Shown here: positions 1 through 64,000 of the stretch, in pieces
Layout of the letters: every line of letters begins with the position of its first letter
How positions within the stretch are numbered: position 1 is the first letter of the stretch
Virus record (IMG/VR): IMGVR_UViG_3300025617_000009
Span: 51,085-115,084 of that record
Length of the DNA stretch: 64,000 bases
Strand: one strand, 5' to 3'
Origin: a virus
Made by a program: the position numbers and the translations under genes
The notes under the pieces: generated by a model
Databases searched by the model: none
Seen by the model: the letters and a program-made list of their open reading frames with translations, nothing else
Told to the model about the DNA's origin: nothing

Positions 1-1
1 T

Positions 2-532
2 ACATATGAAAAAGAAATGCAGATTAACCAAGCAGTTGTTGCTCAGGCAGAAGAAGACGCAGGACTTAGTGGATACGATACAAGTCACTTGTACACACTT
101 GCTACTAATGATGACGGCAGTGTTGACCTTGTAACTATTGACCAAGACGATATCGATGTAAGTGCAGAAAGTATTATTTCTGATGAAATATACGGTAGAC
201 CAGATAGGCAAGGCTACGACGGTTATCTAGTAGATGCAGAGATTGCTCCTAACGGTGCTCCTTACGGCGCTGGCATTAGTTTCCCTCCAGAAAATCAACC
301 TGGAGATTATTTTTTACGCACAGACTTTTCGCCCAAACGCTTGTTTAGATTTGACGGCACACGTTGGGTCAAAGTACAAGATGGTGTTAGAATGACAATG
401 ACTAATGGCCCGGATAGGCAAACACAAAAAGGTACGTTTATTAATAACACCAATGTTGATAGTATAGGTGGCGAAGACGTACAAGAAAGACAGAGTCTAA
501 GTAAGGCACTTAGACCTAAGGCGGATAACTAA
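2..532 (+). CDS. 14: Neck protein gp14, C-terminal part (5' end outside window)
   Basis: The reading frame is open from base 2, so this is the last 176 residues of a longer protein; the Met at base 17 is probably internal. It is followed directly by a gp15 homologue, the T4 order 14-15. The C-terminal part carries a phage-type display motif (GDYFLR, then RLFRFDGTRWVKVQD) and ends in LSKALRPKADN, which I recall from gp14 of marine T4-like phages. In T4, gp14 forms the head-tail connector collar with gp13. T4 gp14 itself lacks this FDGTRW-type extension, so the assignment rests mainly on synteny and memory of marine homologues. The stop codon shares one base with the next start (TAATG), suggesting translational coupling. 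Confidence 0.75.
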   Translation, partial: TYEKEMQINQAVVAQAEEDAGLSGYDTSHLYTLATNDDGSVDLVTIDQDDIDVSAESIISDEIYGRPDRQGYDGYLVDAEIAPNGAPYGAGISFPPENQPGDYFLRTDFSPKRLFRFDGTRWVKVQDGVRMTMTNGPDRQTQKGTFINNTNVDSIGGEDVQERQSLSKALRPKADN

Positions 533-1968
533 TGCAGTTTTTTTACGACGGTCAAATAAGAAGATATATCACTCAAATGGTAAGATTAATGAGCAACTTT
601 TCTTATCAAGACGGTAGAGGAAATCTTACTCTAGTACCTGTACTATATGGAGATATGACTCGTCAAGTTGCTAATATTATTCGTGATAACTCTGAAAACA
701 AGATTCCTAGTGCACCGAGAATGGCAGTTTATGTAACTGGTTTAGAAATGGATCGCAGTCGTACAGCAGATTCTAGTTATGTAAACAAAATAAACATTCG
801 TGAAAAAGCATATGATACAGACGGCAACGAATATCTAAACATACAAGGTAAAAACTACACAGTAGAGCGTCTTATGCCTACGCCTTATACACTGTCAATG
901 AATGTTGATATATGGAGTACAAATACAGAACAAAAACTTCAAATCTTAGAACAAATACTAACACTGTTTAATCCTAGTTTTGAAATACAAACTACAGATA
1001 ACTATGTTGACTGGACTAGTCTAAGTGTTGTAAATCTTGAAGGCACAACATTTTCTAGTAGAAGTATTCCAGTAGGTGTTGACAGCGACATAGATGTTGC
1101 TACTCTACAGTTTAGTACACCTATATATATTTCACCGCCTGTTAAAGTTAAGCGTCTTGGAGTTATCACCGATATTATTACCAGTATTTTTAACGAAGAA
1201 GAAGGAACCATTGATTTAGGATTAACTTCACCACAGGTAAATGCATATGACGACAGTCCAGAACCTGGACGTACTAATGTAACCGAAGACGATGTACAAA
1301 CTGACATGAACAATAGCGGTGTTACATTTAGCACAAACTATGCAGATCTTGGAGTGTACGTCGACGGTAATATTCTAAGACTTATTAGTAAGAACCAAAT
1401 AGGAACAACAAACTGGCGCAATGTGTTAGATAATGTTTCGGGACAATATCAAGCAGATATTAGTCGTATATACCTTAGTAACTTAGATACAGGAAGTGTA
1501 TACACAGGTACTATTACTTTAAATGAGTTAGATGAAACACAACTTATTGTTAACTGGGATTCTGATAGTTTTCCTAATGATACAGTAATAGAAGGTCCTG
1601 CAAGAAACAGTGCTAGTTGGACTAGCATAGATTACATCATAGATCCTCAAAAGAAAAATCCTACAGATTTAAAAGCTGCAGGTGTAAGAATATTATTACT
1701 TAATAATATAGGCGATGCGGCTAACACAGATGGGCCAGATGCTTGGAAGAACAACGACGGCACTGATTTTATAGGCGGCGAAAACGATATCATTGAATGG
1801 ACTGGCACACAGTGGGTTACAGTATTTGATGCAAACGAAACCGCAGAAGCAACATACACTACTAACCTTAACACAGGTATACAGTACAAGTGGACAGGCG
1901 AATATTGGTTGTTAAGTATTGATGGAGAGTATCCAAAAAGTTCTTGGAGAATGGATCTCAACGGCTAA
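532..1968 (+). CDS. 15: Tail sheath stabiliser gp15 with long C-terminal extension
   Basis: The N-terminal ~210 residues match T4 gp15 in pattern: FFYDGQIRRYITQMVRLMSNF near residue 3 corresponds to T4's YFYNSSFRRYATLMGDLFSN, and YTLSMNVDIWS with ILEQILTLFNPSF near residues 120-150 corresponds to T4's YELSIFTRYEDD...IVEQILPYFQPHF. gp15 caps the contracted tail tube and sheath and joins the tail to the neck. T4 gp15 is 272 aa; this protein is 478 aa. The extra C-terminal ~220 residues contain two short display-like motifs (NDIIEWTGTQWVTVFD and GIQYKWTGEYWLLS), similar in style to the end of the preceding gp14. Start overlaps the gp14 stop by one base. Confidence 0.85.
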   Translation: MQFFYDGQIRRYITQMVRLMSNFSYQDGRGNLTLVPVLYGDMTRQVANIIRDNSENKIPSAPRMAVYVTGLEMDRSRTADSSYVNKINIREKAYDTDGNEYLNIQGKNYTVERLMPTPYTLSMNVDIWSTNTEQKLQILEQILTLFNPSFEIQTTDNYVDWTSLSVVNLEGTTFSSRSIPVGVDSDIDVATLQFSTPIYISPPVKVKRLGVITDIITSIFNEEEGTIDLGLTSPQVNAYDDSPEPGRTNVTEDDVQTDMNNSGVTFSTNYADLGVYVDGNILRLISKNQIGTTNWRNVLDNVSGQYQADISRIYLSNLDTGSVYTGTITLNELDETQLIVNWDSDSFPNDTVIEGPARNSASWTSIDYIIDPQKKNPTDLKAAGVRILLLNNIGDAANTDGPDAWKNNDGTDFIGGENDIIEWTGTQWVTVFDANETAEATYTTNLNTGIQYKWTGEYWLLSIDGEYPKSSWRMDLNG

Positions 1969-1975
1969 CTACTGT

Positions 1976-2413
1976 ATGACAGATAAAATCGTATGCAGCG
2001 GTGCTCTATTTTACAGCTTATCTACAAAACGTTTCTTATTTTTACATCGTACTCAAGGTAAAAACAATAATCTTTGGGGATTAGTTGGCGGAACCAACGA
2101 AGGTGAAGAAACTCCGTGGGAAGGTCTTAAACGAGAAATATCAGAAGAAATAGGCAATAATCACGAAGTTACAAAAGTTATACCTTTAGAAACTTTTGTA
2201 AGCAGTGACAGCAGATTTTTATTTCATACATACCTTTGTCTTGTAAAGGAGGAGTTTATTCCCACACTTAACATAGAACATGACGGCTATTCCTGGGTGA
2301 GTTTTGGCAAATGGCCAAAGCCTCTACATCAAGGATTGCGTAATACTCTGAACAACAAAAACAATATTTCTAAACTAGAAACAGTATTCCGAGTAATCGA
2401 TTTAACACAATAG
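1976..2413 (+). CDS. Nudix hydrolase
   Basis: A 145-aa protein with a perfect Nudix box, G-x5-E-x7-R-E-x-x-E-E-x-G, at residues 39-60 (key residues G39, E45, R53, E54, E57, E58, G60). Nudix enzymes hydrolyse nucleoside diphosphates linked to another moiety, such as nucleotide sugars, Ap4A or oxidised dNTPs, using Mg2+ bound by the box glutamates. I start it at ATG 1976, eight bases past the gp15 stop, because the in-frame ATG at 1919 lies inside gp15 and its extra residues are just the alternative reading of gp15. No strong Shine-Dalgarno is visible, so coupling to gp15 is likely. It heads the sugar cassette; a GDP-mannose or nucleotide-sugar substrate is possible but not shown. Confidence 0.9.
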   Translation: MTDKIVCSGALFYSLSTKRFLFLHRTQGKNNNLWGLVGGTNEGEETPWEGLKREISEEIGNNHEVTKVIPLETFVSSDSRFLFHTYLCLVKEEFIPTLNIEHDGYSWVSFGKWPKPLHQGLRNTLNNKNNISKLETVFRVIDLTQ

Positions 2414-2425
2414 AAAGGACAACCA

Positions 2426-3250
2426 ATGCGTATCTTAGTAACAGGACACAAAGGGTTTATCGGACAAAATATCTCAAAATATTTAATACAACAAGGACAC
2501 GAAATAGAAGGATGGGAATGGATTCCTAACACTGTACCAGATCCTAGTTCGTATGATTGGGTTGTACATTTAGGAGCAATCACAGATACTACTTGCAAAG
2601 ATGTAGAACAAATTATGGAACAAAATCTAGAGTTTAGTCTTAGATTATTACAAGTATGTGATATGACAGGGACAAACTTTCAATATGCTAGTAGTGCCAG
2701 CGTTTACGGAGATTTAAAAACTTTCAACGAAGAAGGACCGTTTTATCCTATGAATCCATATGCTTGGAGCAAATATCTTTTTGATAGATTTGTAGATCAA
2801 CACATAGACGGATTTACAATCAAAGTACAAGGATTTAGATTTTTTAATGTTTATGGAAATCATGAAGAGCACAAAGGAAATATGGCCAGTGTGTTTCACA
2901 AGTTTATAAAACAAGCACGTACTACTCAAAATATTCAAGTATTTGAAAACAGTGAAAATTATTCTAGAGATTTTATTTGTGTAGACGATGTATGTGATAT
3001 TATGTCTAAGTTTATGGACAAAGACGTAATGGGTGTTTTTAATCTAGGAACAGGTTCTGCAACAAGCTTTGCAGAGGTTGCAAAATATATTGCAAGAGTG
3101 TATAATAGTAGTATACAAGAAATACCTATGCCAGATAACTTAAAGGCACAATATCAAAAGTTTACACAAAGTAATAATAACCTTTTATTATCTGAGCTAG
3201 GTGATTATAAGTTTACATCAATATACGAGTGGATAGATAAAAATGGATAA
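2426..3250 (+). CDS. NAD-dependent sugar epimerase, HldD (ADP-heptose 6-epimerase)-like
   Basis: A 274-aa extended short-chain dehydrogenase. The Rossmann motif G7-x-x-G10-x-x-G13 is at the N-terminus; YASSASVYG (88-96) supplies the catalytic Ser region; Y112-x3-K116 (PYAWSK) is the catalytic pair. The stretch FFNVYGNHEEHKGNMASV (140-156) is close to the hallmark region of ADP-L-glycero-D-manno-heptose-6-epimerase (FNVYG-x-x-E-x-H-K-G-x-MAS). HldD makes the final ADP-heptose used for inner-core LPS. E. coli HldD is about 310 aa, so this copy is slightly short at the C-terminus. AAAGGA lies upstream of the start. It overlaps the cupin gene by 8 bases. A GDP- or dTDP-sugar epimerase is the alternative. 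Confidence 0.85.
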   Translation: MRILVTGHKGFIGQNISKYLIQQGHEIEGWEWIPNTVPDPSSYDWVVHLGAITDTTCKDVEQIMEQNLEFSLRLLQVCDMTGTNFQYASSASVYGDLKTFNEEGPFYPMNPYAWSKYLFDRFVDQHIDGFTIKVQGFRFFNVYGNHEEHKGNMASVFHKFIKQARTTQNIQVFENSENYSRDFICVDDVCDIMSKFMDKDVMGVFNLGTGSATSFAEVAKYIARVYNSSIQEIPMPDNLKAQYQKFTQSNNNLLLSELGDYKFTSIYEWIDKNG

Positions 3251-3632
3251 CCCGACTAGACTTTCTGGAGCAGTAAAAAAAGGCTGGGGATATGAGCTAA
3301 TATTTGCAACCAACGATTTGTACTGCGGTAAAATCATAGTTTTTGAAAAAGCTGGTGCAAAAACTAGTATGAACTTTCACAAAGAAAAAGACAAAACTTG
3401 GTTTATTAACTCAGGTAGTTTTTTATTACGAACTATTGAAACTAAATCTGCTACACTAATCACTAAAGAATTAAAGGAAGGCGATGCTTGGCACACTCCG
3501 CCATTAATTCCTCACCAATTAGAAGCATTAGAAGATAATTCTAGTTTAACAGAAGTAAGCACACCTGATTCAGTTGAAGATATGCATAGAATTAGTCAAG
3601 GCGATACACAACTCGAGGCTAAAAATGGTTGA
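3243..3632 (+). CDS. Single-domain cupin (sugar isomerase/epimerase-like)
   Basis: A 129-aa protein with a compact cupin pattern: a first motif around NFHKEKDKTWFINSGSFLL (residues 43-62) and a second around GDAWHTPPLIPHQLEAL (80-97), with several candidate metal-binding His residues. It resembles the cupin part of mannose-6-phosphate isomerase or dTDP-4-keto-sugar epimerases. It sits between an HldD-like epimerase and a GmhB-like phosphatase, with 8-base overlaps on both sides, so the three are translated as one unit. A role in sugar-phosphate or nucleotide-sugar conversion is inferred from context; the reaction cannot be read from the sequence. Confidence 0.7.
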   Translation: MDNPTRLSGAVKKGWGYELIFATNDLYCGKIIVFEKAGAKTSMNFHKEKDKTWFINSGSFLLRTIETKSATLITKELKEGDAWHTPPLIPHQLEALEDNSSLTEVSTPDSVEDMHRISQGDTQLEAKNG

Positions 3633-4242
3633 TATTGTTTGGAGTGGCAAAGACGATCTACGTTATAAAGATCCGAGCTGGATCGCTCCTAACGTAGTTG
3701 TAGGTTTAGATCGTGACGGCGTACTTAATGAAAATGTCGAAGGATATTGTACTAAGCCTGAACAGTTCGTACCAATAGAAGGCAGTCTAGAAGCGGTTGC
3801 TAAACTTCGCAAACTGGGACATAAGACTGCTATTATTACTAATCAAGGATGTATAGAAAAAGGTATTTGCACTCAAGAAGATGTAGAGCGTGTAAACACC
3901 TATATGTTTGAACTACTAGGCAAAGCAGGATGTCCTGTTGTTGATGCATTATATTTTTCTGCTAGTAGCCGCAAGGACGATGAGTGGGCTAAACCTAATG
4001 TTGGTATGTTTAAACGTTGTGAGCGAGAACACCCTCACATCAAGTTTAATAAAGGGTACTATGTAGGTGATAAACTTACAGATTTGAAAGCCGCTGTAAA
4101 AATAGGTGCTACGCCTATTTTAGTTCGTACAGGACACGGCTTAGAAACAGAACAAGAACTGAATAAGTTTACATACAGAAAACTTAAAAAGGCAACAAAG
4201 ATCTTTGACGATCTACAATCATTTGTTGCCACTTTAAGTTAG
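3625..4242 (+). CDS. HAD phosphatase, GmhB-like (heptose bisphosphate phosphatase family)
   Basis: A 205-aa HAD subfamily III phosphatase. Motif I is GLDRDGVLN (Asp29 nucleophile, Asp31), motif II is ITNQGCIEKG (Thr72-Asn73), motif III Lys is probably K123 in AKPNVGMF, and motif IV is YYVGDKLTDLKAA (Asp149, Asp153). This set matches D-glycero-D-manno-heptose-1,7-bisphosphate 7-phosphatase and histidinol-phosphatase relatives. The Cys/His zinc loop typical of bacterial GmhB before the catalytic Lys is missing (SASSRKDDEW is found instead). The start at 3625 (ATGGTTGA overlap with the cupin stop) is preferred over ATG 3574, which lies within the cupin. It converges with the giant minus-strand gene, overlapping by four bases, with no terminator between. 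Confidence 0.8.
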   Translation: MVDIVWSGKDDLRYKDPSWIAPNVVVGLDRDGVLNENVEGYCTKPEQFVPIEGSLEAVAKLRKLGHKTAIITNQGCIEKGICTQEDVERVNTYMFELLGKAGCPVVDALYFSASSRKDDEWAKPNVGMFKRCEREHPHIKFNKGYYVGDKLTDLKAAVKIGATPILVRTGHGLETEQELNKFTYRKLKKATKIFDDLQSFVATLS

Positions 4243-7200
4243 GCTTGCGCTTCGCCCCAACGTAGAATAATATTTGACGTTGTATCTGCACCTGATGTTT
4301 TATATACGTTAATAGCCAGTACATCAGGACCATTAGGGAATGTACCTCGCCCTCCTAAAGTAGTATTTGTCAATTCTTTTAACGTATCTAAGTTTAGATT
4401 AGCACGTTCGCCCGGTGTTGCAATAAACGAGAATACTGTTTCACCTGGTTGTGCATAAGGCGGTTCTACAAACTCTACAGTAATAGTACCCGTGCCAGCT
4501 ACCAATGTTCCATTGTACGAGTTATTGAATATTATTCTATAGTATATTGTGCCTGCAAACTCTTCTTCTGAAATACTCTGTATCTTTGTGTTAGCAGGGA
4601 AGTTACCAGCGGTTGTAGCAACAACATCTGTACCTACACTGGCGCCTGAGGCTGTTAATGATGCAGCAGTAGCAAGCATAAAGTTACGTCCTACAAGATC
4701 ACCACCTCGAGAAAATGTTATTGTCTCGCTGTCTTGGATTCTTCCACTGAACCGCTGATTTAGTCGAACAATATAGTTATTCTGCCAAGAGTTTTCTATT
4801 CGTCTTACCGTTGTGCCTGCAGGGAAAGTTGCGCCACCAGCTGCAGATACCAGACTATCACCTGCTTCTAATCCGATATTATTTACACTATCTCTAGTCA
4901 TATATATGTAATCAGCATTATTGGCATTCATAAAGAACGATGTAGTTGCTGTTCCTGTAATAGCAGACTGTGCTGTAATATTTGCTTGTACTGCACTTTG
5001 ACCAGTTGACCATTGAACAGAACCGCCTGCGGCAATCTGTGCAAAGCTAGGCTGACCACCTTGTGCTTCTGAGCTTAGTCCCGACCATACAATATTTGCT
5101 GGGTTATCTGGATAGTTTTGAGGATTAAGTACGCCTTCAACAACAATGCCACCTGTGATTGGTGCATTTGAGTTTGCAGGGTCGACACCGTCTGAACTGA
5201 TTTCAATACCTTGAATCAATAACTGGGCACGATTTAACAGTTCGCGTTCGCCTAAGTCACCTGTAATAGCGTTTGATACACTAGGTGCTAGACGCAACAA
5301 GAATGCTGTTTGTTTGATTGTACTGACTGGAATACTCTGTTCTGTGTAAGAGAAAATATATCCACGATCTTCGTCAAAGTTACCATCTGTAATAAACGAT
5401 GAACCCCAATGACTAATAAGTGGTGTAATAGTGTTGCTTACTAGTACAACGCCAGTTCTATTAGAATGCGATGCTGCTGATCCTGCTGTATACGATCTTT
5501 GTGCTCCAGCATTAAAGTTTGTAAGGTTAGCACTTCTAGTACAACCAGTTAATCTATTATTATCAATATCCACACCAGTAAATGATATTAGCTCGTTGTC
5601 TATATACACTGTTCCTCCACTTGGTGGGAAGAAACTAGCATCTTGCAACGGTATAAAGTCTTGCGAAGGCGTCATGTCTGCACTTAATCGATCATTTGCA
5701 CCTTCGTTGGTTACTTCATAACGTACAGGCAAGTTACCTGAACGCATGTATGCTTCAGTGTTTACGTTAGAGTTACGTATTCTGTGTGCGTATACAAAGT
5801 TACCGTCTGCACCGCGGACCATAAAATCAATAAAACCAGCACCATACCATGAATATTGAATACCAATCATCTGCATCTTAGCAGGATCAATGTTGTATTT
5901 ACTAGCACCTGTGCCATCTAATCTATCAAGGTTAAAGTCTTGTTGTCTAATCTTTTTATCTGTAATCAAACATGCTTTAGCACCTGAAATATTTACAACG
6001 CCTCGGAAATCTGGAGTGACTGTCATCTCTGTTTGTGAGGTTACACCTGAAATAACGTGTGTCATACCTTTAATAACAATTCTGTCGCCTGCTTTTACTT
6101 GGTCGCGGAATCGTGTGCCTGTACCTGTTACTAAACTACTGTCACTATCAATAGCAATAGTACCTGCTAGTTGTTTAGTAGATGTTCTTTGTACTACACT
6201 TAGATATGTTCCATCATATTCCCAAAAGATTCCGTTCTGATCGTCAAAAATACCTGAACGTACAGTAGCACCATTCCACGCTACTGTAGATATTTGAGCG
6301 CCAAATCCGATAACTGGGTCTGTACTTCCCAATCTGTATTGTGCTGTAACTCTAAATGTTCTTTCGTTGACGATATCAGTAACAGTATAATCGTGATTGT
6401 ATCCTGGAGTTTCTACACCAATAATGCGTATCTGACCACCTACTTGTAAGCCGTGATCGTTTTCATCAGTAGTAACTGTAATAGTTGATCCTATTTCTAC
6501 GTTATCTGCTGAGATACTTAAAATATCATAACTTGGTGCAAACAATGCACCGGTGGTATACATAATACCTTTACCTGATTGATAACGAATATATTTTTTA
6601 CTTTGACGTATTGCTTGCGCACCATGTTGCGGACCGCCTGTGCCTAGTTGTACGCCGCCGTCATACGGTCTGTGAATAAAGAAGCTGTCAGGTTTAGGAT
6701 AAATGTTGCCTGCAATAACATCATTATCGTCAATGGCTCCTGGCGCTCTTGCTTGATATGTTAAAGTCAACGCATCTGGCACACTTGTAGCAATGTATGG
6801 ACCGTTTGCAAGATTATGATTGTTTACACCGTCGTCGGAGTTGATTACAACGTTAAATCCACTACCAGGTATTAATCCATGAGCAGTTTCAAACGTTACT
6901 AGAATAGTTGCAAGTGCGCTAAAACTAATAGTATCACCGTTGGTTATTCCGCCTACAGTAGATTCACTGAGTGTAACACTGCTAATAAAATCTAATGCAG
7001 CGCCTGCTACTGCTGTTCCTGAATCTGTAAATGTAACAATACTACCCGCTGAATCAACGTCAGTTACTGTAATTAGAATATCGTTAACACCGTCAACTCC
7101 ACCCAAATCGTTACCACTAATTATTAATCTATTACCAGTTTCATAACTTACACCTGTACTAACTAATGTTACAGATGTATATGATCCCGAATCTCGTGTT

Positions 7201-10200
7201 ACGTTAAATGTTGCGCCGCTACCGTTAATAGTAATATTAGAGCCAGATACAGCAGTATATGTTCCGACGTCGCCGGCGGCAGTGCCTGTAAACGTAGAAC
7301 TAGCAATGCTTCCGTTTGTTCCTATTGCTGTTACAGTTACTTCAATATCGTTAGTAGGACTAGCTCCTCCTACAGATGTACCTGGAATAATAACAGTCTG
7401 TCCAACGCCATAATTAATACCTACATCTGCTTCAGTAACACTATAAACACCGTTAACAATATCAACATCCCATGTTGCGCCCGAACCTACGATATTATCT
7501 GCTGTTAATCCTAAACCATTTACTACATCTCTATTAGCTGCTGTACCTGCAATAGAAAATGTTAGTATTTCTCCGTTTACATCTACAGTATTAACAGTAA
7601 TTGTTAGATTATTAGTTCCATCATCGCCGCCAAGTTCACTACCTAATATAGTAATAGTATTAGTAGGAGCATAATCTACACCAGCAGCAAACAATGTTAC
7701 AGAATATACATCAGCATTTTTATCTATGTTAAACGATGCGCCTGTTCCAATACCATTAGTAGTACTTTGAGTTACAGCACTATAACTTTCAACAACATCT
7801 GGCGCAGTTCCTGTAAATGTATATGATGTAATATATCCGCTACCATCTACACCAGTAACTGTTATAACTATATCGTTAGTTGTTACAGCACCGTTTGGTA
7901 TTGTAACACCCGATATCAATAGTTTATCGTTTTCTACATAGCCTGACATAGTTGGTAATGCCGTCCCCGAACCAGATATTGTAGAAATAGTACCCAACAA
8001 TGTTGTTTCTGATCCAGCAGTTATTGCTGTTATATCTACGGTGAGGTCATTAGTTGGAGAAGATCCTCCTATTTGATCACCGGTGATCAAAATAGTCTGA
8101 TCAGATGCATAGTTAGTGCCTGCATTATTAACTGTTACAACATATGAAGATGCTGATACTTCTACGTCAAATGTTGCGCCTGATCCTACAATGTTTGACG
8201 TTGATAAACTTTCCCTAGTTTCTTCGTCAACAGCAGTGCCTGAAACATTTACTGTTAATATTTCTCCGCCTACGTCAACAGATGAAATTGTGATAGTTAC
8301 ATCATTGGCAGGAGTAGCTCCACCTAATAAATCACCTGTAACTACTTTAGAATCACCATTGGTATAACCACTACCTGCGTTTGTAATATTTACTAGGTAG
8401 TTTTGATTATCTGTTGTAATATCAAATTGTGCATTAGTGCCAGTGCCTGTATCAAAGTCTAATCCGCCATATAATCTACTAGTACTAGGTGCACCTGATG
8501 AATCATATGTAAATGTTGTTATTGCGCCGGTACCATCTACTCCTGTAACTTTAATATAGAGATCGTTAGCAGGAGTAGTTCCTCCTAGATTACTACCAGT
8601 TATTTGAATTATATCATTTACTGCATATCCTGAAGTTGCCGCTCCAGAAAGTTGTACGTCACTAAATCCCGTACTAGACCATGTTACATCAAATAATACA
8701 CCAGATCCGTTTCCTTGCTGTGTAGTTCCTGTGACATTTGTATACGTAGGATTGGAAGTGTCTAAACTATAAACATTGTCTTCCCAAGTAACATCAAAAC
8801 TTGCACCTGCGCCATTACCATGCTGATAGTTGCCTTCTATACTGGTGTACGAAGCATTACCGTCAAATGCTGCGCCAGCAATAGTAGCAGTAAGGATTCC
8901 TCCTGAAGAATCTACAGTCGATATTGTAATAGTTGCATCGTTGGTTGACGATAATCCGCCTAAGTCTGCTCCGTCTACAAGTATTTCTTCGCCAGCATCA
9001 TAATTTGTACCTGCTTGAGTTATTGCATCTATTGTATAAGATCCACCGGCTCTGCTAATGGTAAACTCTGCGCCAGAACCAATGACTAAATCAGCAGATG
9101 CATTTACTCCGATGTAATCTACAACATTTCCTATAATAGTCGAACTAAGTTCATCTGATAAATTTACAGTATTTCCTACTACGTTTAATACAGTAACGCC
9201 AACGCCGTCTCCGCGGTCTACTGCTAGTCCTGGCAGAATTCCTGTTACACTGTCTACATTAACAGAAGTCGATCCTGCCGGAGCATCGTTAGTAACATTC
9301 GGAGATACAACTGTTCCTCCAGCACCTACAATACCAGTTACCTGTGTACCTTGATTTATACCATTACCACTTAACGGAGAACCTATTTCTGGCACGTCAT
9401 CTTCAAATGGTATAAAATCACTTCCAATAGGAACATTTAATGCTGCTGTCATTACACCACTGCTGCCTTGACTATCAATAGTAAACTCTGGGCTACCAAT
9501 AGTAGCTCCTGTATAGAAACCTGCTTTTCTAAGAACGGTAAAGTTTGTAGCCATTTCTTCACCAGAGGTTGTTCCTACTTTTGCTTTTGCTAGGTATGTG
9601 AACTCGTTCGTAGCCGGTGTACTTGTAACAATAAATGTTCCTTCTGCTCTTGCAGCACCTACAACACCTAAATCTAATGCTTTGACTACAACAGGATCGC
9701 CTTCTTCTAATGTATGAGCACCAGCAGTTGTTACTGTAATAACACTAGAACCTACGCCCTGAGATCCAATACTCGCATCCGTAGTAGCACTTGTAATATT
9801 AAGTTCTGTACCTACTACTTCATAAGTTGAAGGATATCCACGTAGTGTGCCAATAGCACTCCACTTAGTAGGCTGTAAACCGTATTCAAAGTCAGCATCA
9901 AGCATCGACAACGGAGGTGCAACACGCATACGTTCAATGGCGTCAGTTCCAAAGTCAAATGGTCTTGTTCTTAGTTCTTTTTCGTCTATGAATATTTGAA
10001 TATCGTCTGCAGCATCTTGTCCTGTTGTATCAGCAAATAGATTTACAATAGTAACAGCGTCTGTTTTATCTAAGAACTTAGGAAAATCGTCATCTTCTTC
10101 TGTGTGGTACTCTAAGAAACCTCCTAGTTCTGCTTTAGCAAAGTTGTAAATAATCTCACCACGATCAGTGTTTGTCATTAACAAGAAATCAGCGTTATTA

Positions 10201-11750
10201 TAATTACCTATAACTTTAATATAACTTACACCAGTATCTTCTCGCACAGGTACAACACTTAATCCGTTTTCGATAATATTAGTTGTATCATCTAACAGTA
10301 CTTCTAGTTTTGTTACTGCTGCAGGTTCTGACGTTTTAGTTAAATCTATAACTTGTGTATTAACATTTTGTCTAGCATATAAAAATTCTGTATTTGTTAA
10401 CACAAAATCTAAAATTAGTTTCTTTAAAAAAGTATGTCCTTCAACTTCTGCTAATCTGTTACCGTCTACTTGCGAAACATCACCGTCCCAGAACAAACTG
10501 ATAGCATCTATAGTGTTTGTGTTTCCACCATAACGAATATCATACAAATATGCATCAATAGCATAACCGACATCTCTCTGACACTTGCTGGCATTAAATG
10601 TATAGCCTGCAAAAATACTATACACACTGCCGCCGTCAGCACTTACAAACGTGTGTTCACTAGTGTTTGAACTAATACCTACATCTACTGTAATAGTATT
10701 TGTACTAGTTGCTACGATTTCTACAGGTTTGTTATAAGCATAATCAGCATCAGGTTTTCTTATTGCACCGTCAATAGCGCCTACAAATGTGTGTACGCTA
10801 GTGTCACTGCTTATACCTACATTTACTGTAATAGTCGTTGCTGTAGTTGCTGTGATACTTACTAGAGTGTTAAACACATAATCTTTCCCGCCAGGTGCAT
10901 TAGATCCTGTTGATCTTGGATATGTGTGATTAGTAGTGTTACCATCTAAAGCACAAGTAAATGTTAAACTATTTTCTACGATTCTTATATCGTCGCCTTG
11001 ACTAAAATCATGGGCGCCTATAGTTAAGGTCATTACCCCAGTTGTCGGTGTGTAAACAGCATTTGTTGGAGTGTATTTTTTACCTGCTGAACTACCTGTA
11101 GCACGAGGATATGTGTGATTAGTAGCATCGTTGTCTAGCGCACAAGTAAATGTTAAACTGTCTTCTTGAATACGAATAAAATCGCCTAACTCGTAATCGT
11201 GCGCACCAATCGTTAGCTGCATTAATCCTGTAGCAGGATCATATGAAGCATCTGTAGGAGTATAAGGAACTAGGATACTGTTTGCTTTTCCACGAACAAA
11301 TGTGTGAACACTTGTGTCACTGCTTATGCCTACGTTAACTGTAATAGTTGTCGATGTAGTACTGTCAACTCGAATAGGATTATTACTATAAGGATCTGTT
11401 CCTGTTTGGTTAGGAACACCTATTGAACGAGGATATGAATGTTCTGTTGCATTGTTGTCATAGCCGCATGTAAATACTAAACTATTGCCGCTAATTCTAA
11501 TGTAATCACCGACGTTAAGTGAGTGTGTCCCTATAGTGATTTCCATTACACCTGTTGTCGGTGTATAAACAGCATTTGTCGGAGTATATGTTGTACCAAC
11601 ATGGGCAATTTGATCAGTCAACCATTCTGTTACTTCTTTCTGCAAAAATGTTTTATTTTGCTGTAGTAAGTAATATGCATTAGGTGCTAAGTTATCTGTG
11701 TAACTAATGCCTGGATGAAATACATAATCATAAATTCTTTTCTTTGCCAT
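4239..11750 (-). CDS. Giant virion fibre-like protein (2503 aa)
   Basis: The largest gene in the window. The N-terminus has a helical module (NKTFLQKEVTEWL...) shared with the fibre at 23698-28797, but here it is split by about 320 residues holding repeats of a YTPTNAVYTPTTGVM-type beta unit. Residues ~780-1620 are a long array of ~70-residue units of the form NAGxxYxxGxxIxIxGxxLGG...ND(I/L)xIxVxxVDxxGxI, likely a beta-rich shaft. The C-terminal ~850 residues are non-repetitive and probably hold the tip (GGVQLGTGGPQHG near residue 1690; later FPPSGGTVYIDNELISFTG). No enzyme motif recognised. By size, repeats and its place among virion genes it is probably a tail fibre or other appendage protein. 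Confidence 0.75.
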   Translation of the reverse strand: MAKKRIYDYVFHPGISYTDNLAPNAYYLLQQNKTFLQKEVTEWLTDQIAHVGTTYTPTNAVYTPTTGVMEITIGTHSLNVGDYIRISGNSLVFTCGYDNNATEHSYPRSIGVPNQTGTDPYSNNPIRVDSTTSTTITVNVGISSDTSVHTFVRGKANSILVPYTPTDASYDPATGLMQLTIGAHDYELGDFIRIQEDSLTFTCALDNDATNHTYPRATGSSAGKKYTPTNAVYTPTTGVMTLTIGAHDFSQGDDIRIVENSLTFTCALDGNTTNHTYPRSTGSNAPGGKDYVFNTLVSITATTATTITVNVGISSDTSVHTFVGAIDGAIRKPDADYAYNKPVEIVATSTNTITVDVGISSNTSEHTFVSADGGSVYSIFAGYTFNASKCQRDVGYAIDAYLYDIRYGGNTNTIDAISLFWDGDVSQVDGNRLAEVEGHTFLKKLILDFVLTNTEFLYARQNVNTQVIDLTKTSEPAAVTKLEVLLDDTTNIIENGLSVVPVREDTGVSYIKVIGNYNNADFLLMTNTDRGEIIYNFAKAELGGFLEYHTEEDDDFPKFLDKTDAVTIVNLFADTTGQDAADDIQIFIDEKELRTRPFDFGTDAIERMRVAPPLSMLDADFEYGLQPTKWSAIGTLRGYPSTYEVVGTELNITSATTDASIGSQGVGSSVITVTTAGAHTLEEGDPVVVKALDLGVVGAARAEGTFIVTSTPATNEFTYLAKAKVGTTSGEEMATNFTVLRKAGFYTGATIGSPEFTIDSQGSSGVMTAALNVPIGSDFIPFEDDVPEIGSPLSGNGINQGTQVTGIVGAGGTVVSPNVTNDAPAGSTSVNVDSVTGILPGLAVDRGDGVGVTVLNVVGNTVNLSDELSSTIIGNVVDYIGVNASADLVIGSGAEFTISRAGGSYTIDAITQAGTNYDAGEEILVDGADLGGLSSTNDATITISTVDSSGGILTATIAGAAFDGNASYTSIEGNYQHGNGAGASFDVTWEDNVYSLDTSNPTYTNVTGTTQQGNGSGVLFDVTWSSTGFSDVQLSGAATSGYAVNDIIQITGSNLGGTTPANDLYIKVTGVDGTGAITTFTYDSSGAPSTSRLYGGLDFDTGTGTNAQFDITTDNQNYLVNITNAGSGYTNGDSKVVTGDLLGGATPANDVTITISSVDVGGEILTVNVSGTAVDEETRESLSTSNIVGSGATFDVEVSASSYVVTVNNAGTNYASDQTILITGDQIGGSSPTNDLTVDITAITAGSETTLLGTISTISGSGTALPTMSGYVENDKLLISGVTIPNGAVTTNDIVITVTGVDGSGYITSYTFTGTAPDVVESYSAVTQSTTNGIGTGASFNIDKNADVYSVTLFAAGVDYAPTNTITILGSELGGDDGTNNLTITVNTVDVNGEILTFSIAGTAANRDVVNGLGLTADNIVGSGATWDVDIVNGVYSVTEADVGINYGVGQTVIIPGTSVGGASPTNDIEVTVTAIGTNGSIASSTFTGTAAGDVGTYTAVSGSNITINGSGATFNVTRDSGSYTSVTLVSTGVSYETGNRLIISGNDLGGVDGVNDILITVTDVDSAGSIVTFTDSGTAVAGAALDFISSVTLSESTVGGITNGDTISFSALATILVTFETAHGLIPGSGFNVVINSDDGVNNHNLANGPYIATSVPDALTLTYQARAPGAIDDNDVIAGNIYPKPDSFFIHRPYDGGVQLGTGGPQHGAQAIRQSKKYIRYQSGKGIMYTTGALFAPSYDILSISADNVEIGSTITVTTDENDHGLQVGGQIRIIGVETPGYNHDYTVTDIVNERTFRVTAQYRLGSTDPVIGFGAQISTVAWNGATVRSGIFDDQNGIFWEYDGTYLSVVQRTSTKQLAGTIAIDSDSSLVTGTGTRFRDQVKAGDRIVIKGMTHVISGVTSQTEMTVTPDFRGVVNISGAKACLITDKKIRQQDFNLDRLDGTGASKYNIDPAKMQMIGIQYSWYGAGFIDFMVRGADGNFVYAHRIRNSNVNTEAYMRSGNLPVRYEVTNEGANDRLSADMTPSQDFIPLQDASFFPPSGGTVYIDNELISFTGVDIDNNRLTGCTRSANLTNFNAGAQRSYTAGSAASHSNRTGVVLVSNTITPLISHWGSSFITDGNFDEDRGYIFSYTEQSIPVSTIKQTAFLLRLAPSVSNAITGDLGERELLNRAQLLIQGIEISSDGVDPANSNAPITGGIVVEGVLNPQNYPDNPANIVWSGLSSEAQGGQPSFAQIAAGGSVQWSTGQSAVQANITAQSAITGTATTSFFMNANNADYIYMTRDSVNNIGLEAGDSLVSAAGGATFPAGTTVRRIENSWQNNYIVRLNQRFSGRIQDSETITFSRGGDLVGRNFMLATAASLTASGASVGTDVVATTAGNFPANTKIQSISEEEFAGTIYYRIIFNNSYNGTLVAGTGTITVEFVEPPYAQPGETVFSFIATPGERANLNLDTLKELTNTTLGGRGTFPNGPDVLAINVYKTSGADTTSNIILRWGEAQA
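10640..11600 (-). repeat. Tandem beta-unit repeats inside the giant fibre gene
   Basis: Roughly residues 52-370 of the 2503-aa protein. A unit (Y-x-P-T-x-A-x-Y-x-P-x-TGVM, then TIGxHxxxxGDxIRI, SLxFTCxxDxxxTxHxYPR) occurs four times, twice complete and consecutively. A second unit, TTTITVNVGISSDTSVHTFV, is found four times between or after the copies. At DNA level the copies have diverged but share long similar blocks, e.g. around 10920-10970, 11100-11160 and 11430-11480. Confidence 0.85.
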
Positions 11751-11752
11751 TA

Positions 11753-12823
11753 TTATAATCCAAATGCTATCGAGAACGCAATATCTTGCGTGTCTACATA
11801 ATCTTTATTTGTTATATCGTTGTTGTCTACAGGTTCACTAGACACTGTTGCACTGGTAAAACTAGCAGTGCTAGGTGTAGTTAATCCTATTGTAGTGTTA
11901 TTTATTGAACTATTAGTAATGTCCATATTTTCTGCACTACTATTTCTAATATCTAATATAAGGCCTTGAGCATCAATAGTACCAATCTGAGAACTACCTA
12001 TTTGTATAGATATTTCATTATCAGCATTAAATGCTAGATCAGTTGTCGATACAATACTAAATGTTTCTACTTCGTCTGCTGAAACAGAGTCTGCTCTTAA
12101 ATAATCACCTACAGTTAAAGAGCCTGCTAGACTCATAGAGCCCTGTGATGTAATCGAGCCTTGTGCTGTTATCGAGCCTTGTGTTTCAATAGCACCTTGC
12201 GAAGTAATACTTCCACCGATGTTTACGTCTTTTGCAATGCCTGCGCCGCCAGCAAGAACAAATCCGCCCGTAGTTGTACTTGAACTTTCTGTAGTACTAG
12301 ATAAACTTAGATTGTTTAACAGTGATGTTCCTGTAACAGTTAACTGTTCAAAAATACCCACTCCGACTACAGTAGGAAGAGTTACTGTAATAATACCCGA
12401 AGATGTAAATGTTCCGTTAGCATAAAACAATCTATCAGGAGCATCTACTGGTACTTTAAATGTTAATGTACCTTGACGCTTTCCTTGAGCACTAGCTCCG
12501 TCAAATACATCACCGCCTATGTCTACAAACTGTAGTCCATTACTATATAACACACCAGGACGTTCGTAGATATTAAAATCTGCATTGCTGTCTAGTGTAA
12601 GCGTAAACTGATATGTTTCACCTTTAATTATTGTTATTCCAGGATTTCCAGTCTCATCATTGATAATAAATGTTGTACCTGAGTTAGTTACAACAAAGTT
12701 ACTGGTGTCTGCTTGACTTGCAAGCGAAATAGATTTAGCAGCAATATTACCTTCGTCATCCACAGTAAAGCCTGGACTTTTAAATCCATGCTCTGCGCTT
12801 AACGGTTTATAGTTTACTGCCAT
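11753..12823 (-). CDS. Virion structural protein with cupredoxin-like domain lacking copper ligands
   Basis: A 356-aa protein. Residues ~43-150 follow the same strand pattern as the cupredoxin at the C-terminus of the neighbouring protease: GITIIKGETYQFTLTLDSNADFNIY, then GTLTFKVPVDAP, then RLFYANGTFTSSGIITV, but the Cys, His and Met ligand positions hold other residues. It is followed by a Gly/Ser-rich stretch with short repeats (ITSQGAIETQGS..., ~200-235) and a fibre-like segment. It ends DITNKDYVDTQDIAFSIAFGL, an ending resembling the -ALG ends of the fibres at 34419 and 39019. A late-promoter octamer and GGAG lie just upstream. It is probably a tail fibre or adhesin accessory; no enzymatic function is seen. 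Confidence 0.65.
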   Translation of the reverse strand: MAVNYKPLSAEHGFKSPGFTVDDEGNIAAKSISLASQADTSNFVVTNSGTTFIINDETGNPGITIIKGETYQFTLTLDSNADFNIYERPGVLYSNGLQFVDIGGDVFDGASAQGKRQGTLTFKVPVDAPDRLFYANGTFTSSGIITVTLPTVVGVGIFEQLTVTGTSLLNNLSLSSTTESSSTTTGGFVLAGGAGIAKDVNIGGSITSQGAIETQGSITAQGSITSQGSMSLAGSLTVGDYLRADSVSADEVETFSIVSTTDLAFNADNEISIQIGSSQIGTIDAQGLILDIRNSSAENMDITNSSINNTTIGLTTPSTASFTSATVSSEPVDNNDITNKDYVDTQDIAFSIAFGL

Positions 12824-12839
12824 TAATAACTCCTATATT

Positions 12840-12847
12840 GTATTTAT
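12840..12847 (-). promoter_or_regulatory. Candidate T4-type late promoter (ATAAATAC)
   Basis: Minus strand reads ATAAATAC, 16 bases before the start codon of the gene ending at 12823, with a GGAG ribosome-binding site between. It overlaps the stop of the upstream protease gene. Confidence 0.65.
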
Positions 12848-14790
12848 GACACTATGATTTGTCCGGTCATTGCACTGTGAAACTGACAGATATAATAGTA
12901 AGTACCAGGTGTACTAGGAGTCCATGACACTTGTCCGGTTTGTAAACCGTTATTAGTTACTCCGCTTGCTTGACTTCCTGTTCCTGTAACCTGAGATGTT
13001 TTAATATAAAACGGATGTCCTGATGCGTTAACATTAAATAATAACGTGTCGCCAGAGTTACATGTCACTGTTGCATTTGTGCCTGTAAAATCTCCGCTTA
13101 ATGTATATGATCCTGCTCCTGCATTTGTTACATTTATTGTATACGTTGCTCCAGATCCTCCAGGAACAGCATCATCCGGTGTAGTATCAAACTCGTAACC
13201 AACATTAGATATTGTAAATGTACCTTTAGTTTCAACAGGTTGTGTTTGAAATGGACTTATTAACACTCTATTAGGACTGCCCAGCAATGCATCGCCGTCA
13301 GTGTAATCCGTATCGCTGGTATTGTTTATTTCTTCTTTAGACAAGTCAATAACTTTGTTAAGCACTTCTTCTGGTGTAGCATTGGGTTGCATCTGTAAGT
13401 AACACGCAACAAATCCAGCAACCTGAGGAGATGCCATAGATGTGCCGCCTATTTTCATAATTTTATATGTAGGATCATCTGGATAGTCTGATACCAGTCC
13501 TCGTGTATCATAACTCGAATCTCGTTCTTGACTAGTTGTACTTGTAATATGTGTGCCTGGAGCCCAGATATTTACGGCTGGGCCTCGTTGACTACTACTA
13601 GCAGTAGTATCAAGATTATTAACTATATCACTGTTAATATTGCCAACATTAAACGCTCTGTCTGAATAAGGACTGCCGCCTCTGTGATAGTTATATGTTT
13701 GAGATGTGGTGTCGTTTACATCTGTGTAAACAGTAAACGTGTTATTGTAGTCATCACCGTTCGGTATATCTTGTTTGTAATAATCATTACCTGAAGCTAG
13801 ACAAACATGTATGCCGGCGTCTATCATATCTTCTATTTCAGCATCAGCAACAGCTGATCTTACCGGAAAACGTCTGTAATTATCACTGTCTGGAATATTA
13901 AACTGCGGCACAATGCCGTAACTTTGCCAAAGTGCAAAATCGTTTTGAGTAGTATATGTCCAAGCAGCGCCTCTATAGTTGCCACTAATAGGAGAACCAA
14001 ATGCGCGACTAATAAATCCCCAACTCATGTTTACTACTGTAGGACGACCATTTGTTTTAGCAGCATGCCATAATCTAATAGCATCAAATGCAAATGTGCT
14101 ACTAATACCTGTTCCGTCGGTCCCGTTTAGTGTTTCTAAACCTAGTAGTTTTTGACTATAAATGTGAGCGCCTTTTGCCCATCCGTAAGTTTTACCTGCA
14201 ACTATACCTGCACAATGAGTTCCGTGACCGTCTCTGTCCCTATAATGATCTGCACTTTGTGTAAATGCTAGGCCGCTTTCTGTTGCCCAGTTTATTTGAG
14301 CTAATCTTGAATTTCCGTCTGCATCGTTCCATTCAGGGTGATTAGGATCGATACCTGAATCTTGTATTACTATATCTACACCTGTTCCATCTAGAGGATA
14401 TACATAATCTTGATTTGTATTATTATATGCTGTAGTGGTTTGTGATAAAACTTTTGATCTATATAGCCCCCAGTTTACATGATTACTCGAAACAACATTA
14501 CCTCTATAAAACAAAGAAGTTTGCGAGCCTAAAGGTACTATTTCTATATCTGGATTATCTTCTATTGGAAGCTCAACATCAATAACACTGGGATTATTTT
14601 TTAAATCTGCTGCTTCTTGGTCATTAAGCATATAATGAATAATCCTAGTTGACCCAGGACGTAGATTTGCAACATCGACATTTCTTGCTGGTATTGTTTC
14701 ATTACCGTATTGAGAAGTCATAAAAGCATCAAACTCTGCTTTGTTAACTCCTTTTTTAAGTACTACTAGATATTCTCTTTCGTTTGCCAT
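12844..14790 (-). CDS. Subtilisin-like serine protease (S8) fused to a C-terminal cupredoxin
   Basis: A 648-aa protein. Residues 1-80 look like an I9-type propeptide (YLVVLKKGVNKAEFDAF). The S8 catalytic domain has Asp144 (VIQDSGID), His189 (DGHGTHCAG), oxyanion Asn335 (ASGND) and Ser451 (GGTSMASPQVAG), so the triad is complete. After residue ~525 comes a cupredoxin domain ending PGTYYYICQFHSAMTGQIIV, with candidate copper ligands His592, Cys635, His638 and Met641. The C-x2-H-x2-M spacing equals that of amicyanin/pseudoazurin. No signal peptide is visible. Its position between virion genes suggests a virion-associated or virion-maturation protease. What copper does here is unknown; structural or adhesive use is as plausible as redox. 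Confidence 0.9.
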   Translation of the reverse strand: MANEREYLVVLKKGVNKAEFDAFMTSQYGNETIPARNVDVANLRPGSTRIIHYMLNDQEAADLKNNPSVIDVELPIEDNPDIEIVPLGSQTSLFYRGNVVSSNHVNWGLYRSKVLSQTTTAYNNTNQDYVYPLDGTGVDIVIQDSGIDPNHPEWNDADGNSRLAQINWATESGLAFTQSADHYRDRDGHGTHCAGIVAGKTYGWAKGAHIYSQKLLGLETLNGTDGTGISSTFAFDAIRLWHAAKTNGRPTVVNMSWGFISRAFGSPISGNYRGAAWTYTTQNDFALWQSYGIVPQFNIPDSDNYRRFPVRSAVADAEIEDMIDAGIHVCLASGNDYYKQDIPNGDDYNNTFTVYTDVNDTTSQTYNYHRGGSPYSDRAFNVGNINSDIVNNLDTTASSSQRGPAVNIWAPGTHITSTTSQERDSSYDTRGLVSDYPDDPTYKIMKIGGTSMASPQVAGFVACYLQMQPNATPEEVLNKVIDLSKEEINNTSDTDYTDGDALLGSPNRVLISPFQTQPVETKGTFTISNVGYEFDTTPDDAVPGGSGATYTINVTNAGAGSYTLSGDFTGTNATVTCNSGDTLLFNVNASGHPFYIKTSQVTGTGSQASGVTNNGLQTGQVSWTPSTPGTYYYICQFHSAMTGQIIVS

Positions 14791-14791
14791 A

Positions 14792-16129
14792 TTAACTAAA
14801 ACTTGTTAAGTTTCCTAGAACTACCCAACTATTGCTAGTTCTTATAAATGTAAAGTTAAACACATCCTTTGCATTTGCATTACCACTAGGAACAGAACCA
14901 CCTACCCAGTTTACAGTTTGTGCAGAGCCATCGATCTGTACTACACTTACTGAATCTGCATTTGCTGTTTGATCTACAACCACTGCAAAACTAATAGTTT
15001 TGTTATTTGTAGTAGGAACATTTTGGAAGTTTAATGTTGCTGTTACGCTTCCTGATCCTGTTAGATAAAAGATTTGTGCGTTTTGTGTGTTTAAGTTAGT
15101 TGTTGTACTTAAACTACTTGCTACTAATGTTTCAGTACTTCTAGTTATATCAAACAAATCAGCACTTATACTGTCGCTTACAACGACACCGCCTGGAGCA
15201 GTAATAGTTAAGTTAGAACCACTTACTATTTCAGGAGGCCCTGTACCGTCATTTATAAAACTTGTTGCAGTAACAGTATTAACTTCTAGATCGGTAGTTG
15301 GATCTATACTTCCGCCGCCGCCGGCATTTGCATCAACATAGGCTTTTACAGTTGATTCTGTTGCTAGTGCTGTTGCTCTATTGCTAGCAATATCAGTACT
15401 AATAGAATTTATAGTTCTTCCGCCTATTGTTAAAGAACTAGGAGATGCTGCGCCTGTAAAGTTTGCATAGTTTAAGAAATAAGTGCTGTCTTGTCCGTCT
15501 AATGTATCTGCGTCTAAGCCAGTACCGCCACTAGTAATATCAGCAGCAGGCGCCCACTGATTACCATCCCATTTTAATACTTGGCCGCTCGTTGGAGTGT
15601 TACTGCTTACATTTGTTAAATCTTCTAATGCAAGTGCAGAAGAACCTCCTGACTGATCTGTAGGAACCCAAGCAGAACCGCTCCATGCAATAACTTGATC
15701 TTGTGTTGGCGGAGTACTTAGGTCAACGTCGTCTAACGAACCTAATGTGCCTGCATATGCTACAGTTTGTAATGAATCTGTATAGTTGTTTATACCACCT
15801 AATACAGAGTTATCTGAAAGTAATTTGCTCCACGTTCCGTTATGTGCATAGTATAATGCGCCTGTTGCAGTTACTTGTGCAATAGAACCTTGATATGTGG
15901 TTGCATCGGGCAAGTCGCCTACTGTAGCATAAACAAAACTTACTTTATTAGATTTGCCGCTAACATCTATTTCAAGATTATTATTTACTACATCTAATAG
16001 TCCAGTTCCGTTTCCAAGACTGCCATATATCTCGTTGAAGTTGTCATTAATTTTATCACCGCCTGACCTTAGGGTATCGCCCGTTCCGTCATTTGCTGAT
16101 ATACCTAAGTTTAATGCTTGTTTAGCCAT
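14792..16129 (-). CDS. Tail fibre-like virion protein
   Basis: A 445-aa protein starting MAKQALNLGISANDGTGDTL, followed by GGDKINDNFNEIY, a start I recall as common in fibre and baseplate-wedge-associated proteins of marine T4-like phages. The middle has display-type repeats (SGSAWVPTDQSGGSSALALEDLTNV and TSGQVLKWDGNQWAPA), and residues ~215-300 are fibre-like with a GGGGS linker. The C-terminal ~120 residues are beta-rich (NKTISFAVVVDQTANAD) and resemble the terminal domain of short phage fibres. It lies two bases from the protease gene and two from the next gene, so the block is co-transcribed. No catalytic motif. Confidence 0.7.
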   Translation of the reverse strand: MAKQALNLGISANDGTGDTLRSGGDKINDNFNEIYGSLGNGTGLLDVVNNNLEIDVSGKSNKVSFVYATVGDLPDATTYQGSIAQVTATGALYYAHNGTWSKLLSDNSVLGGINNYTDSLQTVAYAGTLGSLDDVDLSTPPTQDQVIAWSGSAWVPTDQSGGSSALALEDLTNVSSNTPTSGQVLKWDGNQWAPAADITSGGTGLDADTLDGQDSTYFLNYANFTGAASPSSLTIGGRTINSISTDIASNRATALATESTVKAYVDANAGGGGSIDPTTDLEVNTVTATSFINDGTGPPEIVSGSNLTITAPGGVVVSDSISADLFDITRSTETLVASSLSTTTNLNTQNAQIFYLTGSGSVTATLNFQNVPTTNNKTISFAVVVDQTANADSVSVVQIDGSAQTVNWVGGSVPSGNANAKDVFNFTFIRTSNSWVVLGNLTSFS

Positions 16130-16131
16130 TT

Positions 16132-16653
16132 TTATCCCCGATCAAACGTTACACTAATTCCATCAAAGGTTAGTGAAATATTGTCAAATGTTGACGAACC
16201 AGCGAGATCAAACTCTTGAGCCACTGTTTCTTTTTGTCTCTGATATAAAGGATGATTATTTTTAAAGTATGTGGCACTAAAAAATACACTTGCGCCTGCT
16301 AAAGAAATATCGTTATCTGTAACTTTTGGCGTAGCATTAACAACAACATAACTGTCAGTTATTTCAGCAGTTATGTCAACAATGTCTTCGTTTAACCCAG
16401 CTCTTGCATATGGCAAAACAGAAGTTGTCGAGCCGCCTGCAACCACAATACATTTTATTATTTCTTTGACATTGTGATCAAAGTCTGCTATTATAGTATA
16501 TTCTGCGCCAGCAAACTCTCCGAGTTCGAATCTGTCAATCTCAGTTTTATCATAGAGTTCAATCCAGGGTCCTTGAACACTCAAGTTTACTCCTGGATTA
16601 AATTGTACAGTTTTTCTTGGTCCGGTTGAGAAATACTGGTCTAATGGTAACAT
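16132..16653 (-). CDS. Small virion-type protein, unknown function
   Basis: A 173-aa protein, mostly beta by pattern, not recognised. It is first in the 4.2-16.7 kb group and has its own late-promoter-like octamer and AAGGA site. Repeated DNISLTFDGISVTFD at the C-terminus resembles strand repeats of fibre tips. Its place next to a fibre-like gene suggests a virion or fibre-assembly role. Confidence 0.55.
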   Translation of the reverse strand: MLPLDQYFSTGPRKTVQFNPGVNLSVQGPWIELYDKTEIDRFELGEFAGAEYTIIADFDHNVKEIIKCIVVAGGSTTSVLPYARAGLNEDIVDITAEITDSYVVVNATPKVTDNDISLAGASVFFSATYFKNNHPLYQRQKETVAQEFDLAGSSTFDNISLTFDGISVTFDRG

Positions 16654-16673
16654 ACTACATCCTTTATGTAGTA

Positions 16674-16681
16674 TTATTTAT
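16674..16681 (-). promoter_or_regulatory. Candidate T4-type late promoter (ATAAATAA)
   Basis: Minus strand reads ATAAATAATAC about 20 bases before the start codon at 16653, followed by AAAGGA. It directly abuts the stop of the carbamoyltransferase gene. Confidence 0.6.
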
Positions 16682-18471
16682 CAGTTTTTTACAACTACCA
16701 TTTTACCTAATTCAGGGAGGAACAAGTATTCAATATCGCTTTCTTTCAGTGTACGTACAGCATCATCTAGTGTTTCAACAAGTGGCTCACCTCCTAGATT
16801 AAATGACGTATTAAAGATGATTGGTACGCCTGTACGTTCATAGAATGCTTTAATAATATTATAATAATGTTTGTTTTGTTCAGCATTAACTGTTTGGATG
16901 CGACAAGTGCCGTCCACATGAATAATGCTTGGAATTTTTTCTTCAACTCCTGGTTGACAATCCATTGCATACATCATATGCGGAGATGACTCCATGCCTT
17001 TCATGTCAAACCATTCATGTGCATATTCTTCTAAAATACTACCTGCGAACGGACGAAAGTACTCTCTGTGTTTAACACTGTTAACAAAATCTTTACCATT
17101 CGGATCTGTTGGATCGTAGAGAATACTTCTGTTACCTAATGCCCTAGGGCCATTTTCTGCACGACCTTGAAATACTGCAACAATATTTTTACTAGTAATT
17201 AAATCAATAACTTTTTCGTAGTCTGCATCAATTATTTCTACAATAGAATCTTCAAAATTTAAATCTATTTCTGTGATGTTGTATTTCGGTCCAAGATATA
17301 ACGAATGACCTGGTCGAATTGTATTATCTTCTTCTAATGCATGGTGAAATAATAGAGCAGCACCGAGAGCCGTTCCTGCATCTGAGCTAATAGGTTCTAC
17401 ATAAAGTTTAATATCTTTTTCGTTAAGTGTATCAAGATAATAATAGTTTGCAACACAATTTAGCGCATAACCGCCTGAAAGCACAACATTTTTTTTACCT
17501 GTCATTTCTACTGCTTTTAAAATAATATTAAGAATTTGTTCTTGAGTTTCTTTTTGTAATGCATATGCAAGATTTCGACGACTTGTTAGTTCAGTTAAAT
17601 CTTGTCCTTCTTCAGGCATTTCGTCAAGAGTTCCATATAAATCACTATTAACTATACTGCCGTTAGGATATCTAGGAATAATAATGTTCCTATTACTTAA
17701 TGGATATTTAGAATCTTTATCGAACAATGGAGGAATACTATCGTCTGGTTTACCATATGGGCTTAGACCCATAGTTTTTCCTGCTTCGATAGAAGAAAAT
17801 CCACAATATTCTGTTACACCTTCGTATACTTTAGTTACACCGCTTCTGTCACTAATTATTGCATCATGAAATTTATCTGGCTCTCCAAATCTATCGCTTG
17901 GCATTTTTGTAATACCTGAAGGAACAGGATCTCTCACACCATAAACCTTAAATTTAGTTTCAAACTCTGCAGGATATGCGCAATCCGTAATAGTTTCTAC
18001 TTCGTAACTCATTACTTGTTCGTTGCCAATTTGTAGAGGAATAAACGTTCCTGCACCATCAACCGATACAGCAACAGCATCTTCAAACCCTGAACGATAA
18101 AACGCACAAGCAGCATGTAATTTATGATGCATATTTGCTAGATCAATAACTTGCGGATGATCGTCCCTGCCGTGATGATTACGTTTGATGAGACCTAGTT
18201 TTCTTGCAATACCTGTATAAACATCGTCTCCTGTATAATCTACTCGGCCGGCAGTCTCGTATAAAGGCTGTGTATGTGCTATTACAAGATAATCTAATCT
18301 GTCTGTATAATCTAAAATTTTAACCATACTAGCAAAAGGGCCGCCGTCATATTTTTGACGACTAAATCTTTCTTCTTCGCTGGCAAAAACAATTTCACCG
18401 TCTTTTAAAAGACATACTCCTGCATTATGTCCTCTTGCTATTGCTGCTATCCACAATGGACGTTTTTTCAT
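16681..18471 (-). CDS. O-carbamoyltransferase, NodU/TobZ/CmcH family
   Basis: A 596-aa protein, full family length. The N-terminal ASKHA/Kae1-like part includes IAAIARGHNAGVCLL at the start, an HHKLHAACAFY metal-binding region (~118-130), a VSVDGAG phosphate-binding segment (~145) and LSGGYALNCVANYY (~328-341). The C-terminal YrdC-like part has FQGRAENGPRALGNRSILYDP (~437-457) and REYFRPFAGSIL. These are the defining motifs of enzymes that move a carbamoyl group from carbamoyl phosphate via carbamoyl-AMP to a hydroxyl, e.g. on Nod factors, antibiotics or sugars. It follows SGNH and GT9 genes with 3-base gap or 1-base overlap, implying that the target is a glycan, either host LPS or a virion glycan. 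Confidence 0.92.
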   Translation of the reverse strand: MKKRPLWIAAIARGHNAGVCLLKDGEIVFASEEERFSRQKYDGGPFASMVKILDYTDRLDYLVIAHTQPLYETAGRVDYTGDDVYTGIARKLGLIKRNHHGRDDHPQVIDLANMHHKLHAACAFYRSGFEDAVAVSVDGAGTFIPLQIGNEQVMSYEVETITDCAYPAEFETKFKVYGVRDPVPSGITKMPSDRFGEPDKFHDAIISDRSGVTKVYEGVTEYCGFSSIEAGKTMGLSPYGKPDDSIPPLFDKDSKYPLSNRNIIIPRYPNGSIVNSDLYGTLDEMPEEGQDLTELTSRRNLAYALQKETQEQILNIILKAVEMTGKKNVVLSGGYALNCVANYYYLDTLNEKDIKLYVEPISSDAGTALGAALLFHHALEEDNTIRPGHSLYLGPKYNITEIDLNFEDSIVEIIDADYEKVIDLITSKNIVAVFQGRAENGPRALGNRSILYDPTDPNGKDFVNSVKHREYFRPFAGSILEEYAHEWFDMKGMESSPHMMYAMDCQPGVEEKIPSIIHVDGTCRIQTVNAEQNKHYYNIIKAFYERTGVPIIFNTSFNLGGEPLVETLDDAVRTLKESDIEYLFLPELGKMVVVKN

Positions 18472-18474
18472 TTT

Positions 18475-19341
18475 TTAAAATCCTCTATATTCATTGTTCC
18501 ATCTTATTTTTTTAACAAATGCATTAAAATCAGAATAACAGTCGATGTAACACTGTTCTACTGTATCTATCCAAATATCTACTTTTGGACTTAGAATCTG
18601 GTTGCAAGATAACGCTGGTAAAACACAAGATTCTGCAAACTCTTTGTGCTGTAAAATAGTTGGATGGTGTTCTGTTCTAAACTTTGTAGTTCCTATAATA
18701 TTTTTAATTAAAAATCTATAACAAGGGTATTTGCTATTCCAGGCTGTTGATCCAACTGGTGCAATCCAATGTTTTTTATTTTCTGTAAAAAGTTTGTCTT
18801 TATATACGGTTAACTCTGGTATTTTATCCCAAATACTCTGTTCTTCTACATCTATCTTATCAACAGTTATGTCATTTCCTGGAACATCTGTGTTTAACTT
18901 TTCAATATCTCCCATACTGGTCATTAACCAAGTACATCCTATATTTTTTAGTAGTTGTTGAGCAGTATTAATGCAGTTCAACGTATGCATTACATAACTT
19001 TTTTCATCCCAAAACTGATTAATCCATTTATTATCGTATATTCGTTGATTAATATTATTAAAGATACTTCCGCTAGTTTTCCAACCTTCTACAACTCCAT
19101 GCCTTGCATCGGTTGTATGCCAGTCGTGTCGAATATGGCTGGTCCATTGTATTATTACAGTATCATCTTTATTTAGATTATGCACTAGAGAAAGTTCTGA
19201 TAATCTTTCCAATATTGCTCTATTACCTAAACCAGGCCACGCCCAGTTCTCATAAAAATCATATTGTTCTCCTAGCATGTCTGCCCAAGTTGGCCAGGCA
19301 TAGCTAGAAAAACTACAACCTATAGTAAATAATCTTGACAT
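18475..19341 (-). CDS. SGNH/GDSL-like hydrolase
   Basis: A 288-aa protein. The N-terminus TIGCSFSSYAWPTWADML fits block I of SGNH hydrolases, with Ser10 as nucleophile in a G-C-S-F-S context. NWAWPGLGNRAI fits block II (Gly), and EHHPTILQHKEFAESCVLP near residues 224-242 fits the C-terminal block that supplies catalytic His. Such enzymes remove or add acyl groups on sugars and lipids. It lies between the carbamoyltransferase and the GT9-like gene, overlapping the latter by one base, so a glycan O-acyl esterase or acyltransferase is plausible. Strongly AT-rich compared with the fibre genes. Confidence 0.7.
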   Translation of the reverse strand: MSRLFTIGCSFSSYAWPTWADMLGEQYDFYENWAWPGLGNRAILERLSELSLVHNLNKDDTVIIQWTSHIRHDWHTTDARHGVVEGWKTSGSIFNNINQRIYDNKWINQFWDEKSYVMHTLNCINTAQQLLKNIGCTWLMTSMGDIEKLNTDVPGNDITVDKIDVEEQSIWDKIPELTVYKDKLFTENKKHWIAPVGSTAWNSKYPCYRFLIKNIIGTTKFRTEHHPTILQHKEFAESCVLPALSCNQILSPKVDIWIDTVEQCYIDCYSDFNAFVKKIRWNNEYRGF

Positions 19342-20285
19342 TATTCCTCATGTTGAATTTTTCCTAAAATAACGTCTATTACATATTCTCTGATATCTTT
19401 GTCCATAGCCATTAATCTTTCATTATGTCTATCAATTGATTCGTCCATGCAAATTCTAATAGGTGAATACTTTCTATCTTGTTGTCCTAAGTCTAAAACA
19501 TCAAAATACTCGCAGTTGGGGTAAGAAACATTTATAGGATACGTTGCACCTGTAATGATAACTGTTGGAGTTTCTACAGTATAGGATAAATGTTGTCCAA
19601 CACTATCACATCCTATAAATTTATCTGCATATTTAATAACAGAAGCCCATTGTCTTAAGTTAAGTCCTTCTGGCATTGCAACTTCATCTTTTAGTTTTTC
19701 GCCTTTAAGATCCATATGTATTTCACTCATTATGATAATTCCATAGTTATCTTTTTGTAGTGCTTTAATAATTTCTTTTAAATCATTAAATTCTATACTT
19801 CTACCAGTTTTATCAATTAACGTAGAATCTAGTAATTCTATTCCTCTGCCAAATGGTTGTATAACTACAATTTTATCTTTTTTTGTTTTTTCTTTTACTT
19901 CAGTAACTATTTTTTTACCAATGAGCAGTTCGTCTTTACTAAGATATAATTTTGGTTTAGGTAAATCTCTAATTCCTTTATTATTAATAACAAGATCAAA
20001 TGCTTGTGACAAGTTACAGTTTTGATTATAATAATCGTATTGTTGATAAGGTTCTGGCCAAATACAATCTCTATTTTTTAACATATTGTTAAAAAGATTT
20101 TTGGTCCAATTATCATAAGCTTTATCATCTAATGTAGGATGACCTTTAAACATATCGGTGCCGCCTTCAGCAACAATAATAAAATCTTCGTCACCACTTT
20201 CTTCTGCATATTTTTCTAGTGCCGGAATTGAACAAAGCATGCGGCCGGCGCCGCCGTTTAAGAAAAAAGCTTTAGATCTTGACAT
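19341..20285 (-). CDS. GT9 heptosyltransferase-like glycosyltransferase
   Basis: A 314-aa protein with the GT9 layout. An N-terminal acceptor-side loop NGGAGRMLCSIPALEKY matches the family's G-D-x-x-x-x-x-P-x-l pattern. The second half has IVVIQPFGRG (start of the donor domain) and FIGCDSVGQHLSYTVETPTV, where Asp and His align with the D-T/S-x-x-x-H motif that binds ADP-heptose in WaaC/WaaF. This fits transfer of heptose, or a similar sugar, to a glycan. The phage also carries HldD- and GmhB-like genes. Start supported by GGAG. It is first after a strong terminator, and I see no late promoter in front of it, so it may have a different promoter type or rely on read-through. Confidence 0.75.
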   Translation of the reverse strand: MSRSKAFFLNGGAGRMLCSIPALEKYAEESGDEDFIIVAEGGTDMFKGHPTLDDKAYDNWTKNLFNNMLKNRDCIWPEPYQQYDYYNQNCNLSQAFDLVINNKGIRDLPKPKLYLSKDELLIGKKIVTEVKEKTKKDKIVVIQPFGRGIELLDSTLIDKTGRSIEFNDLKEIIKALQKDNYGIIIMSEIHMDLKGEKLKDEVAMPEGLNLRQWASVIKYADKFIGCDSVGQHLSYTVETPTVIITGATYPINVSYPNCEYFDVLDLGQQDRKYSPIRICMDESIDRHNERLMAMDKDIREYVIDVILGKIQHEE

Positions 20286-20297
20286 AATTTCTCCATT

Positions 20298-20347
20298 AAA
20301 AAACCGATCGGTAAAGTATATATGTGTATACTTTAACTCGACCGGTT
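20298..20347 (-). terminator. Intrinsic terminator
   Basis: The minus strand reads a long imperfect hairpin (arms AACCG...CGGTT outside; perfect 9-bp TAAAGTATA/TATACTTTA inside, loop of six) followed directly by TTTTTT. It lies between the 221-aa protein gene and the GT9 gene and separates the glycan block from the fibre operon upstream. Confidence 0.8.
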
Positions 20348-20361
20348 AATAATGGTTTAGA

Positions 20362-21027
20362 TTAAAAGAATGTAGGATAATCTACATCTGTTGGAAGTTT
20401 CCAATGAGGTATATCTGCATATTTTGTAGGAATATTTTCAAGGTATTCTTTGTACGCAGTTATTTCTGCTATTTGTTCATCAGTAAACCCGTGAGTTTCT
20501 GCATTGTCCAACTTGTTCTGCATGTCTGAAATCATGCTTAAACGACCGTCATTAAAATCATCAGCGGTTACGGCATGTGTTCTGTATTCAGGCCCTTCCC
20601 ATTGTTGTAAATTAAAATTGTAGGTATACCCTCCATTTAGCCCAGCAGTTTCATGATCGATTACACCAGTAGTTTCATCATAAGTATGTTCCCATGTAAA
20701 AGTTTCACCGTCTGCGTCAGTTAGTGTTTCAGTCCAGTCATTTGGATCGGCATGCGTATACGACAGCGTTAACGAAGAGGCAAGTGCAGGATTCTCGTCT
20801 GCATCCACGATAACATATTCCCATTGATTATGAGCCAAACTAGATGCATCTAAGGCTGGATCGTTTTCATCGTCGCTGCCTCGAATACTTGATCCAGTGC
20901 CTAATGCTGGATCTAATTCTACTAGTAAATATCTTGGACCCGTATATGTAATATCAATGGTTCTTGTACCAGTTGACGAGTTTACATATGGCTCATCAGG
21001 TCTATTCCATGTAAAAGTTTTATTCAC
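20362..21027 (-). CDS. Putative fibre-associated or tail fibre assembly-like protein
   Basis: A 221-aa acidic protein. The C-terminal ~60 residues (MQNKLDNAETHGFTDEQIAEITAYKEYLENIPTK..., ending IPHWKLPTDVDYPTFF) resemble the helical tail and W/P-rich ending of phage tail-fibre assembly chaperones. The N-terminal part is beta-rich. It sits at the downstream end of the fibre operon just before a terminator, the usual place of a fibre chaperone. The assignment is by this resemblance and position only. Confidence 0.5.
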   Translation of the reverse strand: MNKTFTWNRPDEPYVNSSTGTRTIDITYTGPRYLLVELDPALGTGSSIRGSDDENDPALDASSLAHNQWEYVIVDADENPALASSLTLSYTHADPNDWTETLTDADGETFTWEHTYDETTGVIDHETAGLNGGYTYNFNLQQWEGPEYRTHAVTADDFNDGRLSMISDMQNKLDNAETHGFTDEQIAEITAYKEYLENIPTKYADIPHWKLPTDVDYPTFF

Positions 21028-21036
21028 TTCTATCTC

Positions 21037-22008
21037 CTATGATTCAATAAATTTAATTCTAACTGCTCCGGCACCGCCGTATGTTGCGTGATCTCGAACA
21101 TTACAGCATGCTGCTGGACCTGGAGCACCAGTTCCAAACGGTAGCCAATGTCCGCAACCAAATGTGTTATAACAACCATAATACCTGCCATTCCAGCAAG
21201 CATGATTTCTAGGTGGTGCATCAGGTGATCGATGTGCTGCTTGAAGAGCTTGGATAAAGTCTGTAGCTCCACTACCTGATCTTGGATGCATTGGTGAATC
21301 CCAGTCTGGTGTATAACTAATTATTGCACCTTCTTCTGAATCATACATTCCTGGAGCCATTGGTACGTGATAAACCATTCTACATAGCTCCCAACCACCG
21401 TTTGAACAGCAGTAGAATGTTACACATCCAATGTTACTTGGCTTGTTAACATCGCCGCCATAAGCAAGTCCGCACCATCTTCCGTTACCAATGTTACAAA
21501 CAATACCGCATTCTGGCTGATTATCAAAACCGCAATTAGTGTGGCAAAAGTTATTACATCTAAAACATCTACTTGCAGCAGTATTTGGATTACATGTAGT
21601 ACAACCGCCTAAGCCGCCTTCTGCACATATACATCCATCTGCTGTTGAAGAAGTCCAGCACAACATAGTAGGTGCTGAACACCCTCTAAAACAAAGAGCA
21701 TCTGCGTCATTACATGCTTTGCCCATACATCCACAAATATAGTTATTGGCTGCAACTGTAATGGTTTTTTTACTGTACGATCCGCTGTTGCCAGGTATAC
21801 CTCCTCCGCAACAGCACATTTTAGCACTCGATCCGCCTGGGCCGATAGTTTCTATAATCGCTGTTCCTGGAGCTTTTGCACACCAACAAAATGTCCTACA
21901 TGCATCATATGTAACACTGTGTCCGTAGAAAAAGATTTCTCCGTCTTCGAGGTTATTCTCAATCGGATCTGACGATCTTTGTGCTAATAATCCTGATAAT
22001 TTTGCCAT
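21037..22008 (-). CDS. Cys-rich glycine-rich adhesin-like virion protein (copy 1)
   Basis: A 323-aa protein with about 32 cysteines by my count. It starts MAKLSGLLAQRSS and ends AGAVRIKFIES. After a short N-terminal beta segment it has a core IIETIGPGGSSAKMCCCGGGIPGNSGSYSKKT, recalling the phage glycine-rich domain (V-x-V-W-G-A-G-G...) found at fibre tips and receptor-binding adhesins. CAEGG, AYGGD and GTGAP motifs recur at the same places in two paralogues (22018-22992 and 45404-46378). No signal peptide. Likely a surface-exposed tip protein; whether Cys are disulfide-bonded or bind metal is unknown. Confidence 0.65.
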   Translation of the reverse strand: MAKLSGLLAQRSSDPIENNLEDGEIFFYGHSVTYDACRTFCWCAKAPGTAIIETIGPGGSSAKMCCCGGGIPGNSGSYSKKTITVAANNYICGCMGKACNDADALCFRGCSAPTMLCWTSSTADGCICAEGGLGGCTTCNPNTAASRCFRCNNFCHTNCGFDNQPECGIVCNIGNGRWCGLAYGGDVNKPSNIGCVTFYCCSNGGWELCRMVYHVPMAPGMYDSEEGAIISYTPDWDSPMHPRSGSGATDFIQALQAAHRSPDAPPRNHACWNGRYYGCYNTFGCGHWLPFGTGAPGPAACCNVRDHATYGGAGAVRIKFIES

Positions 22009-22017
22009 ACTTAGATC

Positions 22018-22992
22018 CTAATTCTCTATAAACTTAATTCTTGTCATTCCAACGCCGCCGGCTGTTCCTACATCTCGCATACCACTACACATTGTAGGAG
22101 CTGGTGCGCCGAATCCATAAGGAATAAAGCTATAACATCCATTAGCTTCATAACAACCGCAACTTGTAAATCCGTTCCAACATCTTTTTAGGTCCCAACC
22201 ACCACTAGGCTGTCTACTTACACCTCGAACAGCTGCTTGGAATTGAATAGACCCTTGCCCACTTTGTCCACCGTATGCAGAGTTTTGATCATCGTGCGTA
22301 AATGTTAAAACAACACCTTTATTAGAAAACATTCCTGCAGGTCCTGCAACATGTTGATGGAAACAGCAGTTGCAATTTGGATAACACCCAAGGAAACTCA
22401 TACAACTTATTTTACCGTCACAGTTTGTGTCTCCACCATATGCATTTGCAACCCAATAGCCGTCGTAGTGATTACAAACAAGACCGCAGTTATCATTTGA
22501 TAGTCTTGTAGTACAATAGCCTTCGCATAAAAATCTACAATACGGGCTTATTGTACATGAACAATACGACATGCCTGCAATACCGCCTTCTGCACACATA
22601 CATCCGTTTTCGCTTGCACCTACATAACAACATATGCTAGTAGGTTCTGAACATCCTCTACAACATATTTCGCTAGAGTTTATACAAGCTCGTCCGCTTA
22701 CACCAGTTATATAACTACTGCCATCAACGTCAAATGTTTTCTTCGAATAAGCACCGCTGTTACCAGGAAGTCCTGCAGCACAACAACATTGTCTTGAACT
22801 TGAGCCGCCCGCGCCCCAAATTTCTAATACTGCCGTACCTAACCGACCTTGTGACTGCCAGCACCAATCTACAGCAAAGTTGTTATTTTGGTTTCCTGAC
22901 ACAAAAGAATATATTTCACCTTGTTCAAGGTTTAGTTCGCCGACAGAATACGTATCTGCTTTTTGTGCTAATAAATCTGACAATGTTGCCAT
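22018..22992 (-). CDS. Cys-rich glycine-rich adhesin-like virion protein (copy 2)
   Basis: A 324-aa paralogue of its downstream neighbour, with about 30 cysteines. It shares MATLSDLLAQK at the start, LEIWGAGGSSSRQCCC then GLPGNSGAYSKKTF in the core, GCMCAEGG, AYGGDTN, IPYGFGAPAP and the ending MTRIKFIEN. The tandem arrangement with 21037-22008 looks like an old gene duplication; cysteine positions around the CCC cluster are conserved, but long loops differ. Probably binds at a fibre tip or the particle surface. Confidence 0.65.
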   Translation of the reverse strand: MATLSDLLAQKADTYSVGELNLEQGEIYSFVSGNQNNNFAVDWCWQSQGRLGTAVLEIWGAGGSSSRQCCCAAGLPGNSGAYSKKTFDVDGSSYITGVSGRACINSSEICCRGCSEPTSICCYVGASENGCMCAEGGIAGMSYCSCTISPYCRFLCEGYCTTRLSNDNCGLVCNHYDGYWVANAYGGDTNCDGKISCMSFLGCYPNCNCCFHQHVAGPAGMFSNKGVVLTFTHDDQNSAYGGQSGQGSIQFQAAVRGVSRQPSGGWDLKRCWNGFTSCGCYEANGCYSFIPYGFGAPAPTMCSGMRDVGTAGGVGMTRIKFIEN

Positions 22993-23010
22993 TATAAAAA
23001 CTCCGTTATG

Positions 23011-23343
23011 TTATACGCTGCCTACAATCCAACCGTATGTTGCACCAGTGTAGATTAGTGTTACAATAGAACCTGCAACATCAATTGTTAAGTCTTCAGC
23101 TGCGCCTTGGATCAACGAACCATTTCTTCCAACAGTAACAGCATTGCCTGATGCACTACCAGTTACGTCAATAATTTCAATAGTATCGTTTAATAACAAC
23201 GTTGAGTTAGCTGGCAATGTAATAGTAATTGCTCCTCCTGAAACATCTGCTAAAATTCTTTCATTAACAGCTGCATCATGATTTGCGCTAACTTCTTTTG
23301 TTACTACTCCTGCTGTTCCAGTTGTGGTAATATATCTTCCCAT
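23011..23343 (-). CDS. Small beta-rich virion protein
   Basis: A 110-aa protein of the form ITITLPANSTLLLNDTIEIIDVTGSA...LTIDVAGSIVTLIYTGATYGWIVG. This resembles short phage fibre-tip or capsid-decoration beta folds in which a GxTYGW-type ending follows a DxIxIxDxxG strand. It has its own late-promoter-like octamer and an AAAGGAAA ribosome-binding site, suggesting strong late expression. Exact location in the virion cannot be told. Confidence 0.6.
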   Translation of the reverse strand: MGRYITTTGTAGVVTKEVSANHDAAVNERILADVSGGAITITLPANSTLLLNDTIEIIDVTGSASGNAVTVGRNGSLIQGAAEDLTIDVAGSIVTLIYTGATYGWIVGSV

Positions 23344-23361
23344 TTGTGTTTCCTTTGTTTA

Positions 23362-23369
23362 GTATTTAT
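23362..23369 (-). promoter_or_regulatory. Candidate T4-type late promoter (ATAAATAC)
   Basis: Minus strand ATAAATAC 19 bases before the start codon at 23343, followed by AAAGGAAA. It overlaps the stop region of the 106-aa gene. Confidence 0.65.
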
Positions 23370-23686
23370 GCTGTCGGTGTTTCTATTCCCATCACTACTG
23401 CACTAACATTTGCGCCGCTTGTCCAGGCAACAACTTGTTTACCTGCATCAACTACAATGCCAGTTCTTTCTAACACACCTTTACCTAAGAGTTCTGTTTC
23501 ATACTCTATAAATTCAGCATTTGTAGGTGTTGCGTTATCGGCGATAGCAATTCTTATAGTCGCAGCCTGATTGCCGCGATTAACCATATTGATACTTAAT
23601 ACGCAATATCTATTTGTAGGCACAGTATAAACCGTTGTATAAGTTGCTGTACTTAAATTTTCTGAGCCTAATATTCCAGTAGCCAT
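23366..23686 (-). CDS. Small beta-sandwich virion protein (family of three)
   Basis: A 106-aa protein, beta-rich: YTTVYTVPTNRYCVLSINMVNRG then ATIRIAIAD, ending VVAWTSGANVSAVVMGIETP. It shares its strand pattern (anchor strand, S/T-I-x-V-x-N, lysis-like IxLxxGE/K loop, terminal V-x-x-x-x-x-E) with the proteins at 34086-34415 and 46970-47311, each found beside a fibre or Cys-rich gene. Likely an adaptor or tip accessory. Sequence identity between the three is low and the grouping is by pattern. Confidence 0.55.
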   Translation of the reverse strand: MATGILGSENLSTATYTTVYTVPTNRYCVLSINMVNRGNQAATIRIAIADNATPTNAEFIEYETELLGKGVLERTGIVVDAGKQVVAWTSGANVSAVVMGIETPTA

Positions 23687-23697
23687 TTAAATCTCCG

Positions 23698-26600
23698 TTA
23701 ATTCAATAAGAACATCTGCAATGCAATAGGTGCTCCATCAACAGGAGCATTGAATGTCATACTCGTATTTATGTTTAATGGCGAGCCATCTACTGTAGAA
23801 ATCTGTTGTCCTGTAATCTGAACTACACCTGCTGTTAAACTGTTAACATTAAGTGTTGCTGCTCCACCACCGATCTGCGATGTAATATAAGTCTTAATAG
23901 CTTTCTGTGTTGGTACAACACTGTCACTATCTGCAGCAAATGTTCCGTCTGTACTAAATTCTGTAATGATTGCGCCAGTGCCGCCTAATGCTACAGAACC
24001 TAATTGTAGTTCGTTCAATCCTGAAATGTTAAACGCTTCAACGTTAAGTGTAGCAATACCAGTTGCCTGTTCAACGTTGAACAGTCCACCAACACGGAAG
24101 TTACCGTCTTGGTCCGTCGAAGTATAAAATACTCGTCCGCCGCCAAAGTCGTTTGTTTCGTTGTTTGGATCTGGATCGGTCAACGGATCATTTGGATAGT
24201 TAGTGCTAGTGAAGTTGCCTGTACCAATATCTAGGAAATCGTGTCCAGTTAGACGTACTTGCGAGAACCTACGTCTAATAGTAATAGCGTCATCGTGCGG
24301 TAAGTTATCACTGACGCTAATTTCTGGGCTTACTTGTAGAATTGCACTGTAAGGTCCATTGCCTATAAGACTTGTTACAGTTACTAGTTTAAACCAAGTG
24401 TTCGGTATACTAGCAAACTCCACATTTGATCCAGGTAACGGTACATCGCTTAATCCGTCTACACGAACACGAGTACCATTTTGGAAAATATCAGAAAAAC
24501 CGTCGCCGACGACTGTTGCACTTGCTGTGACAAACCCAGAACCTCTATTAGTCCAAGTAGGTTGACCTAATACACCGTCCCCTAATCTGACTTCGTGTGG
24601 CACAGCAGTTAGTTCGTTTGGATCTGTAATTGTGACTGTAGGAGGTGTTACATATCCTTGTCCAGGGTGTGTAATCCGAATTTCTACAACTTGATCGTCA
24701 CTAACTCTAGCTCTGCCTCTTGCAGTATCTGCATACAGTCCGCTCAGAGGAGCACTAAATTCTACTCTTGGAGCAATATCATATGCTGTAGTTGTGTCTA
24801 AAAATGTTTCAATAGTAGTCCCGTCAACAACATGATCCCATCCTGGTGTGCCGTCGCTCATCTTTGAAATAGTAGCTATTTTGTTTCCGCTGTTAAAGTC
24901 TGTAATATAGCCATATTGACCAGCGCCTCTACCCGATGTTAGATAAATTGCCATCCCGTTATATGCATCATCTGGACGTACATCTGTTGCAGAAAGTGTA
25001 ATTTGAGTAGCGTTTCCTGCTTGTGCATTACTTGCAATAGTAACATAACCTTCGCCACCGAAATTATCACTAGGATTAGTTAAACGTACTTCTTTGACGG
25101 CACCGTCAAATACTTGAGCAGCATTAACTATTGCTCCAAATCCTTCGCCTGAGATTGTAAATCTAGTAGCATCGCCTATATTAGAAACACTTGCAGTAAA
25201 TCCTGATCCAGTCCCGCCAATTTCACTTGCATCAAATGTAATAACATCATTGATCGCATGTCCGCTACCGCCTTTGGTAATTTCAAAAATTTCAACTCCG
25301 CCGACTTCGTTTACAACAATAGTAAACTCTTGTCCTGTGCCTGAACCACCTGATGTACCAGAAACATTTTTATATGTGCCTGTAGTTCTAGTATTATCTT
25401 GTACTGCACTTGGCGGATTCATAGCAATAATAGCGTCAGTTGCTGTAGTATATCCTTCTCCAGCGTGTAAATATTCTAGCTGTAAAATTTCATCAGTTCC
25501 GTCTGTGAATGCCAAACTAATTTGTGCTTCTAATTGACGGTTGTCAACCACGCCTAGTACAGGAGTTTCTGTTTCGTCAATGCCTTCAGCAACTGAACCA
25601 AAATCACCGTAAGAGTTGTTACCGTTTGTTGCACGAATCTTACCACCGTTCTCTGCTAAGTAACCAATGTGATTATAGTAACAGAACACAGATACAAGTT
25701 CAGCTCGTCCTAAGTTAGTTACCCAGTAACCGATACCGTCTGATAGTATTTGTGTAAAGTCGTTTGCTACAATTGAATCATTACCGCCGTTGTGCAAGTT
25801 ACCATCTACTTTACAGCCTACACATGCATCACCAAATGTTGTTACATTCTGTACGTAAGGCGATTTATTTTTAATCCATACTGCTGCATGCTCTGGGCCC
25901 CAGCCTGGATCAAGAGAAGTATAAGCGCCGCCTAGCGGTCGGCTAGTTCCGTATTGATTAGGACTGCTTAGTGTAGCGGTTGCATTGAATAATGTACAGT
26001 TACGCAATCCTGTACCATTTCTCAAATAGAATAAATCTTTATCTCGTGATCCCACGACGCTATTCGCATACACCTTTGCTTTTGTAATGCTATTATAGTT
26101 ACCTGTGTAGATTAAATCGTGTTTAATTCCATCGATGTACTCTTTAACATCTCTTTTACAAGCATCGATGCTATAGTCGATTCCTGGATTTTGATCATGC
26201 ACATAAGCTACTGCTTCAGCGGCTAAAAAGTCTTTGTTTGCTTCTAGTGTTTCTACAGCGTATGTATAATCTGTAGAAGTTACAGGATTGTTTACTCCTC
26301 TCAATTGCGGTTCTGTTGAATCACCTGATACACCGTTTACTGCCCAATCGATATAATCGTAAATTTCTTGCATTAAATCTGATGCTTCAGTACCTGCGTT
26401 TGATCCGCCAGCAGGTCTAGTTGTTACTTGAGTTTCTGTATTTGGTTCGTCACCTGTAGTTGTTGCTGTTACTGGAGTGTTTGTTACTACATCAGAAATA
26501 ACATCTCTTAATCTTCCAATAGCTTGTAAACTGTAAGGAGTGTCAGCAGAGTCTACTAGCGATCCTGCTAATCCAATTCTAGTAGAACGTAGTTCGTCTC

Positions 26601-28797
26601 CTACAATTGCAGTGTTTTCTGGAACAATAACAGGACTTACTTCTTTTGTTTCACCAGTTTTAACAAATACAGTCTTTTGTGCAACAAGTTCTGCAGGAAT
26701 ACTATTTGTATTTCCAGCAGTAATAGCATCTGTAACAATGCTTAGTAGATTTGTTACAATGCCTAAAGACTCATTATCTGCAGATATCAAACCGTCTATC
26801 TGCTGTGTAATAGGTGAGCCTACACTGTTAAGTGTTTGATAGTTTGCTGCAGGAGCAAGATTGCTCAATACTGCTGTCATTACTTCTAAAGCATAATCTA
26901 ATGCCGCAACGGTTTCGTCTTCTTGTCCGCTAATATAACTTAGTCCGCCTGAAGTGAAATATTCAAGTGCGGCTTGTCTTGAACGAACATTACCGCCGTG
27001 ACTTAAATCCCATGTAATAGCATCTACAATAATACCTGTATCTCTACGACATTTTTCTTTGTCATAAGTAAATGCTGAAATAAATGGTGCAATATTATTT
27101 GCTATTTGATAATCAACCCACTCAACAACTTCTGCTTGAATAAAACTTCTGTTATGCTCAAGCATGATTTTAGCATTATAATGTGCTGCACCTTTTTCTA
27201 TTTGCTGGCATGCATATCTCACAGACTTAAATGGTCTGTCGATTGTAATACCTCTTCCTGGAGTAGGTTCGTCTGCACCTGTAATAGGTTCTACGTAATA
27301 GACATGGTTAATGTAGCCAAAGTTTGACCATATCGGAGCATCTCCTTCTGGATTAACTTGTAGTACTTGTCCAGGAGCACCGACTGGTAATCTAGTAGGT
27401 CCTGCACCGCCGTAGTAAACTAAATCCCCAGCAGTTGTTAAGTTAGCTGATTCTACACCGCCGCTAACAATATTCCAATATGTTCCTGCAATATCTTGAT
27501 CTGGACGATTATTTCCTACTAACGGGTTTTCATCCGAAGTGTGTTCAAGTATACAAATATAACTGTTAGAGCCATAACTTACAACATCACCTTTATCGTA
27601 GTAAGTTACATCTGTCCATGCATCTTTCCAATATGCACCTTCGTTTAACTTGTCCCAATAAGTTACATTAGGTGGACGATTTCCTGTGGTATCTGCTGTA
27701 GCAATATATGTCCAGCCACCTAAACGTACAACGTCGCCTGTCTTATATGCAGTGCCGTTATCGTAGTCGCCTTGTAGATTAAATCCGGTTACAAATAAAT
27801 CCCAGTCACTGGTATTGTTGTAAGGAATAACATTGATATTGTTTGTAATGGCAATATATGTGTATCCGCCATATGTCACAATGTCGCCTGATTGGTAGCT
27901 AGTTGCTGAATTCCAAGTATCTTCAAACTCGAGCCCAGGTAAGAAAATAGACCAGTTTGATTCATCTTGTCTTAAGTCATCATTAGCACCTGAAGTGTGA
28001 TGTGTCGTACAAATCCAAAGTCCGCCGCCATTTTTAACAACATCGTTGACACGATATCTTGTAGATTGTTGCCAATCGTCTCTATACTGAATGCCTTGAT
28101 GCAAGTAATCCCAGTTTGACTGATTTGCTTCTAAACCTGCACTTTCAGTTGCAGCTGACGTATGTTCTGTATTACAGATATAAATCTGTCCACCGTATTT
28201 AACAACTTCGCTTTGCTTGTAACGAGTGCTAGTCTGCCAATCACCTTGCCATTCTAAACCTTCGCTGAATACTTCCCATTTGTCTGCATTAGCAAGTATA
28301 CCACCTGCTACATCTGCTGCAACATGGCCTTCTAAACAAATATAAGTTTTAGCACCGTACTTAACTACGTCATTTAACTTGTATCTAGTTTCTGCAACCC
28401 ATGCACCTAAGTAATCAAAACCTTCGCAGAATAAATCCCACTTTGGATTAGAACTATCAACACCTAGTTCGTTTTCAAGTCCGCCAATAAAATCATTATC
28501 TGAAGTATGACCGACAGAACAAATATATAGCATACCGCCATACTTAACAATATCGTTTAGACCATAAACTGTTTGAGGAGCCCAATCGCCTTTCCATGTC
28601 ACACCGTCTGACATTTGTTCCCAGCGAGGTTCGTTGGCGTTTAAGTCATCGTTAAATGTTGCACTAGTTGTGTGGCCTATCAAACATATAAATGTTTTGC
28701 CGCCGAATCTTACAACATCATCTTTATAATAAGTACTTGGACCGGTCCATTCACCCTTCCATACAAATCTAATACGCCCTAGTTTAAAGTCAGCCAT
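23698..28797 (-). CDS. Long tail fibre with eight CBM5/12-like repeats and a beta-helix (1699 aa)
   Basis: Residues ~7-445 hold eight ~50-residue repeats, W-x(4)-Y-x(2)-x-D-V-V-K-x-G-G-x-x-Y-x-C-x-x-x-H-T-S, matching the carbohydrate-binding CBM5/12 style. Next comes a right-handed beta-helix region of pectate-lyase type (VYYVEPITGADEP... FKSVRYACQQIE ... IVPENTAIVGDELRSTRIG ... IVANDFTQILSDGIGYWVTN). Two helical Cys-Arg-Asp modules interrupt the helix relative to the paralogue at 28827. The C-terminal part includes FYTSTDQDGNFRVGGLF and QLGSVALGGTGAIITEFSTDGTFA, typical of marine phage fibres. Probably binds surface polysaccharide. No catalytic residues for lyase activity could be recognised. 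Confidence 0.8.
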   Translation of the reverse strand: MADFKLGRIRFVWKGEWTGPSTYYKDDVVRFGGKTFICLIGHTTSATFNDDLNANEPRWEQMSDGVTWKGDWAPQTVYGLNDIVKYGGMLYICSVGHTSDNDFIGGLENELGVDSSNPKWDLFCEGFDYLGAWVAETRYKLNDVVKYGAKTYICLEGHVAADVAGGILANADKWEVFSEGLEWQGDWQTSTRYKQSEVVKYGGQIYICNTEHTSAATESAGLEANQSNWDYLHQGIQYRDDWQQSTRYRVNDVVKNGGGLWICTTHHTSGANDDLRQDESNWSIFLPGLEFEDTWNSATSYQSGDIVTYGGYTYIAITNNINVIPYNNTSDWDLFVTGFNLQGDYDNGTAYKTGDVVRLGGWTYIATADTTGNRPPNVTYWDKLNEGAYWKDAWTDVTYYDKGDVVSYGSNSYICILEHTSDENPLVGNNRPDQDIAGTYWNIVSGGVESANLTTAGDLVYYGGAGPTRLPVGAPGQVLQVNPEGDAPIWSNFGYINHVYYVEPITGADEPTPGRGITIDRPFKSVRYACQQIEKGAAHYNAKIMLEHNRSFIQAEVVEWVDYQIANNIAPFISAFTYDKEKCRRDTGIIVDAITWDLSHGGNVRSRQAALEYFTSGGLSYISGQEDETVAALDYALEVMTAVLSNLAPAANYQTLNSVGSPITQQIDGLISADNESLGIVTNLLSIVTDAITAGNTNSIPAELVAQKTVFVKTGETKEVSPVIVPENTAIVGDELRSTRIGLAGSLVDSADTPYSLQAIGRLRDVISDVVTNTPVTATTTGDEPNTETQVTTRPAGGSNAGTEASDLMQEIYDYIDWAVNGVSGDSTEPQLRGVNNPVTSTDYTYAVETLEANKDFLAAEAVAYVHDQNPGIDYSIDACKRDVKEYIDGIKHDLIYTGNYNSITKAKVYANSVVGSRDKDLFYLRNGTGLRNCTLFNATATLSSPNQYGTSRPLGGAYTSLDPGWGPEHAAVWIKNKSPYVQNVTTFGDACVGCKVDGNLHNGGNDSIVANDFTQILSDGIGYWVTNLGRAELVSVFCYYNHIGYLAENGGKIRATNGNNSYGDFGSVAEGIDETETPVLGVVDNRQLEAQISLAFTDGTDEILQLEYLHAGEGYTTATDAIIAMNPPSAVQDNTRTTGTYKNVSGTSGGSGTGQEFTIVVNEVGGVEIFEITKGGSGHAINDVITFDASEIGGTGSGFTASVSNIGDATRFTISGEGFGAIVNAAQVFDGAVKEVRLTNPSDNFGGEGYVTIASNAQAGNATQITLSATDVRPDDAYNGMAIYLTSGRGAGQYGYITDFNSGNKIATISKMSDGTPGWDHVVDGTTIETFLDTTTAYDIAPRVEFSAPLSGLYADTARGRARVSDDQVVEIRITHPGQGYVTPPTVTITDPNELTAVPHEVRLGDGVLGQPTWTNRGSGFVTASATVVGDGFSDIFQNGTRVRVDGLSDVPLPGSNVEFASIPNTWFKLVTVTSLIGNGPYSAILQVSPEISVSDNLPHDDAITIRRRFSQVRLTGHDFLDIGTGNFTSTNYPNDPLTDPDPNNETNDFGGGRVFYTSTDQDGNFRVGGLFNVEQATGIATLNVEAFNISGLNELQLGSVALGGTGAIITEFSTDGTFAADSDSVVPTQKAIKTYITSQIGGGAATLNVNSLTAGVVQITGQQISTVDGSPLNINTSMTFNAPVDGAPIALQMFLLN
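27450..28790 (-). repeat. Eight CBM5/12-like repeats in the 1699-aa fibre
   Basis: Each unit runs from a W-x-G/D-x-W segment through Y-x-x-x-D-V-V-K-Y-G-G and a Y-I-C-x-x-x-H-T-S strand to a closing W-x-x-x-x-x-G. This is the pattern of chitin-binding-type modules. The same repeat family opens the neighbouring fibre at 28827-33653. Confidence 0.85.
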
Positions 28798-28817
28798 TTA
28801 AAAAACTCCATTATATA

Positions 28818-28825
28818 CTATTTAT
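28818..28825 (-). promoter_or_regulatory. Candidate T4-type late promoter (ATAAATAG)
   Basis: Minus strand ATAAATAG 20 bases before the start codon at 28797, followed by TGGAG. It lies just at the end of the upstream fibre gene. Confidence 0.6.
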
Positions 28826-28826
28826 T

Positions 28827-31800
28827 CTAATCAAGATATTTGCTATTTCCGTTAAATGTTGGGTCTGATCCTAACACATCATCTAACGGATTAATTGTAT
28901 TACCTGAGCCACTAAAATAAGATTTAAATGCTAGATCTCCTCCAACCGCTCCATTAATTTTAACAGGACTTTGCATTTTAATAGTAATATTAGTAGGAGA
29001 AAATATATTATTACCTGTAATCGAGATTTCACCTGCATTTAGTCTGTTAACTCTAGGATCAGAGCCGCCGCTTGCAAGTCTGCTATCGATATATCCTGCA
29101 ATTGCTTTTTGTGTTGGTACAATATTGTTTGAGTTAGCAGCAAATGTAGGGTCTGTACTAAACTCTCTGACAACTGCGCCTGTACCTCCTAGTACAACTC
29201 CGCCTAGTCTAAGTTCATCGAGACCTCCTAAATCAAAAAATGCTGCGTTAATGCTAATAGTACCAGTAGCCTGTTCTACTTCGAAAAGTTCGCCAACTCG
29301 GAAGTTACCGTCTTGGTCTGTTGAAGTATAAAATACTCGTCCTCCATTATATAACACAGTTTCATTAAATGGTTGCGGCTCATTTACAGACTCGTATCCA
29401 AATACATATAATCCAGGATAGCTAGTATCTTCAAAATTACCTGTTCCGATATCTAGGAAATCGTGACCTGTCAAACGTATTTGACTATATAGTTCTCTAA
29501 TAGTTAATCCAGTTTCATGTGTAGGCGATTCATTTTTACCTAGAGCTGGATTTATTTGTAATGTTAGAGTATAATCGCCTTCTGATCCCGTGACAGAATC
29601 TACTTTTGTTACAAAGTAAATTACATCATCAATTCCGTTGATTCGTATATTTGCTCCAGGTCCTGGAATATTTGTAGAATTTTTTATTTTTAAAGTAGAT
29701 CCTATTTGAAACTGCTCTGCAAATCCGTCACCAGAAATACTTCCTGAAGCTCTTAAATATCCTGTTCCAGGATTTATAATTTTAGGTTGAGGCAATACAT
29801 TATTGTTAACATACACTCTATAAGTTATATCTGACGTATTTTGATTATCGTATACTGTTACAGCAGGCTCTCCTATATAGTTACTACCGGGATCGTGTAT
29901 AAGAATTTTACCAATTCTTCCGCCGCCAACATTTGCTCTAGCTTTAGCTGTAGCACCTGTTTCTATAATTAAACTGTTATCGGTTCCTGATACTACCCAG
30001 GTTGAGTTATTTAGCGCCGCAACACTTGTCCATGCACCTATACCTGTATGTAGTTTTTCTCTCCAAGAATATCCATCTTCTGAAAGTAGTATTCTATCAG
30101 TGCCTGGATCTGCCATTACATATAAACCTTGTTGATAAGCTATTCTTGTATATTGTCCGGTTGGTATTTCTGTTGTTGACCACGTTAATCCGTCATACGA
30201 TATTGCAACAGCACACGGCGTACTGTCAGCACTGCTTTCTATAGCAATAAATTTATCATATGCAAATATAATATGTTTCCAACGTGCTGTAACACCTGTA
30301 TCCACGCTCTGGAATGTAGCTCCGTCATCTGTACTAACAGCAAAAGTTGAAATGCCTGCAGCTGTACTGTCGTCTGCAAACTCTGCAATAGCAACCCATG
30401 TATCGTTACCGTATGCAATACTTGACCAGTTTGCAACAAACGGCATAGTAAAATCTATCCAGTTACTAGCACTTCCAATACTTTTTTGTACAGTATTAGT
30501 AGAATCACCGTTGATCTGTTCACCTACTGCGAACCAGTTACCGTTTCCAAATGCTGCACTTTTGTATGAATATTCTGCAATAGTAGCAGTGTTCCAACTA
30601 CCAATATTACCATAGACCATATCAGTTCCGTTTGCTGGTAATATCACATATTCGCCATTTCCGTATGCAATAGTTCCCCAGTCGGAATTTACACTTAAAG
30701 TATCATTATTCCAATTATTTCCATTTTGACTAGTGTAGACTTGATTTCCTGTTCCAGGAATTGCAACTATATCAGACAAACTACTAGCAATGTCTATTGA
30801 AGAATTTAAGTTAGTAATATTCATACTAAATGGAGGGGGATCTATTACAACTCTAGGTTCAATTAAATATTTTGTAGTGTCGTCAAGTAATGTTGCAATC
30901 GGTCGGCCAGATATATGATCCCAACCTGGCTCACCATTACTTTCTTTTTCTACTTGTAAGATTCTGTTTAAAGGATTATAACTTGCTATTTTGGCATATT
31001 GTCCGAATCCTTTACCTTCTTGAATAAAAATACGCTGTCCGTTATACAGTTCATTTGTGCCTTCATCTGCACCAGATAATGTTATTTGTGTTTCGTTGCC
31101 TGCTTGTGCAGTACCATTAATAGTAGTGTAGTTGTTGCCCCCAATTTGGAAACTATCTTCTTCTGTAATATAAACTTCACTTACGCCTGCGTTTCTAAAT
31201 TCTGAGTATTCAGCTTCAAAATTAGTACTAGTTCCTGTTACCGTTAAAGTGGCATTTGTATAATCTTGACCGCAATGCTCGTAGGAAACTCCAAAGATTC
31301 CGCTACCATTTGAATATAAAGAATTTAATTGTGCTTGTTGTGCCCTATTGTCTATTAATGCTGTTTTAGGAGTTTCAGTTAAATCAAATCCTTCAGCAAC
31401 ACATCCGTACTTACCATATGAATTATTACCGTTTGTTGCACGAACTTTTCCACCGTTAGTTGCAAGATAACCAATATGGCAATAATATGTAAACACAGAT
31501 ACTAGCTCTGATTTACCTTCACCGTTAACCCAATAACCAATTCCATCACTTAAAATTTGTGTAAAGTCGTTAGCTACAATAGATTTATTACCGCCTTCGT
31601 GTAAATCTCCATCTACTTTCATTCCGATACAACCTGTACCAAATGTAGTTACATTTTGTATATACGGGCTTTTCGAACTAATCCATACATCTTCGTCATC
31701 AACTCCAGTTCCTGGATCTAATGAAACATAAGCTCCTGCTGTCGGACGCTGTGTATTATTATCGTTTGGTATATCTAATGTTCCTGTTAATCCTTGTAAA

Positions 31801-33653
31801 GTACAATTTCTTATTCCTGTGGCATTTCTTACATAAAACATATTTTGTGTTTCATATCCCGGGGCAGGTGTTATAACTGTACTACGGAGTTCGTCTCCTG
31901 TTATTGCACAGTTTGCAGGAACAATAATAGGCAGTTGTTCTTGATATACTCCTGTTCTAACAATAATAGTTGCAGGAGCCCTGTTTATTTCGTCTGCTAA
32001 AATGTATTCTGAAGCATATTTGATTGTTCTAAACGGCGATGCAGGAGATGTACCTTTATCTATTTCGTCTACACCGTCTAAACTAACCCAATATACTTTT
32101 TCAGTTTGGTCAAGTGATTCCCACGACAAGGTATAATCGTCTTGAACTTTTAATACTTGTCCTGCTTCTCCTACAGGTAATCTAGTTTCTCCAACAGTAC
32201 TTCCGTCGTCAGTAACGTCATATACTTTTAAGTCGCCTTTATATCTGAGAACATTAGCATCATCGCCGCTGATATATACTTTCCAATAGTTGTTAGCACC
32301 TGTAGTTTCTCTAGTGTCTAACTTAGGTCTTCCTTCAAAAACATTTGCAAAGTGCTGTTGTATACAGATAAACGTTGTACTTTCGTCAGCAACAACATCT
32401 CCTGGAAAGTATTCATAAGGAGTAGAATCATCTAACATTTCCTTCCATTCTGCTCTGTAGAATATACCAGTTACTAATAACTCCCAATAAGGTTGACCAT
32501 TTAATGTTCCTGGAGGAGCATTTTGTATACTACTAACAGTATCTGTTGCAAGATACAAATATCCGTTAACTCTTACTACATCCCCAGTTCGATAATCAGC
32601 AGACGAATCAAACTCCCCTGTAAGATTATACCCTGTAGTTAACAGCGTCCACTGATTCGGATTATTAACTGGTTGAAAATTTTGATTAAAGTCTATACAA
32701 ACATAAGAATACCCGCCGTACTTAACAATATCGCCAGGCTGATAAGTAGAAAATTCATTCCATACATCTTCAAAGTCTAATCCTGGAAGATATATTTCCC
32801 AAGGATCGTCATCGAATGTAGTAGGACTAACATGTCCGTATCTTGCTTTATATAAGGAAGGACCGATTTGTACAACGTCGTTCATTCTATATTTTATATC
32901 AGATGTCCATTCTTGTCTATAACGAATACCTTCTACCACAAGCTCCCATTTTTGAGTTACTTGTCCTGATCCTAGATCGTCTTCTAAACCTTCTTCGTCA
33001 TTGTCTAATGAAGTATGGCCTTCAATACAACGATAAACATTACCGCCATATTTAATAACATCGTTAACTTTATATCTAGTATCGACCGTCCAGTCTCCTA
33101 ACCATGCATCGGTATCGAATAAGACTTGCCACTTTTCTTGGTCAAATTCTAATCCGTTAACAACTGTACTGCTTACATGATAATCTATACAAGTATATAA
33201 GACACCGTTATATTTTATAATATCATTTATTTTATATTCAGTGTCAGGACTCCAACTGCTCAGCCAGTTTGAACCTCTAGCAACAATTTTCCATTTTTCA
33301 ATATCTGCTTCTAGACCTTCTTCGGTAGTTTCAGCAGAAACATGTGGTGCAATACATTGATAAAGTATTCCTCGATATTTGACAATGTCGTTTGCTCTAT
33401 ATTCAAGTTGAGGAACCCATTCTCCTGCCCAGCTAACACCATCTGTCATTAAAACCCAGCGAGGGTCTACATCGCCAAAATCGTTTACATATCCAATATC
33501 TTGATAAAAACTAATAGCACTAGATACGTGAGTTTCCATGGCAACATATGTGTTACCACCAAACTTTACAATATCATCTTTTACATACGGAGTTGAAATA
33601 CTCCATATACCCTTCCAGTTATATCTAATTCTATCAATTTTAAACTGTGCCAT
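28827..33653 (-). CDS. Long tail fibre with CBM5/12-like repeats, beta-helix and inserted beta-propeller (1608 aa)
   Basis: A paralogue of the 1699-aa fibre: the same N-terminal CBM-type repeats (to about residue 460), the same beta-helix start (VYWVSLDGVDEIDKG, then FRTIKYASEYIL, IVPANCAITGDELRSTVI) and matching SIVANDFTQILSDGIGYWV and YLATNGGKVRATNGNNSYGK blocks. The C-terminus also matches (FYTSTDQDGNFRVGELF, RLGGVVLGGTGAVVREFSTD). Unlike its paralogue, it has a ~285-residue insert, around residues 950-1238, with repeated SDWGTIAYGNGEYV / RWKHIIFAYDKFIAI units and Asp-box-like STDDGATF, SYDGLTWS and SEDGYSW segments: a BNR-type beta-propeller. The helical Cys-Arg-Asp modules are absent here. 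Confidence 0.8.
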   Translation of the reverse strand: MAQFKIDRIRYNWKGIWSISTPYVKDDIVKFGGNTYVAMETHVSSAISFYQDIGYVNDFGDVDPRWVLMTDGVSWAGEWVPQLEYRANDIVKYRGILYQCIAPHVSAETTEEGLEADIEKWKIVARGSNWLSSWSPDTEYKINDIIKYNGVLYTCIDYHVSSTVVNGLEFDQEKWQVLFDTDAWLGDWTVDTRYKVNDVIKYGGNVYRCIEGHTSLDNDEEGLEDDLGSGQVTQKWELVVEGIRYRQEWTSDIKYRMNDVVQIGPSLYKARYGHVSPTTFDDDPWEIYLPGLDFEDVWNEFSTYQPGDIVKYGGYSYVCIDFNQNFQPVNNPNQWTLLTTGYNLTGEFDSSADYRTGDVVRVNGYLYLATDTVSSIQNAPPGTLNGQPYWELLVTGIFYRAEWKEMLDDSTPYEYFPGDVVADESTTFICIQQHFANVFEGRPKLDTRETTGANNYWKVYISGDDANVLRYKGDLKVYDVTDDGSTVGETRLPVGEAGQVLKVQDDYTLSWESLDQTEKVYWVSLDGVDEIDKGTSPASPFRTIKYASEYILADEINRAPATIIVRTGVYQEQLPIIVPANCAITGDELRSTVITPAPGYETQNMFYVRNATGIRNCTLQGLTGTLDIPNDNNTQRPTAGAYVSLDPGTGVDDEDVWISSKSPYIQNVTTFGTGCIGMKVDGDLHEGGNKSIVANDFTQILSDGIGYWVNGEGKSELVSVFTYYCHIGYLATNGGKVRATNGNNSYGKYGCVAEGFDLTETPKTALIDNRAQQAQLNSLYSNGSGIFGVSYEHCGQDYTNATLTVTGTSTNFEAEYSEFRNAGVSEVYITEEDSFQIGGNNYTTINGTAQAGNETQITLSGADEGTNELYNGQRIFIQEGKGFGQYAKIASYNPLNRILQVEKESNGEPGWDHISGRPIATLLDDTTKYLIEPRVVIDPPPFSMNITNLNSSIDIASSLSDIVAIPGTGNQVYTSQNGNNWNNDTLSVNSDWGTIAYGNGEYVILPANGTDMVYGNIGSWNTATIAEYSYKSAAFGNGNWFAVGEQINGDSTNTVQKSIGSASNWIDFTMPFVANWSSIAYGNDTWVAIAEFADDSTAAGISTFAVSTDDGATFQSVDTGVTARWKHIIFAYDKFIAIESSADSTPCAVAISYDGLTWSTTEIPTGQYTRIAYQQGLYVMADPGTDRILLSEDGYSWREKLHTGIGAWTSVAALNNSTWVVSGTDNSLIIETGATAKARANVGGGRIGKILIHDPGSNYIGEPAVTVYDNQNTSDITYRVYVNNNVLPQPKIINPGTGYLRASGSISGDGFAEQFQIGSTLKIKNSTNIPGPGANIRINGIDDVIYFVTKVDSVTGSEGDYTLTLQINPALGKNESPTHETGLTIRELYSQIRLTGHDFLDIGTGNFEDTSYPGLYVFGYESVNEPQPFNETVLYNGGRVFYTSTDQDGNFRVGELFEVEQATGTISINAAFFDLGGLDELRLGGVVLGGTGAVVREFSTDPTFAANSNNIVPTQKAIAGYIDSRLASGGSDPRVNRLNAGEISITGNNIFSPTNITIKMQSPVKINGAVGGDLAFKSYFSGSGNTINPLDDVLGSDPTFNGNSKYLD
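29940..30795 (-). other. BNR/Asp-box-type beta-propeller inserted in fibre
   Basis: About six blades with the pattern W-x-x-I-A-Y-G-N-x-x-(W/Y)-(V/F)-A-(I/V), several followed by S-x-D-G-x-x-W/F. Bounded by beta-helix/fibre sequence shared with the paralogous fibre, so it reads as an insert. Confidence 0.7.
32270..33640 (-). repeat. CBM5/12-like repeats in the 1608-aa fibre
   Basis: About eight units of the same W...Y...DIVKYGG...Y.C...H.S...W form as in the neighbouring fibre, e.g. YRANDIVKYRGILYQCIAPH and YKVNDVIKYGGNVYRCIEGH. Confidence 0.85.
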
Positions 33654-33664
33654 TGTTTTTCCTG

Positions 33665-34075
33665 TTAGTATAATCTGTTATCTTCTGTTGTAGAAGTAGC
33701 TTTTTTACGTCTTTCGTCTGTGCTAGTTAGTTCTTCGTGCGTGTAAGGACGATGTCTACGCATAACTAGTTCACCTTCGTCGTTGATATAATATATTGCA
33801 CGAACATTATCCCATCTGTACTGCTCGTGCTCTAAGTTTTTATAACTTAGATCATGATTCTTGTTTCTTCCTTCGAAGTAGTCAATGCCCTCTTCGAACC
33901 CTGGATAATTATTTAAAGGATCACCAGGAGCATTAATAGTTAGTTCTTCATTTGGATCTGTTTGATCTACTACTGTGAGGAATAGCTCGCCATCATCATT
34001 TCTAAATACTCCATAGAAATAACGATTGTCTAAACCGTCGTATAATGTATGTTCGTTACCGATAATATTAGCCAT
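33665..34075 (-). CDS. Conserved hypothetical virion-region protein
   Basis: A 136-aa highly charged protein (HTLYDGLDNRYFYGVFRNDDGE at the start, RRHRPYTHEELTSTDERRKK at the end). Not recognised as a known enzyme. It sits between the CBM fibres and a small beta-sandwich gene, with 11-base gaps, so it is co-transcribed with fibres. The cluster of acidic residues followed by a basic C-terminal tail may serve assembly. Function unknown. Confidence 0.55.
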   Translation of the reverse strand: MANIIGNEHTLYDGLDNRYFYGVFRNDDGELFLTVVDQTDPNEELTINAPGDPLNNYPGFEEGIDYFEGRNKNHDLSYKNLEHEQYRWDNVRAIYYINDEGELVMRRHRPYTHEELTSTDERRKKATSTTEDNRLY

Positions 34076-34085
34076 TGTCTATTCC

Positions 34086-34415
34086 TTATACAATCTCTAC
34101 AAAACTTACTGTGCAATCAACACTGTCGTCCATGTCTGTTACAACTTTAAGAGCATTATCTGCTGGTAGGATAAGTTTTTCTCCTGGCATTAATGCTCGC
34201 AAACTAGAGTTAGGAGTTATTTCAGTGTCCTTAATAAAATAACCTTCAATACTAGTATCGTCTTTTAAAAGTAAACTTGCTCTTACAGGATAAGGTGTAA
34301 GATTTGTAAGTGCAATACCTACAATAGTCACACTGCTTCCAGGTGTAACTGAAAATATTTCTATAGGTTGAGTTCCTACATTTTTAATAATTTTATTTCT
34401 AAAAAAGGTTGCCAT
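34086..34415 (-). CDS. Small beta-sandwich virion protein (family of three)
   Basis: A 109-aa protein: IFSVTPGSSVTIVGIALTNLTPYPVRASLLL, then EITPNSSLRALMPGEKLILPADNALKV, ending DCTVSFVEIV. Its strand order and ending match the proteins at 23366-23686 and 46970-47311. It is located directly downstream of the 1491-aa fibre. Probably a fibre adaptor or tip accessory. Confidence 0.55.
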   Translation of the reverse strand: MATFFRNKIIKNVGTQPIEIFSVTPGSSVTIVGIALTNLTPYPVRASLLLKDDTSIEGYFIKDTEITPNSSLRALMPGEKLILPADNALKVVTDMDDSVDCTVSFVEIV

Positions 34416-34418
34416 ATC

Positions 34419-37400
34419 TTATCCTAGTGCTAACACAATTCCTATTGCTAATTCTTCTGCATCATTTTGGTCTAATCCTGATGCTGCGCCTGCTACACTA
34501 ACAAATGATACTCCGTCAAATACTTCTACACGCTCATCGTCTGTGTTGTAGCGCATCATACCAGTTTCTGCTTCGTTAGCAGGTGGTTTATTTAAGTTAC
34601 TACCAACAGGAATAACAAAACCATTACTACCGTTTATTCTATAATAGCCGCCATTCGGTGCATCAAAAGTTGTAATACTATCTGTTACTACATTACTTAT
34701 CCGATTATTTTCAATGGCAAAATGTCCGATGCGAACTACACCGGTTCCGTTTGCTGATAATACTAAATCTGAATTTGTTGTGATAGTTTCTATTACATTT
34801 GTATCGATGCTAATATCATCTATTTCAACTCTGCTTGTATTAAATCTATTAGCATTGATATCTGCAACTAGATTACCATTTGCATACATTCTAATAGTAT
34901 CGTCATTTGCGCCAGGTGTTAGTTCAGCTGTAATTCTTGTGTCGCCGTCTAAATCAATAACACCTTTACCTAGATCGAGCCAGTTAACACCGTCATAACC
35001 TTCAAATCTGTCTAATTCTGAGTTATAACGCAGCATGCCATTAGCAGCTGTTGGACGTTCTGCTGTTGTACCTGACGGTAACACTACAGCGTCGGTGCTG
35101 TTGAATACAGTTAATCCACTGCCTGGTGTAATAGTAAAGTCGCCAACTGTGGTAATTTCATTTTGGTTAAATGTAAACTCGTCTACAACGATGCCGCCTG
35201 TGCCACTGGCACGTAACTCTAGATTTGAATTACTCTGTGTAGTTGTTATAAAATTATCATCTATTAAAATATCGCCGGTACTAAATGAATTAGCAGTAAT
35301 GCCAGTCACACTTAAAGCTTCAGCAGTAACAGTACCTTGCACAGTTACGTCATTAGAAACAATTAAATCATTGTCAGGTATAACAACTCTACCTGTGCCT
35401 GCGGCACGTAATTCTAAGTCTGCATTTGTAGATGTTGTTGTAATAAAGTTATCATTGACTAAGATTTCTTCAAACTGTAAACTACTGTCAACAGTTAAAA
35501 TACCAGTAACACTTGCATCACCTGTTAGAGTATAAGTACCAGTTTGATTAGTGTCGCCAACGTGTGTTATTGTGCCGGTTACATCTGTATTTGCTAGAGT
35601 AGTTAAACCGTTTACTGTTAGAGATGTTGATACAGTAACATCGTTACTCGGTATAAGGACAACACCATTATTATTTGCGCTAAGTTCTAGATTTGAGTTA
35701 CTCTGTGTTGTTGTAATAAAGTTATCATCTACTAAAATATCACCTGTAGTAAATGAGTTACTAGTTATATCACCTGTGCTTGTAATATCAGCAGTGTTAG
35801 TTGTGCCGTTAACTGTTAGGTTATTTGTTATTGTTACATCGTTACTCGGTATTAAAATCTGCCCTGTTCCGCTAGCACGTAATTCTAAATCTGCATTAGA
35901 TGTAGTTGTTGTAATAAAGTTATCGTCGATTAGTATTTCTTCAAACTGTGCAGAACCAGTAACATCTAAATCACCTGTAACTGTAACATTGCCTGTTACA
36001 GTTGTATCACCTGTTTGATTATAATCACCTGTATGTGTTACAGTTCCTGTGATAGTTGTGTTAGACAGTGTAGTTGAACCACTAACAGTTAAATCGTTGT
36101 CTATTTGTAAATCGTTGTCAGGTAGATATATCCTACCTGTACCGCTGGCACGTAGTTCTAAATCACTGTTTGATGTAACTGTAGTAATAACATTTGTAAA
36201 GATATCTATATCGTCAATGTGTAAGTTATTAGCATACAAGTTTAACCATTGCTCTGTTGGTGTTCCCAGGTCTGGTTCTCCTGCAGGCACAAGATTACTG
36301 ATAATGCTTGCATTAATAAACAAGTCGTCAGTTGCTTCGTCACCTATAACAATATTACCGTTAAGATTAATATTACCAGTAACATCTAAGTTACCCGTGA
36401 TGTTTAAATTGTCATTGATATTAACTACATCACTAGCTGCATCTAAGTTAATATCTCCTGACACTGTACTAATAGTATTTCCGGAAATGTTAAAGTTGCC
36501 TACATCAATGTCTGTAGCAGTGATACTTGTGGTGTTGCCATTATTAGTAACAATCAAACCATTGATTGCTTCTACACTTACATCTGCATTTGCAAATGTA
36601 ACTGTACCAGTTTCTTGGCTTACAAAAAATTGATCACCTACTCTAAAATCGCCTTTATGATCCACAGAGTTGTAACGAATAATAGCGTTATTAAGATCTA
36701 CAACTTCATTGGCTTGGTTAACTGTAGTTGGATCATTTGTAACTTCCTTGCCATTACCAATATATGCTAGATTATGTCCAACAGCATACATAAGAACACC
36801 AGGACCGTCGCCATATAATCCATAGTTACCGTAAACACTTGCACTTGCAATAAGTCTTATTTCTGCACCAAAATCTCTTAAATCGTAATGTAATATTTCT
36901 GTTGCTGTTGCAGTGCCGTCTGTAATACTTTGTGGCGTTGTATCAAAACCTACTAAGCTGTCAAAGTATCCGTCAATGGTGATAACATCGCCATTTACAC
37001 TTTCTATAGTTGCTGTATATTCTGTAGAACTGTCAGTTGACGTAAATGTAATAGTGTTACCAGGTGTAAAAGGTCCGCTAGTTCCGCCTAGTTTAATTCT
37101 AGTCTTGCCGTCATTATATTTTCCAGCAACACCGTCAACTGCATAAATGCCACGATTTGCAAAATACGAGAAAGAGTTTAACCATTCTATTCTAACACCG
37201 TTTGTAGCAGTTAATGCATCAACACCAGGAGTGATAAACGTTACTGAATGGAAAAGCATTGATGCTTCTTTGCTGGCACTGCCTACTACACTACCGTCTA
37301 CGAGTGCACCTTTACCTGCATCACCTTGATTAAATCCTCTTGGATCACTTGCGTTTGTAACTGAACCTTGTGTGATTACTGAAATATTTCTAATGTATGG

Positions 37401-38894
37401 TGAACGACTTGATACAAACATACCATTAGCGAAACGGAAAGCATAACCTGTATCATTGCCGCTATTATAAAAGAAGTTTCCTACTGCTAGATCTTCTACA
37501 GTAGTTTCACCGTTGAGTAAAAATGCATCTTTATCTTGTGTTGCTACACTAGGTTGTATTAGTACACTTCTAAGTCCACTACCGTGTACTGTAACACCTG
37601 CTGGTACAGTTAATGGGAATGTTTCAGTGTATATGCCCGGATAAATGAACACTGTATCGCCTGCAACTGCTTCACTTAGAGCTTTACTAACTGATAAGAA
37701 TGGGTCGTTTTGGTGTGTACCAGAACGTGCGTCGTCACCATTTACAGCAACATAATAAATATTGCCTTGTCTTAATGCCAGGTCAATACCATCCACTGCA
37801 AGATTATCTGTGTTAATATTTGTAGCATTAAACTCGTTAACCCAAATATTAGCCCAACGTTGATCGGCATTACCTAGTTGATACGTATCGTCAATGTCAG
37901 GTACAATATCGCTGGCTATTTCTGCATTAATCGTAATAGCGTCTGTGCTATCGTCGCCTATAATAATATTACCATCTGCACTAATATTACCTGTTGCGTG
38001 AATATTGCCTGTAACAGTTGTATTTGATAGTAAGTTGATTATTCCGGCTGCATTTGCTGAAATATCTAAATCTGAATTACTTTGAGTTGTTTGAATACTA
38101 TTACCATTAATACTAATATTATCAAACTGTATACTATCAACATCTAAACTATTTGCTGTTAATCTGCCAGTAAGATTTAAGTCTCCGCTGCTGGTTAAAT
38201 CGCCTGTTTGAGTAATATCACCGTTGACTATTACAGCATTAAGATTGCTTGTGCCTCCAACTGTTAATCCTTGGTCTATTTCTACATTATTGTTAGCAAT
38301 ATAAATTCTGCCAGTGCCATTTGCTCTAAGTTCTAGATCAGCATTAGATTCTGTAGTCGTTATTAAGTTGCCAGCAATAGATATTTGATCAGTTGTTAAG
38401 GAGTTTGCATTTACATCTCCACTTACAACAATATCTGCTAAGAAAGTTGTACCTAGGATAGTAACATCTTGTTCAAATACTAGATCACTGAATACTTTAA
38501 TTACACCAGTACCATTAGCACTTAATGACAGATCTGCATTAGATTCGTTGGTAGTAATAGTATTATCATTAATGTATATGCCGTCAATAGTGACCGAGTT
38601 TTGATAAACAGTTCCATTAACACTTTCTAGAGTAATGTCTCCAGAAGAGTTGGTTATAGAACTTCCTTGAATTGTAAAGTTTGCAAGATTGGCAGCAGTA
38701 ACAGCATGTAAATTATCTGCTCGCGAAGTACCGTTTACGTCTAATTCGTATTGAGGTGTTGTGGTCTTGATGCCGATTTTTTGATTGTTGTTTTCAACAT
38801 TAAGATATAATAGGTCAGTCTCAAAGGCTAAATCTACGCCAAGACGCTCTAGATTCTGCTTTAAGAGTGGACCGGAAATACGACCAATCGCCAT
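34419..38894 (-). CDS. Long-repeat virion fibre (1491 aa)
   Basis: Starts MAIGRISGPLLKQNLERLG, the same start as the 2117-aa fibre. About ten repeats of the form I-x-I-D-D-N-F-I-T-T-T-x-S-N-(A/S)-(D/N)-L-E-L-x-A-x-G-T-G-x-(I/V), then L-T-V-x-G-x-x, build the shaft. Residues ~375-700 hold a pectate-lyase-type beta-helix (IYYVAVNGDDARSGTHQNDP, IFIYPGIYTETFPLTVPAGVTVHGSGLRS, ASMLFHSVTFITPGVDA). Two C-terminal LPSGTTAERPTAANGMLRYN-type motifs with FEGYDGVNW follow, as is common in phage fibres. It ends in DAEELAIGIVLALG. Likely a structural tail or capsid fibre; no catalytic motif seen. Confidence 0.75.
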   Translation of the reverse strand: MAIGRISGPLLKQNLERLGVDLAFETDLLYLNVENNNQKIGIKTTTPQYELDVNGTSRADNLHAVTAANLANFTIQGSSITNSSGDITLESVNGTVYQNSVTIDGIYINDNTITTNESNADLSLSANGTGVIKVFSDLVFEQDVTILGTTFLADIVVSGDVNANSLTTDQISIAGNLITTTESNADLELRANGTGRIYIANNNVEIDQGLTVGGTSNLNAVIVNGDITQTGDLTSSGDLNLTGRLTANSLDVDSIQFDNISINGNSIQTTQSNSDLDISANAAGIINLLSNTTVTGNIHATGNISADGNIIIGDDSTDAITINAEIASDIVPDIDDTYQLGNADQRWANIWVNEFNATNINTDNLAVDGIDLALRQGNIYYVAVNGDDARSGTHQNDPFLSVSKALSEAVAGDTVFIYPGIYTETFPLTVPAGVTVHGSGLRSVLIQPSVATQDKDAFLLNGETTVEDLAVGNFFYNSGNDTGYAFRFANGMFVSSRSPYIRNISVITQGSVTNASDPRGFNQGDAGKGALVDGSVVGSASKEASMLFHSVTFITPGVDALTATNGVRIEWLNSFSYFANRGIYAVDGVAGKYNDGKTRIKLGGTSGPFTPGNTITFTSTDSSTEYTATIESVNGDVITIDGYFDSLVGFDTTPQSITDGTATATEILHYDLRDFGAEIRLIASASVYGNYGLYGDGPGVLMYAVGHNLAYIGNGKEVTNDPTTVNQANEVVDLNNAIIRYNSVDHKGDFRVGDQFFVSQETGTVTFANADVSVEAINGLIVTNNGNTTSITATDIDVGNFNISGNTISTVSGDINLDAASDVVNINDNLNITGNLDVTGNINLNGNIVIGDEATDDLFINASIISNLVPAGEPDLGTPTEQWLNLYANNLHIDDIDIFTNVITTVTSNSDLELRASGTGRIYLPDNDLQIDNDLTVSGSTTLSNTTITGTVTHTGDYNQTGDTTVTGNVTVTGDLDVTGSAQFEEILIDDNFITTTTSNADLELRASGTGQILIPSNDVTITNNLTVNGTTNTADITSTGDITSNSFTTGDILVDDNFITTTQSNSNLELSANNNGVVLIPSNDVTVSTSLTVNGLTTLANTDVTGTITHVGDTNQTGTYTLTGDASVTGILTVDSSLQFEEILVNDNFITTTSTNADLELRAAGTGRVVIPDNDLIVSNDVTVQGTVTAEALSVTGITANSFSTGDILIDDNFITTTQSNSNLELRASGTGGIVVDEFTFNQNEITTVGDFTITPGSGLTVFNSTDAVVLPSGTTAERPTAANGMLRYNSELDRFEGYDGVNWLDLGKGVIDLDGDTRITAELTPGANDDTIRMYANGNLVADINANRFNTSRVEIDDISIDTNVIETITTNSDLVLSANGTGVVRIGHFAIENNRISNVVTDSITTFDAPNGGYYRINGSNGFVIPVGSNLNKPPANEAETGMMRYNTDDERVEVFDGVSFVSVAGAASGLDQNDAEELAIGIVLALG

Positions 38895-38995
38895 CTCTTC
38901 TCCTCAATACGGGGATCCTGTCCCTCCAACCACCTTACATTGCGGGTTGACCACAGTTTCGTCTCGTAAAAGTTTGGTCGACTCTTACAGTAATA
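38895..38995 (-). promoter_or_regulatory. Long 5' leader of the 1491-aa fibre gene
   Basis: About 100 bases between a late-promoter octamer and ATG, with a GAGGAGAG ribosome-binding site. On the minus strand it contains possible stems GACCA/TGGTC and GGGA/TCCC. Parts (AGAG-CGA, TTACGAG-AC, ACC-GC) recur in the leader at 48736-48818. Confidence 0.45.
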
Positions 38996-39003
38996 GTATT
39001 TAT
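38996..39003 (-). promoter_or_regulatory. Candidate T4-type late promoter (ATAAATAC)
   Basis: Minus strand ATAAATAC about 100 bases upstream of the start codon at 38894, in the gap between two fibre genes. Confidence 0.65.
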
Positions 39004-39018
39004 CGGATTTGAGATATA

Positions 39019-42000
39019 TTAGCCTAAAGCCATAGTAAATTCAAAGAGAAGATTTTCAAATGTCTCAGCGGTAATACTTTCGCCTCCGCCTGCAACAATT
39101 ATCCATTCCGTACCGGAATAGATTTCCATGATTTCTCGTTCTGTATTCCAACGCATTTCGCCTACTTGAAGATTATCACCTCTACCTGCTGTAGAACCTG
39201 CTGGAATAACGAGTCCGTTTGTTCCATCAAACTTAACATATCCTATACCTGTTTGAGTAAATTCAAATGCACCTGTGTTATAATGTTTAATAAAATCGTT
39301 TACAATTTCTAAATCATTAACTAGTATTTTTGGCGCACGATATCTATGAATAGCGTTAACTGTTCTTACAAATAGATCGTTGTTGTAAACAAATAAGTTT
39401 ACGTCTGTATTTTCTCCTGTAGGTACAGCAACTTGATAATCTAAGTTTCCAGTAGTTTGATTATATGCATGAACAAAATCGTCTCCTGCATTAGGATCAG
39501 CGGCATAGATATAGTTGTCATCTGCATGCCAGTTATTTAAACCAGTGTTTTGCCCGATTGTAGGTATTTGATTTAATATTGTTTGATTTTCAATATCATA
39601 TATCACAAACTGAATATCGTCACTACCTAAAGGCGCTATCTCTTCTGCATAATACAACTTTCCTTTTCGTATTTGCATAGCATACATATACCATGCATTA
39701 TAAGTTGGAGTGTTTAATGTGTCTATTAGAGTGAAATTTTCTAACTCAAATATAAAAATCTGGCCGCCATCGTCTGAAGAATACACTGCAAGATAATTTT
39801 CATCAGCAGCCATTGTACGTCCAAACGAGTCACTATTAAATGGATCAGTACTTGTAGGGTGAGTTAATGTTTGGACCAGTTGTGGAGGATCTTGATATAA
39901 GTCATATACTCTAACATTGTCAAATTGACTAGATCCAGTTATTGATACAAATGCATATCTATTATTGATAGCAGTAGTCCAACCAAAATTGCTACTACTA
40001 GTAGGCCCTGTAACACGCAAAAGTTGTTCTTGAGTTTCTACGTTATAAAATACAACCGATCCTCGTCCACTAGGAGGTGTGTTGTATGCTCCTGCTACTA
40101 AAATATTGTTTTCATTTAAAGATACAGATCCTCCAAATAAACTTATACTTTCATTGCCTGGTTCGTAAAGAGTGTACTGATATTCACCTTGGCGGGTGTA
40201 AACCATTACTCTACCTTCTAAAAACCCATTTTCATTACTACTAGGATCACCGATAACAATATATTCATCGTTGACTGCTATAGTTTGTTTGCCGTTTCTT
40301 AAACTTGTATCTGTAAGTGGTTCATTTGCTGTCAGCTCACCGACATACTGTGTAATAGTTTCTTCAGTTCTAAGTTCTAAATCAGCATTTGTATCTACTG
40401 TGGTTATTTCGTTGTTATCTATTAGCACACTGTCTGCTTGTAATGCGTGGAAGTTAACACTGTTTAAATCTATATTACCTACTTGTACATTGTTTACAGT
40501 AAACTCTAAATGATTGTTTGTGCTGTTAGCAATTACACTTGTTTGTCTATCTGCAGAGTATAACTGATCAAATGTTTGTATGTTTGCGCCAAACCCTTCA
40601 AACACATTATCATCTGAGTTATATCTAATACTACCTTCGGTTAAACTCCAATTAGCTGTTGTACCTTGTGGTAGTGTAACACTGTCTGTGCTGTTAAATG
40701 TTGCTATACTAGTATTAAACTGTAAATCAGCAGAGTCGGTAAACAAGTTGTCTGTGTTTATTCTAACGTCTTCAAAGTCTACATTACCTACGCCATTTGC
40801 TCTAAGTTCTAGATTGGAGTTAGTTATAGTTGTTGTAATAACATTGTCAAACAAATCTATGTTTTCTAATTCAAAGTTATCTCCAGTCACACCGTTGACA
40901 TTAATACCATCTAGTGTTAATATAGTAGTTGTAAGATTTTGTGCAAGAAGTTCTTCATCAATAATCACTCTACCTGTACCGTGAGCTCTAAATTCTAAGT
41001 CTGCATTCGTTGATGTGTTTGTAATAACGTTATCGTCAAATCTTATTTCTTCAAGTTGTACACCTTGTGTAATATCTAAGTTACCAGTGATGTGTAAATT
41101 TGTTACAGTTAAGTCACCAGTATGATTTACATTACCAACGTGTGTAAGTACGCCATTAATATCTGTAGATTGTAGTGTTGTGTCTACTGCAATAGTTAAA
41201 TCTTGATCTGCTTGTAGATCTTCAAACACAACTTCTCCTGTGCCACTAGCTTGTAGTTCAAGATTATTTGTTCCAATTATTCCGTTAGCGTTTGCTGATG
41301 TTTGATCTACCTGCTGTATTTCCCAGCGCCACCAACGTTGATTTGTTGTAGGAGTTGCTGTGTAATAATCTTCAGGATTATCTATTAACGCTCCTCTCAG
41401 CCACGTAATACTTCCATTAGTCAATGTGTCTATAGTATAATAAGAGCTGTATGCACCTGTGCTAAATTGAGATAGACTATAAACAGATACACCATCTATC
41501 CATAATGAAAGTGTATGGGTCCAACTTCCTCTTCTTTCTAGTTGCCAAAAAGTAGTAAGTCCATTAGTGTATACTCCTCCAGCATAATAATATTCAAAAG
41601 GACGTTGACTACTACCTAGTTCTACGTTATCTAGAAACATTCTTTGTGCTGTTATATCTTCTGCATTTATGTCTACTAAATTTAAATCGCCGTTTATAGT
41701 TAGGTCATTTGTAACTTCTGTATTTTCATTGAATAGCACTTCGCCTGTACCGTTGGCTTGTAATGACATAGGACTATTATCTATATTTAAAATATCTCTT
41801 CCTTGAGATAGATATTTTAAAGTATATGTAGCAAAACCAGTAAATAATCCATCAATATCTGCTTCTGTGATTCCTTGGGGATATAAAATATCTCCAGAAT
41901 ATAATCTTATAGTCGGTCCACTATATGTTCCTAAAGAATAGTTACCGTAAGCAAATACAAGATTATTACTATTATCATATATTAATATGTTAGGAATGTC

Positions 42001-45000
42001 TGTCAAATCTAAATTAGGAGTATCTTCATGTATTAATAAAGCACTAGCAGTAATATACCATTGAAAATCGCCCGGATCATCTATTCGCCACCAAGGTTGA
42101 TTTTGATATATTAAATCTGCTGTAATAATATTAGTGTCAGGTACAGGAATACTTTTTATTACACTATTTGATATAGAGATTTCGTTAAGTATACTAGCAC
42201 TATTTACATTTAAGTCTTGCGTAACTGTTAGGTCGCCAGTTTGATTTACATCTCCAGTTTGACTTTTATCACCTGTATGTGTTACTGTTGCAGGTGCTTC
42301 TGTAGTAACAGGAGTGTCACAGTCTATGTTTAATCTTACTTGCCAATAATAACCATCAGGCATTCCACTAGGAGAAAAATTTACAGCTGAAGGGACTCTA
42401 TATTCTATAGTGAAAATATAAGATCCCGGCTGGTCGCCGAGCCAAGAATAGTTTTGATATATAGCAGTATCTGCTGTTCCTTGATATCTATCATAACTTC
42501 CTGATGAAACTAGTCGTAAATCTATATATTCGCTGCTGATTCCTAAATCTCCTCTTACATCAACACTTGCAATATTGATATTTTGTATATCAGTTGTTCC
42601 TAGCTCTGATGATAAATCAACTATAAATGTACCAGTTCCAAATCCTGCTTCTCCGTATTCTACCTGCACTGTTGTTTGTTGAAAAGTTATCTGTCTATCA
42701 ATAATTTCTAAATCTTGTAAATCAGTATCTCCAACTACAGTTAAGTTATTATCTATTTGTACATCATTACTTGATACATAAATGTCGCCAGTTCCGTTTG
42801 CACGTAGTTCAAGATCTACATTTGTGTCAGTAGTAGTAATATAGTTGTCATTAATGGATATTGAATCGCCTACAAACTGTCCAATGTAAGCATTGCCCCA
42901 TGCATTAGTATCACTACCTAGGTTAAATCCGCTGTCACTGCCAGGAATAATATCTTGTTCAATGTCTGCATTAAATGTAATCTGATCTACGTCTGTGTCA
43001 CCGAGTGTGATTACACTGCCTTGTACACTTATATCTTGGAATACTGTTGTGTTATTAGCAACATTAACATTACCTAAAACATTTACGTTTGTGTCGTATG
43101 CGTTTAAATTAATAGGTCCAGAACTGGTGCTAATAGTATTTCCTTCAAACTTTAAAATACCTTGATCTATTGTTGTTCCTGTTATAGTAGTAACATCGCT
43201 GCCGTTTGTTATAGTAACACTATTGCCGTTACCTAAGTTAATAGTGTCAATAGTAAATGCAGTACTGCCTGTTTCAAAATCAACAAGGAAGTTTTCACCT
43301 GCTCTAAAGTTACCTAGTGCATCTGTGCTTGTAAAATAAATCTTACCATTGTCTAGTTCTACTGTTTCATTTTCTTGTATAGTTAATGTTGGATCATTGG
43401 TAACTGCTTTACCGCTACCAATATATGCCATATTATGACCTATAAGGTAAAACAGCGTATCATTGCCTTCTGCAACAACTCCGTAGTTACCGTAGACGTT
43501 TGCACTACCAATTGAACGAATTTCTGCCCCATACTTAATAGTGCTTCCGTCAGTTGATAAGTGGCCTGTAGTTCCGTTTTTAGCATATAACCCTCTATCT
43601 GCAAAATATGTAAATGAGTTAAGCCATTCAACTCTTACTCCATTTGTCATTGTAACAGCATCAACACCGGGAGTAATAAATGTTACTGAATGGAACAACA
43701 TGCTTGCATCTTCGCTGGTAGGCAGAACATCGGCTCCGTCAATATAAGCTCCGCGTCCTGCATCTCCCGAATTAAATCCTCTAGGATCTGCAGCACTTAG
43801 TTGTGCTCCTTTGGTAATAACTGTTATGTTTCTTACATAAGGACTTCTGCTTGATATAAATGCGTTAGGTGCAAAACGGAAAGCATAACCTGTGTTATCT
43901 GTACTATTGTAGTAAAAGTTTTGTACACTAAGGTTTTCAACAGTGGTTTCACCATTTAACCAAAATGCATCGTTGTCATAGGTTGCAGTTGTAGGATAAA
44001 CGATAGTGTTTCTAATATCACTACCTGTTACTGTAGTGTTCACAGGAACTTCTAAGGGAAAGTCTTCTTGATATTCACCAGGAAATATATAAATCTGTGT
44101 AGGTATACTGCTGGTATGTGCAACTTCTAAAGCTCTTCCTATTGTTCTAACAGGACGCTGTTGATGATCGCCTTGATTTATGTCGTCACCGCCTTGAGCA
44201 ACATAAATGATATTACCTTGTCCTGATCCTAAATCTACACCATCTATGTTGATTACTGCGGCTGCAATATCTTGACCGTTGAGTAACACTGTGTGAACTT
44301 CGCTAAATGTTTTTCCTTCGACACCTAAGTTATACTTTATATCTTGATTAGGTAAAACGTCTGTATCAAAATCAGCATTAAAGGCAACAGTGTCAACTGT
44401 GCTATCGTCGCCAAAAACAATATTACCGTCTAGTGTAATATCTCCTGTAGCATGTAAACTTCCATCAACTAATACATTGTTTAATAAATTAATTTCTCCT
44501 GTACCAGCAGTGTTTATGTTTACATCTGCATCTGACACAGTTTGTTTTATAGCGTTTCCTTCTATACTAAGATTACCTAGTATACTATCTCCAGGAATAT
44601 CTAAATGTATACCGGTACGATCAACATAGTTAAACCCTGCGTTACCAGTGATACTAATATCACCTGTTTGATTTATTGTGTTTATATCTATATTTGCAAA
44701 TGTTACTTGTGCAGCATTATGAGTAAAGTTATTATCGGTGGAAAGATTTTCAAATATAATCTTTCCAGAACTGTTTGCACTTAGTTCTAAATCAGCATTA
44801 GATACAGCAGTAGTAATAATATTATCATCTATAGTAAACCCATTAAACAGATATCTGCCTGCTTGTATATTACCTGATGCATTAATACTATTACCTTGGA
44901 TTGTGTCTAAACTAATACCAGCATATACTTCAACATTACTGCCAAATAACATAGTGCCCGTGCCATTAGTATTGAATTCTAAATCAGTGTTAGTATTATA

Positions 45001-45372
45001 AGTTGTAATTTCTTGATTATTAATTCTTATTTGAGAAGTAGAAAACGAATTAATGTCTACATTATTAGCAGTGAAAGTTAAAGGATTAGAACTTAAATTT
45101 GTTATAGTATTTTCATTAATACTAATATTTCCAAGTTGGGAAGAGGTACTGATTAAAAAATCAGCGTTTAAGGTTCCCGTAACATTAAGTTCTGCACTAG
45201 GAGCAGAGTTGTTTACACCTACTTTACCAGTAAGTACATCTAGATATAAAAGAGGAATGTCGCCTGAATTATTCTTAAAAGCCAGATTAGCTTGACTATC
45301 TGGCTTTACAAGATCTTTACGTTCGAGGTTTGCCTCTAATAGAGGTCCTGAGATTCTACCTATCTGTGCCAC
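39019..45372 (-). CDS. Long-repeat virion fibre carrying several inserted domains (2117 aa)
   Basis: Starts at GTG (45372) with GGAG upstream, giving MAQIGRISGPLLEANLER, matched to the paralogous fibre's MAIGRISGPLL; a nearby ATG (45376) is out of frame. The shaft is made of the same NxITTTxxNADLELRANGTG repeats, and a beta-helix region (IIYVAQGGDDINQGDHQQRP..., SMLFHSVTFITPGVDAVT) lies at residues ~395-660. Inserted between shaft repeats are three ~120-140-residue aromatic-rich domains (residues ~889-1031, 1071-1196, 1246-1366) and a ~340-residue FG-GAP-like beta-propeller (~1674-2012). It ends EMRWNTEREIMEIYSGTEW...FENLLFEFTMALG. Probably a fibre that displays cargo domains. No enzyme motif found. 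Confidence 0.75.
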   Translation of the reverse strand: MAQIGRISGPLLEANLERKDLVKPDSQANLAFKNNSGDIPLLYLDVLTGKVGVNNSAPSAELNVTGTLNADFLISTSSQLGNISINENTITNLSSNPLTFTANNVDINSFSTSQIRINNQEITTYNTNTDLEFNTNGTGTMLFGSNVEVYAGISLDTIQGNSINASGNIQAGRYLFNGFTIDDNIITTAVSNADLELSANSSGKIIFENLSTDNNFTHNAAQVTFANIDINTINQTGDISITGNAGFNYVDRTGIHLDIPGDSILGNLSIEGNAIKQTVSDADVNINTAGTGEINLLNNVLVDGSLHATGDITLDGNIVFGDDSTVDTVAFNADFDTDVLPNQDIKYNLGVEGKTFSEVHTVLLNGQDIAAAVINIDGVDLGSGQGNIIYVAQGGDDINQGDHQQRPVRTIGRALEVAHTSSIPTQIYIFPGEYQEDFPLEVPVNTTVTGSDIRNTIVYPTTATYDNDAFWLNGETTVENLSVQNFYYNSTDNTGYAFRFAPNAFISSRSPYVRNITVITKGAQLSAADPRGFNSGDAGRGAYIDGADVLPTSEDASMLFHSVTFITPGVDAVTMTNGVRVEWLNSFTYFADRGLYAKNGTTGHLSTDGSTIKYGAEIRSIGSANVYGNYGVVAEGNDTLFYLIGHNMAYIGSGKAVTNDPTLTIQENETVELDNGKIYFTSTDALGNFRAGENFLVDFETGSTAFTIDTINLGNGNSVTITNGSDVTTITGTTIDQGILKFEGNTISTSSGPINLNAYDTNVNVLGNVNVANNTTVFQDISVQGSVITLGDTDVDQITFNADIEQDIIPGSDSGFNLGSDTNAWGNAYIGQFVGDSISINDNYITTTDTNVDLELRANGTGDIYVSSNDVQIDNNLTVVGDTDLQDLEIIDRQITFQQTTVQVEYGEAGFGTGTFIVDLSSELGTTDIQNINIASVDVRGDLGISSEYIDLRLVSSGSYDRYQGTADTAIYQNYSWLGDQPGSYIFTIEYRVPSAVNFSPSGMPDGYYWQVRLNIDCDTPVTTEAPATVTHTGDKSQTGDVNQTGDLTVTQDLNVNSASILNEISISNSVIKSIPVPDTNIITADLIYQNQPWWRIDDPGDFQWYITASALLIHEDTPNLDLTDIPNILIYDNSNNLVFAYGNYSLGTYSGPTIRLYSGDILYPQGITEADIDGLFTGFATYTLKYLSQGRDILNIDNSPMSLQANGTGEVLFNENTEVTNDLTINGDLNLVDINAEDITAQRMFLDNVELGSSQRPFEYYYAGGVYTNGLTTFWQLERRGSWTHTLSLWIDGVSVYSLSQFSTGAYSSYYTIDTLTNGSITWLRGALIDNPEDYYTATPTTNQRWWRWEIQQVDQTSANANGIIGTNNLELQASGTGEVVFEDLQADQDLTIAVDTTLQSTDINGVLTHVGNVNHTGDLTVTNLHITGNLDITQGVQLEEIRFDDNVITNTSTNADLEFRAHGTGRVIIDEELLAQNLTTTILTLDGINVNGVTGDNFELENIDLFDNVITTTITNSNLELRANGVGNVDFEDVRINTDNLFTDSADLQFNTSIATFNSTDSVTLPQGTTANWSLTEGSIRYNSDDNVFEGFGANIQTFDQLYSADRQTSVIANSTNNHLEFTVNNVQVGNIDLNSVNFHALQADSVLIDNNEITTVDTNADLELRTEETITQYVGELTANEPLTDTSLRNGKQTIAVNDEYIVIGDPSSNENGFLEGRVMVYTRQGEYQYTLYEPGNESISLFGGSVSLNENNILVAGAYNTPPSGRGSVVFYNVETQEQLLRVTGPTSSSNFGWTTAINNRYAFVSITGSSQFDNVRVYDLYQDPPQLVQTLTHPTSTDPFNSDSFGRTMAADENYLAVYSSDDGGQIFIFELENFTLIDTLNTPTYNAWYMYAMQIRKGKLYYAEEIAPLGSDDIQFVIYDIENQTILNQIPTIGQNTGLNNWHADDNYIYAADPNAGDDFVHAYNQTTGNLDYQVAVPTGENTDVNLFVYNNDLFVRTVNAIHRYRAPKILVNDLEIVNDFIKHYNTGAFEFTQTGIGYVKFDGTNGLVIPAGSTAGRGDNLQVGEMRWNTEREIMEIYSGTEWIIVAGGGESITAETFENLLFEFTMALG
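39335..40350 (-). other. FG-GAP/integrin-like beta-propeller inserted in the 2117-aa fibre
   Basis: Six or so blades with patterns such as IAVNDEYIVIGDPSSNENG, GSVSLNENNILVAGAYN, FGWTTAINNRYAFVSI and FGRTMAADENYLAVYSS. It begins immediately after a shaft repeat (DTNADLELR) and ends before ILVNDLEIVNDFI, so the shaft repeat is interrupted. Confidence 0.7.
41275..42705 (-). repeat. Three divergent copies of an aromatic-rich domain in the 2117-aa fibre
   Basis: Copies at about 42280-42705, 41785-42160 and 41275-41635. Each begins with a Y-Q-N/T-N...W...G-(S/D)-(Y/F/W)-x-F/W/H-x-(I/L) core and ends with a W/Y-rich strand (YYWQVRLNID, ATYTLKYLSQG, RWWRWEIQQV). They are separated by normal shaft repeats. 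Similarity is low and the grouping is tentative. Confidence 0.5.
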
Positions 45373-45391
45373 TCATTATTCTCCTGACACA

Positions 45392-45400
45392 GTATTTATA
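45392..45400 (-). promoter_or_regulatory. Candidate T4-type late promoter (TATAAATAC)
   Basis: Minus strand has the full T4 consensus TATAAATA followed by C, 19 bases before the GTG start at 45372, with AGGAG between. Confidence 0.75.
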
Positions 45401-45403
45401 GGA

Positions 45404-46378
45404 TTATGATTCGATAAACTTAACACGCATCGAGCCAGGCCCTCCGCGATATCCTGAATCACGCTGTGCATTACATGGAACGCCTGCAGGAGCACCCATT
45501 CCATACGGATACAGATATACACATGCTTGCGTCTCATAACACCCGCAACTTCTAGTGCTTGCCCAGCATGCAGCTTGCCACATTCCTGATCCTGGAGATC
45601 TATTTAAACCGTTTAAGCCTTGCACTGCTTGATACATTACACTGCCTGCACTTCTTGAAAAACTATTATCTAGTTCTGAGCCAGTTGTTCCTGTGCCGCC
45701 GCCTTGAGAAAATGTATATGGCGCAGTAGCAAGATGATGCTGCCAATGACATATATCGCAAGGACTATTACTGTTTAAAGTTAAACAACTAATTCTACTA
45801 GGTGCATTAATATCCCCACCGTATGCTTGGCCCCACCATCCTGAACCATCTTTACAGACATTGCATAGTGTACCGCATGCATCGCCTCGTGTTGTGGCAC
45901 AATAACATTGTGCCAGGCAGCAAAAAATAGGACAAAGATGACTACATGTAGACTGACCGCCTCTGCCACCTTCTGCACACATGCAACCCCAGCCACTATT
46001 ACACGCCCCGCAACAATCCATGTTAAATATTACGCATGTTCCTTCTGAACACCCTTTAAAATCTGCATTAGCATTAGCACATGCTTGACCGAGCCATCCG
46101 CAAATCATCGCTCCTGTTTCAAGAGAAAATGTTTTTCTCGCATATGCGCCGCTGTTGCCGCCGAATCCGCCTCCGCAACAACACATTTTAGGACCAGACC
46201 CGCCAGCTCCCCAAATCTCTAATACTACTGTTCCGTCAGAAGGAGCACAAAATCTAGGTCCGCAACACATGTTGTGACAACTACCACCTAAGGTATATGA
46301 AAAAATCTTACCTTTTTCAAGATTGTTTTCTTCTATCTCTAAATTTTTGCTGCCTAATAATTGTTTAAGCGATGCCAT
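45404..46378 (-). CDS. Cys-rich glycine-rich adhesin-like virion protein (copy 3)
   Basis: A 324-aa protein, about 33 cysteines (10%). The core VLEIWGAGGSGPKMCCCGGGFGGNSGAYARKTF is the closest of the three copies to the phage glycine-rich domain. GCMCAEGGRGG, QAYGGDIN, YPYGMGAPAG and the ending SMRVKFIES match copies 1 and 2, although this gene is 23 kb away, next to a different fibre. Other clusters include NMCC, DCCGAC and FCC. Own promoter and strong AGGAGAA ribosome-binding site. Likely an exposed adhesin or tip protein. Confidence 0.65.
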   Translation of the reverse strand: MASLKQLLGSKNLEIEENNLEKGKIFSYTLGGSCHNMCCGPRFCAPSDGTVVLEIWGAGGSGPKMCCCGGGFGGNSGAYARKTFSLETGAMICGWLGQACANANADFKGCSEGTCVIFNMDCCGACNSGWGCMCAEGGRGGQSTCSHLCPIFCCLAQCYCATTRGDACGTLCNVCKDGSGWWGQAYGGDINAPSRISCLTLNSNSPCDICHWQHHLATAPYTFSQGGGTGTTGSELDNSFSRSAGSVMYQAVQGLNGLNRSPGSGMWQAACWASTRSCGCYETQACVYLYPYGMGAPAGVPCNAQRDSGYRGGPGSMRVKFIES

Positions 46379-46400
46379 TTTGTTCTCCTACCATAATATA

Positions 46401-46408
46401 GTATTTAT
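46401..46408 (-). promoter_or_regulatory. Candidate T4-type late promoter (ATAAATAC)
   Basis: Minus strand ATAAATAC about 22 bases before the start codon at 46378, followed by AGGAG. Confidence 0.65.
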
Positions 46409-46968
46409 TATTTGTCAAAATTATGTAGCACTGTCACCGTACTTCCAAACGGTACTGCACTTCCAAATTTAATGTAATATCCAGGATCGTTATAAGGATG
46501 ATTTGGTCCTTGGGCTGCACCTCCAGTAGTGACTTCAGCTTGTTCGTGTAATGTATATTGTGTTCCTGCTAACTGTATTACATTTCCAATATACACTATT
46601 AAATGTTCTGCAGCAACGGGTACAGTATTTGTTGTTCCGCTGCCATCGTTTAAAGGACCAAAAACTGTTTCAGCTCCTGTACCTGCGCCTAATACTTCTT
46701 TAACAATAGTTGTAGGCTCTTTAAATCTAAGATTTCTCCAAGAAGCATTTTGATATGCTTCTATTTCACCTGTATCAGTGTTATACCGAATCATTCCTTC
46801 TACAGGAACATTTGATCTTTCTGCTTCTTCACCTGTTGGTACTACAACAGCATTTGTGCTTACTAAATCGATTCTGTCTGAAACAGGTTCTACGTTCACT
46901 CCAACTTTTCTTGTTCTTAGTCCGCCGAAGAATCTTGAATCAGTTGTTTGTGATTTAACTAAACGCAT
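46408..46968 (-). CDS. Short fibre-like virion protein
   Basis: A 186-aa protein. It contains a copy of the fibre motif VVVPTGEEAERSNVPVEGMIRYN...IEAYQNASWRNL that also ends the long-repeat fibres at 34419 and 39019, followed by a beta-rich C-terminal domain (HLIVYIGNVIQLAGTQYTL ... YYIKFGSAVPFGSTVTVLHNF), which looks like a phage structural fold in which a NxVxLxGxxYTL strand is typical. It probably belongs to the same appendage as the neighbouring fibres. The 1-base gap to the next gene implies co-translation. Confidence 0.6.
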   Translation of the reverse strand: MRLVKSQTTDSRFFGGLRTRKVGVNVEPVSDRIDLVSTNAVVVPTGEEAERSNVPVEGMIRYNTDTGEIEAYQNASWRNLRFKEPTTIVKEVLGAGTGAETVFGPLNDGSGTTNTVPVAAEHLIVYIGNVIQLAGTQYTLHEQAEVTTGGAAQGPNHPYNDPGYYIKFGSAVPFGSTVTVLHNFDK

Positions 46969-46969
46969 A

Positions 46970-47311
46970 TTATACTTCCAAATAACTTACGGTTGCTGTT
47001 AATATTGTAGGCGATTCGCCTTGAACAATTAATCTATCACCTGCTTCTAATATAACTTTTTCTGAATCAAACGTAAATGTTTCGCCAGCTGGTAGTTCTA
47101 CAGTGTTTAAAACAAGTGTGCTAGGTCCTTTAGTTCCGCCATTTGCAGGTACTAGATACATGTCAAAGTTAGTAATATTTGCTTCTGGCTGCAAAGGATC
47201 AGGTATAGCAGTATTACATACTAATACTGTTAAAATTGCGTATTGTTTTCCAGCAGGAACATCTAATAATGTTACTGGATCTACACCTACTTGCTCATTG
47301 TAAATTGCCAT
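46970..47311 (-). CDS. Small beta-sandwich virion protein (family of three)
   Basis: A 113-aa protein: LLDVPAGKQYAILTVLVCNTA, then TVELPAGETFTFDSEKVILEAGDRLIV, ending ILTATVSYLEV. It has the same strand pattern and the same relation to fibre genes as 23366-23686 and 34086-34415. Probably an adaptor or tip protein of a fibre. Confidence 0.55.
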   Translation of the reverse strand: MAIYNEQVGVDPVTLLDVPAGKQYAILTVLVCNTAIPDPLQPEANITNFDMYLVPANGGTKGPSTLVLNTVELPAGETFTFDSEKVILEAGDRLIVQGESPTILTATVSYLEV

Positions 47312-47319
47312 ATTATTTC

Positions 47320-48336
47320 CTAAAATATCATACTAAACAATAACGATCTGTTTTTGCTTACCAGTTCGTCATTGTTGCTATTATCATCTATGTAATATAA
47401 TCCTGTATCACCTGCTCCTATATCTTCTACATATAACTTTAATCCATTAACAGGATCGTTAGGAGCGGCAAGTGTTCTTTTTATTACCAAATTATCGTTA
47501 ACTATTACACTTCCTGATCCTGCAACACCTAATGTTAGATCGGATCCGCTGGTAATAGTTTCAATTGTTGTGTCTTCGATTCTTAAATCAGTTAATTCTA
47601 ATCTGTCTTCATAAAACGACGCAACTAAATTATTATCAACACCTATTTCAACTACACTAGTTGAGCCTGAAATTTCAAAATCACTTGCTTCAACATATGT
47701 CGGTGTTAATGTACCTTCTGCTATTCTTGCTTGGAATACACCTGCAAAATAAGATGTAATATAATCTACAACACCTTTAGCATTTGGTATTAAATCTTCG
47801 TCTATTGCGCCATTATATGCTCCGCCGGCAAGATTAATGGTATTAGTTGCAGGAAGATAATCAAATACATTACGTTCGTAGTTACTAGCACCAGTTACAC
47901 TAATAACACCTGTACCCGAGTTGATTAAGTATAAATCGCCGCCGCCTGTATCAATACTATTAGTTCGTATTGCAACAGTGTTGCCATTTGTTAATTTAGC
48001 ATGGAATGCACCACTAATTGTAGTTTCTGTTACTGGATCTCTCCAATCAATGCTTTCATCAAATACAAACTGGGCATCGATAATACTTCCGCGATCTATT
48101 TGTATTCCGCTGGTTCCAAGAGTAATTCCTGTTCCAGTTTCTCCAGAGTTTAATGTAATTATATTGTCTTCAATGTCAGTATCGGTTGTATTTAAAGTAG
48201 TTTGTGTGCCTGCTACGAGCAAGTTACCAGTAATAATAACTGTACCTTGATTCAATCCAGTATCAAGAGTAATTTCTCCACCATCTTGGACTTTGAGTTT
48301 ATAATCACCGTTTGGTACATTTACATACTTAGACAT
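47320..48336 (-). CDS. Fibre-like virion protein
   Basis: A 338-aa protein. It opens MSKYVNVPNGDYKLKVQDGG, then GTVIITGNLLVAGTQTTLNTTDTDIEDNIITLN, a start I recall from structural proteins encoded near gp23 in marine T4-like phages. One shaft-type repeat (IEDTTIETITSGSDLTLGVAGSGSVIVNDNLVI) occurs near residues 270-300. This ties it to the long-repeat fibres. Downstream of a hairpin terminator that separates it from the head operon. Confidence 0.65.
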   Translation of the reverse strand: MSKYVNVPNGDYKLKVQDGGEITLDTGLNQGTVIITGNLLVAGTQTTLNTTDTDIEDNIITLNSGETGTGITLGTSGIQIDRGSIIDAQFVFDESIDWRDPVTETTISGAFHAKLTNGNTVAIRTNSIDTGGGDLYLINSGTGVISVTGASNYERNVFDYLPATNTINLAGGAYNGAIDEDLIPNAKGVVDYITSYFAGVFQARIAEGTLTPTYVEASDFEISGSTSVVEIGVDNNLVASFYEDRLELTDLRIEDTTIETITSGSDLTLGVAGSGSVIVNDNLVIKRTLAAPNDPVNGLKLYVEDIGAGDTGLYYIDDNSNNDELVSKNRSLLFSMIF

Positions 48337-48353
48337 TAATTAAATCCTTAAAC

Positions 48354-48371
48354 TAGGGGCCGTAGCCCCTA
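48354..48371 (-). terminator. Hairpin terminator after the small head protein gene
   Basis: Perfect 7-bp stem TAGGGGC/GCCCCTA with a 4-base loop, between the stop of the 119-aa gene and the 338-aa gene. The T-run on the minus strand is weak (TAGTTTAAGG), so termination may be partial. Confidence 0.6.
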
Positions 48372-48375
48372 TTAC

Positions 48376-48735
48376 TTAGATTGCTGTTAATCTTAATAGT
48401 GATTCTGTTGAATCATCTTCAACAGCCCAAGTATAACGATTGTTATTCCAATCAACAGCAGTTCTGTTAAAGATTTTTTTAATAATAATAGCGTCGCCAC
48501 CGTCGGCAATACCTACTAGTGAACATTCACCGTTAGCATTAGGTGAAATTTCATTAACTAAACGACAAATTCCGTCGACTGTATCACCGTCATTACTGAC
48601 TGCAAACTTGTTAGTACCTTTTTGTGCTGTAATATAACCTTCGAAAGCTCCGCCTGATAAAAAGGCTCTTACTGGAATCTTTGCTGTTGCGCCGCCTGTA
48701 GCGCCGAAATATCTTTTATTAACTGGACGTCCCAT
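48376..48735 (-). CDS. Small putative head or virion structural protein next to gp23
   Basis: A 119-aa protein beginning MGRPVNKRYFGATGGATAKIPVRAFLSGG and ending YTWAVEDDSTESLLRLTAI. I recall homologues immediately downstream of gp23 in marine T4-like phages; head decoration is possible but unproven. The start at 48735 is preferred over ATG 48783 because GGAGAAAAC stands right before it and because the upstream part is a structured leader. It has its own late promoter, 5' leader and downstream hairpin, so it is a separately controlled unit, which fits a very abundant virion protein. Confidence 0.65.
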   Translation of the reverse strand: MGRPVNKRYFGATGGATAKIPVRAFLSGGAFEGYITAQKGTNKFAVSNDGDTVDGICRLVNEISPNANGECSLVGIADGGDAIIIKKIFNRTAVDWNNNRYTWAVEDDSTESLLRLTAI

Positions 48736-48818
48736 TGTTTTCTCCTTAGGTTGACGTTCTAGGTCTACGCGGTGGGTCCGCATAAGTCCTCGTAATAGAG
48801 GCTCGCTCTATGACAAAT
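48736..48818 (-). promoter_or_regulatory. Structured 5' leader of the small head protein gene
   Basis: The minus strand forms two simple stems: CCTC/GAGG with loop TATTAC, and ATGCGG/CCGCGT (one G-U pair) with loop ACCCA. It lies between a late promoter and the AAGGAG ribosome-binding site. Confidence 0.5.
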
Positions 48819-48826
48819 GTATTTAT
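48819..48826 (-). promoter_or_regulatory. Candidate T4-type late promoter (ATAAATAC)
   Basis: Minus strand ATAAATAC between the gp23 terminator and the leader of the 119-aa gene. It restarts transcription right after gp23. Confidence 0.7.
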
Positions 48827-48841
48827 CTTTTTGTATCCAAT

Positions 48842-48868
48842 AAAAAAGGGTGACCGAAGCCACCCTTT
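48842..48868 (-). terminator. Intrinsic terminator after gp23
   Basis: Minus strand: AAAGGGTG stem, a GC-UUCG-GU cap, CACCCTTT, then TTTT. The UUCG tetraloop closed by C-G and the following T-run make this the clearest terminator in the window. Confidence 0.92.
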
Positions 48869-48891
48869 AAGTTTTATTACCTAAGTAACGA

Positions 48892-50055
48892 TTAGCTAAA
48901 TGATACAGCAGTATCAGTGATAGCAACGTTTGCTAGATAATCAGCAGCATTACCAAGTGATGATGCTGTGTTGTTTAGCTCAACATAACCATAACGTGTC
49001 ATGAATGAAACTGTTGGTTCAAACGTTGTTGGGTTAAGAACAACACCAGAGCTCATTAATGGAATGTATGGGCAATAGAACGCAGCTGCGTCTGATTCTG
49101 AAGAACCTTTATAACCAACAAGTACTGAAGTACTGTCAGCTGCATAAGTGTCAACATAAACCTTCATTGCATTGTTAAGTGTACCAACAAACTTAGTGTT
49201 AGTTGGAGCTTCAAACGCACCTTCAGTTGTTCTTGCGAACGCTGAAGTAGTTGCTGATTGAAGGATAGTTAACGCCATTGGTGAAACAACAGCAAAGTTA
49301 CCAGCACCGCGACGTGTACGTTGAGCGATGATGTTTGCCGCACGGTTGATCTGAACAGCTAGAGCAGCGTGTTCGTCACCAACGAATGTAGCAGTACCTG
49401 ATACGGATGCTTGGTTGTAAGTTTCAACTGCGTTACCAGCTAGTGAACGTAGTGAAGCAAGTACTTCTTGGTCAATTTCAGCAGTAATTTCTTGTGCTAA
49501 AGCAGCCATGATTTCAGCTTCAACGTCGATGCCGTGCATAGACTGTGCATCTTGCGCAGCTTCAAAAGTCCACTGTGCAGATAGCTTACGAGTCTTAGCT
49601 TCAACAGTTTGCTTTAAGATTTGGATGCTTAGTTTATTACCAGCTTGTCCTTCTAAAGCAGCAGTTGTAGCAGCCTTGTCAGTTGATCCACCACCTGAAT
49701 AGCCTAAGCCAATCTTGAATGGTGATAATGCTTCTTCGCCAGCTGTAACGTCATCTTGACCTTCAGCATAACGAACACGTAGTGTGTGGATTTGTCCTAC
49801 AGGGCCAGTCATTGGTTGTACACCAACCAACTCGTTAGCAATTACTGTAGGCATTACACGTCTGATCACAGGAAGGATCACACGATTTAGGGTAGCAACG
49901 TTACCAGCAGAAGTAGCACCTGCAGTCGCACTTTCTGAAAGATACTTACGTGTATTTTCAAGTGTCGCAGCCATTACAGACTTCTTAGTACCTTTTAGGC
50001 CTTCTAGAAGTGCGCTTTTCGTTTCCTGCCAGCGACTTTCTAATAGTTCTGACAT
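48892..50055 (-). CDS. 23: Major capsid protein gp23
   Basis: A 387-aa protein. The T4 gp23 family is recognised from IRRVMPTVIANELVGVQPMTGPVGQIHTLRVRY (~68-100), the IAQEITAEIDQEVL-type helix, and FVGTLNNAMKVYVDTYA followed by DAAAFYCPYIPLMSSGVVLNPTTFEPTVSFMTRYGYVE. It assembles the head hexamers. T4 gp23 is 521 aa, so this one is short. A likely gp21 cleavage site (L-x-E) is L39-S-E41 before SATAGATSAG; cleavage there would remove 41 residues. It follows scaffold gp22 and protease gp21 in the T4 order and ends in a strong terminator. Confidence 0.95.
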   Translation of the reverse strand: MSELLESRWQETKSALLEGLKGTKKSVMAATLENTRKYLSESATAGATSAGNVATLNRVILPVIRRVMPTVIANELVGVQPMTGPVGQIHTLRVRYAEGQDDVTAGEEALSPFKIGLGYSGGGSTDKAATTAALEGQAGNKLSIQILKQTVEAKTRKLSAQWTFEAAQDAQSMHGIDVEAEIMAALAQEITAEIDQEVLASLRSLAGNAVETYNQASVSGTATFVGDEHAALAVQINRAANIIAQRTRRGAGNFAVVSPMALTILQSATTSAFARTTEGAFEAPTNTKFVGTLNNAMKVYVDTYAADSTSVLVGYKGSSESDAAAFYCPYIPLMSSGVVLNPTTFEPTVSFMTRYGYVELNNTASSLGNAADYLANVAITDTAVSFS

Positions 50056-50065
50056 TTTATTCTCC

Positions 50066-51154
50066 TTAATTAAGTCCAGCTAGTCGACGGATGTTAATTA
50101 CATTCTCGTCAACTGTGTCAGTTGTTTTTGTTTCTCTATTGCCTGTTACTTCTTTGCCTTCTGTTAGTTGTGCCTTCTGCTTCGCTGGAGATTTACCGTC
50201 AATCACTGCCGGTAGGTACTTGTCGAACGCTGATTTTAATTTCGGCGTCTGAACAGATTCCAGTAAGTCTGTCATAATCTCACGTTGATCCTTGCTTAAT
50301 GGAGCAAGTAACTCGTGCATTGTTTCTTTTCTTTGAGCACTTTCTGCAAGTGTCTTAAGCTCAGCTTCTTTGCTTTCAACAAGTTGTTCTTTTTCTTGTT
50401 TAGCAGCTTTTGCTTCTGCAAGTTGTTTGTCTTTAAGATCAACTACTTTCATTAGTTTAGCAATTTCACTCTTTTCATTTAACAAACTGTTTGCATATTC
50501 ACTTGAGAACGCTTCAAAAACTCTACGTCCAAAGTCATTTTGACGAGCTGACTCGATATCTTCTTTAAGTGCAGAAATCTCTTTGTTAAGAGTTTTGCTG
50601 ACTGTTTCAGATACGATGCCTGCACTTTGCTTGACAAAACTCTTCTTGATTTTATCAAACTCTGACTTTGCTTCTCTAACCAAACGTACTTTTGTTTCAG
50701 CTAGATCCTTTTTATCTTCGTAGAACTCTGCAATTTCTTTTGCTAGTGCTTCAACAACGAATTCTTCAAGTTTGCCAAACTTAGTTGACATTGACTTTTG
50801 ATCTTCGTGTAGTTCGCCAACTTCTTTTGATAGTTGATCAACTACAAAAGTTTTAAGCATGTCTGCGTTTTCACGCATAGCAATAGCATATTTTGCTTTT
50901 GCTTCGGCAAGTTGATTACGGTCTTCTGCAAATTCTTCGATTTCACTTTGTAGTCTTTCGCCTACTAGTGCATCAAGAGCTTCAACCATAGTCTGCTTGT
51001 CATGCTCGTATTTTTTAGCAAATTCTTCACGAAGTTCAGCTGTTACCGCTTGACGATTTTCTTTAATCTTAGCGTCCCATGCTTCTTCGATGCTCGCACG
51101 AACTTCTTCAGAAACAACATCGTTCTCAAAAAGTGTTTTCAGTGCATCCAACAT
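50066..51154 (-). CDS. 22: Prohead core scaffold gp22
   Basis: A 362-aa, almost entirely helical, Glu/Lys/Ala-rich protein (coiled coil ~20-270). It begins MLDALKTLFENDVVSEEVRASIEEAWDAKI and ends ENVINIRRLAGLN, features shared with marine T4-like gp22. The scaffold guides gp23 assembly and is then digested by gp21. T4 gp22 is 269 aa; the longer central coiled coil has internally repeating segments (EEFAEDRNQLAEAKAKY, EFYEDKKDLAETKVRL). Lies between gp21 and gp23 as in T4. Confidence 0.92.
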   Translation of the reverse strand: MLDALKTLFENDVVSEEVRASIEEAWDAKIKENRQAVTAELREEFAKKYEHDKQTMVEALDALVGERLQSEIEEFAEDRNQLAEAKAKYAIAMRENADMLKTFVVDQLSKEVGELHEDQKSMSTKFGKLEEFVVEALAKEIAEFYEDKKDLAETKVRLVREAKSEFDKIKKSFVKQSAGIVSETVSKTLNKEISALKEDIESARQNDFGRRVFEAFSSEYANSLLNEKSEIAKLMKVVDLKDKQLAEAKAAKQEKEQLVESKEAELKTLAESAQRKETMHELLAPLSKDQREIMTDLLESVQTPKLKSAFDKYLPAVIDGKSPAKQKAQLTEGKEVTGNRETKTTDTVDENVINIRRLAGLN

Positions 51155-51167
51155 ATTGTTCTCCTCA

Positions 51168-51785
51168 TTATTGGAGTTTGCTGATTATATTAATCAGCGA
51201 TTCTTTTAGATATTTTTGTGCCTTTGGATCTTCTTTTGTTGCCTGTGCTAGTTCATAAGCCTTCATTCCACCTCTCGCATTCATGAGATGCTCATAAATT
51301 GGAGTTGGATATGCACCAGGGGCGCTTGGCTGAGCCACAACGTCCACAGTGATAATTTCAAAACCAGAAACGTCTCCGCTTCCGTCAACTTCACCAGATC
51401 CCCTTGATGAGACACCTAGCTTAACTCCGGATTGTACCATTGTTTGAACTAGTTGTCCCATAGGGGTTGGTAAGATTTTTAGTTTTCCATAACCATTTGG
51501 GCCATCCATCCACATTTCTGTGATCATATGACTTACTCTGTCTAGGTTAATGTTAAGACCTTCTGGATGATCTACTTCGCCGAGAACACTATAACCTCCG
51601 CTAATTTGATCGTTGAGAGTTTTGACAGCCCTGCCAATTTCGTCTACAGGATACACTCGTTGATTAGCGTTGCGAATTCCGCCTTGAATAACAATTCCCT
51701 TCATATAAAGGTCTTTGCCTTCGTTAGCGGATTCAACCACAATACCTGCTTGGTCAAATGTCAAATGCTCTCGTAAAAAGTTCAT
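51168..51785 (-). CDS. 21: Prohead maturation protease gp21
   Basis: A 205-aa protein, close to T4 gp21's ~212. It has the herpes/T4 type assembly-protease signature: GEVDHPEG with His73, LGVSSRGSG with Ser126 or Ser127, and DVVAQPSAPGAYP. It cleaves scaffold and capsid proteins after L/I-x-E during prohead maturation. Placed between an acidic core protein and gp22 as in T4. Confidence 0.95.
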   Translation of the reverse strand: MNFLREHLTFDQAGIVVESANEGKDLYMKGIVIQGGIRNANQRVYPVDEIGRAVKTLNDQISGGYSVLGEVDHPEGLNINLDRVSHMITEMWMDGPNGYGKLKILPTPMGQLVQTMVQSGVKLGVSSRGSGEVDGSGDVSGFEIITVDVVAQPSAPGAYPTPIYEHLMNARGGMKAYELAQATKEDPKAQKYLKESLINIISKLQ

Positions 51786-51798
51786 CTATCAGTCCTTA

Positions 51799-52731
51799 TT
51801 AGCCGCCAATTACTGGCTTGGCATTAGCGCCGTTGTCGCCTTTGCCGTTTTTCTCAGCACCATGTCCTTTAGTTGGGCTCATCTTAGTAGCTGTACCCTT
51901 TTTGTTACCAACCTTGTTTACTTGGTTAGCATCATCTTCTTTAGGATTAATGTCGCCAAGACCTGCATGGTCGCCTGCTTCGTTGTCTTTACCTTGGTTT
52001 AAGTTAGACGCTGTGCCGCCCATGTCATTCTTGTTTGCTACAGGTGACGCAGTGTTAGCACCGTTGTCGCCCATATTAGGTGTTATTTTGTCTGCATATT
52101 CGCGCATCATTTCAGCAGCTGATTTTTCTACTGATTCGTCAACTTCTTCTGACGCTTCTTCAACTTCTTCGTCGGATGCTTCGTCTACTTCTTCATCAGT
52201 TGATTCGAACTCAAAAGACTCTTCTTCAGGCTCGTCTTCTTCGTCTTCTTCGTCTTCTTCGCCTTCTGGCTCTTCACCTTCTGCTGCGTCTTCAACTTTG
52301 TCCATTAGTGCGTCAAACATGTCTTTTAACTTTCCGATTTCAGTATCTAAATCCATGTCGCCGCTTTCTTCGCCACCCATGTCATCCATGTCATCTTCGC
52401 CTGGCACTTCGATGTCTAAGTCGTCCATGTCGCCGCCCATTGGGTCTGCTTCAACTTCGAACTCGTCTAAATCAAAACCTTCTTCAACTTCTTCGTCTGA
52501 CTCTTCAACTTCTTCATCAGTTGCTTCGTCTAAGTCGTCTTCTGATTCTTCAACTTCTTCATCAGTTGCTTCTTCAACTTCTTCATCTTCTTCGATGTCA
52601 CTTTCTAACATTGAAGCATAGATTTCACGTGATTTTTCTACCACAATTTCGTGGAATAATTCTTCTGCTGCTGCTTGGTCTTCGTTAACTAGAAGTTCAA
52701 GCATTTCTTCAAACTTGTTACGATCAGTCAT
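51799..52731 (-). CDS. Acidic prohead core protein (gp67/gp68-like)
   Basis: A 310-aa protein of extreme acidity. Residues 1-50 (KFEEMLELLVNEDQAAAEELFHEIVVEKSREIYASML) are helical and resemble T4-type gp68 core proteins. Residues ~50-215 consist of Glu/Asp-rich repeats such as EEVEEATDEEVEES and DEEVDEASDEEVEE. The Asn/Gly/Lys-rich tail (NMGDNGANTASPVANKNDMGG...) has no recognised fold. In T4, gp67 and gp68 stand at this place (20-67-68-21-22-23) and form the prohead core with gp22. Fusion or replacement of both by one protein is plausible here. The opposite strand has a long Ser-rich ORF that is only its shadow. Confidence 0.75.
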   Translation of the reverse strand: MTDRNKFEEMLELLVNEDQAAAEELFHEIVVEKSREIYASMLESDIEEDEEVEEATDEEVEESEDDLDEATDEEVEESDEEVEEGFDLDEFEVEADPMGGDMDDLDIEVPGEDDMDDMGGEESGDMDLDTEIGKLKDMFDALMDKVEDAAEGEEPEGEEDEEDEEDEPEEESFEFESTDEEVDEASDEEVEEASEEVDESVEKSAAEMMREYADKITPNMGDNGANTASPVANKNDMGGTASNLNQGKDNEAGDHAGLGDINPKEDDANQVNKVGNKKGTATKMSPTKGHGAEKNGKGDNGANAKPVIGG

Positions 52732-52793
52732 TTTAATCTCCTGTGATGTATCAATAAGTTTTTACCTAAGGTAAGGCTGTCACTATTATTTAA

Positions 52794-52801
52794 CATTTAT
52801 A
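52794..52801 (-). promoter_or_regulatory. Candidate T4-type late promoter (TATAAATG) for the head operon
   Basis: Minus strand TATAAATG, about 62 bases before the acidic core protein start. The leader contains a TTACC/GGTAA stem and a CAGGAG ribosome-binding site. It probably drives core protein-21-22-23. The last base departs from the usual consensus. Confidence 0.5.
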
Positions 52802-52856
52802 CAAAAAAGTACGCAGATATCGGCTCGTTTTGAGTCGTTTTTAGAAGAAAGTTGAT

Positions 52857-53579
52857 TTATCTTAGATGTAAACCAAACTTTTCTATGAATTCATCAATTT
52901 TGATGTGAGAAAGATTGTTTAATTTAGTTAGCGGCTCTGGTACAAAACACTCCTTGTCTGTTACACGTATATATCTTTTTTGAGGATTTTTTTGTATTAC
53001 AATGCCAGTTTGTCTTAACCAATTTCCGTAATATGTTGCTCTATCATTTGTTTTTTTATAGTTAGGAGAATCTGCAAAGATATTATTAACTTTATCATTT
53101 ATGCCTTTGTAGTCAAACCCTAGAATATAGATTTCTTGCTTGTTATGAGAGCTTGCTAGATGAAGAGCAGTAGGACCACTACTCCAACCTAAACTTGGAT
53201 CGAAAAAATCAAAACCTCTAAACTTATCATATGCTCTATTTTTATTTGTATAAACATTATTCTTTAATTGATAACCGCTTTTGTTTATTTCGATGACCAT
53301 TTTAGAATCTACAGCAACTAGATAATGCGGACGATGTGTTCTATATACAGCATTACACGCATACACAGTTCCTAGTTTTATTAAGTCGTTTATTTCAATA
53401 CCAGAACGACTAGTTCCATTACCTAATACAAATGCAATAGGGCTATCGAAGTTGTCTACAGGTTTTATGATTCTTTGAAGATTTGCAGATTCTTGGTTAG
53501 TTTCTTTTTCTTTACGTCTTTGTTCCATAAGACGACATGCTTCTTCTTTAGAGTATAAGGTCTTATCTAATTTTGACAT
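52857..53579 (-). CDS. Conserved hypothetical, glycosyltransferase-like fold suspected
   Basis: A 240-aa protein. Near residue 50 it has AFVLGNGTSRSGIEINDLIKLGTVYACNAVYRTH followed by HYLVAVDSKMV, a nucleotide-sugar-binding-like start (GNGTSR...) similar in pattern to DUF115 or GT42-type sugar transferases. SSGPTALHLASSHNKQEIYILGFDY recalls the second half of such folds. It lies between the gp20 side and the acidic core protein. Whether it acts on sugars or is a structural remnant is open. One-base overlap with the 80-aa gene. Confidence 0.6.
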   Translation of the reverse strand: MSKLDKTLYSKEEACRLMEQRRKEKETNQESANLQRIIKPVDNFDSPIAFVLGNGTSRSGIEINDLIKLGTVYACNAVYRTHRPHYLVAVDSKMVIEINKSGYQLKNNVYTNKNRAYDKFRGFDFFDPSLGWSSGPTALHLASSHNKQEIYILGFDYKGINDKVNNIFADSPNYKKTNDRATYYGNWLRQTGIVIQKNPQKRYIRVTDKECFVPEPLTKLNNLSHIKIDEFIEKFGLHLR

Positions 53580-53821
53580 TACATAGATTCGGCGGTTGCG
53601 GCAATTCCATACATTTGTTTAATAAAATTTAAATCTTCGGCTTTTAGTTCTTGATGTGCTTCAGCAGCTTTTCGTGCTTTATTAATTTGACGTAGAGTTA
53701 GTCTTGTTTTACGTTTGTCTTTTTTACGCAGAATAGAGCTGTCTGAAGAAGGATCGTACATTTTATCTTCTTCAGACTCTAATGTATTTCTGTCAATGTA
53801 AAAGAATTCTCTTAAAATCAT
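53579..53821 (-). CDS. Small conserved hypothetical next to gp20
   Basis: An 80-aa basic helical protein beginning MILREFFYIDRNTLESEEDKMYD and rich in Lys/Arg in the middle (ILRKKDKRKTRLTLRQINKARKA). I recall a similar small gene after gp20 in marine T4-like phages, with the same start. Function unknown; proximity to gp20 suggests portal or head assembly. Confidence 0.65.
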   Translation of the reverse strand: MILREFFYIDRNTLESEEDKMYDPSSDSSILRKKDKRKTRLTLRQINKARKAAEAHQELKAEDLNFIKQMYGIAATAESM

Positions 53822-53825
53822 AATA

Positions 53826-53833
53826 GTATTTAT
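53826..53833 (-). promoter_or_regulatory. Possible late promoter octamer (ATAAATAC) at the end of gp20
   Basis: Minus strand ATAAATAC overlapping the gp20 stop and only five bases before the next ATG. By T4 spacing the transcript would start at or near the ATG, so it may be a leaderless start or a chance match. Confidence 0.35.
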
Positions 53834-55560
53834 TCCGTTGGAGGTGTTGTTGGCGTTTCTGCATCAGTTGCACTAGTAGGTCCAGTGTCTTCACCGCCTT
53901 GCATTACATCTGTATCAGGTATTTCGGTTTCTGCTCCTGCAAGATCTGCATCAATGCCAGCACCGCTGATGCCTGCACTACGCATTTCTCCACTAATGTC
54001 ACCTGACGGTGCTTGTAGGTTCTCATCGTTTTCTTCACGCCATAGACGTTCGTTTTCTGCAAGTTCTTCGTCAGTCATTCCTAAGAAACGTTTCATTGCA
54101 AAACGATTTGAAATAAACGGTATAGCACTCATTGTTTGGAATGTTGGAATTCTAGCATTATCAATTTCACTTTGTCTATATGCAGCAAAGTTTTGCGGTT
54201 CTTGGAATCTTAGATCAAACATAGAAGTATCAATGTTCACGCCTTTTTCTAATAGATAACGTTTAAACTCTGTATCAAAACTTTCTACTAATAAATTTTG
54301 TAGACGTTCGCAGTACGTATTAAAACGTAGTTCTTGAATATATGCTGTTCCTACTCTGCCGTCATTGTATTGAGCAGCACTGTCATCTGCTCCCGTTGGA
54401 AGATATGAGGAAGGTATTCGTAAACCGCGTACCAGCTTATTAGTAAAATATCTAAGATCATCGATCTCTCCTAGGTTTGTGCCGCCTGGCAGTGTTTCAA
54501 CTTTTGATCCACGTCCTTCTGCTGTTTGTGGGAAGAAGTAATCTTCATTGATTGACAGGGGATTATACGAACTGTCTACAACATTCTGACCGCCGCCTGT
54601 TGCCGATGGGATTCTGCGTTGATGAATTTCCGTTTTAACACGCTCGACAAACTGCATAGCAAGGTGTGAAGGCATGTTACCCACATCAATGTAGAATACT
54701 CTTCTTTCTGGAGCTCTTTGGACACGATAGATAATAATCGCATCTTCAAGCAATTCTTTTTGTTTGAATACTTTGAATACTGTTTCTAATAGACTGTTAC
54801 CGAATGGAAAGTTGTTATCCAATCCTTCTGACAAACTTAAATGTACAACGTGTTTTGCATCAACTGCCATTTCGTTTTCTTCTCTTTGGAAACGACTGCC
54901 TTGTGTGCTGTGTTGTTGTCCGCCTGTCATTCCACGAACGCCACCTGTTAGATATCCATCGCCGCCACCTGTAACATTGCCGTTGGTTTGATATGGTGTT
55001 GTAGCAACCATATCTCTAAAGTTCATGTTAAAGTTTTTAATAATGTATTGCTCAGGTTCTTTACCTTCACTTTCATTAACAATAATACTAGTCACGTTTG
55101 CAGGATCTACATGATACCACTTTTTATTCTCTGGATCGCGAATAAAAAATCCGTCGCCGTATTTGAAAATATTACGGAAAATACGAAACATTCTAGTATC
55201 AAACTTTTGTAGTTTAGTCCACTGTTGTAGGTACTGTTGAATAATAGTTACTTCAGAGTTTGTTGCTTCTTTTTTAAAGTCTAGAATAAAGTTTGTTTTA
55301 TTTCTTTTGTTTTGTTGTGTACAAAACTCAGCAAGAATATCAAGAGCCGCGTTTACTTCTGAGTCTAAATCCATAGTGTTGTATTGACCATAACGTTCAA
55401 CACGATTAGGCGAACCTACATAAACATCAGGAAGATATGATGAATAGTTTGTTTGTGCAGGACCAGGTTGTGCACCTCCGCGTCTTCCGCCTAAGGCACT
55501 GTATGATCCTGTTGTGTTATCACCAGTCGGTACTGGTGTAAAGTATTTTTTCCAACTCAT
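53830..55560 (-). CDS. 20: Portal vertex protein gp20
   Basis: A 576-aa protein; T4 gp20 is 524. Family landmarks: RVERYGQYNTMDLDSEVNAALDILAEFCT (~53-82), KWYHVDPANVTSI, DAIIIYRVQRAPERRVFYIDVGNMP, RGSKVETLPGGTNLGEIDDLRYFTNKLVRGLRIPSSYL, and FAMKRFLGMTDEEL. Twelve subunits form the DNA-packaging portal and head-tail connector. The C-terminal ~75 residues are acidic, Gly/Thr/Pro-rich and likely disordered. The downstream genes lead into the prohead core operon as in T4. Confidence 0.96.
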   Translation of the reverse strand: MSWKKYFTPVPTGDNTTGSYSALGGRRGGAQPGPAQTNYSSYLPDVYVGSPNRVERYGQYNTMDLDSEVNAALDILAEFCTQQNKRNKTNFILDFKKEATNSEVTIIQQYLQQWTKLQKFDTRMFRIFRNIFKYGDGFFIRDPENKKWYHVDPANVTSIIVNESEGKEPEQYIIKNFNMNFRDMVATTPYQTNGNVTGGGDGYLTGGVRGMTGGQQHSTQGSRFQREENEMAVDAKHVVHLSLSEGLDNNFPFGNSLLETVFKVFKQKELLEDAIIIYRVQRAPERRVFYIDVGNMPSHLAMQFVERVKTEIHQRRIPSATGGGQNVVDSSYNPLSINEDYFFPQTAEGRGSKVETLPGGTNLGEIDDLRYFTNKLVRGLRIPSSYLPTGADDSAAQYNDGRVGTAYIQELRFNTYCERLQNLLVESFDTEFKRYLLEKGVNIDTSMFDLRFQEPQNFAAYRQSEIDNARIPTFQTMSAIPFISNRFAMKRFLGMTDEELAENERLWREENDENLQAPSGDISGEMRSAGISGAGIDADLAGAETEIPDTDVMQGGEDTGPTSATDAETPTTPPTE

Positions 55561-55566
55561 TCTTTA

Positions 55567-58164
55567 CTATTGGACAGTGCTGCCCATTCCTTCTGTTGCT
55601 CTTAATTGTCTGCGGCCTGTTGTATTCATAGTTTGCAGTGTTTGCAGAACCATCATCATAGTAGTATTTAACTTTTCTAGTTCTTCCTTGCTTCCGCTAC
55701 CGCCACTCATTTTTTCAATAACCTGTGCGGCATTAACACCTGTTCCGCCGCCGAATGCGCCTTTGTTGTCTTCTGCAAGTTCGTCATTTAGTTTATCTAG
55801 TACTTCAACTAGTTCTTTCATAGCTTCAGTATACTTGGTTATTGGCGTTGTGTCAAGTGAATCTGTTACATTTGTTAATGCCGCTAGTCCAGTTCCTACA
55901 TCTCTTATATTACTAACTGCTTGAGTATTTGCATCGCCAAATGTGTTAACACCTTCTATCAATGTTTCAAAAGGATTACTTGCACCTAGGTATTGTAAAA
56001 ATGTATCTAATGCATTACCTGCTGTAAATGTTGCTAGAGCAGGTCCTAACCCTCCTAGTCCTGTTACTATTTTATCAAGATTGTCTGCGCCTTGGATATT
56101 TGCAACTACTTCAAGAGCGTGTGCAACTCTTTCCATTCCTGCGCCTATGTGATCTATACCTTCACCGATTGCGTACAAACCTGCACCTGATAAGCCTAGA
56201 ACAGCACCTATAGCGGCTCCTCCTATAGCTGCAGGACCTGCAGCAAACATTCCTAAAATAGTTGCAAATGCTGTAAATCCAAGAATTATTCCTCCAGTCT
56301 CTCCTAATAGTGATACAAGTTCTCTAATATTTTCCATGTTTAGAGAATCAAATAAACTACCAAGTATTCCTGTTGAAGTGCCTTCTCTATCAGCTTTAGC
56401 CAATTCATCACGCTTATCACGCAATTGATTCATTTTAGCAATAGTATCATCTATTTGTTGTTGAACAACAGCATATTCATCCGCTGATATTCCTGGTCTG
56501 TTTTGCTGACTTTGTAATTCTTTAAGTTGATCTTCATATCTAGATATTTTAGTTTCGGTTTGTCCAATTGCTTGTCTGTTATCAACTTTTTCTCCACCAA
56601 AGATAAAGTTTTTAATCATTTCGCCGAGTCCGCTAAATGCATCGCTTATATACATTTTAAGAGTATCTACTAGTCCAAAGTCTTTTATGTCTTGTATTAA
56701 TTCTTTAAAGAAATCTGCAACAACTTGCACTCCAGTTTCTAGTTGTTTTAATCCTGCGCCTGAAGTAAAGAAGTCTACAATATCACTCAACATATATTCA
56801 AACTGTTGGAATATGCCACTTTTAATTAATGTGCCTAATATAACATTTCTTGCTTGAGTTAATCTACGTTCAAAATCTAATAGTCCTTGATTACCTCTGT
56901 TAGCTGCGTCAACTTGTTCTTGTTGTACTTGTGTGAGATTTTTACCTACATTGTCTAAGCCAATTAACATTGCTTCTACTTCAGCAACTGGCACGCCTAA
57001 TGCAATCAATCTTGATCTGAATAATCTCTGTGCGTCAGAACTTTCTCCGATACGTTTTGCAGTTTTTCTTACTTCAGCAGCATATTCGTCTTGACTTACA
57101 GTACCGTTTACCAGTCCTGCCGCCATGTCTCTAAGTTTAGGGTTAACAACAGCAAGTGCTTTCGCTTGATCTGTAATAGGTATACCTGCTGTTCCTATGA
57201 GTTCCGTAACAATATTTTGCAGATCTGGACTAGCTCCTTTTAACAAAGCAAGTGTTCCGTCTATTTGAGCTTTCACTGCTGGATCCATTCCTGCTAATAA
57301 TGCTTTTAATCTTCTATCGTCAGCAAACTCTTTTAGTTCTGCAGCAACTTGATCTCTACGTTTACCTGTTAGTTTAGATAGTTTGTCTAGTTGCATAATG
57401 TATGTTTGAGCACCTTGCGATAACTGGAAGTTATCCATACGCTGAGCACGGCCTAATCTTGTTTGTATTTCTAAATAGTCAGCAGTGAACTGAGCAGTTT
57501 CATGCATTTGCATACCTAATGCACTAGCGGTAGGTCCGAAATCTCTTTGTAGTATTCCACTAATCTGTGTAAATGCTCTAGCACCTGCGGTTGAACTACC
57601 TGTCATTAATGCTAAAGATTCAGCATTATTTGTAATAGTATCAGTATATGTTTCTAAAGACAATCCTGCCTTTGTTGCTTGTAGTTGAGCATTAAATAAA
57701 CTTCCACCAAAATCTGTACCTACATCGGTTAATGTGCGGAAGTTGTCAATATTATTGTCAATGACACTAACAAGTAGTTGTAAAGGTGCAGCGGCTAAAC
57801 CAAAGCCAAGTGGCAGTTCTTTAATAAGACCTGTTATGTGACTTGAAAAGTCACTGATACGCATACTACCTGTTAAAAACTCTTCAGTAAGTCCGCCAAG
57901 TGCGTTGCCTAAATGACCTAAGCCCCGAGTCAAGCGGTTGCCAGCATCCTCTGCTTTTTTACCCATGTCTTCAACTTGGTCACCGGCTTCTTTAGATTTA
58001 TTTGCTAATTCTTCTAGTGCTTCGCGACGCTTACTAGCATCGCCAGAACTTATTTTAGAAAGTCTGTCTACTGCTTTAACAAGTTCTGCAAGTGTAGTTT
58101 CCGTGGCGGCATTATTAAGGACAACTTCGTCTTCCCCAATGGTGCCTTTTACCGGATCTGCCAT
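55567..58164 (-). CDS. Large tail protein, tape-measure-like
   Basis: An 865-aa protein, mostly helical. A coiled-coil start (AETTLAELVKAVDRLSK...) is followed by long Gln/Ala/Leu-rich helices. Hydrophobic glycine-rich segments (IILGFTAFATILGMFAAGPAAIGGAAIGAVLGLSGAGLYAIGEGI, ~625-670) are typical of tail tape-measure proteins that enter the tube and later the membrane. T4's tape measure gp29 is 590 aa. It is transcribed divergently from the gp26-like hub gene, and gp26 and gp29 also stand close in T4. The sequence itself carries no specific motif, so the call is from composition and context. Confidence 0.6.
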   Translation of the reverse strand: MADPVKGTIGEDEVVLNNAATETTLAELVKAVDRLSKISSGDASKRREALEELANKSKEAGDQVEDMGKKAEDAGNRLTRGLGHLGNALGGLTEEFLTGSMRISDFSSHITGLIKELPLGFGLAAAPLQLLVSVIDNNIDNFRTLTDVGTDFGGSLFNAQLQATKAGLSLETYTDTITNNAESLALMTGSSTAGARAFTQISGILQRDFGPTASALGMQMHETAQFTADYLEIQTRLGRAQRMDNFQLSQGAQTYIMQLDKLSKLTGKRRDQVAAELKEFADDRRLKALLAGMDPAVKAQIDGTLALLKGASPDLQNIVTELIGTAGIPITDQAKALAVVNPKLRDMAAGLVNGTVSQDEYAAEVRKTAKRIGESSDAQRLFRSRLIALGVPVAEVEAMLIGLDNVGKNLTQVQQEQVDAANRGNQGLLDFERRLTQARNVILGTLIKSGIFQQFEYMLSDIVDFFTSGAGLKQLETGVQVVADFFKELIQDIKDFGLVDTLKMYISDAFSGLGEMIKNFIFGGEKVDNRQAIGQTETKISRYEDQLKELQSQQNRPGISADEYAVVQQQIDDTIAKMNQLRDKRDELAKADREGTSTGILGSLFDSLNMENIRELVSLLGETGGIILGFTAFATILGMFAAGPAAIGGAAIGAVLGLSGAGLYAIGEGIDHIGAGMERVAHALEVVANIQGADNLDKIVTGLGGLGPALATFTAGNALDTFLQYLGASNPFETLIEGVNTFGDANTQAVSNIRDVGTGLAALTNVTDSLDTTPITKYTEAMKELVEVLDKLNDELAEDNKGAFGGGTGVNAAQVIEKMSGGSGSKEELEKLNTTMMMVLQTLQTMNTTGRRQLRATEGMGSTVQ

Positions 58165-58190
58165 ATTAAATAAATCCCATTATATGCGCA

Positions 58191-58198
58191 TATAAATA
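58191..58198 (+). promoter_or_regulatory. Candidate T4-type late promoter (TATAAATA)
   Basis: Exact T4 consensus on the plus strand, 43 bases before the gp26-like start, with CGGAG just before ATG. It overlaps in extent with the oppositely directed promoter at 58222-58230. Confidence 0.7.
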
Positions 58199-58221
58199 TA
58201 TTAGATACATACGAACGTAAT

Positions 58222-58230
58222 GTATTTATA
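58222..58230 (-). promoter_or_regulatory. Candidate T4-type late promoter (TATAAATAC)
   Basis: Minus strand TATAAATAC about 57 bases before the tape-measure-like start at 58164. It faces the plus-strand promoter, so the first ~10 bases of the two transcripts overlap if both start 6-7 bases downstream. Confidence 0.7.
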
Positions 58231-58241
58231 CGGAGTAAATC

Positions 58242-59096
58242 ATGGAACAACAATCTAACAATCCTTTAAAGAAATACTATAGACAACCTAAGATTTATAT
58301 TAGTTTGCCTAGCAAAGGCAAGTATTATCCGCCTGGAGCACTTGACTTTGAACCAACAGGTGAATACCCTGTGTACCCTATGACTGCAAAGGATGAATTA
58401 AGTTTTAAAACTCCTGATGCATTATTGAACGGACAATCAACTGTTGATGTTATCCAAAGTTGTATTCCTGCAATCAAAAATGCGTGGGCATTACCTAGTT
58501 TAGACTTAGATGCTGTGCTGATTGCTATCCGTATTGCTACATTCGGTGAAACTATGGATATGAATATCGATGTTCCAGGCACTGATATTGAACGTGGATT
58601 TGTTGTTGATTTAAGAATATTAATGGATCAGTTTGCTAATGTAAACTTTGAAGATACCATTCAGATTGATCAGTTTACTGTTACTCTTGCACCGTTAACT
58701 TACAAAGATTTTACAGAACAAAGTTTAAAAAGTTTTGAAGAACAGCGTGTGTTTGCTATTGTAAACAACACTGATATGGCTGAAGATGAAAAAATCTCAG
58801 CTTTTCAGCAGAGCTTTAAAAAACTAACAGAACTTAATATTAACACTGTTGTTAAAAGTATTCAAAGTATTTCAGTTGACGGAGAAACTGTAACAGATCG
58901 TGCGATGATCGACGAGTTTGTTGCTAACTGCGACAAAAACTTTTTTCAAGGCATTACAGATCATCTTTCTGCACAAAAAGAAAAGTTCCAAATTGCTCCA
59001 ATGACAGTAGAAACCACAGAAGAAGAACGTGCAGCAGGTGCTCCAGAAAAATTTGAAGTTCCTATTGTGTTTGACCAAGCACATTTTTTCGGATAA
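58242..59096 (+). CDS. 26: Baseplate hub subunit gp26-like (zero-frame product)
   Basis: A 284-aa protein. YISLPSKGKYYPPGALDF at ~17-34, YPVYPMTAKDELSFKTPDALLNGQ (45-68) and DVIQSCIPAIKNAWALPSLDLDAVLIAIRIATFGETM (70-108) fit the T4 base-plate/gp26 family (PF12322-type). T4 gp26 is 208 aa. The zero frame ends ...HFFG just after the slippery T TTT TTC; a -1 shift would replace the last residue and add 76. Own late promoter and SD (CGGAG). In T4 the gene belongs to the central-hub module 25-26-51-27-28-29. Confidence 0.8.
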   Translation: MEQQSNNPLKKYYRQPKIYISLPSKGKYYPPGALDFEPTGEYPVYPMTAKDELSFKTPDALLNGQSTVDVIQSCIPAIKNAWALPSLDLDAVLIAIRIATFGETMDMNIDVPGTDIERGFVVDLRILMDQFANVNFEDTIQIDQFTVTLAPLTYKDFTEQSLKSFEEQRVFAIVNNTDMAEDEKISAFQQSFKKLTELNINTVVKSIQSISVDGETVTDRAMIDEFVANCDKNFFQGITDHLSAQKEKFQIAPMTVETTEEERAAGAPEKFEVPIVFDQAHFFG

Positions 59097-59144
59097 GGAT
59101 TCTGACCTGGCCAGTCGACGATATTTTAGAAGAGGTCAGAATCC
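59084..59144 (+). promoter_or_regulatory. Putative programmed -1 ribosomal frameshift signal
   Basis: A slippery heptamer T TTT TTC (59084-59090) in register with the zero frame, then a 6-base spacer GGATAA that holds the zero-frame stop, then a perfect 11-bp inverted repeat GGATTCTGACC (59097-59107) / GGTCAGAATCC (59134-59144) with a 26-base loop. Slippage by -1 enters an open frame of 76 codons to 59320. Confidence 0.8.
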
Positions 59145-59320
59145 TAGAACAGCAAACAAAACAATTTAAACTAGACCTATTCAGACTGAGCTGGTATATG
59201 CGTGGAAGCCTAGGATTAGATGATATTTTTTCACTGTGTCGAGATGATCGAGAAATAATCAGTGAGTTGGTAAAAGAAAATATGGAGACCACTAAGAAAA
59301 GTGGTCTGCCATTCTATTAA
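59090..59320 (+). CDS. -1 frame extension of the gp26-like protein
   Basis: Seventy-six sense codons (CGG at 59090 to TAT at 59315-59317) and TAA. The frame has no ATG near its beginning; the first ATG is at 59198, inside a helix. The peptide is coherent: DDILEEVRILEQQTKQFKLD, then RLSWYMRGSLGLDDIF, ending ENMETTKKSGLPFY. I recall a small separate ORF with that sort of sequence (SWYMRGG..., ETTK...LPF) after gp26-like genes in marine T4-like phages. The likely product is a 359-aa fusion. Independent initiation at CTG 59102 or ATG 59198 is the alternative. The stop overlaps the converging gene by three bases. Confidence 0.7.
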   Translation, partial: RIRILTWPVDDILEEVRILEQQTKQFKLDLFRLSWYMRGSLGLDDIFSLCRDDREIISELVKENMETTKKSGLPFY

Positions 59321-60108
59321 GCTTCTTCTTTCTCTAATTGCTTAACCATTTGAATAAAACGATTACGTTTTTGCGGTTCGGTCATAATAGCCATTAGTGG
59401 CTCTACAAAAGGAGCAAGTTCTTTTGCTAGATTAGCAGGAATAGCTTCGCCTTTGACTATTTTTTCCATACCTTTAGCAGTTCTGTCAGCACTTGTCTTG
59501 GAGCCCATTTGTTGTGCTGTTGTTCTAATACCTTGTTTGGTTTTAGTTGCATCACCACTGCCTTTAGTAGGAGCATACTTTGCTTTAGCAACATTGCCAG
59601 GACCGCTTACGCCTAATCCTTTCTTAGAAAGTTGTACAATAATACCTTGAATGTCACTTGGCTTTAGAGGTGCTTCAAAAATAATAGTTTCATACATACT
59701 ATCTTTTGCAACAATAGGATTGTTAGCATCAGGTTTAATAGGTTCTGCGCCTTTCATTGCTTTGCCTATTTTTTCTGCACCTTTCTTTAATGCTCCTCCT
59801 ACAGCTTTACCTACACCGCTAAGTTTACGAGACATGCTAGGATTGTCACGAATGGCTTTAATAATCTCACGCTCACTTTCAACAGGAAGTCCTACCTGCT
59901 GTAAAAACTGAAACAAAGACTTTGTATCAGGACGTTGAACGTTAGAACTTTTAACCCAATCAAGATATGCCTTAGTAAGACGCTTTGAATCTTTTTCCAT
60001 ATCAATCTTAGTAGCAGCAACATTACTGCCAAAAGTTCTTGCAATATAATCTAGAGGATTTGCTTCATCTAGTTTTTTTGATTCTGTTAGTATGTCGTAA
60101 ACATTCAT
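59317..60108 (-). CDS. Hypothetical protein, Lys/Gly-rich, conserved-type start
   Basis: A 263-aa protein starting MNVYDILTESKKLDEANPLDYIARTFGSN, as in some marine T4-like phage proteins of unknown role. A helical N-terminal ~100 residues is followed by a basic Gly/Lys/Ala-rich linker (GVGKAVGGALKKGAEKIGKAMKGAEPIK, ~96-124), then a second helical domain with a C-terminal LEKEEA. The basic low-complexity linker suggests nucleic-acid or membrane contact, possibly an internal head or injected protein. Late-promoter octamer and AGGAGAA ribosome-binding site upstream. Function unknown. Confidence 0.6.
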   Translation of the reverse strand: MNVYDILTESKKLDEANPLDYIARTFGSNVAATKIDMEKDSKRLTKAYLDWVKSSNVQRPDTKSLFQFLQQVGLPVESEREIIKAIRDNPSMSRKLSGVGKAVGGALKKGAEKIGKAMKGAEPIKPDANNPIVAKDSMYETIIFEAPLKPSDIQGIIVQLSKKGLGVSGPGNVAKAKYAPTKGSGDATKTKQGIRTTAQQMGSKTSADRTAKGMEKIVKGEAIPANLAKELAPFVEPLMAIMTEPQKRNRFIQMVKQLEKEEA

Positions 60109-60129
60109 TGTAATATTCTCCTAGCAACA

Positions 60130-60137
60130 TTATTTAT
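60130..60137 (-). promoter_or_regulatory. Candidate T4-type late promoter (ATAAATAA)
   Basis: Minus strand ATAAATAATG, 21 bases before the start at 60108, directly after a hairpin terminator. Confidence 0.6.
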
Positions 60138-60139
60138 TA

Positions 60140-60163
60140 AAAGAAATGAGCTTACGCTCATTT
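60140..60163 (-). terminator. Hairpin terminator
   Basis: Perfect 8-bp stem AAATGAGC/GCTCATTT with a 4-base loop (60144-60163), followed on the minus strand by CTTTTAATA. It would end transcripts coming from the gp47-46 side before the next late promoter. Confidence 0.65.
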
Positions 60164-60216
60164 AGTTTTCGCTATCGCTCAAACTACTCACTTCGTTTTA
60201 TAATAATATTAAAATG

Positions 60217-60238
60217 CATTATGACGAATGTCATAATG
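60217..60238. repeat. Perfect 9-bp inverted repeat
   Basis: CATTATGAC, loop GAAT, GTCATAATG. Could be a terminator or part of a small RNA; on the minus strand it is followed by CATTTTAATATT. Confidence 0.6.
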
Positions 60239-60360
60239 TTTAAGTTTCATGTAGATTGTTTCAGTCAGACGGAACCTGTTACGGCTCCATCTAATCTCAA
60301 AGATAGCTTCATGTGAGTCTTATCCAGCCGAGACATTGGAAGTAGGTGTTTATTATACTG

Positions 60361-60567
60361 CTACACAATGGGCTCTGACCTTTCCCAACCTACGTCGACA
60401 TCATGTACTATATAGAGTGCATAAGACGCTCTTATGCTTTCTGTATAATACATTACCTCTCGCTTCGTTCCTATTGCTAAAGAGTTTTTATGTGTAATGT
60501 GCAGTTTTTCGACAGCCAACAATCTATCTATATCAACCAGTAGCCCAATTTGTCTGATGGCTTCCAC
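60361..60567 (-). CDS. Possible small hypothetical protein (68 aa)
   Basis: Open frame starting at GTG (60567). The peptide has protein-like composition (LLAVEKLHITHKNSLAIGTKREVMYYTESIRASY, then VDVGWERSEPIV). There is no convincing Shine-Dalgarno and no upstream in-frame start before a stop. A perfect hairpin lies within it. Either a small gene, a decayed gene piece, or part of an RNA. Confidence 0.35.
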   Translation of the reverse strand: MEAIRQIGLLVDIDRLLAVEKLHITHKNSLAIGTKREVMYYTESIRASYALYIVHDVDVGWERSEPIV

Positions 60568-60651
60568 ACTCTGGTGTGTCGATCAATATGTACGTGTGCT
60601 TCTATACGAGAGCTTTTTCCACAGCGGTATTTTTAAACTGGCCCGCTAACC

Positions 60652-61101
60652 TTATGTGTTGGATTGTTTTGCCTGGATGGAGTGTTCTAGTAATGCCTGT
60701 TTAAGTTTGTCTGATCCGCCTACTCTAACATTAATGATACCATTATAGTATTCATCAGTTTCAAGTACACGCCTATCAAACTGTTCTCTTGCTTCTATGT
60801 AGGACATTTCTGCCCGTGATTTACAAAAGTATAATATTTCTCTAGTGAAGTTGTCTGGGCCTAGTGCAGTGACGTCAGTGTTAAGTCTATCAGATGATCC
60901 CCAATAGTCTTTCCAGTCTGACTCTTTGTATCCACGTCTTTTATTTTTTTTGCCTTTGAGTGGTGGTTTAGTGGTTTTGAACTTGGCTAATTTTTTGCCT
61001 ATGTATTTTTGCCCAGTAGTGAGATTTGTGATAAGATAAACAAAGCCTTCATACTCTTCTGGTATTGTGTCAACTGTTTTTCCTTCATAAGTCCACTGCA
61101 T
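60652..61101 (-). CDS. GIY-YIG nuclease family protein
   Basis: A 149-aa protein. The GIY element is GFVYLITN (19-26) and the YIG element is QKYIGKK (31-37), with the conserved K-K after YIG. Arg-rich KKNKRRGY (51-58) follows, and Glu103 in YIEAREQF is the expected metal-binding Glu. YKESDWKDYWGSSDRL with LGPDNFTREIL matches the T4-type Seg-like, non-homing GIY-YIG proteins I recall in marine T4-like phages. It cleaves DNA; role unknown (host DNA breakdown, recombination or DNA repair). Sits just downstream of gp46/47. Confidence 0.8.
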   Translation of the reverse strand: MQWTYEGKTVDTIPEEYEGFVYLITNLTTGQKYIGKKLAKFKTTKPPLKGKKNKRRGYKESDWKDYWGSSDRLNTDVTALGPDNFTREILYFCKSRAEMSYIEAREQFDRRVLETDEYYNGIINVRVGGSDKLKQALLEHSIQAKQSNT

Positions 61102-61116
61102 GCGCTTATATATCGC

Positions 61117-61323
61117 CTAGCTAGTGTTATACTTGCCTTTCCTGAATTTTTTATTAAAAAACTCAGTGTTTTCTTTTTGTTTTGCCTTAGATAGTTTTTG
61201 TATTTCTCTTAACCAACGTTGTGTAGCATAATAAGTACGCATGGAACGCCTAATTTCCCATTTTTCGTTGGCTTTAAAGTATTCTAAGTAAGCCTTTACT
61301 AGTTGATCGTGCGTATCGTCCAT
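61117..61323 (-). CDS. Small helical hypothetical next to gp46
   Basis: A 68-aa protein, very basic and helical (LVKAYLEYFKANEKWEIRRSMRTYYATQRWLREIQKL...). Its start shares one base with the gp46 stop (TAATG), so it is translated with gp46. I recall a similar small gene at this place in cyanophages. It may bind DNA or the gp46/47 complex; no direct evidence. Confidence 0.65.
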   Translation of the reverse strand: MDDTHDQLVKAYLEYFKANEKWEIRRSMRTYYATQRWLREIQKLSKAKQKENTEFFNKKFRKGKYNTS

Positions 61324-63095
61324 TAATCTACAATTTCAATATCGTTCTCATATGATGTAAATCCGTTTTCTTTAATAACCTTCATAACATGATTAACTCT
61401 ACCTACTAATTCGTCCTTGTGACTAATTAGGAACACATTTTTATCACGCTCTCTGCCCATTTTCTTGATAACACTTAGTGCATTTTCTACACCATTAGCA
61501 TCGAGACCGTTATCTACAAGTTCATCAATAAACAATAGGTTGATATTCTGATATAGACTTTCCCAAACATCACGGAATGCAAAACTCATACCTAAGATAA
61601 GTCTATTTCTTTCACCTCTACTTAGGTTATCAAAGTCTAAATCCTGTCCTAGTTGTGTAATTTCAACATTCAAGTCGTTCTGGAATAATACTTGATGCGG
61701 CAACCCTAGTCGATCTAGATAATAAGTTAATCTGTTGTTCAAGTATGCTAAATTCTGATCAATAATCTTCTTGCGAATAAAACTATCTTTGTTTGTCAGT
61801 AGTTTTAGCAAGAATTCTTGATGTTCTTTCACACTTGATAGTTCGTTAACCACTGTCCAATTAATTTCTTGTAGTGCTTCTTGATTTAATTCATCAATCT
61901 GTGACTGGTAAGGGTCCTCTTCCTGCGTTTTACTTAGCAGTGCTGTCTTTAAGTTATCTATGTTGTTTTTATGGTCATAGGCATCTTTAATGGAATCGTA
62001 GAATGTATTAGGTTTTCCACTAATGTCACCCAGTTCTTCTAATCCTTTAAGTACTTCTGCGAGCTTTGTGTTTACTTCTGTTTGATATAATATTGCTTCT
62101 TCTAACTCTGCGGCTTTTGTAGACAAAATTTCTTGTTTTTTGTCTTCGTGAATTGCTTGTCCGCATGTATAACAAGTAGCATCTTCTAAATTTAAGACGT
62201 CTTTTTCAATCTTTTTAACACGTTTGTCGGCTTGTAGTAATGCACCATCTAATGTGCTTTTCTCTTTGTTTAAGACAGTGATTGCGTTGTTTAATTCAGT
62301 CCAGTTTGTTAGACGTTCATGTGCATCTAACTCTGCTTCGACGTCTAATTTCTCTAATTCTTCAATGCTAGACTCTAATTTTTCTACATCTTTGGCTTTT
62401 TTAGCAATCCAAGCTCGCTTTGTACCTTCTAAGTTATTGATAGTAGACTGAATCTTTTCGTTTGCCGTTTGAATAGCATTAATCTTAGCAGTTTCTTCTT
62501 GAATAGCATCTTTAGTTGTACGGATCTGTTCTTTAAGTACTTCTGCTTTTTCTGAAAGTATAGTAATACCTAGTAACTGCTCAATAATAGCTCGTTGATC
62601 ATTTTGCCGCATGCTCAAAAACGGTTCAGTATAGGTATTAAGAGCTACAATATGCTTAAACATATCGTGCGTCATACCTAATAGCTCGTTGATTTCTTCC
62701 TGCGTCTTTCGACTGTCGCCTTGACTTTCGTCGGTCATTTCTTGTTCGTGTTCATTAATAAAGAACTTTAACACATTGGGTGAACGTCCTCGTTCGATCC
62801 TGTAATCTAACCCATCTTTCTCAAAATGTAAGGTGACCAACATCCCTTTACTATTAGTCTTATTAATAAGATTATTTCGCTTGATGTTGGTCAGTGCTTG
62901 GCCGTACAAAGCGTAACTAAGAGCATTAATGATCGTAGTCTTGCCAGTACCATTGCGTGAACCTGAGTCGTCACCTCCTTGATCTAAATTTTCGCCAAGC
63001 ACTAAAGTGAGCTGCTCCTTGTTAAAGTCAACAGCCTGAGTTTGGTTTCCCACACTCATAAAATTTTTAACAGTTAAATCCTTAATACGTATCAT
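61323..63095 (-). CDS. 46: Recombination nuclease ATPase subunit gp46 (Rad50/SbcC)
   Basis: A 590-aa protein; T4 gp46 is 560. Walker A is SRNGTGKTT (46-54), a zinc hook CYTCGQ lies near residue 307 between two long coiled coils, the ABC signature LSRGERNRL is near 492, and Walker B NLLFIDELVDNGLD is near 522. With gp47 it resects DNA ends for phage recombination-dependent replication and host DNA degradation. The start shares ATGA with the gp47 stop. Confidence 0.96.
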   Translation of the reverse strand: MIRIKDLTVKNFMSVGNQTQAVDFNKEQLTLVLGENLDQGGDDSGSRNGTGKTTIINALSYALYGQALTNIKRNNLINKTNSKGMLVTLHFEKDGLDYRIERGRSPNVLKFFINEHEQEMTDESQGDSRKTQEEINELLGMTHDMFKHIVALNTYTEPFLSMRQNDQRAIIEQLLGITILSEKAEVLKEQIRTTKDAIQEETAKINAIQTANEKIQSTINNLEGTKRAWIAKKAKDVEKLESSIEELEKLDVEAELDAHERLTNWTELNNAITVLNKEKSTLDGALLQADKRVKKIEKDVLNLEDATCYTCGQAIHEDKKQEILSTKAAELEEAILYQTEVNTKLAEVLKGLEELGDISGKPNTFYDSIKDAYDHKNNIDNLKTALLSKTQEEDPYQSQIDELNQEALQEINWTVVNELSSVKEHQEFLLKLLTNKDSFIRKKIIDQNLAYLNNRLTYYLDRLGLPHQVLFQNDLNVEITQLGQDLDFDNLSRGERNRLILGMSFAFRDVWESLYQNINLLFIDELVDNGLDANGVENALSVIKKMGRERDKNVFLISHKDELVGRVNHVMKVIKENGFTSYENDIEIVD

Positions 63096-64000
63096 AATTC
63101 GTTATAAATGTCCAATAGCAGTTTTTTATTAAAATTATCACTGTCAATAGCAGTGATTTCGTTGCTAACAATCTCATCAACGCTTTCAAACTGTTGAATG
63201 TCAATGTTTGTTGAAATTTCTTCAATCTGTTTTTGTGGAATAAGTGTAATCTCTCTACAGTTATACTGAGTAATAAATGTTTCTTTAATAAATTGTGCTT
63301 CTTCGTAAGAGATTGGCAAGTCTAAAGTAACTCTTAGATACATTTTATTTTTGATAATATCATCAGTCTTTTCAAGAAGCTCACTTAGTTTAACTGTACG
63401 GTATTTAGGACAATTATTCCAGTTAATGTACTCAGGCTCTTTGTTATTTTCGCGGTCTAGTATCATCATACCACGCTCGTCATCCCATGCATCGGCATAG
63501 TTATGAGGGAAAGCATTGCCAATGTAGTGGATTTTACCTTGTACCTGGCGTTTGTGGAAGTGTCCAGAGAACACATACTCTTGATTTACAAAATGTTCTG
63601 CCTTGAGCTCACCGTGATCAGGCATTTGCACCATTGCGTTCATGTAAAAGTGAGGTAATTCAAAGTGTCCAAACATGTATTTTGCTTTTGACTTCTGTAG
63701 TTTCTTCCATTCGTCTCCTACCAGCCAAGGAACCAAGCAAACATCGTCTACTTCTGTGATTTCATTGACAACAGTAACACCTGGAACATGCTTTCCGAAC
63801 TCAACTGAGTGGATATCACGCTTGTCTTTGTAGTACAAATCGTGATTGCCAGGGAAATAAAAGAACTGCTCAAACTCTTTACCAAGTTTTTCCAATGAAC
63901 GCAGTGTTGCATCCATTGTAGTAATGTTCAAACTGTTGCGATTGTGATGCCAATCGCCGCAGAAGATAGCAGTTTCGCAGTTATTTGCTCGTGCAGTCTC
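63092..64000 (-). CDS. 47: Recombination nuclease subunit gp47 (Mre11/SbcD), 5' end outside window
   Basis: Open to the right edge; 302 residues are visible and T4 gp47 is 339 aa, so only the first ~40 residues (with the first metal motif) are missing. Seen are FCGDWHHNRNS (GD-x-H-H-x-R motif), FYFPGNHDLYY (GNHD), MFGHFELPHF, and VFSGHFHKRQ (G-H-x-H), i.e. the phosphoesterase metal-binding set of Mre11. The TTG at 63931 is not the start because the metal motif lies upstream of it. Nuclease partner of gp46. Confidence 0.95.
   Translation of the reverse strand, partial: ETARANNCETAIFCGDWHHNRNSLNITTMDATLRSLEKLGKEFEQFFYFPGNHDLYYKDKRDIHSVEFGKHVPGVTVVNEITEVDDVCLVPWLVGDEWKKLQKSKAKYMFGHFELPHFYMNAMVQMPDHGELKAEHFVNQEYVFSGHFHKRQVQGKIHYIGNAFPHNYADAWDDERGMMILDRENNKEPEYINWNNCPKYRTVKLSELLEKTDDIIKNKMYLRVTLDLPISYEEAQFIKETFITQYNCREITLIPQKQIEEISTNIDIQQFESVDEIVSNEITAIDSDNFNKKLLLDIYNEL

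Follow-up and report, generated by a model that had tools for sequence, protein, structure and literature searches.

A heptosyltransferase-fold glycosyltransferase and a carbamoyltransferase linked to tail-fibre adhesin and ADP-heptose genes: a possible virion-decoration cassette in aquatic phages

Results

Three adjoining minus-strand genes in the 64,000-nt stretch of DNA analysed here (the window; positions 51,085 to 115,084 of IMG/VR virus record IMGVR_UViG_3300025617_000009) encode a predicted heptosyltransferase-type glycosyltransferase (GT), an SGNH-hydrolase-fold protein and a predicted O-carbamoyltransferase (CT), and on balance we lean towards these forming a virion-decoration cassette in which GT and CT, with the SGNH protein where present, modify the phage's own tail-fibre adhesins. 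Cyanophages were already known to have the GT–CT pair, under the label 'hypothetical protein + carbamoyltransferase', and what is new here is the heptosyltransferase fold and the lock with the adhesin. We observe the gene order, the protein families and folds, and a conserved linkage to adhesin/chaperone genes and to ADP-heptose genes (features are listed in Table 1).

Table 1. Features of the three-gene block and of the associated genes in the window.
Feature	Position	Strand	Remarks
Nudix protein	1976..2413	+	Marks the slot; HldE lies between Nudix and HldD in most relatives
HldD-like ADP-glyceromanno-heptose 6-epimerase	2426..3250	+	
Cupin	3243..3632	+	Homologous to T4-GC 307 of the cyanophage heptose clusters
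GmhB-like D-glycero-D-manno-heptose-1,7-bisphosphate 7-phosphatase	3574..4242	+	Start codon uncertain
Very large fibre-type protein (2503 aa)	4239..11750	-	Separates the cassettes; homologous to the 1673-aa protein next to gp13 in S-CAM1
Structural-type protein 'up173'	16132..16653	-	3' of CT in most co-directional relatives
Late-promoter-like GATAAATA, weak	16675..16682	-	Before the next gene
CT, predicted O-carbamoyltransferase (NodU/TobZ type)	16681..18471	-	PHROG 1601; homologue of cyanophage T4-GC 303
SGNH-hydrolase-fold protein	18475..19341	-	Optional cassette member; GCSxS, EHHP motif
GT, predicted phage-specific GT-B glycosyltransferase	19341..20285	-	Heptosyltransferase (GT9/TibC-like) fold; PHROG 8954; homologue of cyanophage T4-GC 302
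Intrinsic-terminator-like hairpin + U-run	20298..20347	-	Between the chaperone-like gene and GT, i.e. upstream of GT
Tail-fibre chaperone-like protein	20362..21027	-	PHROG 9740; relatives match PF16778 Phage_tail_APC
Cys/Gly-rich adhesin-like protein	21037..22008	-	Copy beside the chaperone gene
Cys/Gly-rich adhesin-like protein	22018..22992	-	Second copy

Layout of the block

The initial annotation had described three genes coupled by junctions of 1–3 bases and more AT-rich than their surroundings, and both descriptions stand: GT and the SGNH gene overlap by 1 nt (TAATG) and a 3-nt gap separates the SGNH gene from CT, while the G+C content of the block is 0.338 compared with 0.378 +/- 0.017 in equally long windows (1.2% of which are as low) and with 0.38 and 0.41 in the flanks. 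The strong terminator said to bound the block was also recovered, with a folding energy of -26.6 kcal/mol for positions 20290–20360 (z -7.3) and a hairpin plus U-run at the same place in relatives, although the sequences differ. The late promoter proposed for the next group holds in part, as GATAAATA is present at the boundary but the motif is not enriched in the window, where one-mismatch TATAAATA matches number 161 against 185 expected by chance, and GATAAATA therefore counts by position only. Late promoters of the TATAAATA type are found upstream of GT in several co-directional relatives (e.g. L047, L055, L063 and L077). In the inverted lineage, whose cassette keeps its slot between the chaperone and 'up173' genes, no late promoter precedes GT but there is a conserved TGCTAAATT box, sigma70-like in look, that would fit earlier expression.

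The glycosyltransferase

The AlphaFold model of GT (pLDDT 91) matches heptosyltransferases best (3tov GT9 Z 22.9, WaaF 20.5, TibC 19.5 and WaaC 18.9), followed by plastid NDH-PSI subunits, which share the fold (Z 18–19), whereas other GT-B folds drop to Z 11.6 (all <12), and this bears out the earlier suggestion of a GT9 heptosyltransferase-like gene. A profile search of GT against PDB sequences did not find heptosyltransferases, which were found by structure comparison alone. The protein matches PHROG 8954 ('unknown function') at 4e-135 and PF01075 with 22.0 bits, exactly at the cut-off of 22 and for one domain only; its weak sequence matches point to heptosyltransferase families (PF01075, RfaQ, heptosyltransferase III and TibC/Aah). 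The model supports the prediction that GT is a heptosyltransferase-type glycosyltransferase.

GT has its closest fold in the GT9 LPS heptosyltransferases WaaC and WaaF, and the spacing of D227 and H232 resembles the GT9 donor site, but it is only 10–15% identical to these enzymes, its family is phage-only, and by motif alignment GGAGR stands in place of the catalytic-Asp motif. At the position of the catalytic Asp in GT9 and TibC the family has an invariant Arg (R15, 51/51), judging by an alignment, not a superposition, of the GGAGRxxxSIPALE motif with the WaaC motif, in which the N-terminal catalytic Asp is D13. The bacterial autotransporter heptosyltransferases TibC and AAH (PMC4358343), of which TibC is near the top of the fold matches, offer the further likeness of a heptosyltransferase paired with an adhesin. 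However, no CxxC of their four-cysteine iron finger occurs in the GT family (0/51 sequences), and the N-terminal beta-barrel is missing from the 314-aa GT, which aligns only to TibC residues 92–393. The GT motif is also without an equivalent of Asp-110 (by motif alignment), GT comes with a carbamoyltransferase, and there is no sign of dodecamers.

The carbamoyltransferase and the SGNH protein

CT has both the Kae1-like N domain and the YrdC-like C domain seen in NodU and TobZ (PF02543, 1e-22, and PF16861, 6e-60), matches PDB entries to 1e-63, and carries the HHxxHA and GPRALGNR motifs, with the sugar-type GPRALGNR residues found in all 78 cassette CTs that span the motif. These domains uphold the earlier carbamoyltransferase call, and at the level of sequence CT is supported as a predicted O-carbamoyltransferase of the NodU/TobZ type with a sugar/antibiotic-type motif. 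It shares both Pfam domains and the motifs with NodU, TobZ and GdmN but is tied to phage fibre genes.

Neither Pfam nor PHROG gave a family for the SGNH protein at threshold, and phage records gave no match, but its model has the SGNH hydrolase fold (TesA Z 12.8), and the catalytic residues S10, D/E224 and H226 (block-I Ser and block-V Asp/Glu-x-His) are each conserved in 44/44 sequences. Acylation by this middle enzyme, as first proposed, finds no support in a hydrolase fold or in the absence of the gene from the cultured phages. HMM searches of IMG/VR loci found the SGNH gene in 68 loci, GT in 86 and CT in 84, although many records are near-duplicates and these counts, like those given below, are not independent, and the SGNH gene is optional, being present in 18 of the 47 loci of a second set. 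We rejected an apparent rarity of the SGNH gene as a sensitivity artefact, as a single-sequence IMG/VR search had given one locus where the HMMs gave 68.

Linkage to adhesin and chaperone genes

A second, independent search started from the adhesin, and every adhesin–chaperone module that it found carried both GT and CT (47/47). Among cultured phages the Cys-rich adhesin is confined to S-CAM1 and S-CAM3, each of which has GT and CT as well. Because GT–CT never separates from this module, the target is likely to be the phage's own fibre and not host LPS, though the linkage may mean no more than that host-recognition modules travel together. A search of 84,980 species genomes gave seven hits, all in phage-type loci of marine MAGs, and bacterial operon context was dropped as a clue.

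Whole-window DNA had no match among phage records. The major capsid protein is ~70% identical to those of jumbo myophages (Sinorhizobium Phosso, Vibrio 2.275.O, PA5oct and Serratia BF), and the window is therefore not from an ordinary cyanophage.

Linkage to ADP-heptose genes

ADP-heptose genes (HldE–HldD–cupin and sometimes GmhB) occupy a fixed slot 10–19 kb away in aquatic relatives. HldD is found in 32/32 co-directional IMG/VR records covering the slot, with HldE adjoining in nearly all, and a close HldD is found in 22/22 phage or single-cell records longer than 4.1 kb that match GT well; GmhB is not a constant member (16/37). In P-SSM2, S-CAM1 and S-SSM7 hldE-type genes come after the homologous GT–CT pair, as do cupin and hldD in P-SSM2 and S-CAM1, contiguously in these two and with insertions in S-SSM7. 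Together with the co-directional records, this supports a split heptose pathway, and the functional link with the HldD/GmhB loci that the initial annotation had drawn is borne out by gene linkage. Its notion of obligate co-occurrence is not: of the 13 inverted records, mostly from fresh water, 12 lack HldD in the slot (L036 and L173 carry it far away), and in S-SM2 and P-TIM68 heptose genes occur although this GT is absent. These cases go part of the way towards the refutation that the initial annotation had named, genomes regularly carrying one cassette without the other.

The HldD and GmhB proteins of the window match these families best but fall below the NCBIfam equivalog cut-offs. HldE was not found in the (incomplete) record, which has only a nucleotidyltransferase–cupin fusion (G000 25555-26325), and GmhA is absent from the window, so the window's own ADP-heptose pathway is incomplete. 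The cyanophage T4-GC 302–308 cluster (P-SSM2, S-CAM1, S-CAM3 and S-SSM7) has homologous GT (302), CT (303), cupin (307) and HldD (308) genes and likewise places GT–CT beside tail-fibre genes, but it differs in having the heptose genes after CT, in lacking an SGNH gene and in a GT whose sole annotation is 'hypothetical', whereas in the window the 2503-aa fibre gene splits the cassettes and no HldE is present.

Discussion

If the cassette decorates the virion, GT would take heptose from ADP-heptose and attach it to an acceptor group on the tail-fibre adhesins of the phage itself, with the ADP-heptose supplied by phage HldE/GmhB/HldD and host enzymes. CT would then O-carbamoylate the transferred sugar at the expense of carbamoyl phosphate and ATP, and in loci that have the SGNH protein, this would remove or remodel an ester on the glycan. 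We infer the donor from genomic linkage, the acceptor from gene order only, and likewise the order of the steps and the effect, which may be fibre stability, receptor fit or adhesin protection. In the part of the literature that we covered, nothing was on point for heptose glycosylation of phage fibres.

GT9 enzymes normally build the LPS core, and the cassette might instead place a carbamoylated heptose on host LPS or surface polysaccharide, excluding superinfection or freeing progeny from receptor debris, and adjoin the adhesin because it alters the adhesin's receptor. This would suit the position near host-recognition genes in all loci, the sigma70-like box in place of a late promoter in the inverted lineage, and the large LPS-type gene clusters of P-SSM2, S-SM2 and S-SSM7 (PMC3037559). 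We nevertheless consider it unlikely. Several co-directional relatives have a late promoter in front of GT, and within the cassette we recognised no gene for a flippase, ligase or lipid carrier. Heptose is also lacking from marine Synechococcus LPS (PMC4515613), so that the hosts of the cultured members offer no acceptor core. With the adhesin lock, this lack of heptose disfavours the LPS masking against superinfection that was first proposed, and better fits the fibre modification that had been offered as its alternative.

Two other readings seem far less probable. A 5-hydroxymethylcytosine carbamoyltransferase from MetaGPA, most likely phage-encoded, belongs to the same superfamily as CT (PMC8670742), and CT might carbamoylate a hydroxymethylated base while GT glycosylates the base. 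This is very doubtful, as the motif reads GPRALCNT in that enzyme but GPRALG.R in 78/78 cassette CTs, and the equivalents of TobZ positions 421/423, which are among those linked to DNA modification and are C/T in the characterised 5hmC enzyme (PMC8670742), are G and R in the same 78 proteins (positions mapped by spacing). Moreover, no thymidylate synthase/dCMP hydroxymethylase family member was found in the 115-kb record, itself incomplete, and the surrounding genes are those for fibres and heptose. For the LPS genes of cyanophages, Sullivan et al. brought up 'stuffer DNA', and in 2010 these genes were left as either this or functionally linked (PMC3037559); the optional SGNH gene and patchy GmhB might suggest a loose cargo in which the three genes have no joint function. 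It is hard to reconcile this with GT and CT sharing one cassette across cyanophages and marine and freshwater contigs, or with the conserved catalytic residues of CT and the SGNH protein, and we regard the stuffer reading as already largely refuted by conservation.

Returning to virion decoration, we suggest tentatively, and with somewhat less confidence than for the decoration cassette itself, that a widespread family of aquatic T4-like and jumbo-type phages may use a phage-specific heptosyltransferase to heptosylate, and may also carbamoylate, their own tail adhesins, self-supplying ADP-heptose even where the host LPS is without heptose. If true, this would explain what the 'LPS genes' of large cyanophages are for, tying them to the fibre-adhesin module through a GT annotated as hypothetical, and dedicated glycosylation of phage fibres would be an extra layer of host-range determination.

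Cassette organisation and enzymes

The window covers 51085–115084 of an IMG/VR record of 115,084 bp. Its major capsid protein shares ~70% identity with those of jumbo myophages (Phosso, Vibrio 2.275.O and PA5oct among them), so this phage is no ordinary cyanophage. The three-gene block of the initial annotation was recovered on the minus strand as a heptosyltransferase-like glycosyltransferase (GT), an SGNH-like protein and an O-carbamoyltransferase (CT), with the first two genes overlapping by 1 nt and the last two 3 nt apart, and it is more AT-rich than 99% of windows of equal length. The proposed terminator corresponds to a terminator-like hairpin and U-run between the GT and the gene before it (-26.6 kcal/mol, z -7.3), which is kept at the same position in relatives with differing sequences. 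Judged by where it lies, the late promoter proposed after the CT (GATAAATA) is plausible, but the window shows no enrichment of the motif; several relatives have a TATAAATA late promoter ahead of the GT.

On sequence alone the GT is hardly recognisable (22.0 bits for PF01075, with weak NCBIfam matches to RfaQ, heptosyltransferase III and TibC/Aah). Its AlphaFold model (pLDDT 91) is closest to heptosyltransferases (GT9 3tov, Z 22.9; WaaF, 20.5; TibC, 19.5; WaaC, 18.9), followed by plastid NDH-PSI subunits, which share the fold, with Z dropping to 11.6 for other GT-B enzymes. There are two reservations: judged by motif alignment, GGAGR stands at the catalytic-Asp motif of heptosyltransferases, with Arg in 51/51 GT sequences, and the TibC iron finger, looked for in the GT sequences, was absent. 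The action we propose resembles adhesin heptosylation by TibC, but as the GT lacks the two defining features of bacterial autotransporter heptosyltransferases (BAHT) that we tested, it lies outside this family. A second GT follows the CT in loci L137, L144, L149, L150, L156 and L168, where GGIGR or GGMGR replaces GGAGR in one copy or both.

The protein encoded between GT and CT folds like an SGNH hydrolase (TesA, Z 12.8); its Ser10 and His226 are invariant, and position 224 holds Asp or Glu. This does not support the acylation suggested earlier: an esterase or deacylase would be likelier than an acyltransferase. Both carbamoyltransferase domains are present in the CT, which matches solved O-carbamoyltransferases down to 1e-63. 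Its GPRALGNR motif resembles solved antibiotic and sugar enzymes, whereas the DNA-modifying 5-hydroxymethylcytosine carbamoyltransferase reads GPRALCNT; G and R stand in place of its C and T in 78/78 cassette CTs spanning the motif.

Coordinates of the cassette and of other genes observed
Locus	Position	Strand	Feature
Window	19341-20285	minus	GT
Window	18475-19341	minus	SGNH-like
Window	16681-18471	minus	CT
Window	45404-46378		Cys-rich paralogue
Window	12844-14790		Subtilase within tail-fibre block, C-terminal fusion to cupredoxin-like stretch (PF13473 below cut-off)
L003 (window's record)	1806-9829 (G000:C1:20806-28829)	minus	Separate from the cassette, a cluster of small genes, glycosyltransferase-like or related: GT8, polysaccharide-pyruvyl-transferase-like, nucleotidyltransferase-mannose-6-phosphate-isomerase-type cupin fusion
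L002 (window's record)	10499-11464 (G000:C1:10499-11464)	minus	Second carbamoyltransferase, N-terminal part only (PF02543 4e-20)
L002	16777-17583		Vut_1 (PF02592), putative uptake transporter for vitamin or precursor, in phage record
L104	5142-5933		Between HldE and HldD, a protein like class I fructose-bisphosphate aldolase (short of the Pfam cut-off) that may be a source of sugar precursor; L100 encodes a similar protein
L102 (G028)	15678-16883		PLP enzyme, aminotransferase class I/II (PF00155 1e-63), by eye like aminolevulinate synthase; adjoins full heptose cluster in phage record
L007	14027-14371		T4-GC 306; with its homologues resembles HAD phosphatases (TIGR01689 EcbF-BcbF, 1e-8), the cyanophage annotation 'phosphoheptose isomerase' probably being wrong

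Association with an adhesin module

The conserved gene order is Cys/Gly-rich protein(s), a chaperone-like gene (matching PF16778 in relatives), GT, optional SGNH, CT and the structural-type gene 'up173'. In an inverted, mostly freshwater lineage the cassette is flipped with both flanking neighbours unchanged, and a conserved TGCTAAATT box stands ahead of the GT in place of TATAAATA. As the first set of loci had been GT-seeded, a second, independent search started from the Cys-rich protein. Among the best 80 of 224 stretches, near-duplicates included, GT and CT were found in 47/47 adhesin–chaperone modules whose downstream coverage was 3.5 kb or more, SGNH in 18/47, and a second GT after the CT in 16/47. 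The one Cys-rich paralogue located away from the module has no cassette beside it. Both S-CAM1 and S-CAM3, cultured phages with the Cys-rich adhesin, carry GT–CT, and a GT search of 84,980 species genomes gave seven matches, all in phage-type loci of marine MAGs.

Distribution of heptose genes

In IMG/VR relatives, the heptose slot is flanked by a Nudix gene and the giant fibre gene and holds HldE–HldD–cupin (sometimes GmhB). HldD is present in 32/32 co-directional records covering the slot, typically 10–19 kb from the GT, HldE adjoins it in nearly all such records, and GmhB occurs in only 16/37 informative records; HldE was not found in the slot of the window or of its nearest relative, L008. 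The slot is without HldD in 12/13 covered records of the inverted lineage, where L036 has a complete heptose cluster far from the cassette and L173, a 364-kb record, also has its HldD and HldE-type genes in a distant location. GT–CT homologues in the cyanophages S-CAM1 and P-SSM2 are directly followed by an hldE-type nucleotidyltransferase and kinase, HAD phosphatase, cupin and hldD, and S-SSM7 has the same genes beside GT–CT with insertions between (several are T4-GC 304–308; PMC3037559). A close HldD occurs in all phage records >4.1 kb having a good GT match; in S-SM2 and P-TIM68, HldD occurs but the GT does not. The co-occurrence check proposed in the initial annotation therefore supports a split heptose pathway well in one large lineage and in cyanophages, but only conditionally elsewhere; in lineages without a slot HldD, host ADP-heptose could supply the cassette.

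Probable target

Masking of host LPS and modification of the fibres had both been suggested. Modification of the host surface now seems unlikely, as the cassette is tied to the adhesin module first and to the heptose genes second, and marine Synechococcus LPS is without heptose (PMC4515613). The same linkage and LPS composition favour the tip of the phage's own fibre as the target, and we lean slightly towards a cassette that would decorate this fibre, for which we infer the donor, acceptor, reaction order and effect.

Follow-up and report, generated by a model that had tools for sequence, protein, structure and literature searches.

In phage lambda, a -1 frameshift just before the stop of the short protein gpG adds a C-terminal domain to form gpGT; both forms are needed for tail assembly and neither is in the virion (PMC5009743). 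A 2016 review considered frameshifting in tail assembly chaperones (TACs) to be widely conserved in long-tailed phages "except T4" (PMC5009743). T4-like tail assembly chaperones were identified by Vladimirov, Gautam & Davidson (2022, Virology 566:9-15), as cited in PMC10885494 and PMC12846349. Citing this work, one paper describes a separate short gene and a long fusion gene in some T4-like phages (PMC10885494), and another describes polyT slippery sites in T4-like TAC-N genes (PMC12846349). A TAC of the Vandenendeviridae/Andersonviridae (phage Adele) has a -1 shift at a T-rich site where TAC-N ends, a -1 frame that is open in all genomes, and a fused long form (PMC12846349).

The window analyzed here is a stretch of viral DNA of 64,000 nt. 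It has a gp26-family gene which, similar to the lambda gene, carries a putative -1 frameshift site just before the stop of the short protein, and the shift would add a C-terminal domain. It differs from lambda gpG/gpGT in its protein family, for which no sequence match to the lambda proteins was found, and in its orientation, divergent to the putative tape measure gene. The T-rich site, the open -1 frame and the fused long form are shared with the Adele TAC. However, the Adele motif is GTTTTT and not T_TTT_TTC, and the Adele gene is located just upstream of the tape measure gene (PMC12846349). The original prediction knew of no described frameshift in this T4-like gene, which does not hold in view of the T4-like chaperones of Vladimirov et al. 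Systems of this kind are already known; the window clade is one of them with good support, and its hairpin has a notable history. Relative to the work of Vladimirov et al. as cited, the changing hairpin arms and a tape-measure-like gene in head-to-head orientation appear to be additions. It is highly probable, from comparison of related sequences, that a gp26-family tail assembly chaperone is made in two isoforms by programmed -1 frameshifting.

Anatomy of the frameshift site

A programmed -1 frameshift is characterized by a slippery heptamer in register before the zero-frame stop, a stable RNA structure after a spacer of about 5–9 nt, and an open -1 frame that is under selection and has no initiation signal of its own. 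All three are present at the end of the gp26-family gene (Table 1). The zero-frame gene ends with ...GTG TTT GAC CAA GCA CAT TTT TTC GGA TAA GGATTCTGACCTGG... in the window sequence. The -1 frame, read from position 59090, gives RIRILTWPVDD...KKSGLPFY (76 aa), in which no potential start codon occurs before codon 37 (ATG at 59198). The fusion would consist of 283 + 76 residues, i.e., a long form of 359 aa.

Table 1. Positions of the features of the gp26-family locus in the window
Feature	Position	Strand	Basis or remark
Long gene, probable tape measure protein, 865 aa	55567..58164	-	divergent from gp26 gene
gp26-family gene, short form (TAC-N), 284 aa	58242..59096	+	PF12322 T4_baseplate / PHROG 150
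Slippery heptamer T_TTT_TTC, zero-frame register	59084..59090	+	kept in 44/44 distinct relatives
-1 frame C-terminal extension (TAC-C), 76 codons	59090..59320	+	stop TAA 59318-59320; open in relatives
Zero-frame stop TAA	59094..59096	+	one codon past heptamer
Downstream hairpin AGGATTCTGACCT-(24 nt)-AGGTCAGAATCCT, 13 bp	59096..59145	+	folding, anchored stem, relatives

Much of this anatomy had been anticipated. The in-register T_TTT_TTC at the end of a gp26-like gene, the encoded products of 284 aa and 359 aa, and a 76-codon open -1 frame that lacks an initial ATG are all as originally described. The stem had been described as a perfect 11-bp pairing with a 26-base loop and a six-base spacer; the stem found here is slightly better, with 13 bp, a loop of 24 nt and a spacer of 5 nt between the heptamer and the stem. 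The hairpin has a minimum free energy of -21 kcal/mol. Five of 200 dinucleotide shuffles fold equally well, and none of 200 synonymous redraws of the -1-frame codons do so (z -4.3). An anchored-stem search in the window gives p=0.002.

Another hairpin, GACCACT...AGTGGTC, is present at the end of the -1 frame (positions 59286–59320) and is terminator-like on the minus strand. The -1 frame stop overlaps the stop of a convergent gene (59317–60108).

Heptamer and hairpin in related phages

By tblastn against annotated phages, 90 records (most of them from jumbo phages) have a gp26-like gene, and an IMG/VR scan shows 72 loci. The comparative set after dereplication consists of 44 distinct sequences, from marine and freshwater contigs and six named jumbo phages. 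The gp26-like proteins of 121Q, RaK2, PA5oct, BF, Atu_ph07 and Phosso have 28–33% identity to the window protein. The closest cultured relatives are 121Q/RaK2/Atu_ph07-like jumbo phages and not T4 itself, which is a correction to the original prediction.

Every locus where the gene end is present has the heptamer in register and the -1 frame open. All 44 distinct relatives keep TTTTTTC in register, even where protein identity falls to 27%. The codon that precedes TTT TTC is AAT, AGT, CAT, ACT, GAT, CGT or TCT, i.e., the amino acid varies but the final T is constant. The occurrence of XXT TTT TTC in all 44 sequences by random synonymous codons has a log10 P of about -44, a value which assumes independent draws and is too extreme given the shared ancestry. 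No further in-register TTTTTTC is found at the 12,045 codon positions in these genes. The zero-frame stop is situated 1, 3, 4, 6 or 11 codons past the heptamer in different relatives, and the heptamer is fixed. T runs are common in A+T-rich phage DNA (GC is about 0.37 here), and a T run near a stop codon with an accidentally open frame might be proposed. Conservation of the heptamer, its register, the open frame, the peptide and the hairpin over 44 diverged relatives excludes such a chance arrangement; this explanation is refuted by the comparative data and its probability is negligible.

Folding of the relatives was compared with a null in which the -1-frame codons are redrawn synonymously. 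The mean z-score across the 44 relatives is -2.24 (s.e. 0.26) and 26 of these are below 0.05, but the relatives share ancestry and the combined significance is not a product of independent tests. A stem anchored 4–9 nt 3' of the heptamer is found at p<0.05 in 30 of the 44; about a third of the relatives show no significant hairpin in the anchored-stem search, and lineages without a significant stem include L017, L022, L028, L072, L076 and the enterobacterial jumbo phages. The arms of the window hairpin are GGATTCTGACCT/AGGTCAGAATCC. Equivalent stems in other lineages are GGATCTTG/CAAGATCC, GGCTTTTGTAT/ATACAAAAGCC, GGCTCTTATC/GATAAGAGCC and GCCTCCTGA/TCAGGAGGC, where the arms co-vary and the pairing is kept; loop lengths differ widely between lineages. 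The co-changing arms support the presence of an RNA structure beyond coding constraint. The locus represents a clean comparative case of a frameshift signal that has long been kept while its RNA stimulator changes.

A shift at the level of transcription has to be weighed against these data. Slippage of the polymerase on the six-T run would add a base to some of the mRNAs and place the downstream codons in the -1 frame; the T run is conserved in length and nearly the same fusion would be produced. A run of six T is short for efficient transcriptional slippage. In addition, tandem tRNA slippage is in accord with both the anchored hairpin downstream of the heptamer and the strictly kept register of XXT TTT TTC, and transcriptional slippage is a very improbable source of the fusion.

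Alignment of the junction in related phages had been proposed as a check of the original prediction. The alignment shows conservation of the heptamer and the -1 frame, and of the stem in most lineages. The acquisition of a start codon and ribosome-binding site by the downstream reading frame in relatives had been considered a result that would speak against frameshifting; no consistent start or ribosome-binding site is found.

The -1 frame extension

The extension is open for 71–77 codons in all 44 relatives. All 45 length-matched sequences lack stops in the -1 frame, and the other two frames hold 5–6 per sequence. The pN/pS value over the 76-codon extension in 45 sequences is 0.22 for the -1 frame compared with 1.28 and 2.54 for the other two frames; by this measure the -1 frame is under purifying selection. 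The consensus begins with RxRLL, has a central WYMRGG and closes with KKSGLPFF, overall RxRLL...WYMRGG...KDNLETTKKSGLPFF. An AlphaFold2 model of the extension displays four helices with a pLDDT of 90.6.

The extension could represent a separate gene, expressed unfused by termination-reinitiation or from its own start, and some annotations do make it a gene of its own. An ATG is present within the first 12 codons of the -1 frame in six of the 44 relatives, for instance as ATGA or TAATG overlaps in Atu_ph07, Phosso, 121Q and loci L008 and L031. Nonetheless, a start codon is absent from the first 12 codons in 27 of the 44, the window included, and the peptide immediately following the slip (R1, RxRLL) is conserved even so. 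An early start with a Shine-Dalgarno-like 4-mer is found in only 3 of 44. Reinitiation also gives no role to the fixed register of the heptamer or to the T-ending codon that precedes it, and the stop position is not conserved. The reading as an independent gene was rejected on the basis of start codons and conservation, and two separate unfused products have only a slight probability. By comparison, a frameshift at the heptamer is considered highly likely to be real on these sequence data.

Pfam and PHROG scans of the extension reveal nothing convincing beyond PHROG 18291; one weak match in these scans is to Mu gp41 (0.033). PHROG 18291, a family of unknown function, matches the extension in three members of the set (L005–L007), with values up to 1.7e-36. 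These three appear to be enterobacterial phages. No PDB match to the extension is found by sequence or by Foldseek fold search. PHROG 18291 includes extension pieces that have been annotated separately, and it can be read as a candidate chaperone C-domain. Annotations of a large group of marine and jumbo phages have either overlooked the long form of the putative chaperone or listed it as a hypothetical gene of its own.

The gp26 family, its neighbor gene and T4 gp51

The gp26-family protein matches Pfam PF12322 with 4.4e-11 (43.3 bits), and homology of the N-domain to gp26 is above the curated cut-off of 24.5; the match to PHROG 150 is 8.1e-15. The AlphaFold2 model of the short form has a pLDDT of 88.5, and its fold matches in BFVD are T4-like baseplate hub assembly proteins. 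Comparison of the short form with the PDB, by sequence and by fold, gives no usable match and thus none to a solved TAC. TAC-N is single-copy in six complete jumbo-phage genomes, where profile searches show no second TAC-N gene. The short and long forms are both encoded by one gene plus the -1 extension.

The short-form model (58242–59093) also resembles long uncharacterised proteins of RSF1, RP12, Special G and phiEaH2 (Foldseek E about 1e-4 to 1e-6). On the basis of the model, these may possibly be unrecognised chaperones.

Wherever the long gene upstream was detected in related loci, it is oriented head-to-head with the gp26 gene. Its homologues are 675–1318 aa with a conserved N-terminal part and a Gly/Ala-rich hydrophobic stretch, a pattern in line with a tape measure protein, and the annotation of the RaK2 homologue notes similarity to a tail tape measure protein. 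A profile comparison with cyanophage tape-measure candidates gives no match; therefore the gene is considered a probable tape measure gene from its position, variable length and composition and from the annotation in RaK2. A TAC gene is usually located directly upstream of the tape measure gene on the same strand, which is not the arrangement in the window or in the related loci. In SP-15 and immuto, the gp26-family gene is between tube or sheath genes and an annotated tape measure gene.

Databases label the family "baseplate hub", and gp26 could be a structural subunit of the hub with the extended form as a minor hub variant, not a chaperone. T4 work is divided on the presence of gp26 in the hub (PMC3004832). 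The same source lists gp26 and gp51 as hub assembly chaperones, with gp51 absent from the final particle (PMC3004832). In PA5oct, many of the neighboring proteins have "ESI-MS/MS" notes and the gp26 homologue does not. A short form paired with a long one also fits a TAC, as does the location of the gene ahead of the tape measure gene in immuto and SP-15, and a structural role is unlikely. The chaperone role is probable. The reading of the gene as a G/GT-type chaperone, put forward originally, gains support from the single copy of the gp26-family gene and from a profile relation that leads from the fused protein to the cyanophage fusion and from there to T4 gp51.

The following steps are proposed for the slippage, its efficiency and the chaperone role. 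Most ribosomes would terminate at the TAA at 59094 and release the 284-aa short form (TAC-N). A minority would pause at the hairpin 5 nt downstream of the heptamer, where both Phe tRNAs could slip from CAT TTT TTC into the -1 frame. This would add the 76-residue helical domain, with a long form (TAC-NC) of 359 aa as the product. If the analogy with lambda gpG/gpGT holds, the tape measure protein would be coated by the short form, tail-tube subunits would be recruited by the less abundant long form, and both would depart before the virion is complete.

The heptamer extends beyond the window clade. TTTTTTC is present in 82 of 82 cyanophage-like and KVP40-like loci and in S-RIM8, and the cyanophage/KVP40-like -1 frame contains a small ORF annotated as "baseplate hub assembly catalyst". 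TTTTTTC is also found in ZPAH1, PhiW-14 and SCTP-2, and TTTTTTT in Melnitz, XacN1 and CM1. In T4 and Phi1, gene 25 is directly after gene 26 with no extension, and gene 51 is carried divergently. Profile comparisons give a probability of 99.2% for T4 gp26 and gp51, 98.5% for the cyanophage fusion and the full length of T4 gp51 (238 columns, including the C-terminus), and 98.0% for the window-clade fusion and the cyanophage fusion (270 columns, through the C-domain). The window-clade fusion compared directly with gp51 gives only 56%, and the cyanophage C-domain alone compared with gp51 gives 91%. The window-clade C-domain alone is too diverged and too short for a match and gives about 2% with the cyanophage/gp51 C-terminus.

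The alignment of the cyanophage fusion with T4 gp51 suggests that T4 relies on two genes in place of the frameshift. The abstract of the 2022 study by Vladimirov and colleagues reportedly names T4 genes 26 and 51 and is said to describe frameshifting as conserved in several T4-like groups. The short gene and the separate long fusion gene of T4-like phages are presumably T4 genes 26 and 51, and the profile comparison supports this assignment. The results bear on the idea that T4 gp26 and gp51 represent a split short/long chaperone pair. A broader scheme is plausible but has somewhat less than an even chance of being correct as a whole. In this scheme, the T_TTT_TTC shift would be ancestral in the gp26 family, from cyanophages to jumbo phages; the hairpin would have been rebuilt repeatedly, with a moving 3' arm and an anchored 5' arm; the T4 branch would have exchanged the shift for a gene duplication (26, 51); and the chaperone fold may reach phiKZ-like jumbo phages, whose long uncharacterised proteins resemble the short form in fold.

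Two Ackermannviridae loci, from Serratia phage 3M (L084) and Vibrio phage VAP7 (L093), have an open -1 frame past gp26. No canonical heptamer is present in these two phages, and GTTTTC / GTTTTT is found near the stop. In immuto (a Flavobacterium phage), Mel-JY01 (a Microcystis phage), SP-15 (a Bacillus phage) and one uncultured phage (L087, L088, L092, L095), it is the +1/-2 frame that holds the extension, and this suggests another mechanism of shifting within the gp26 family.
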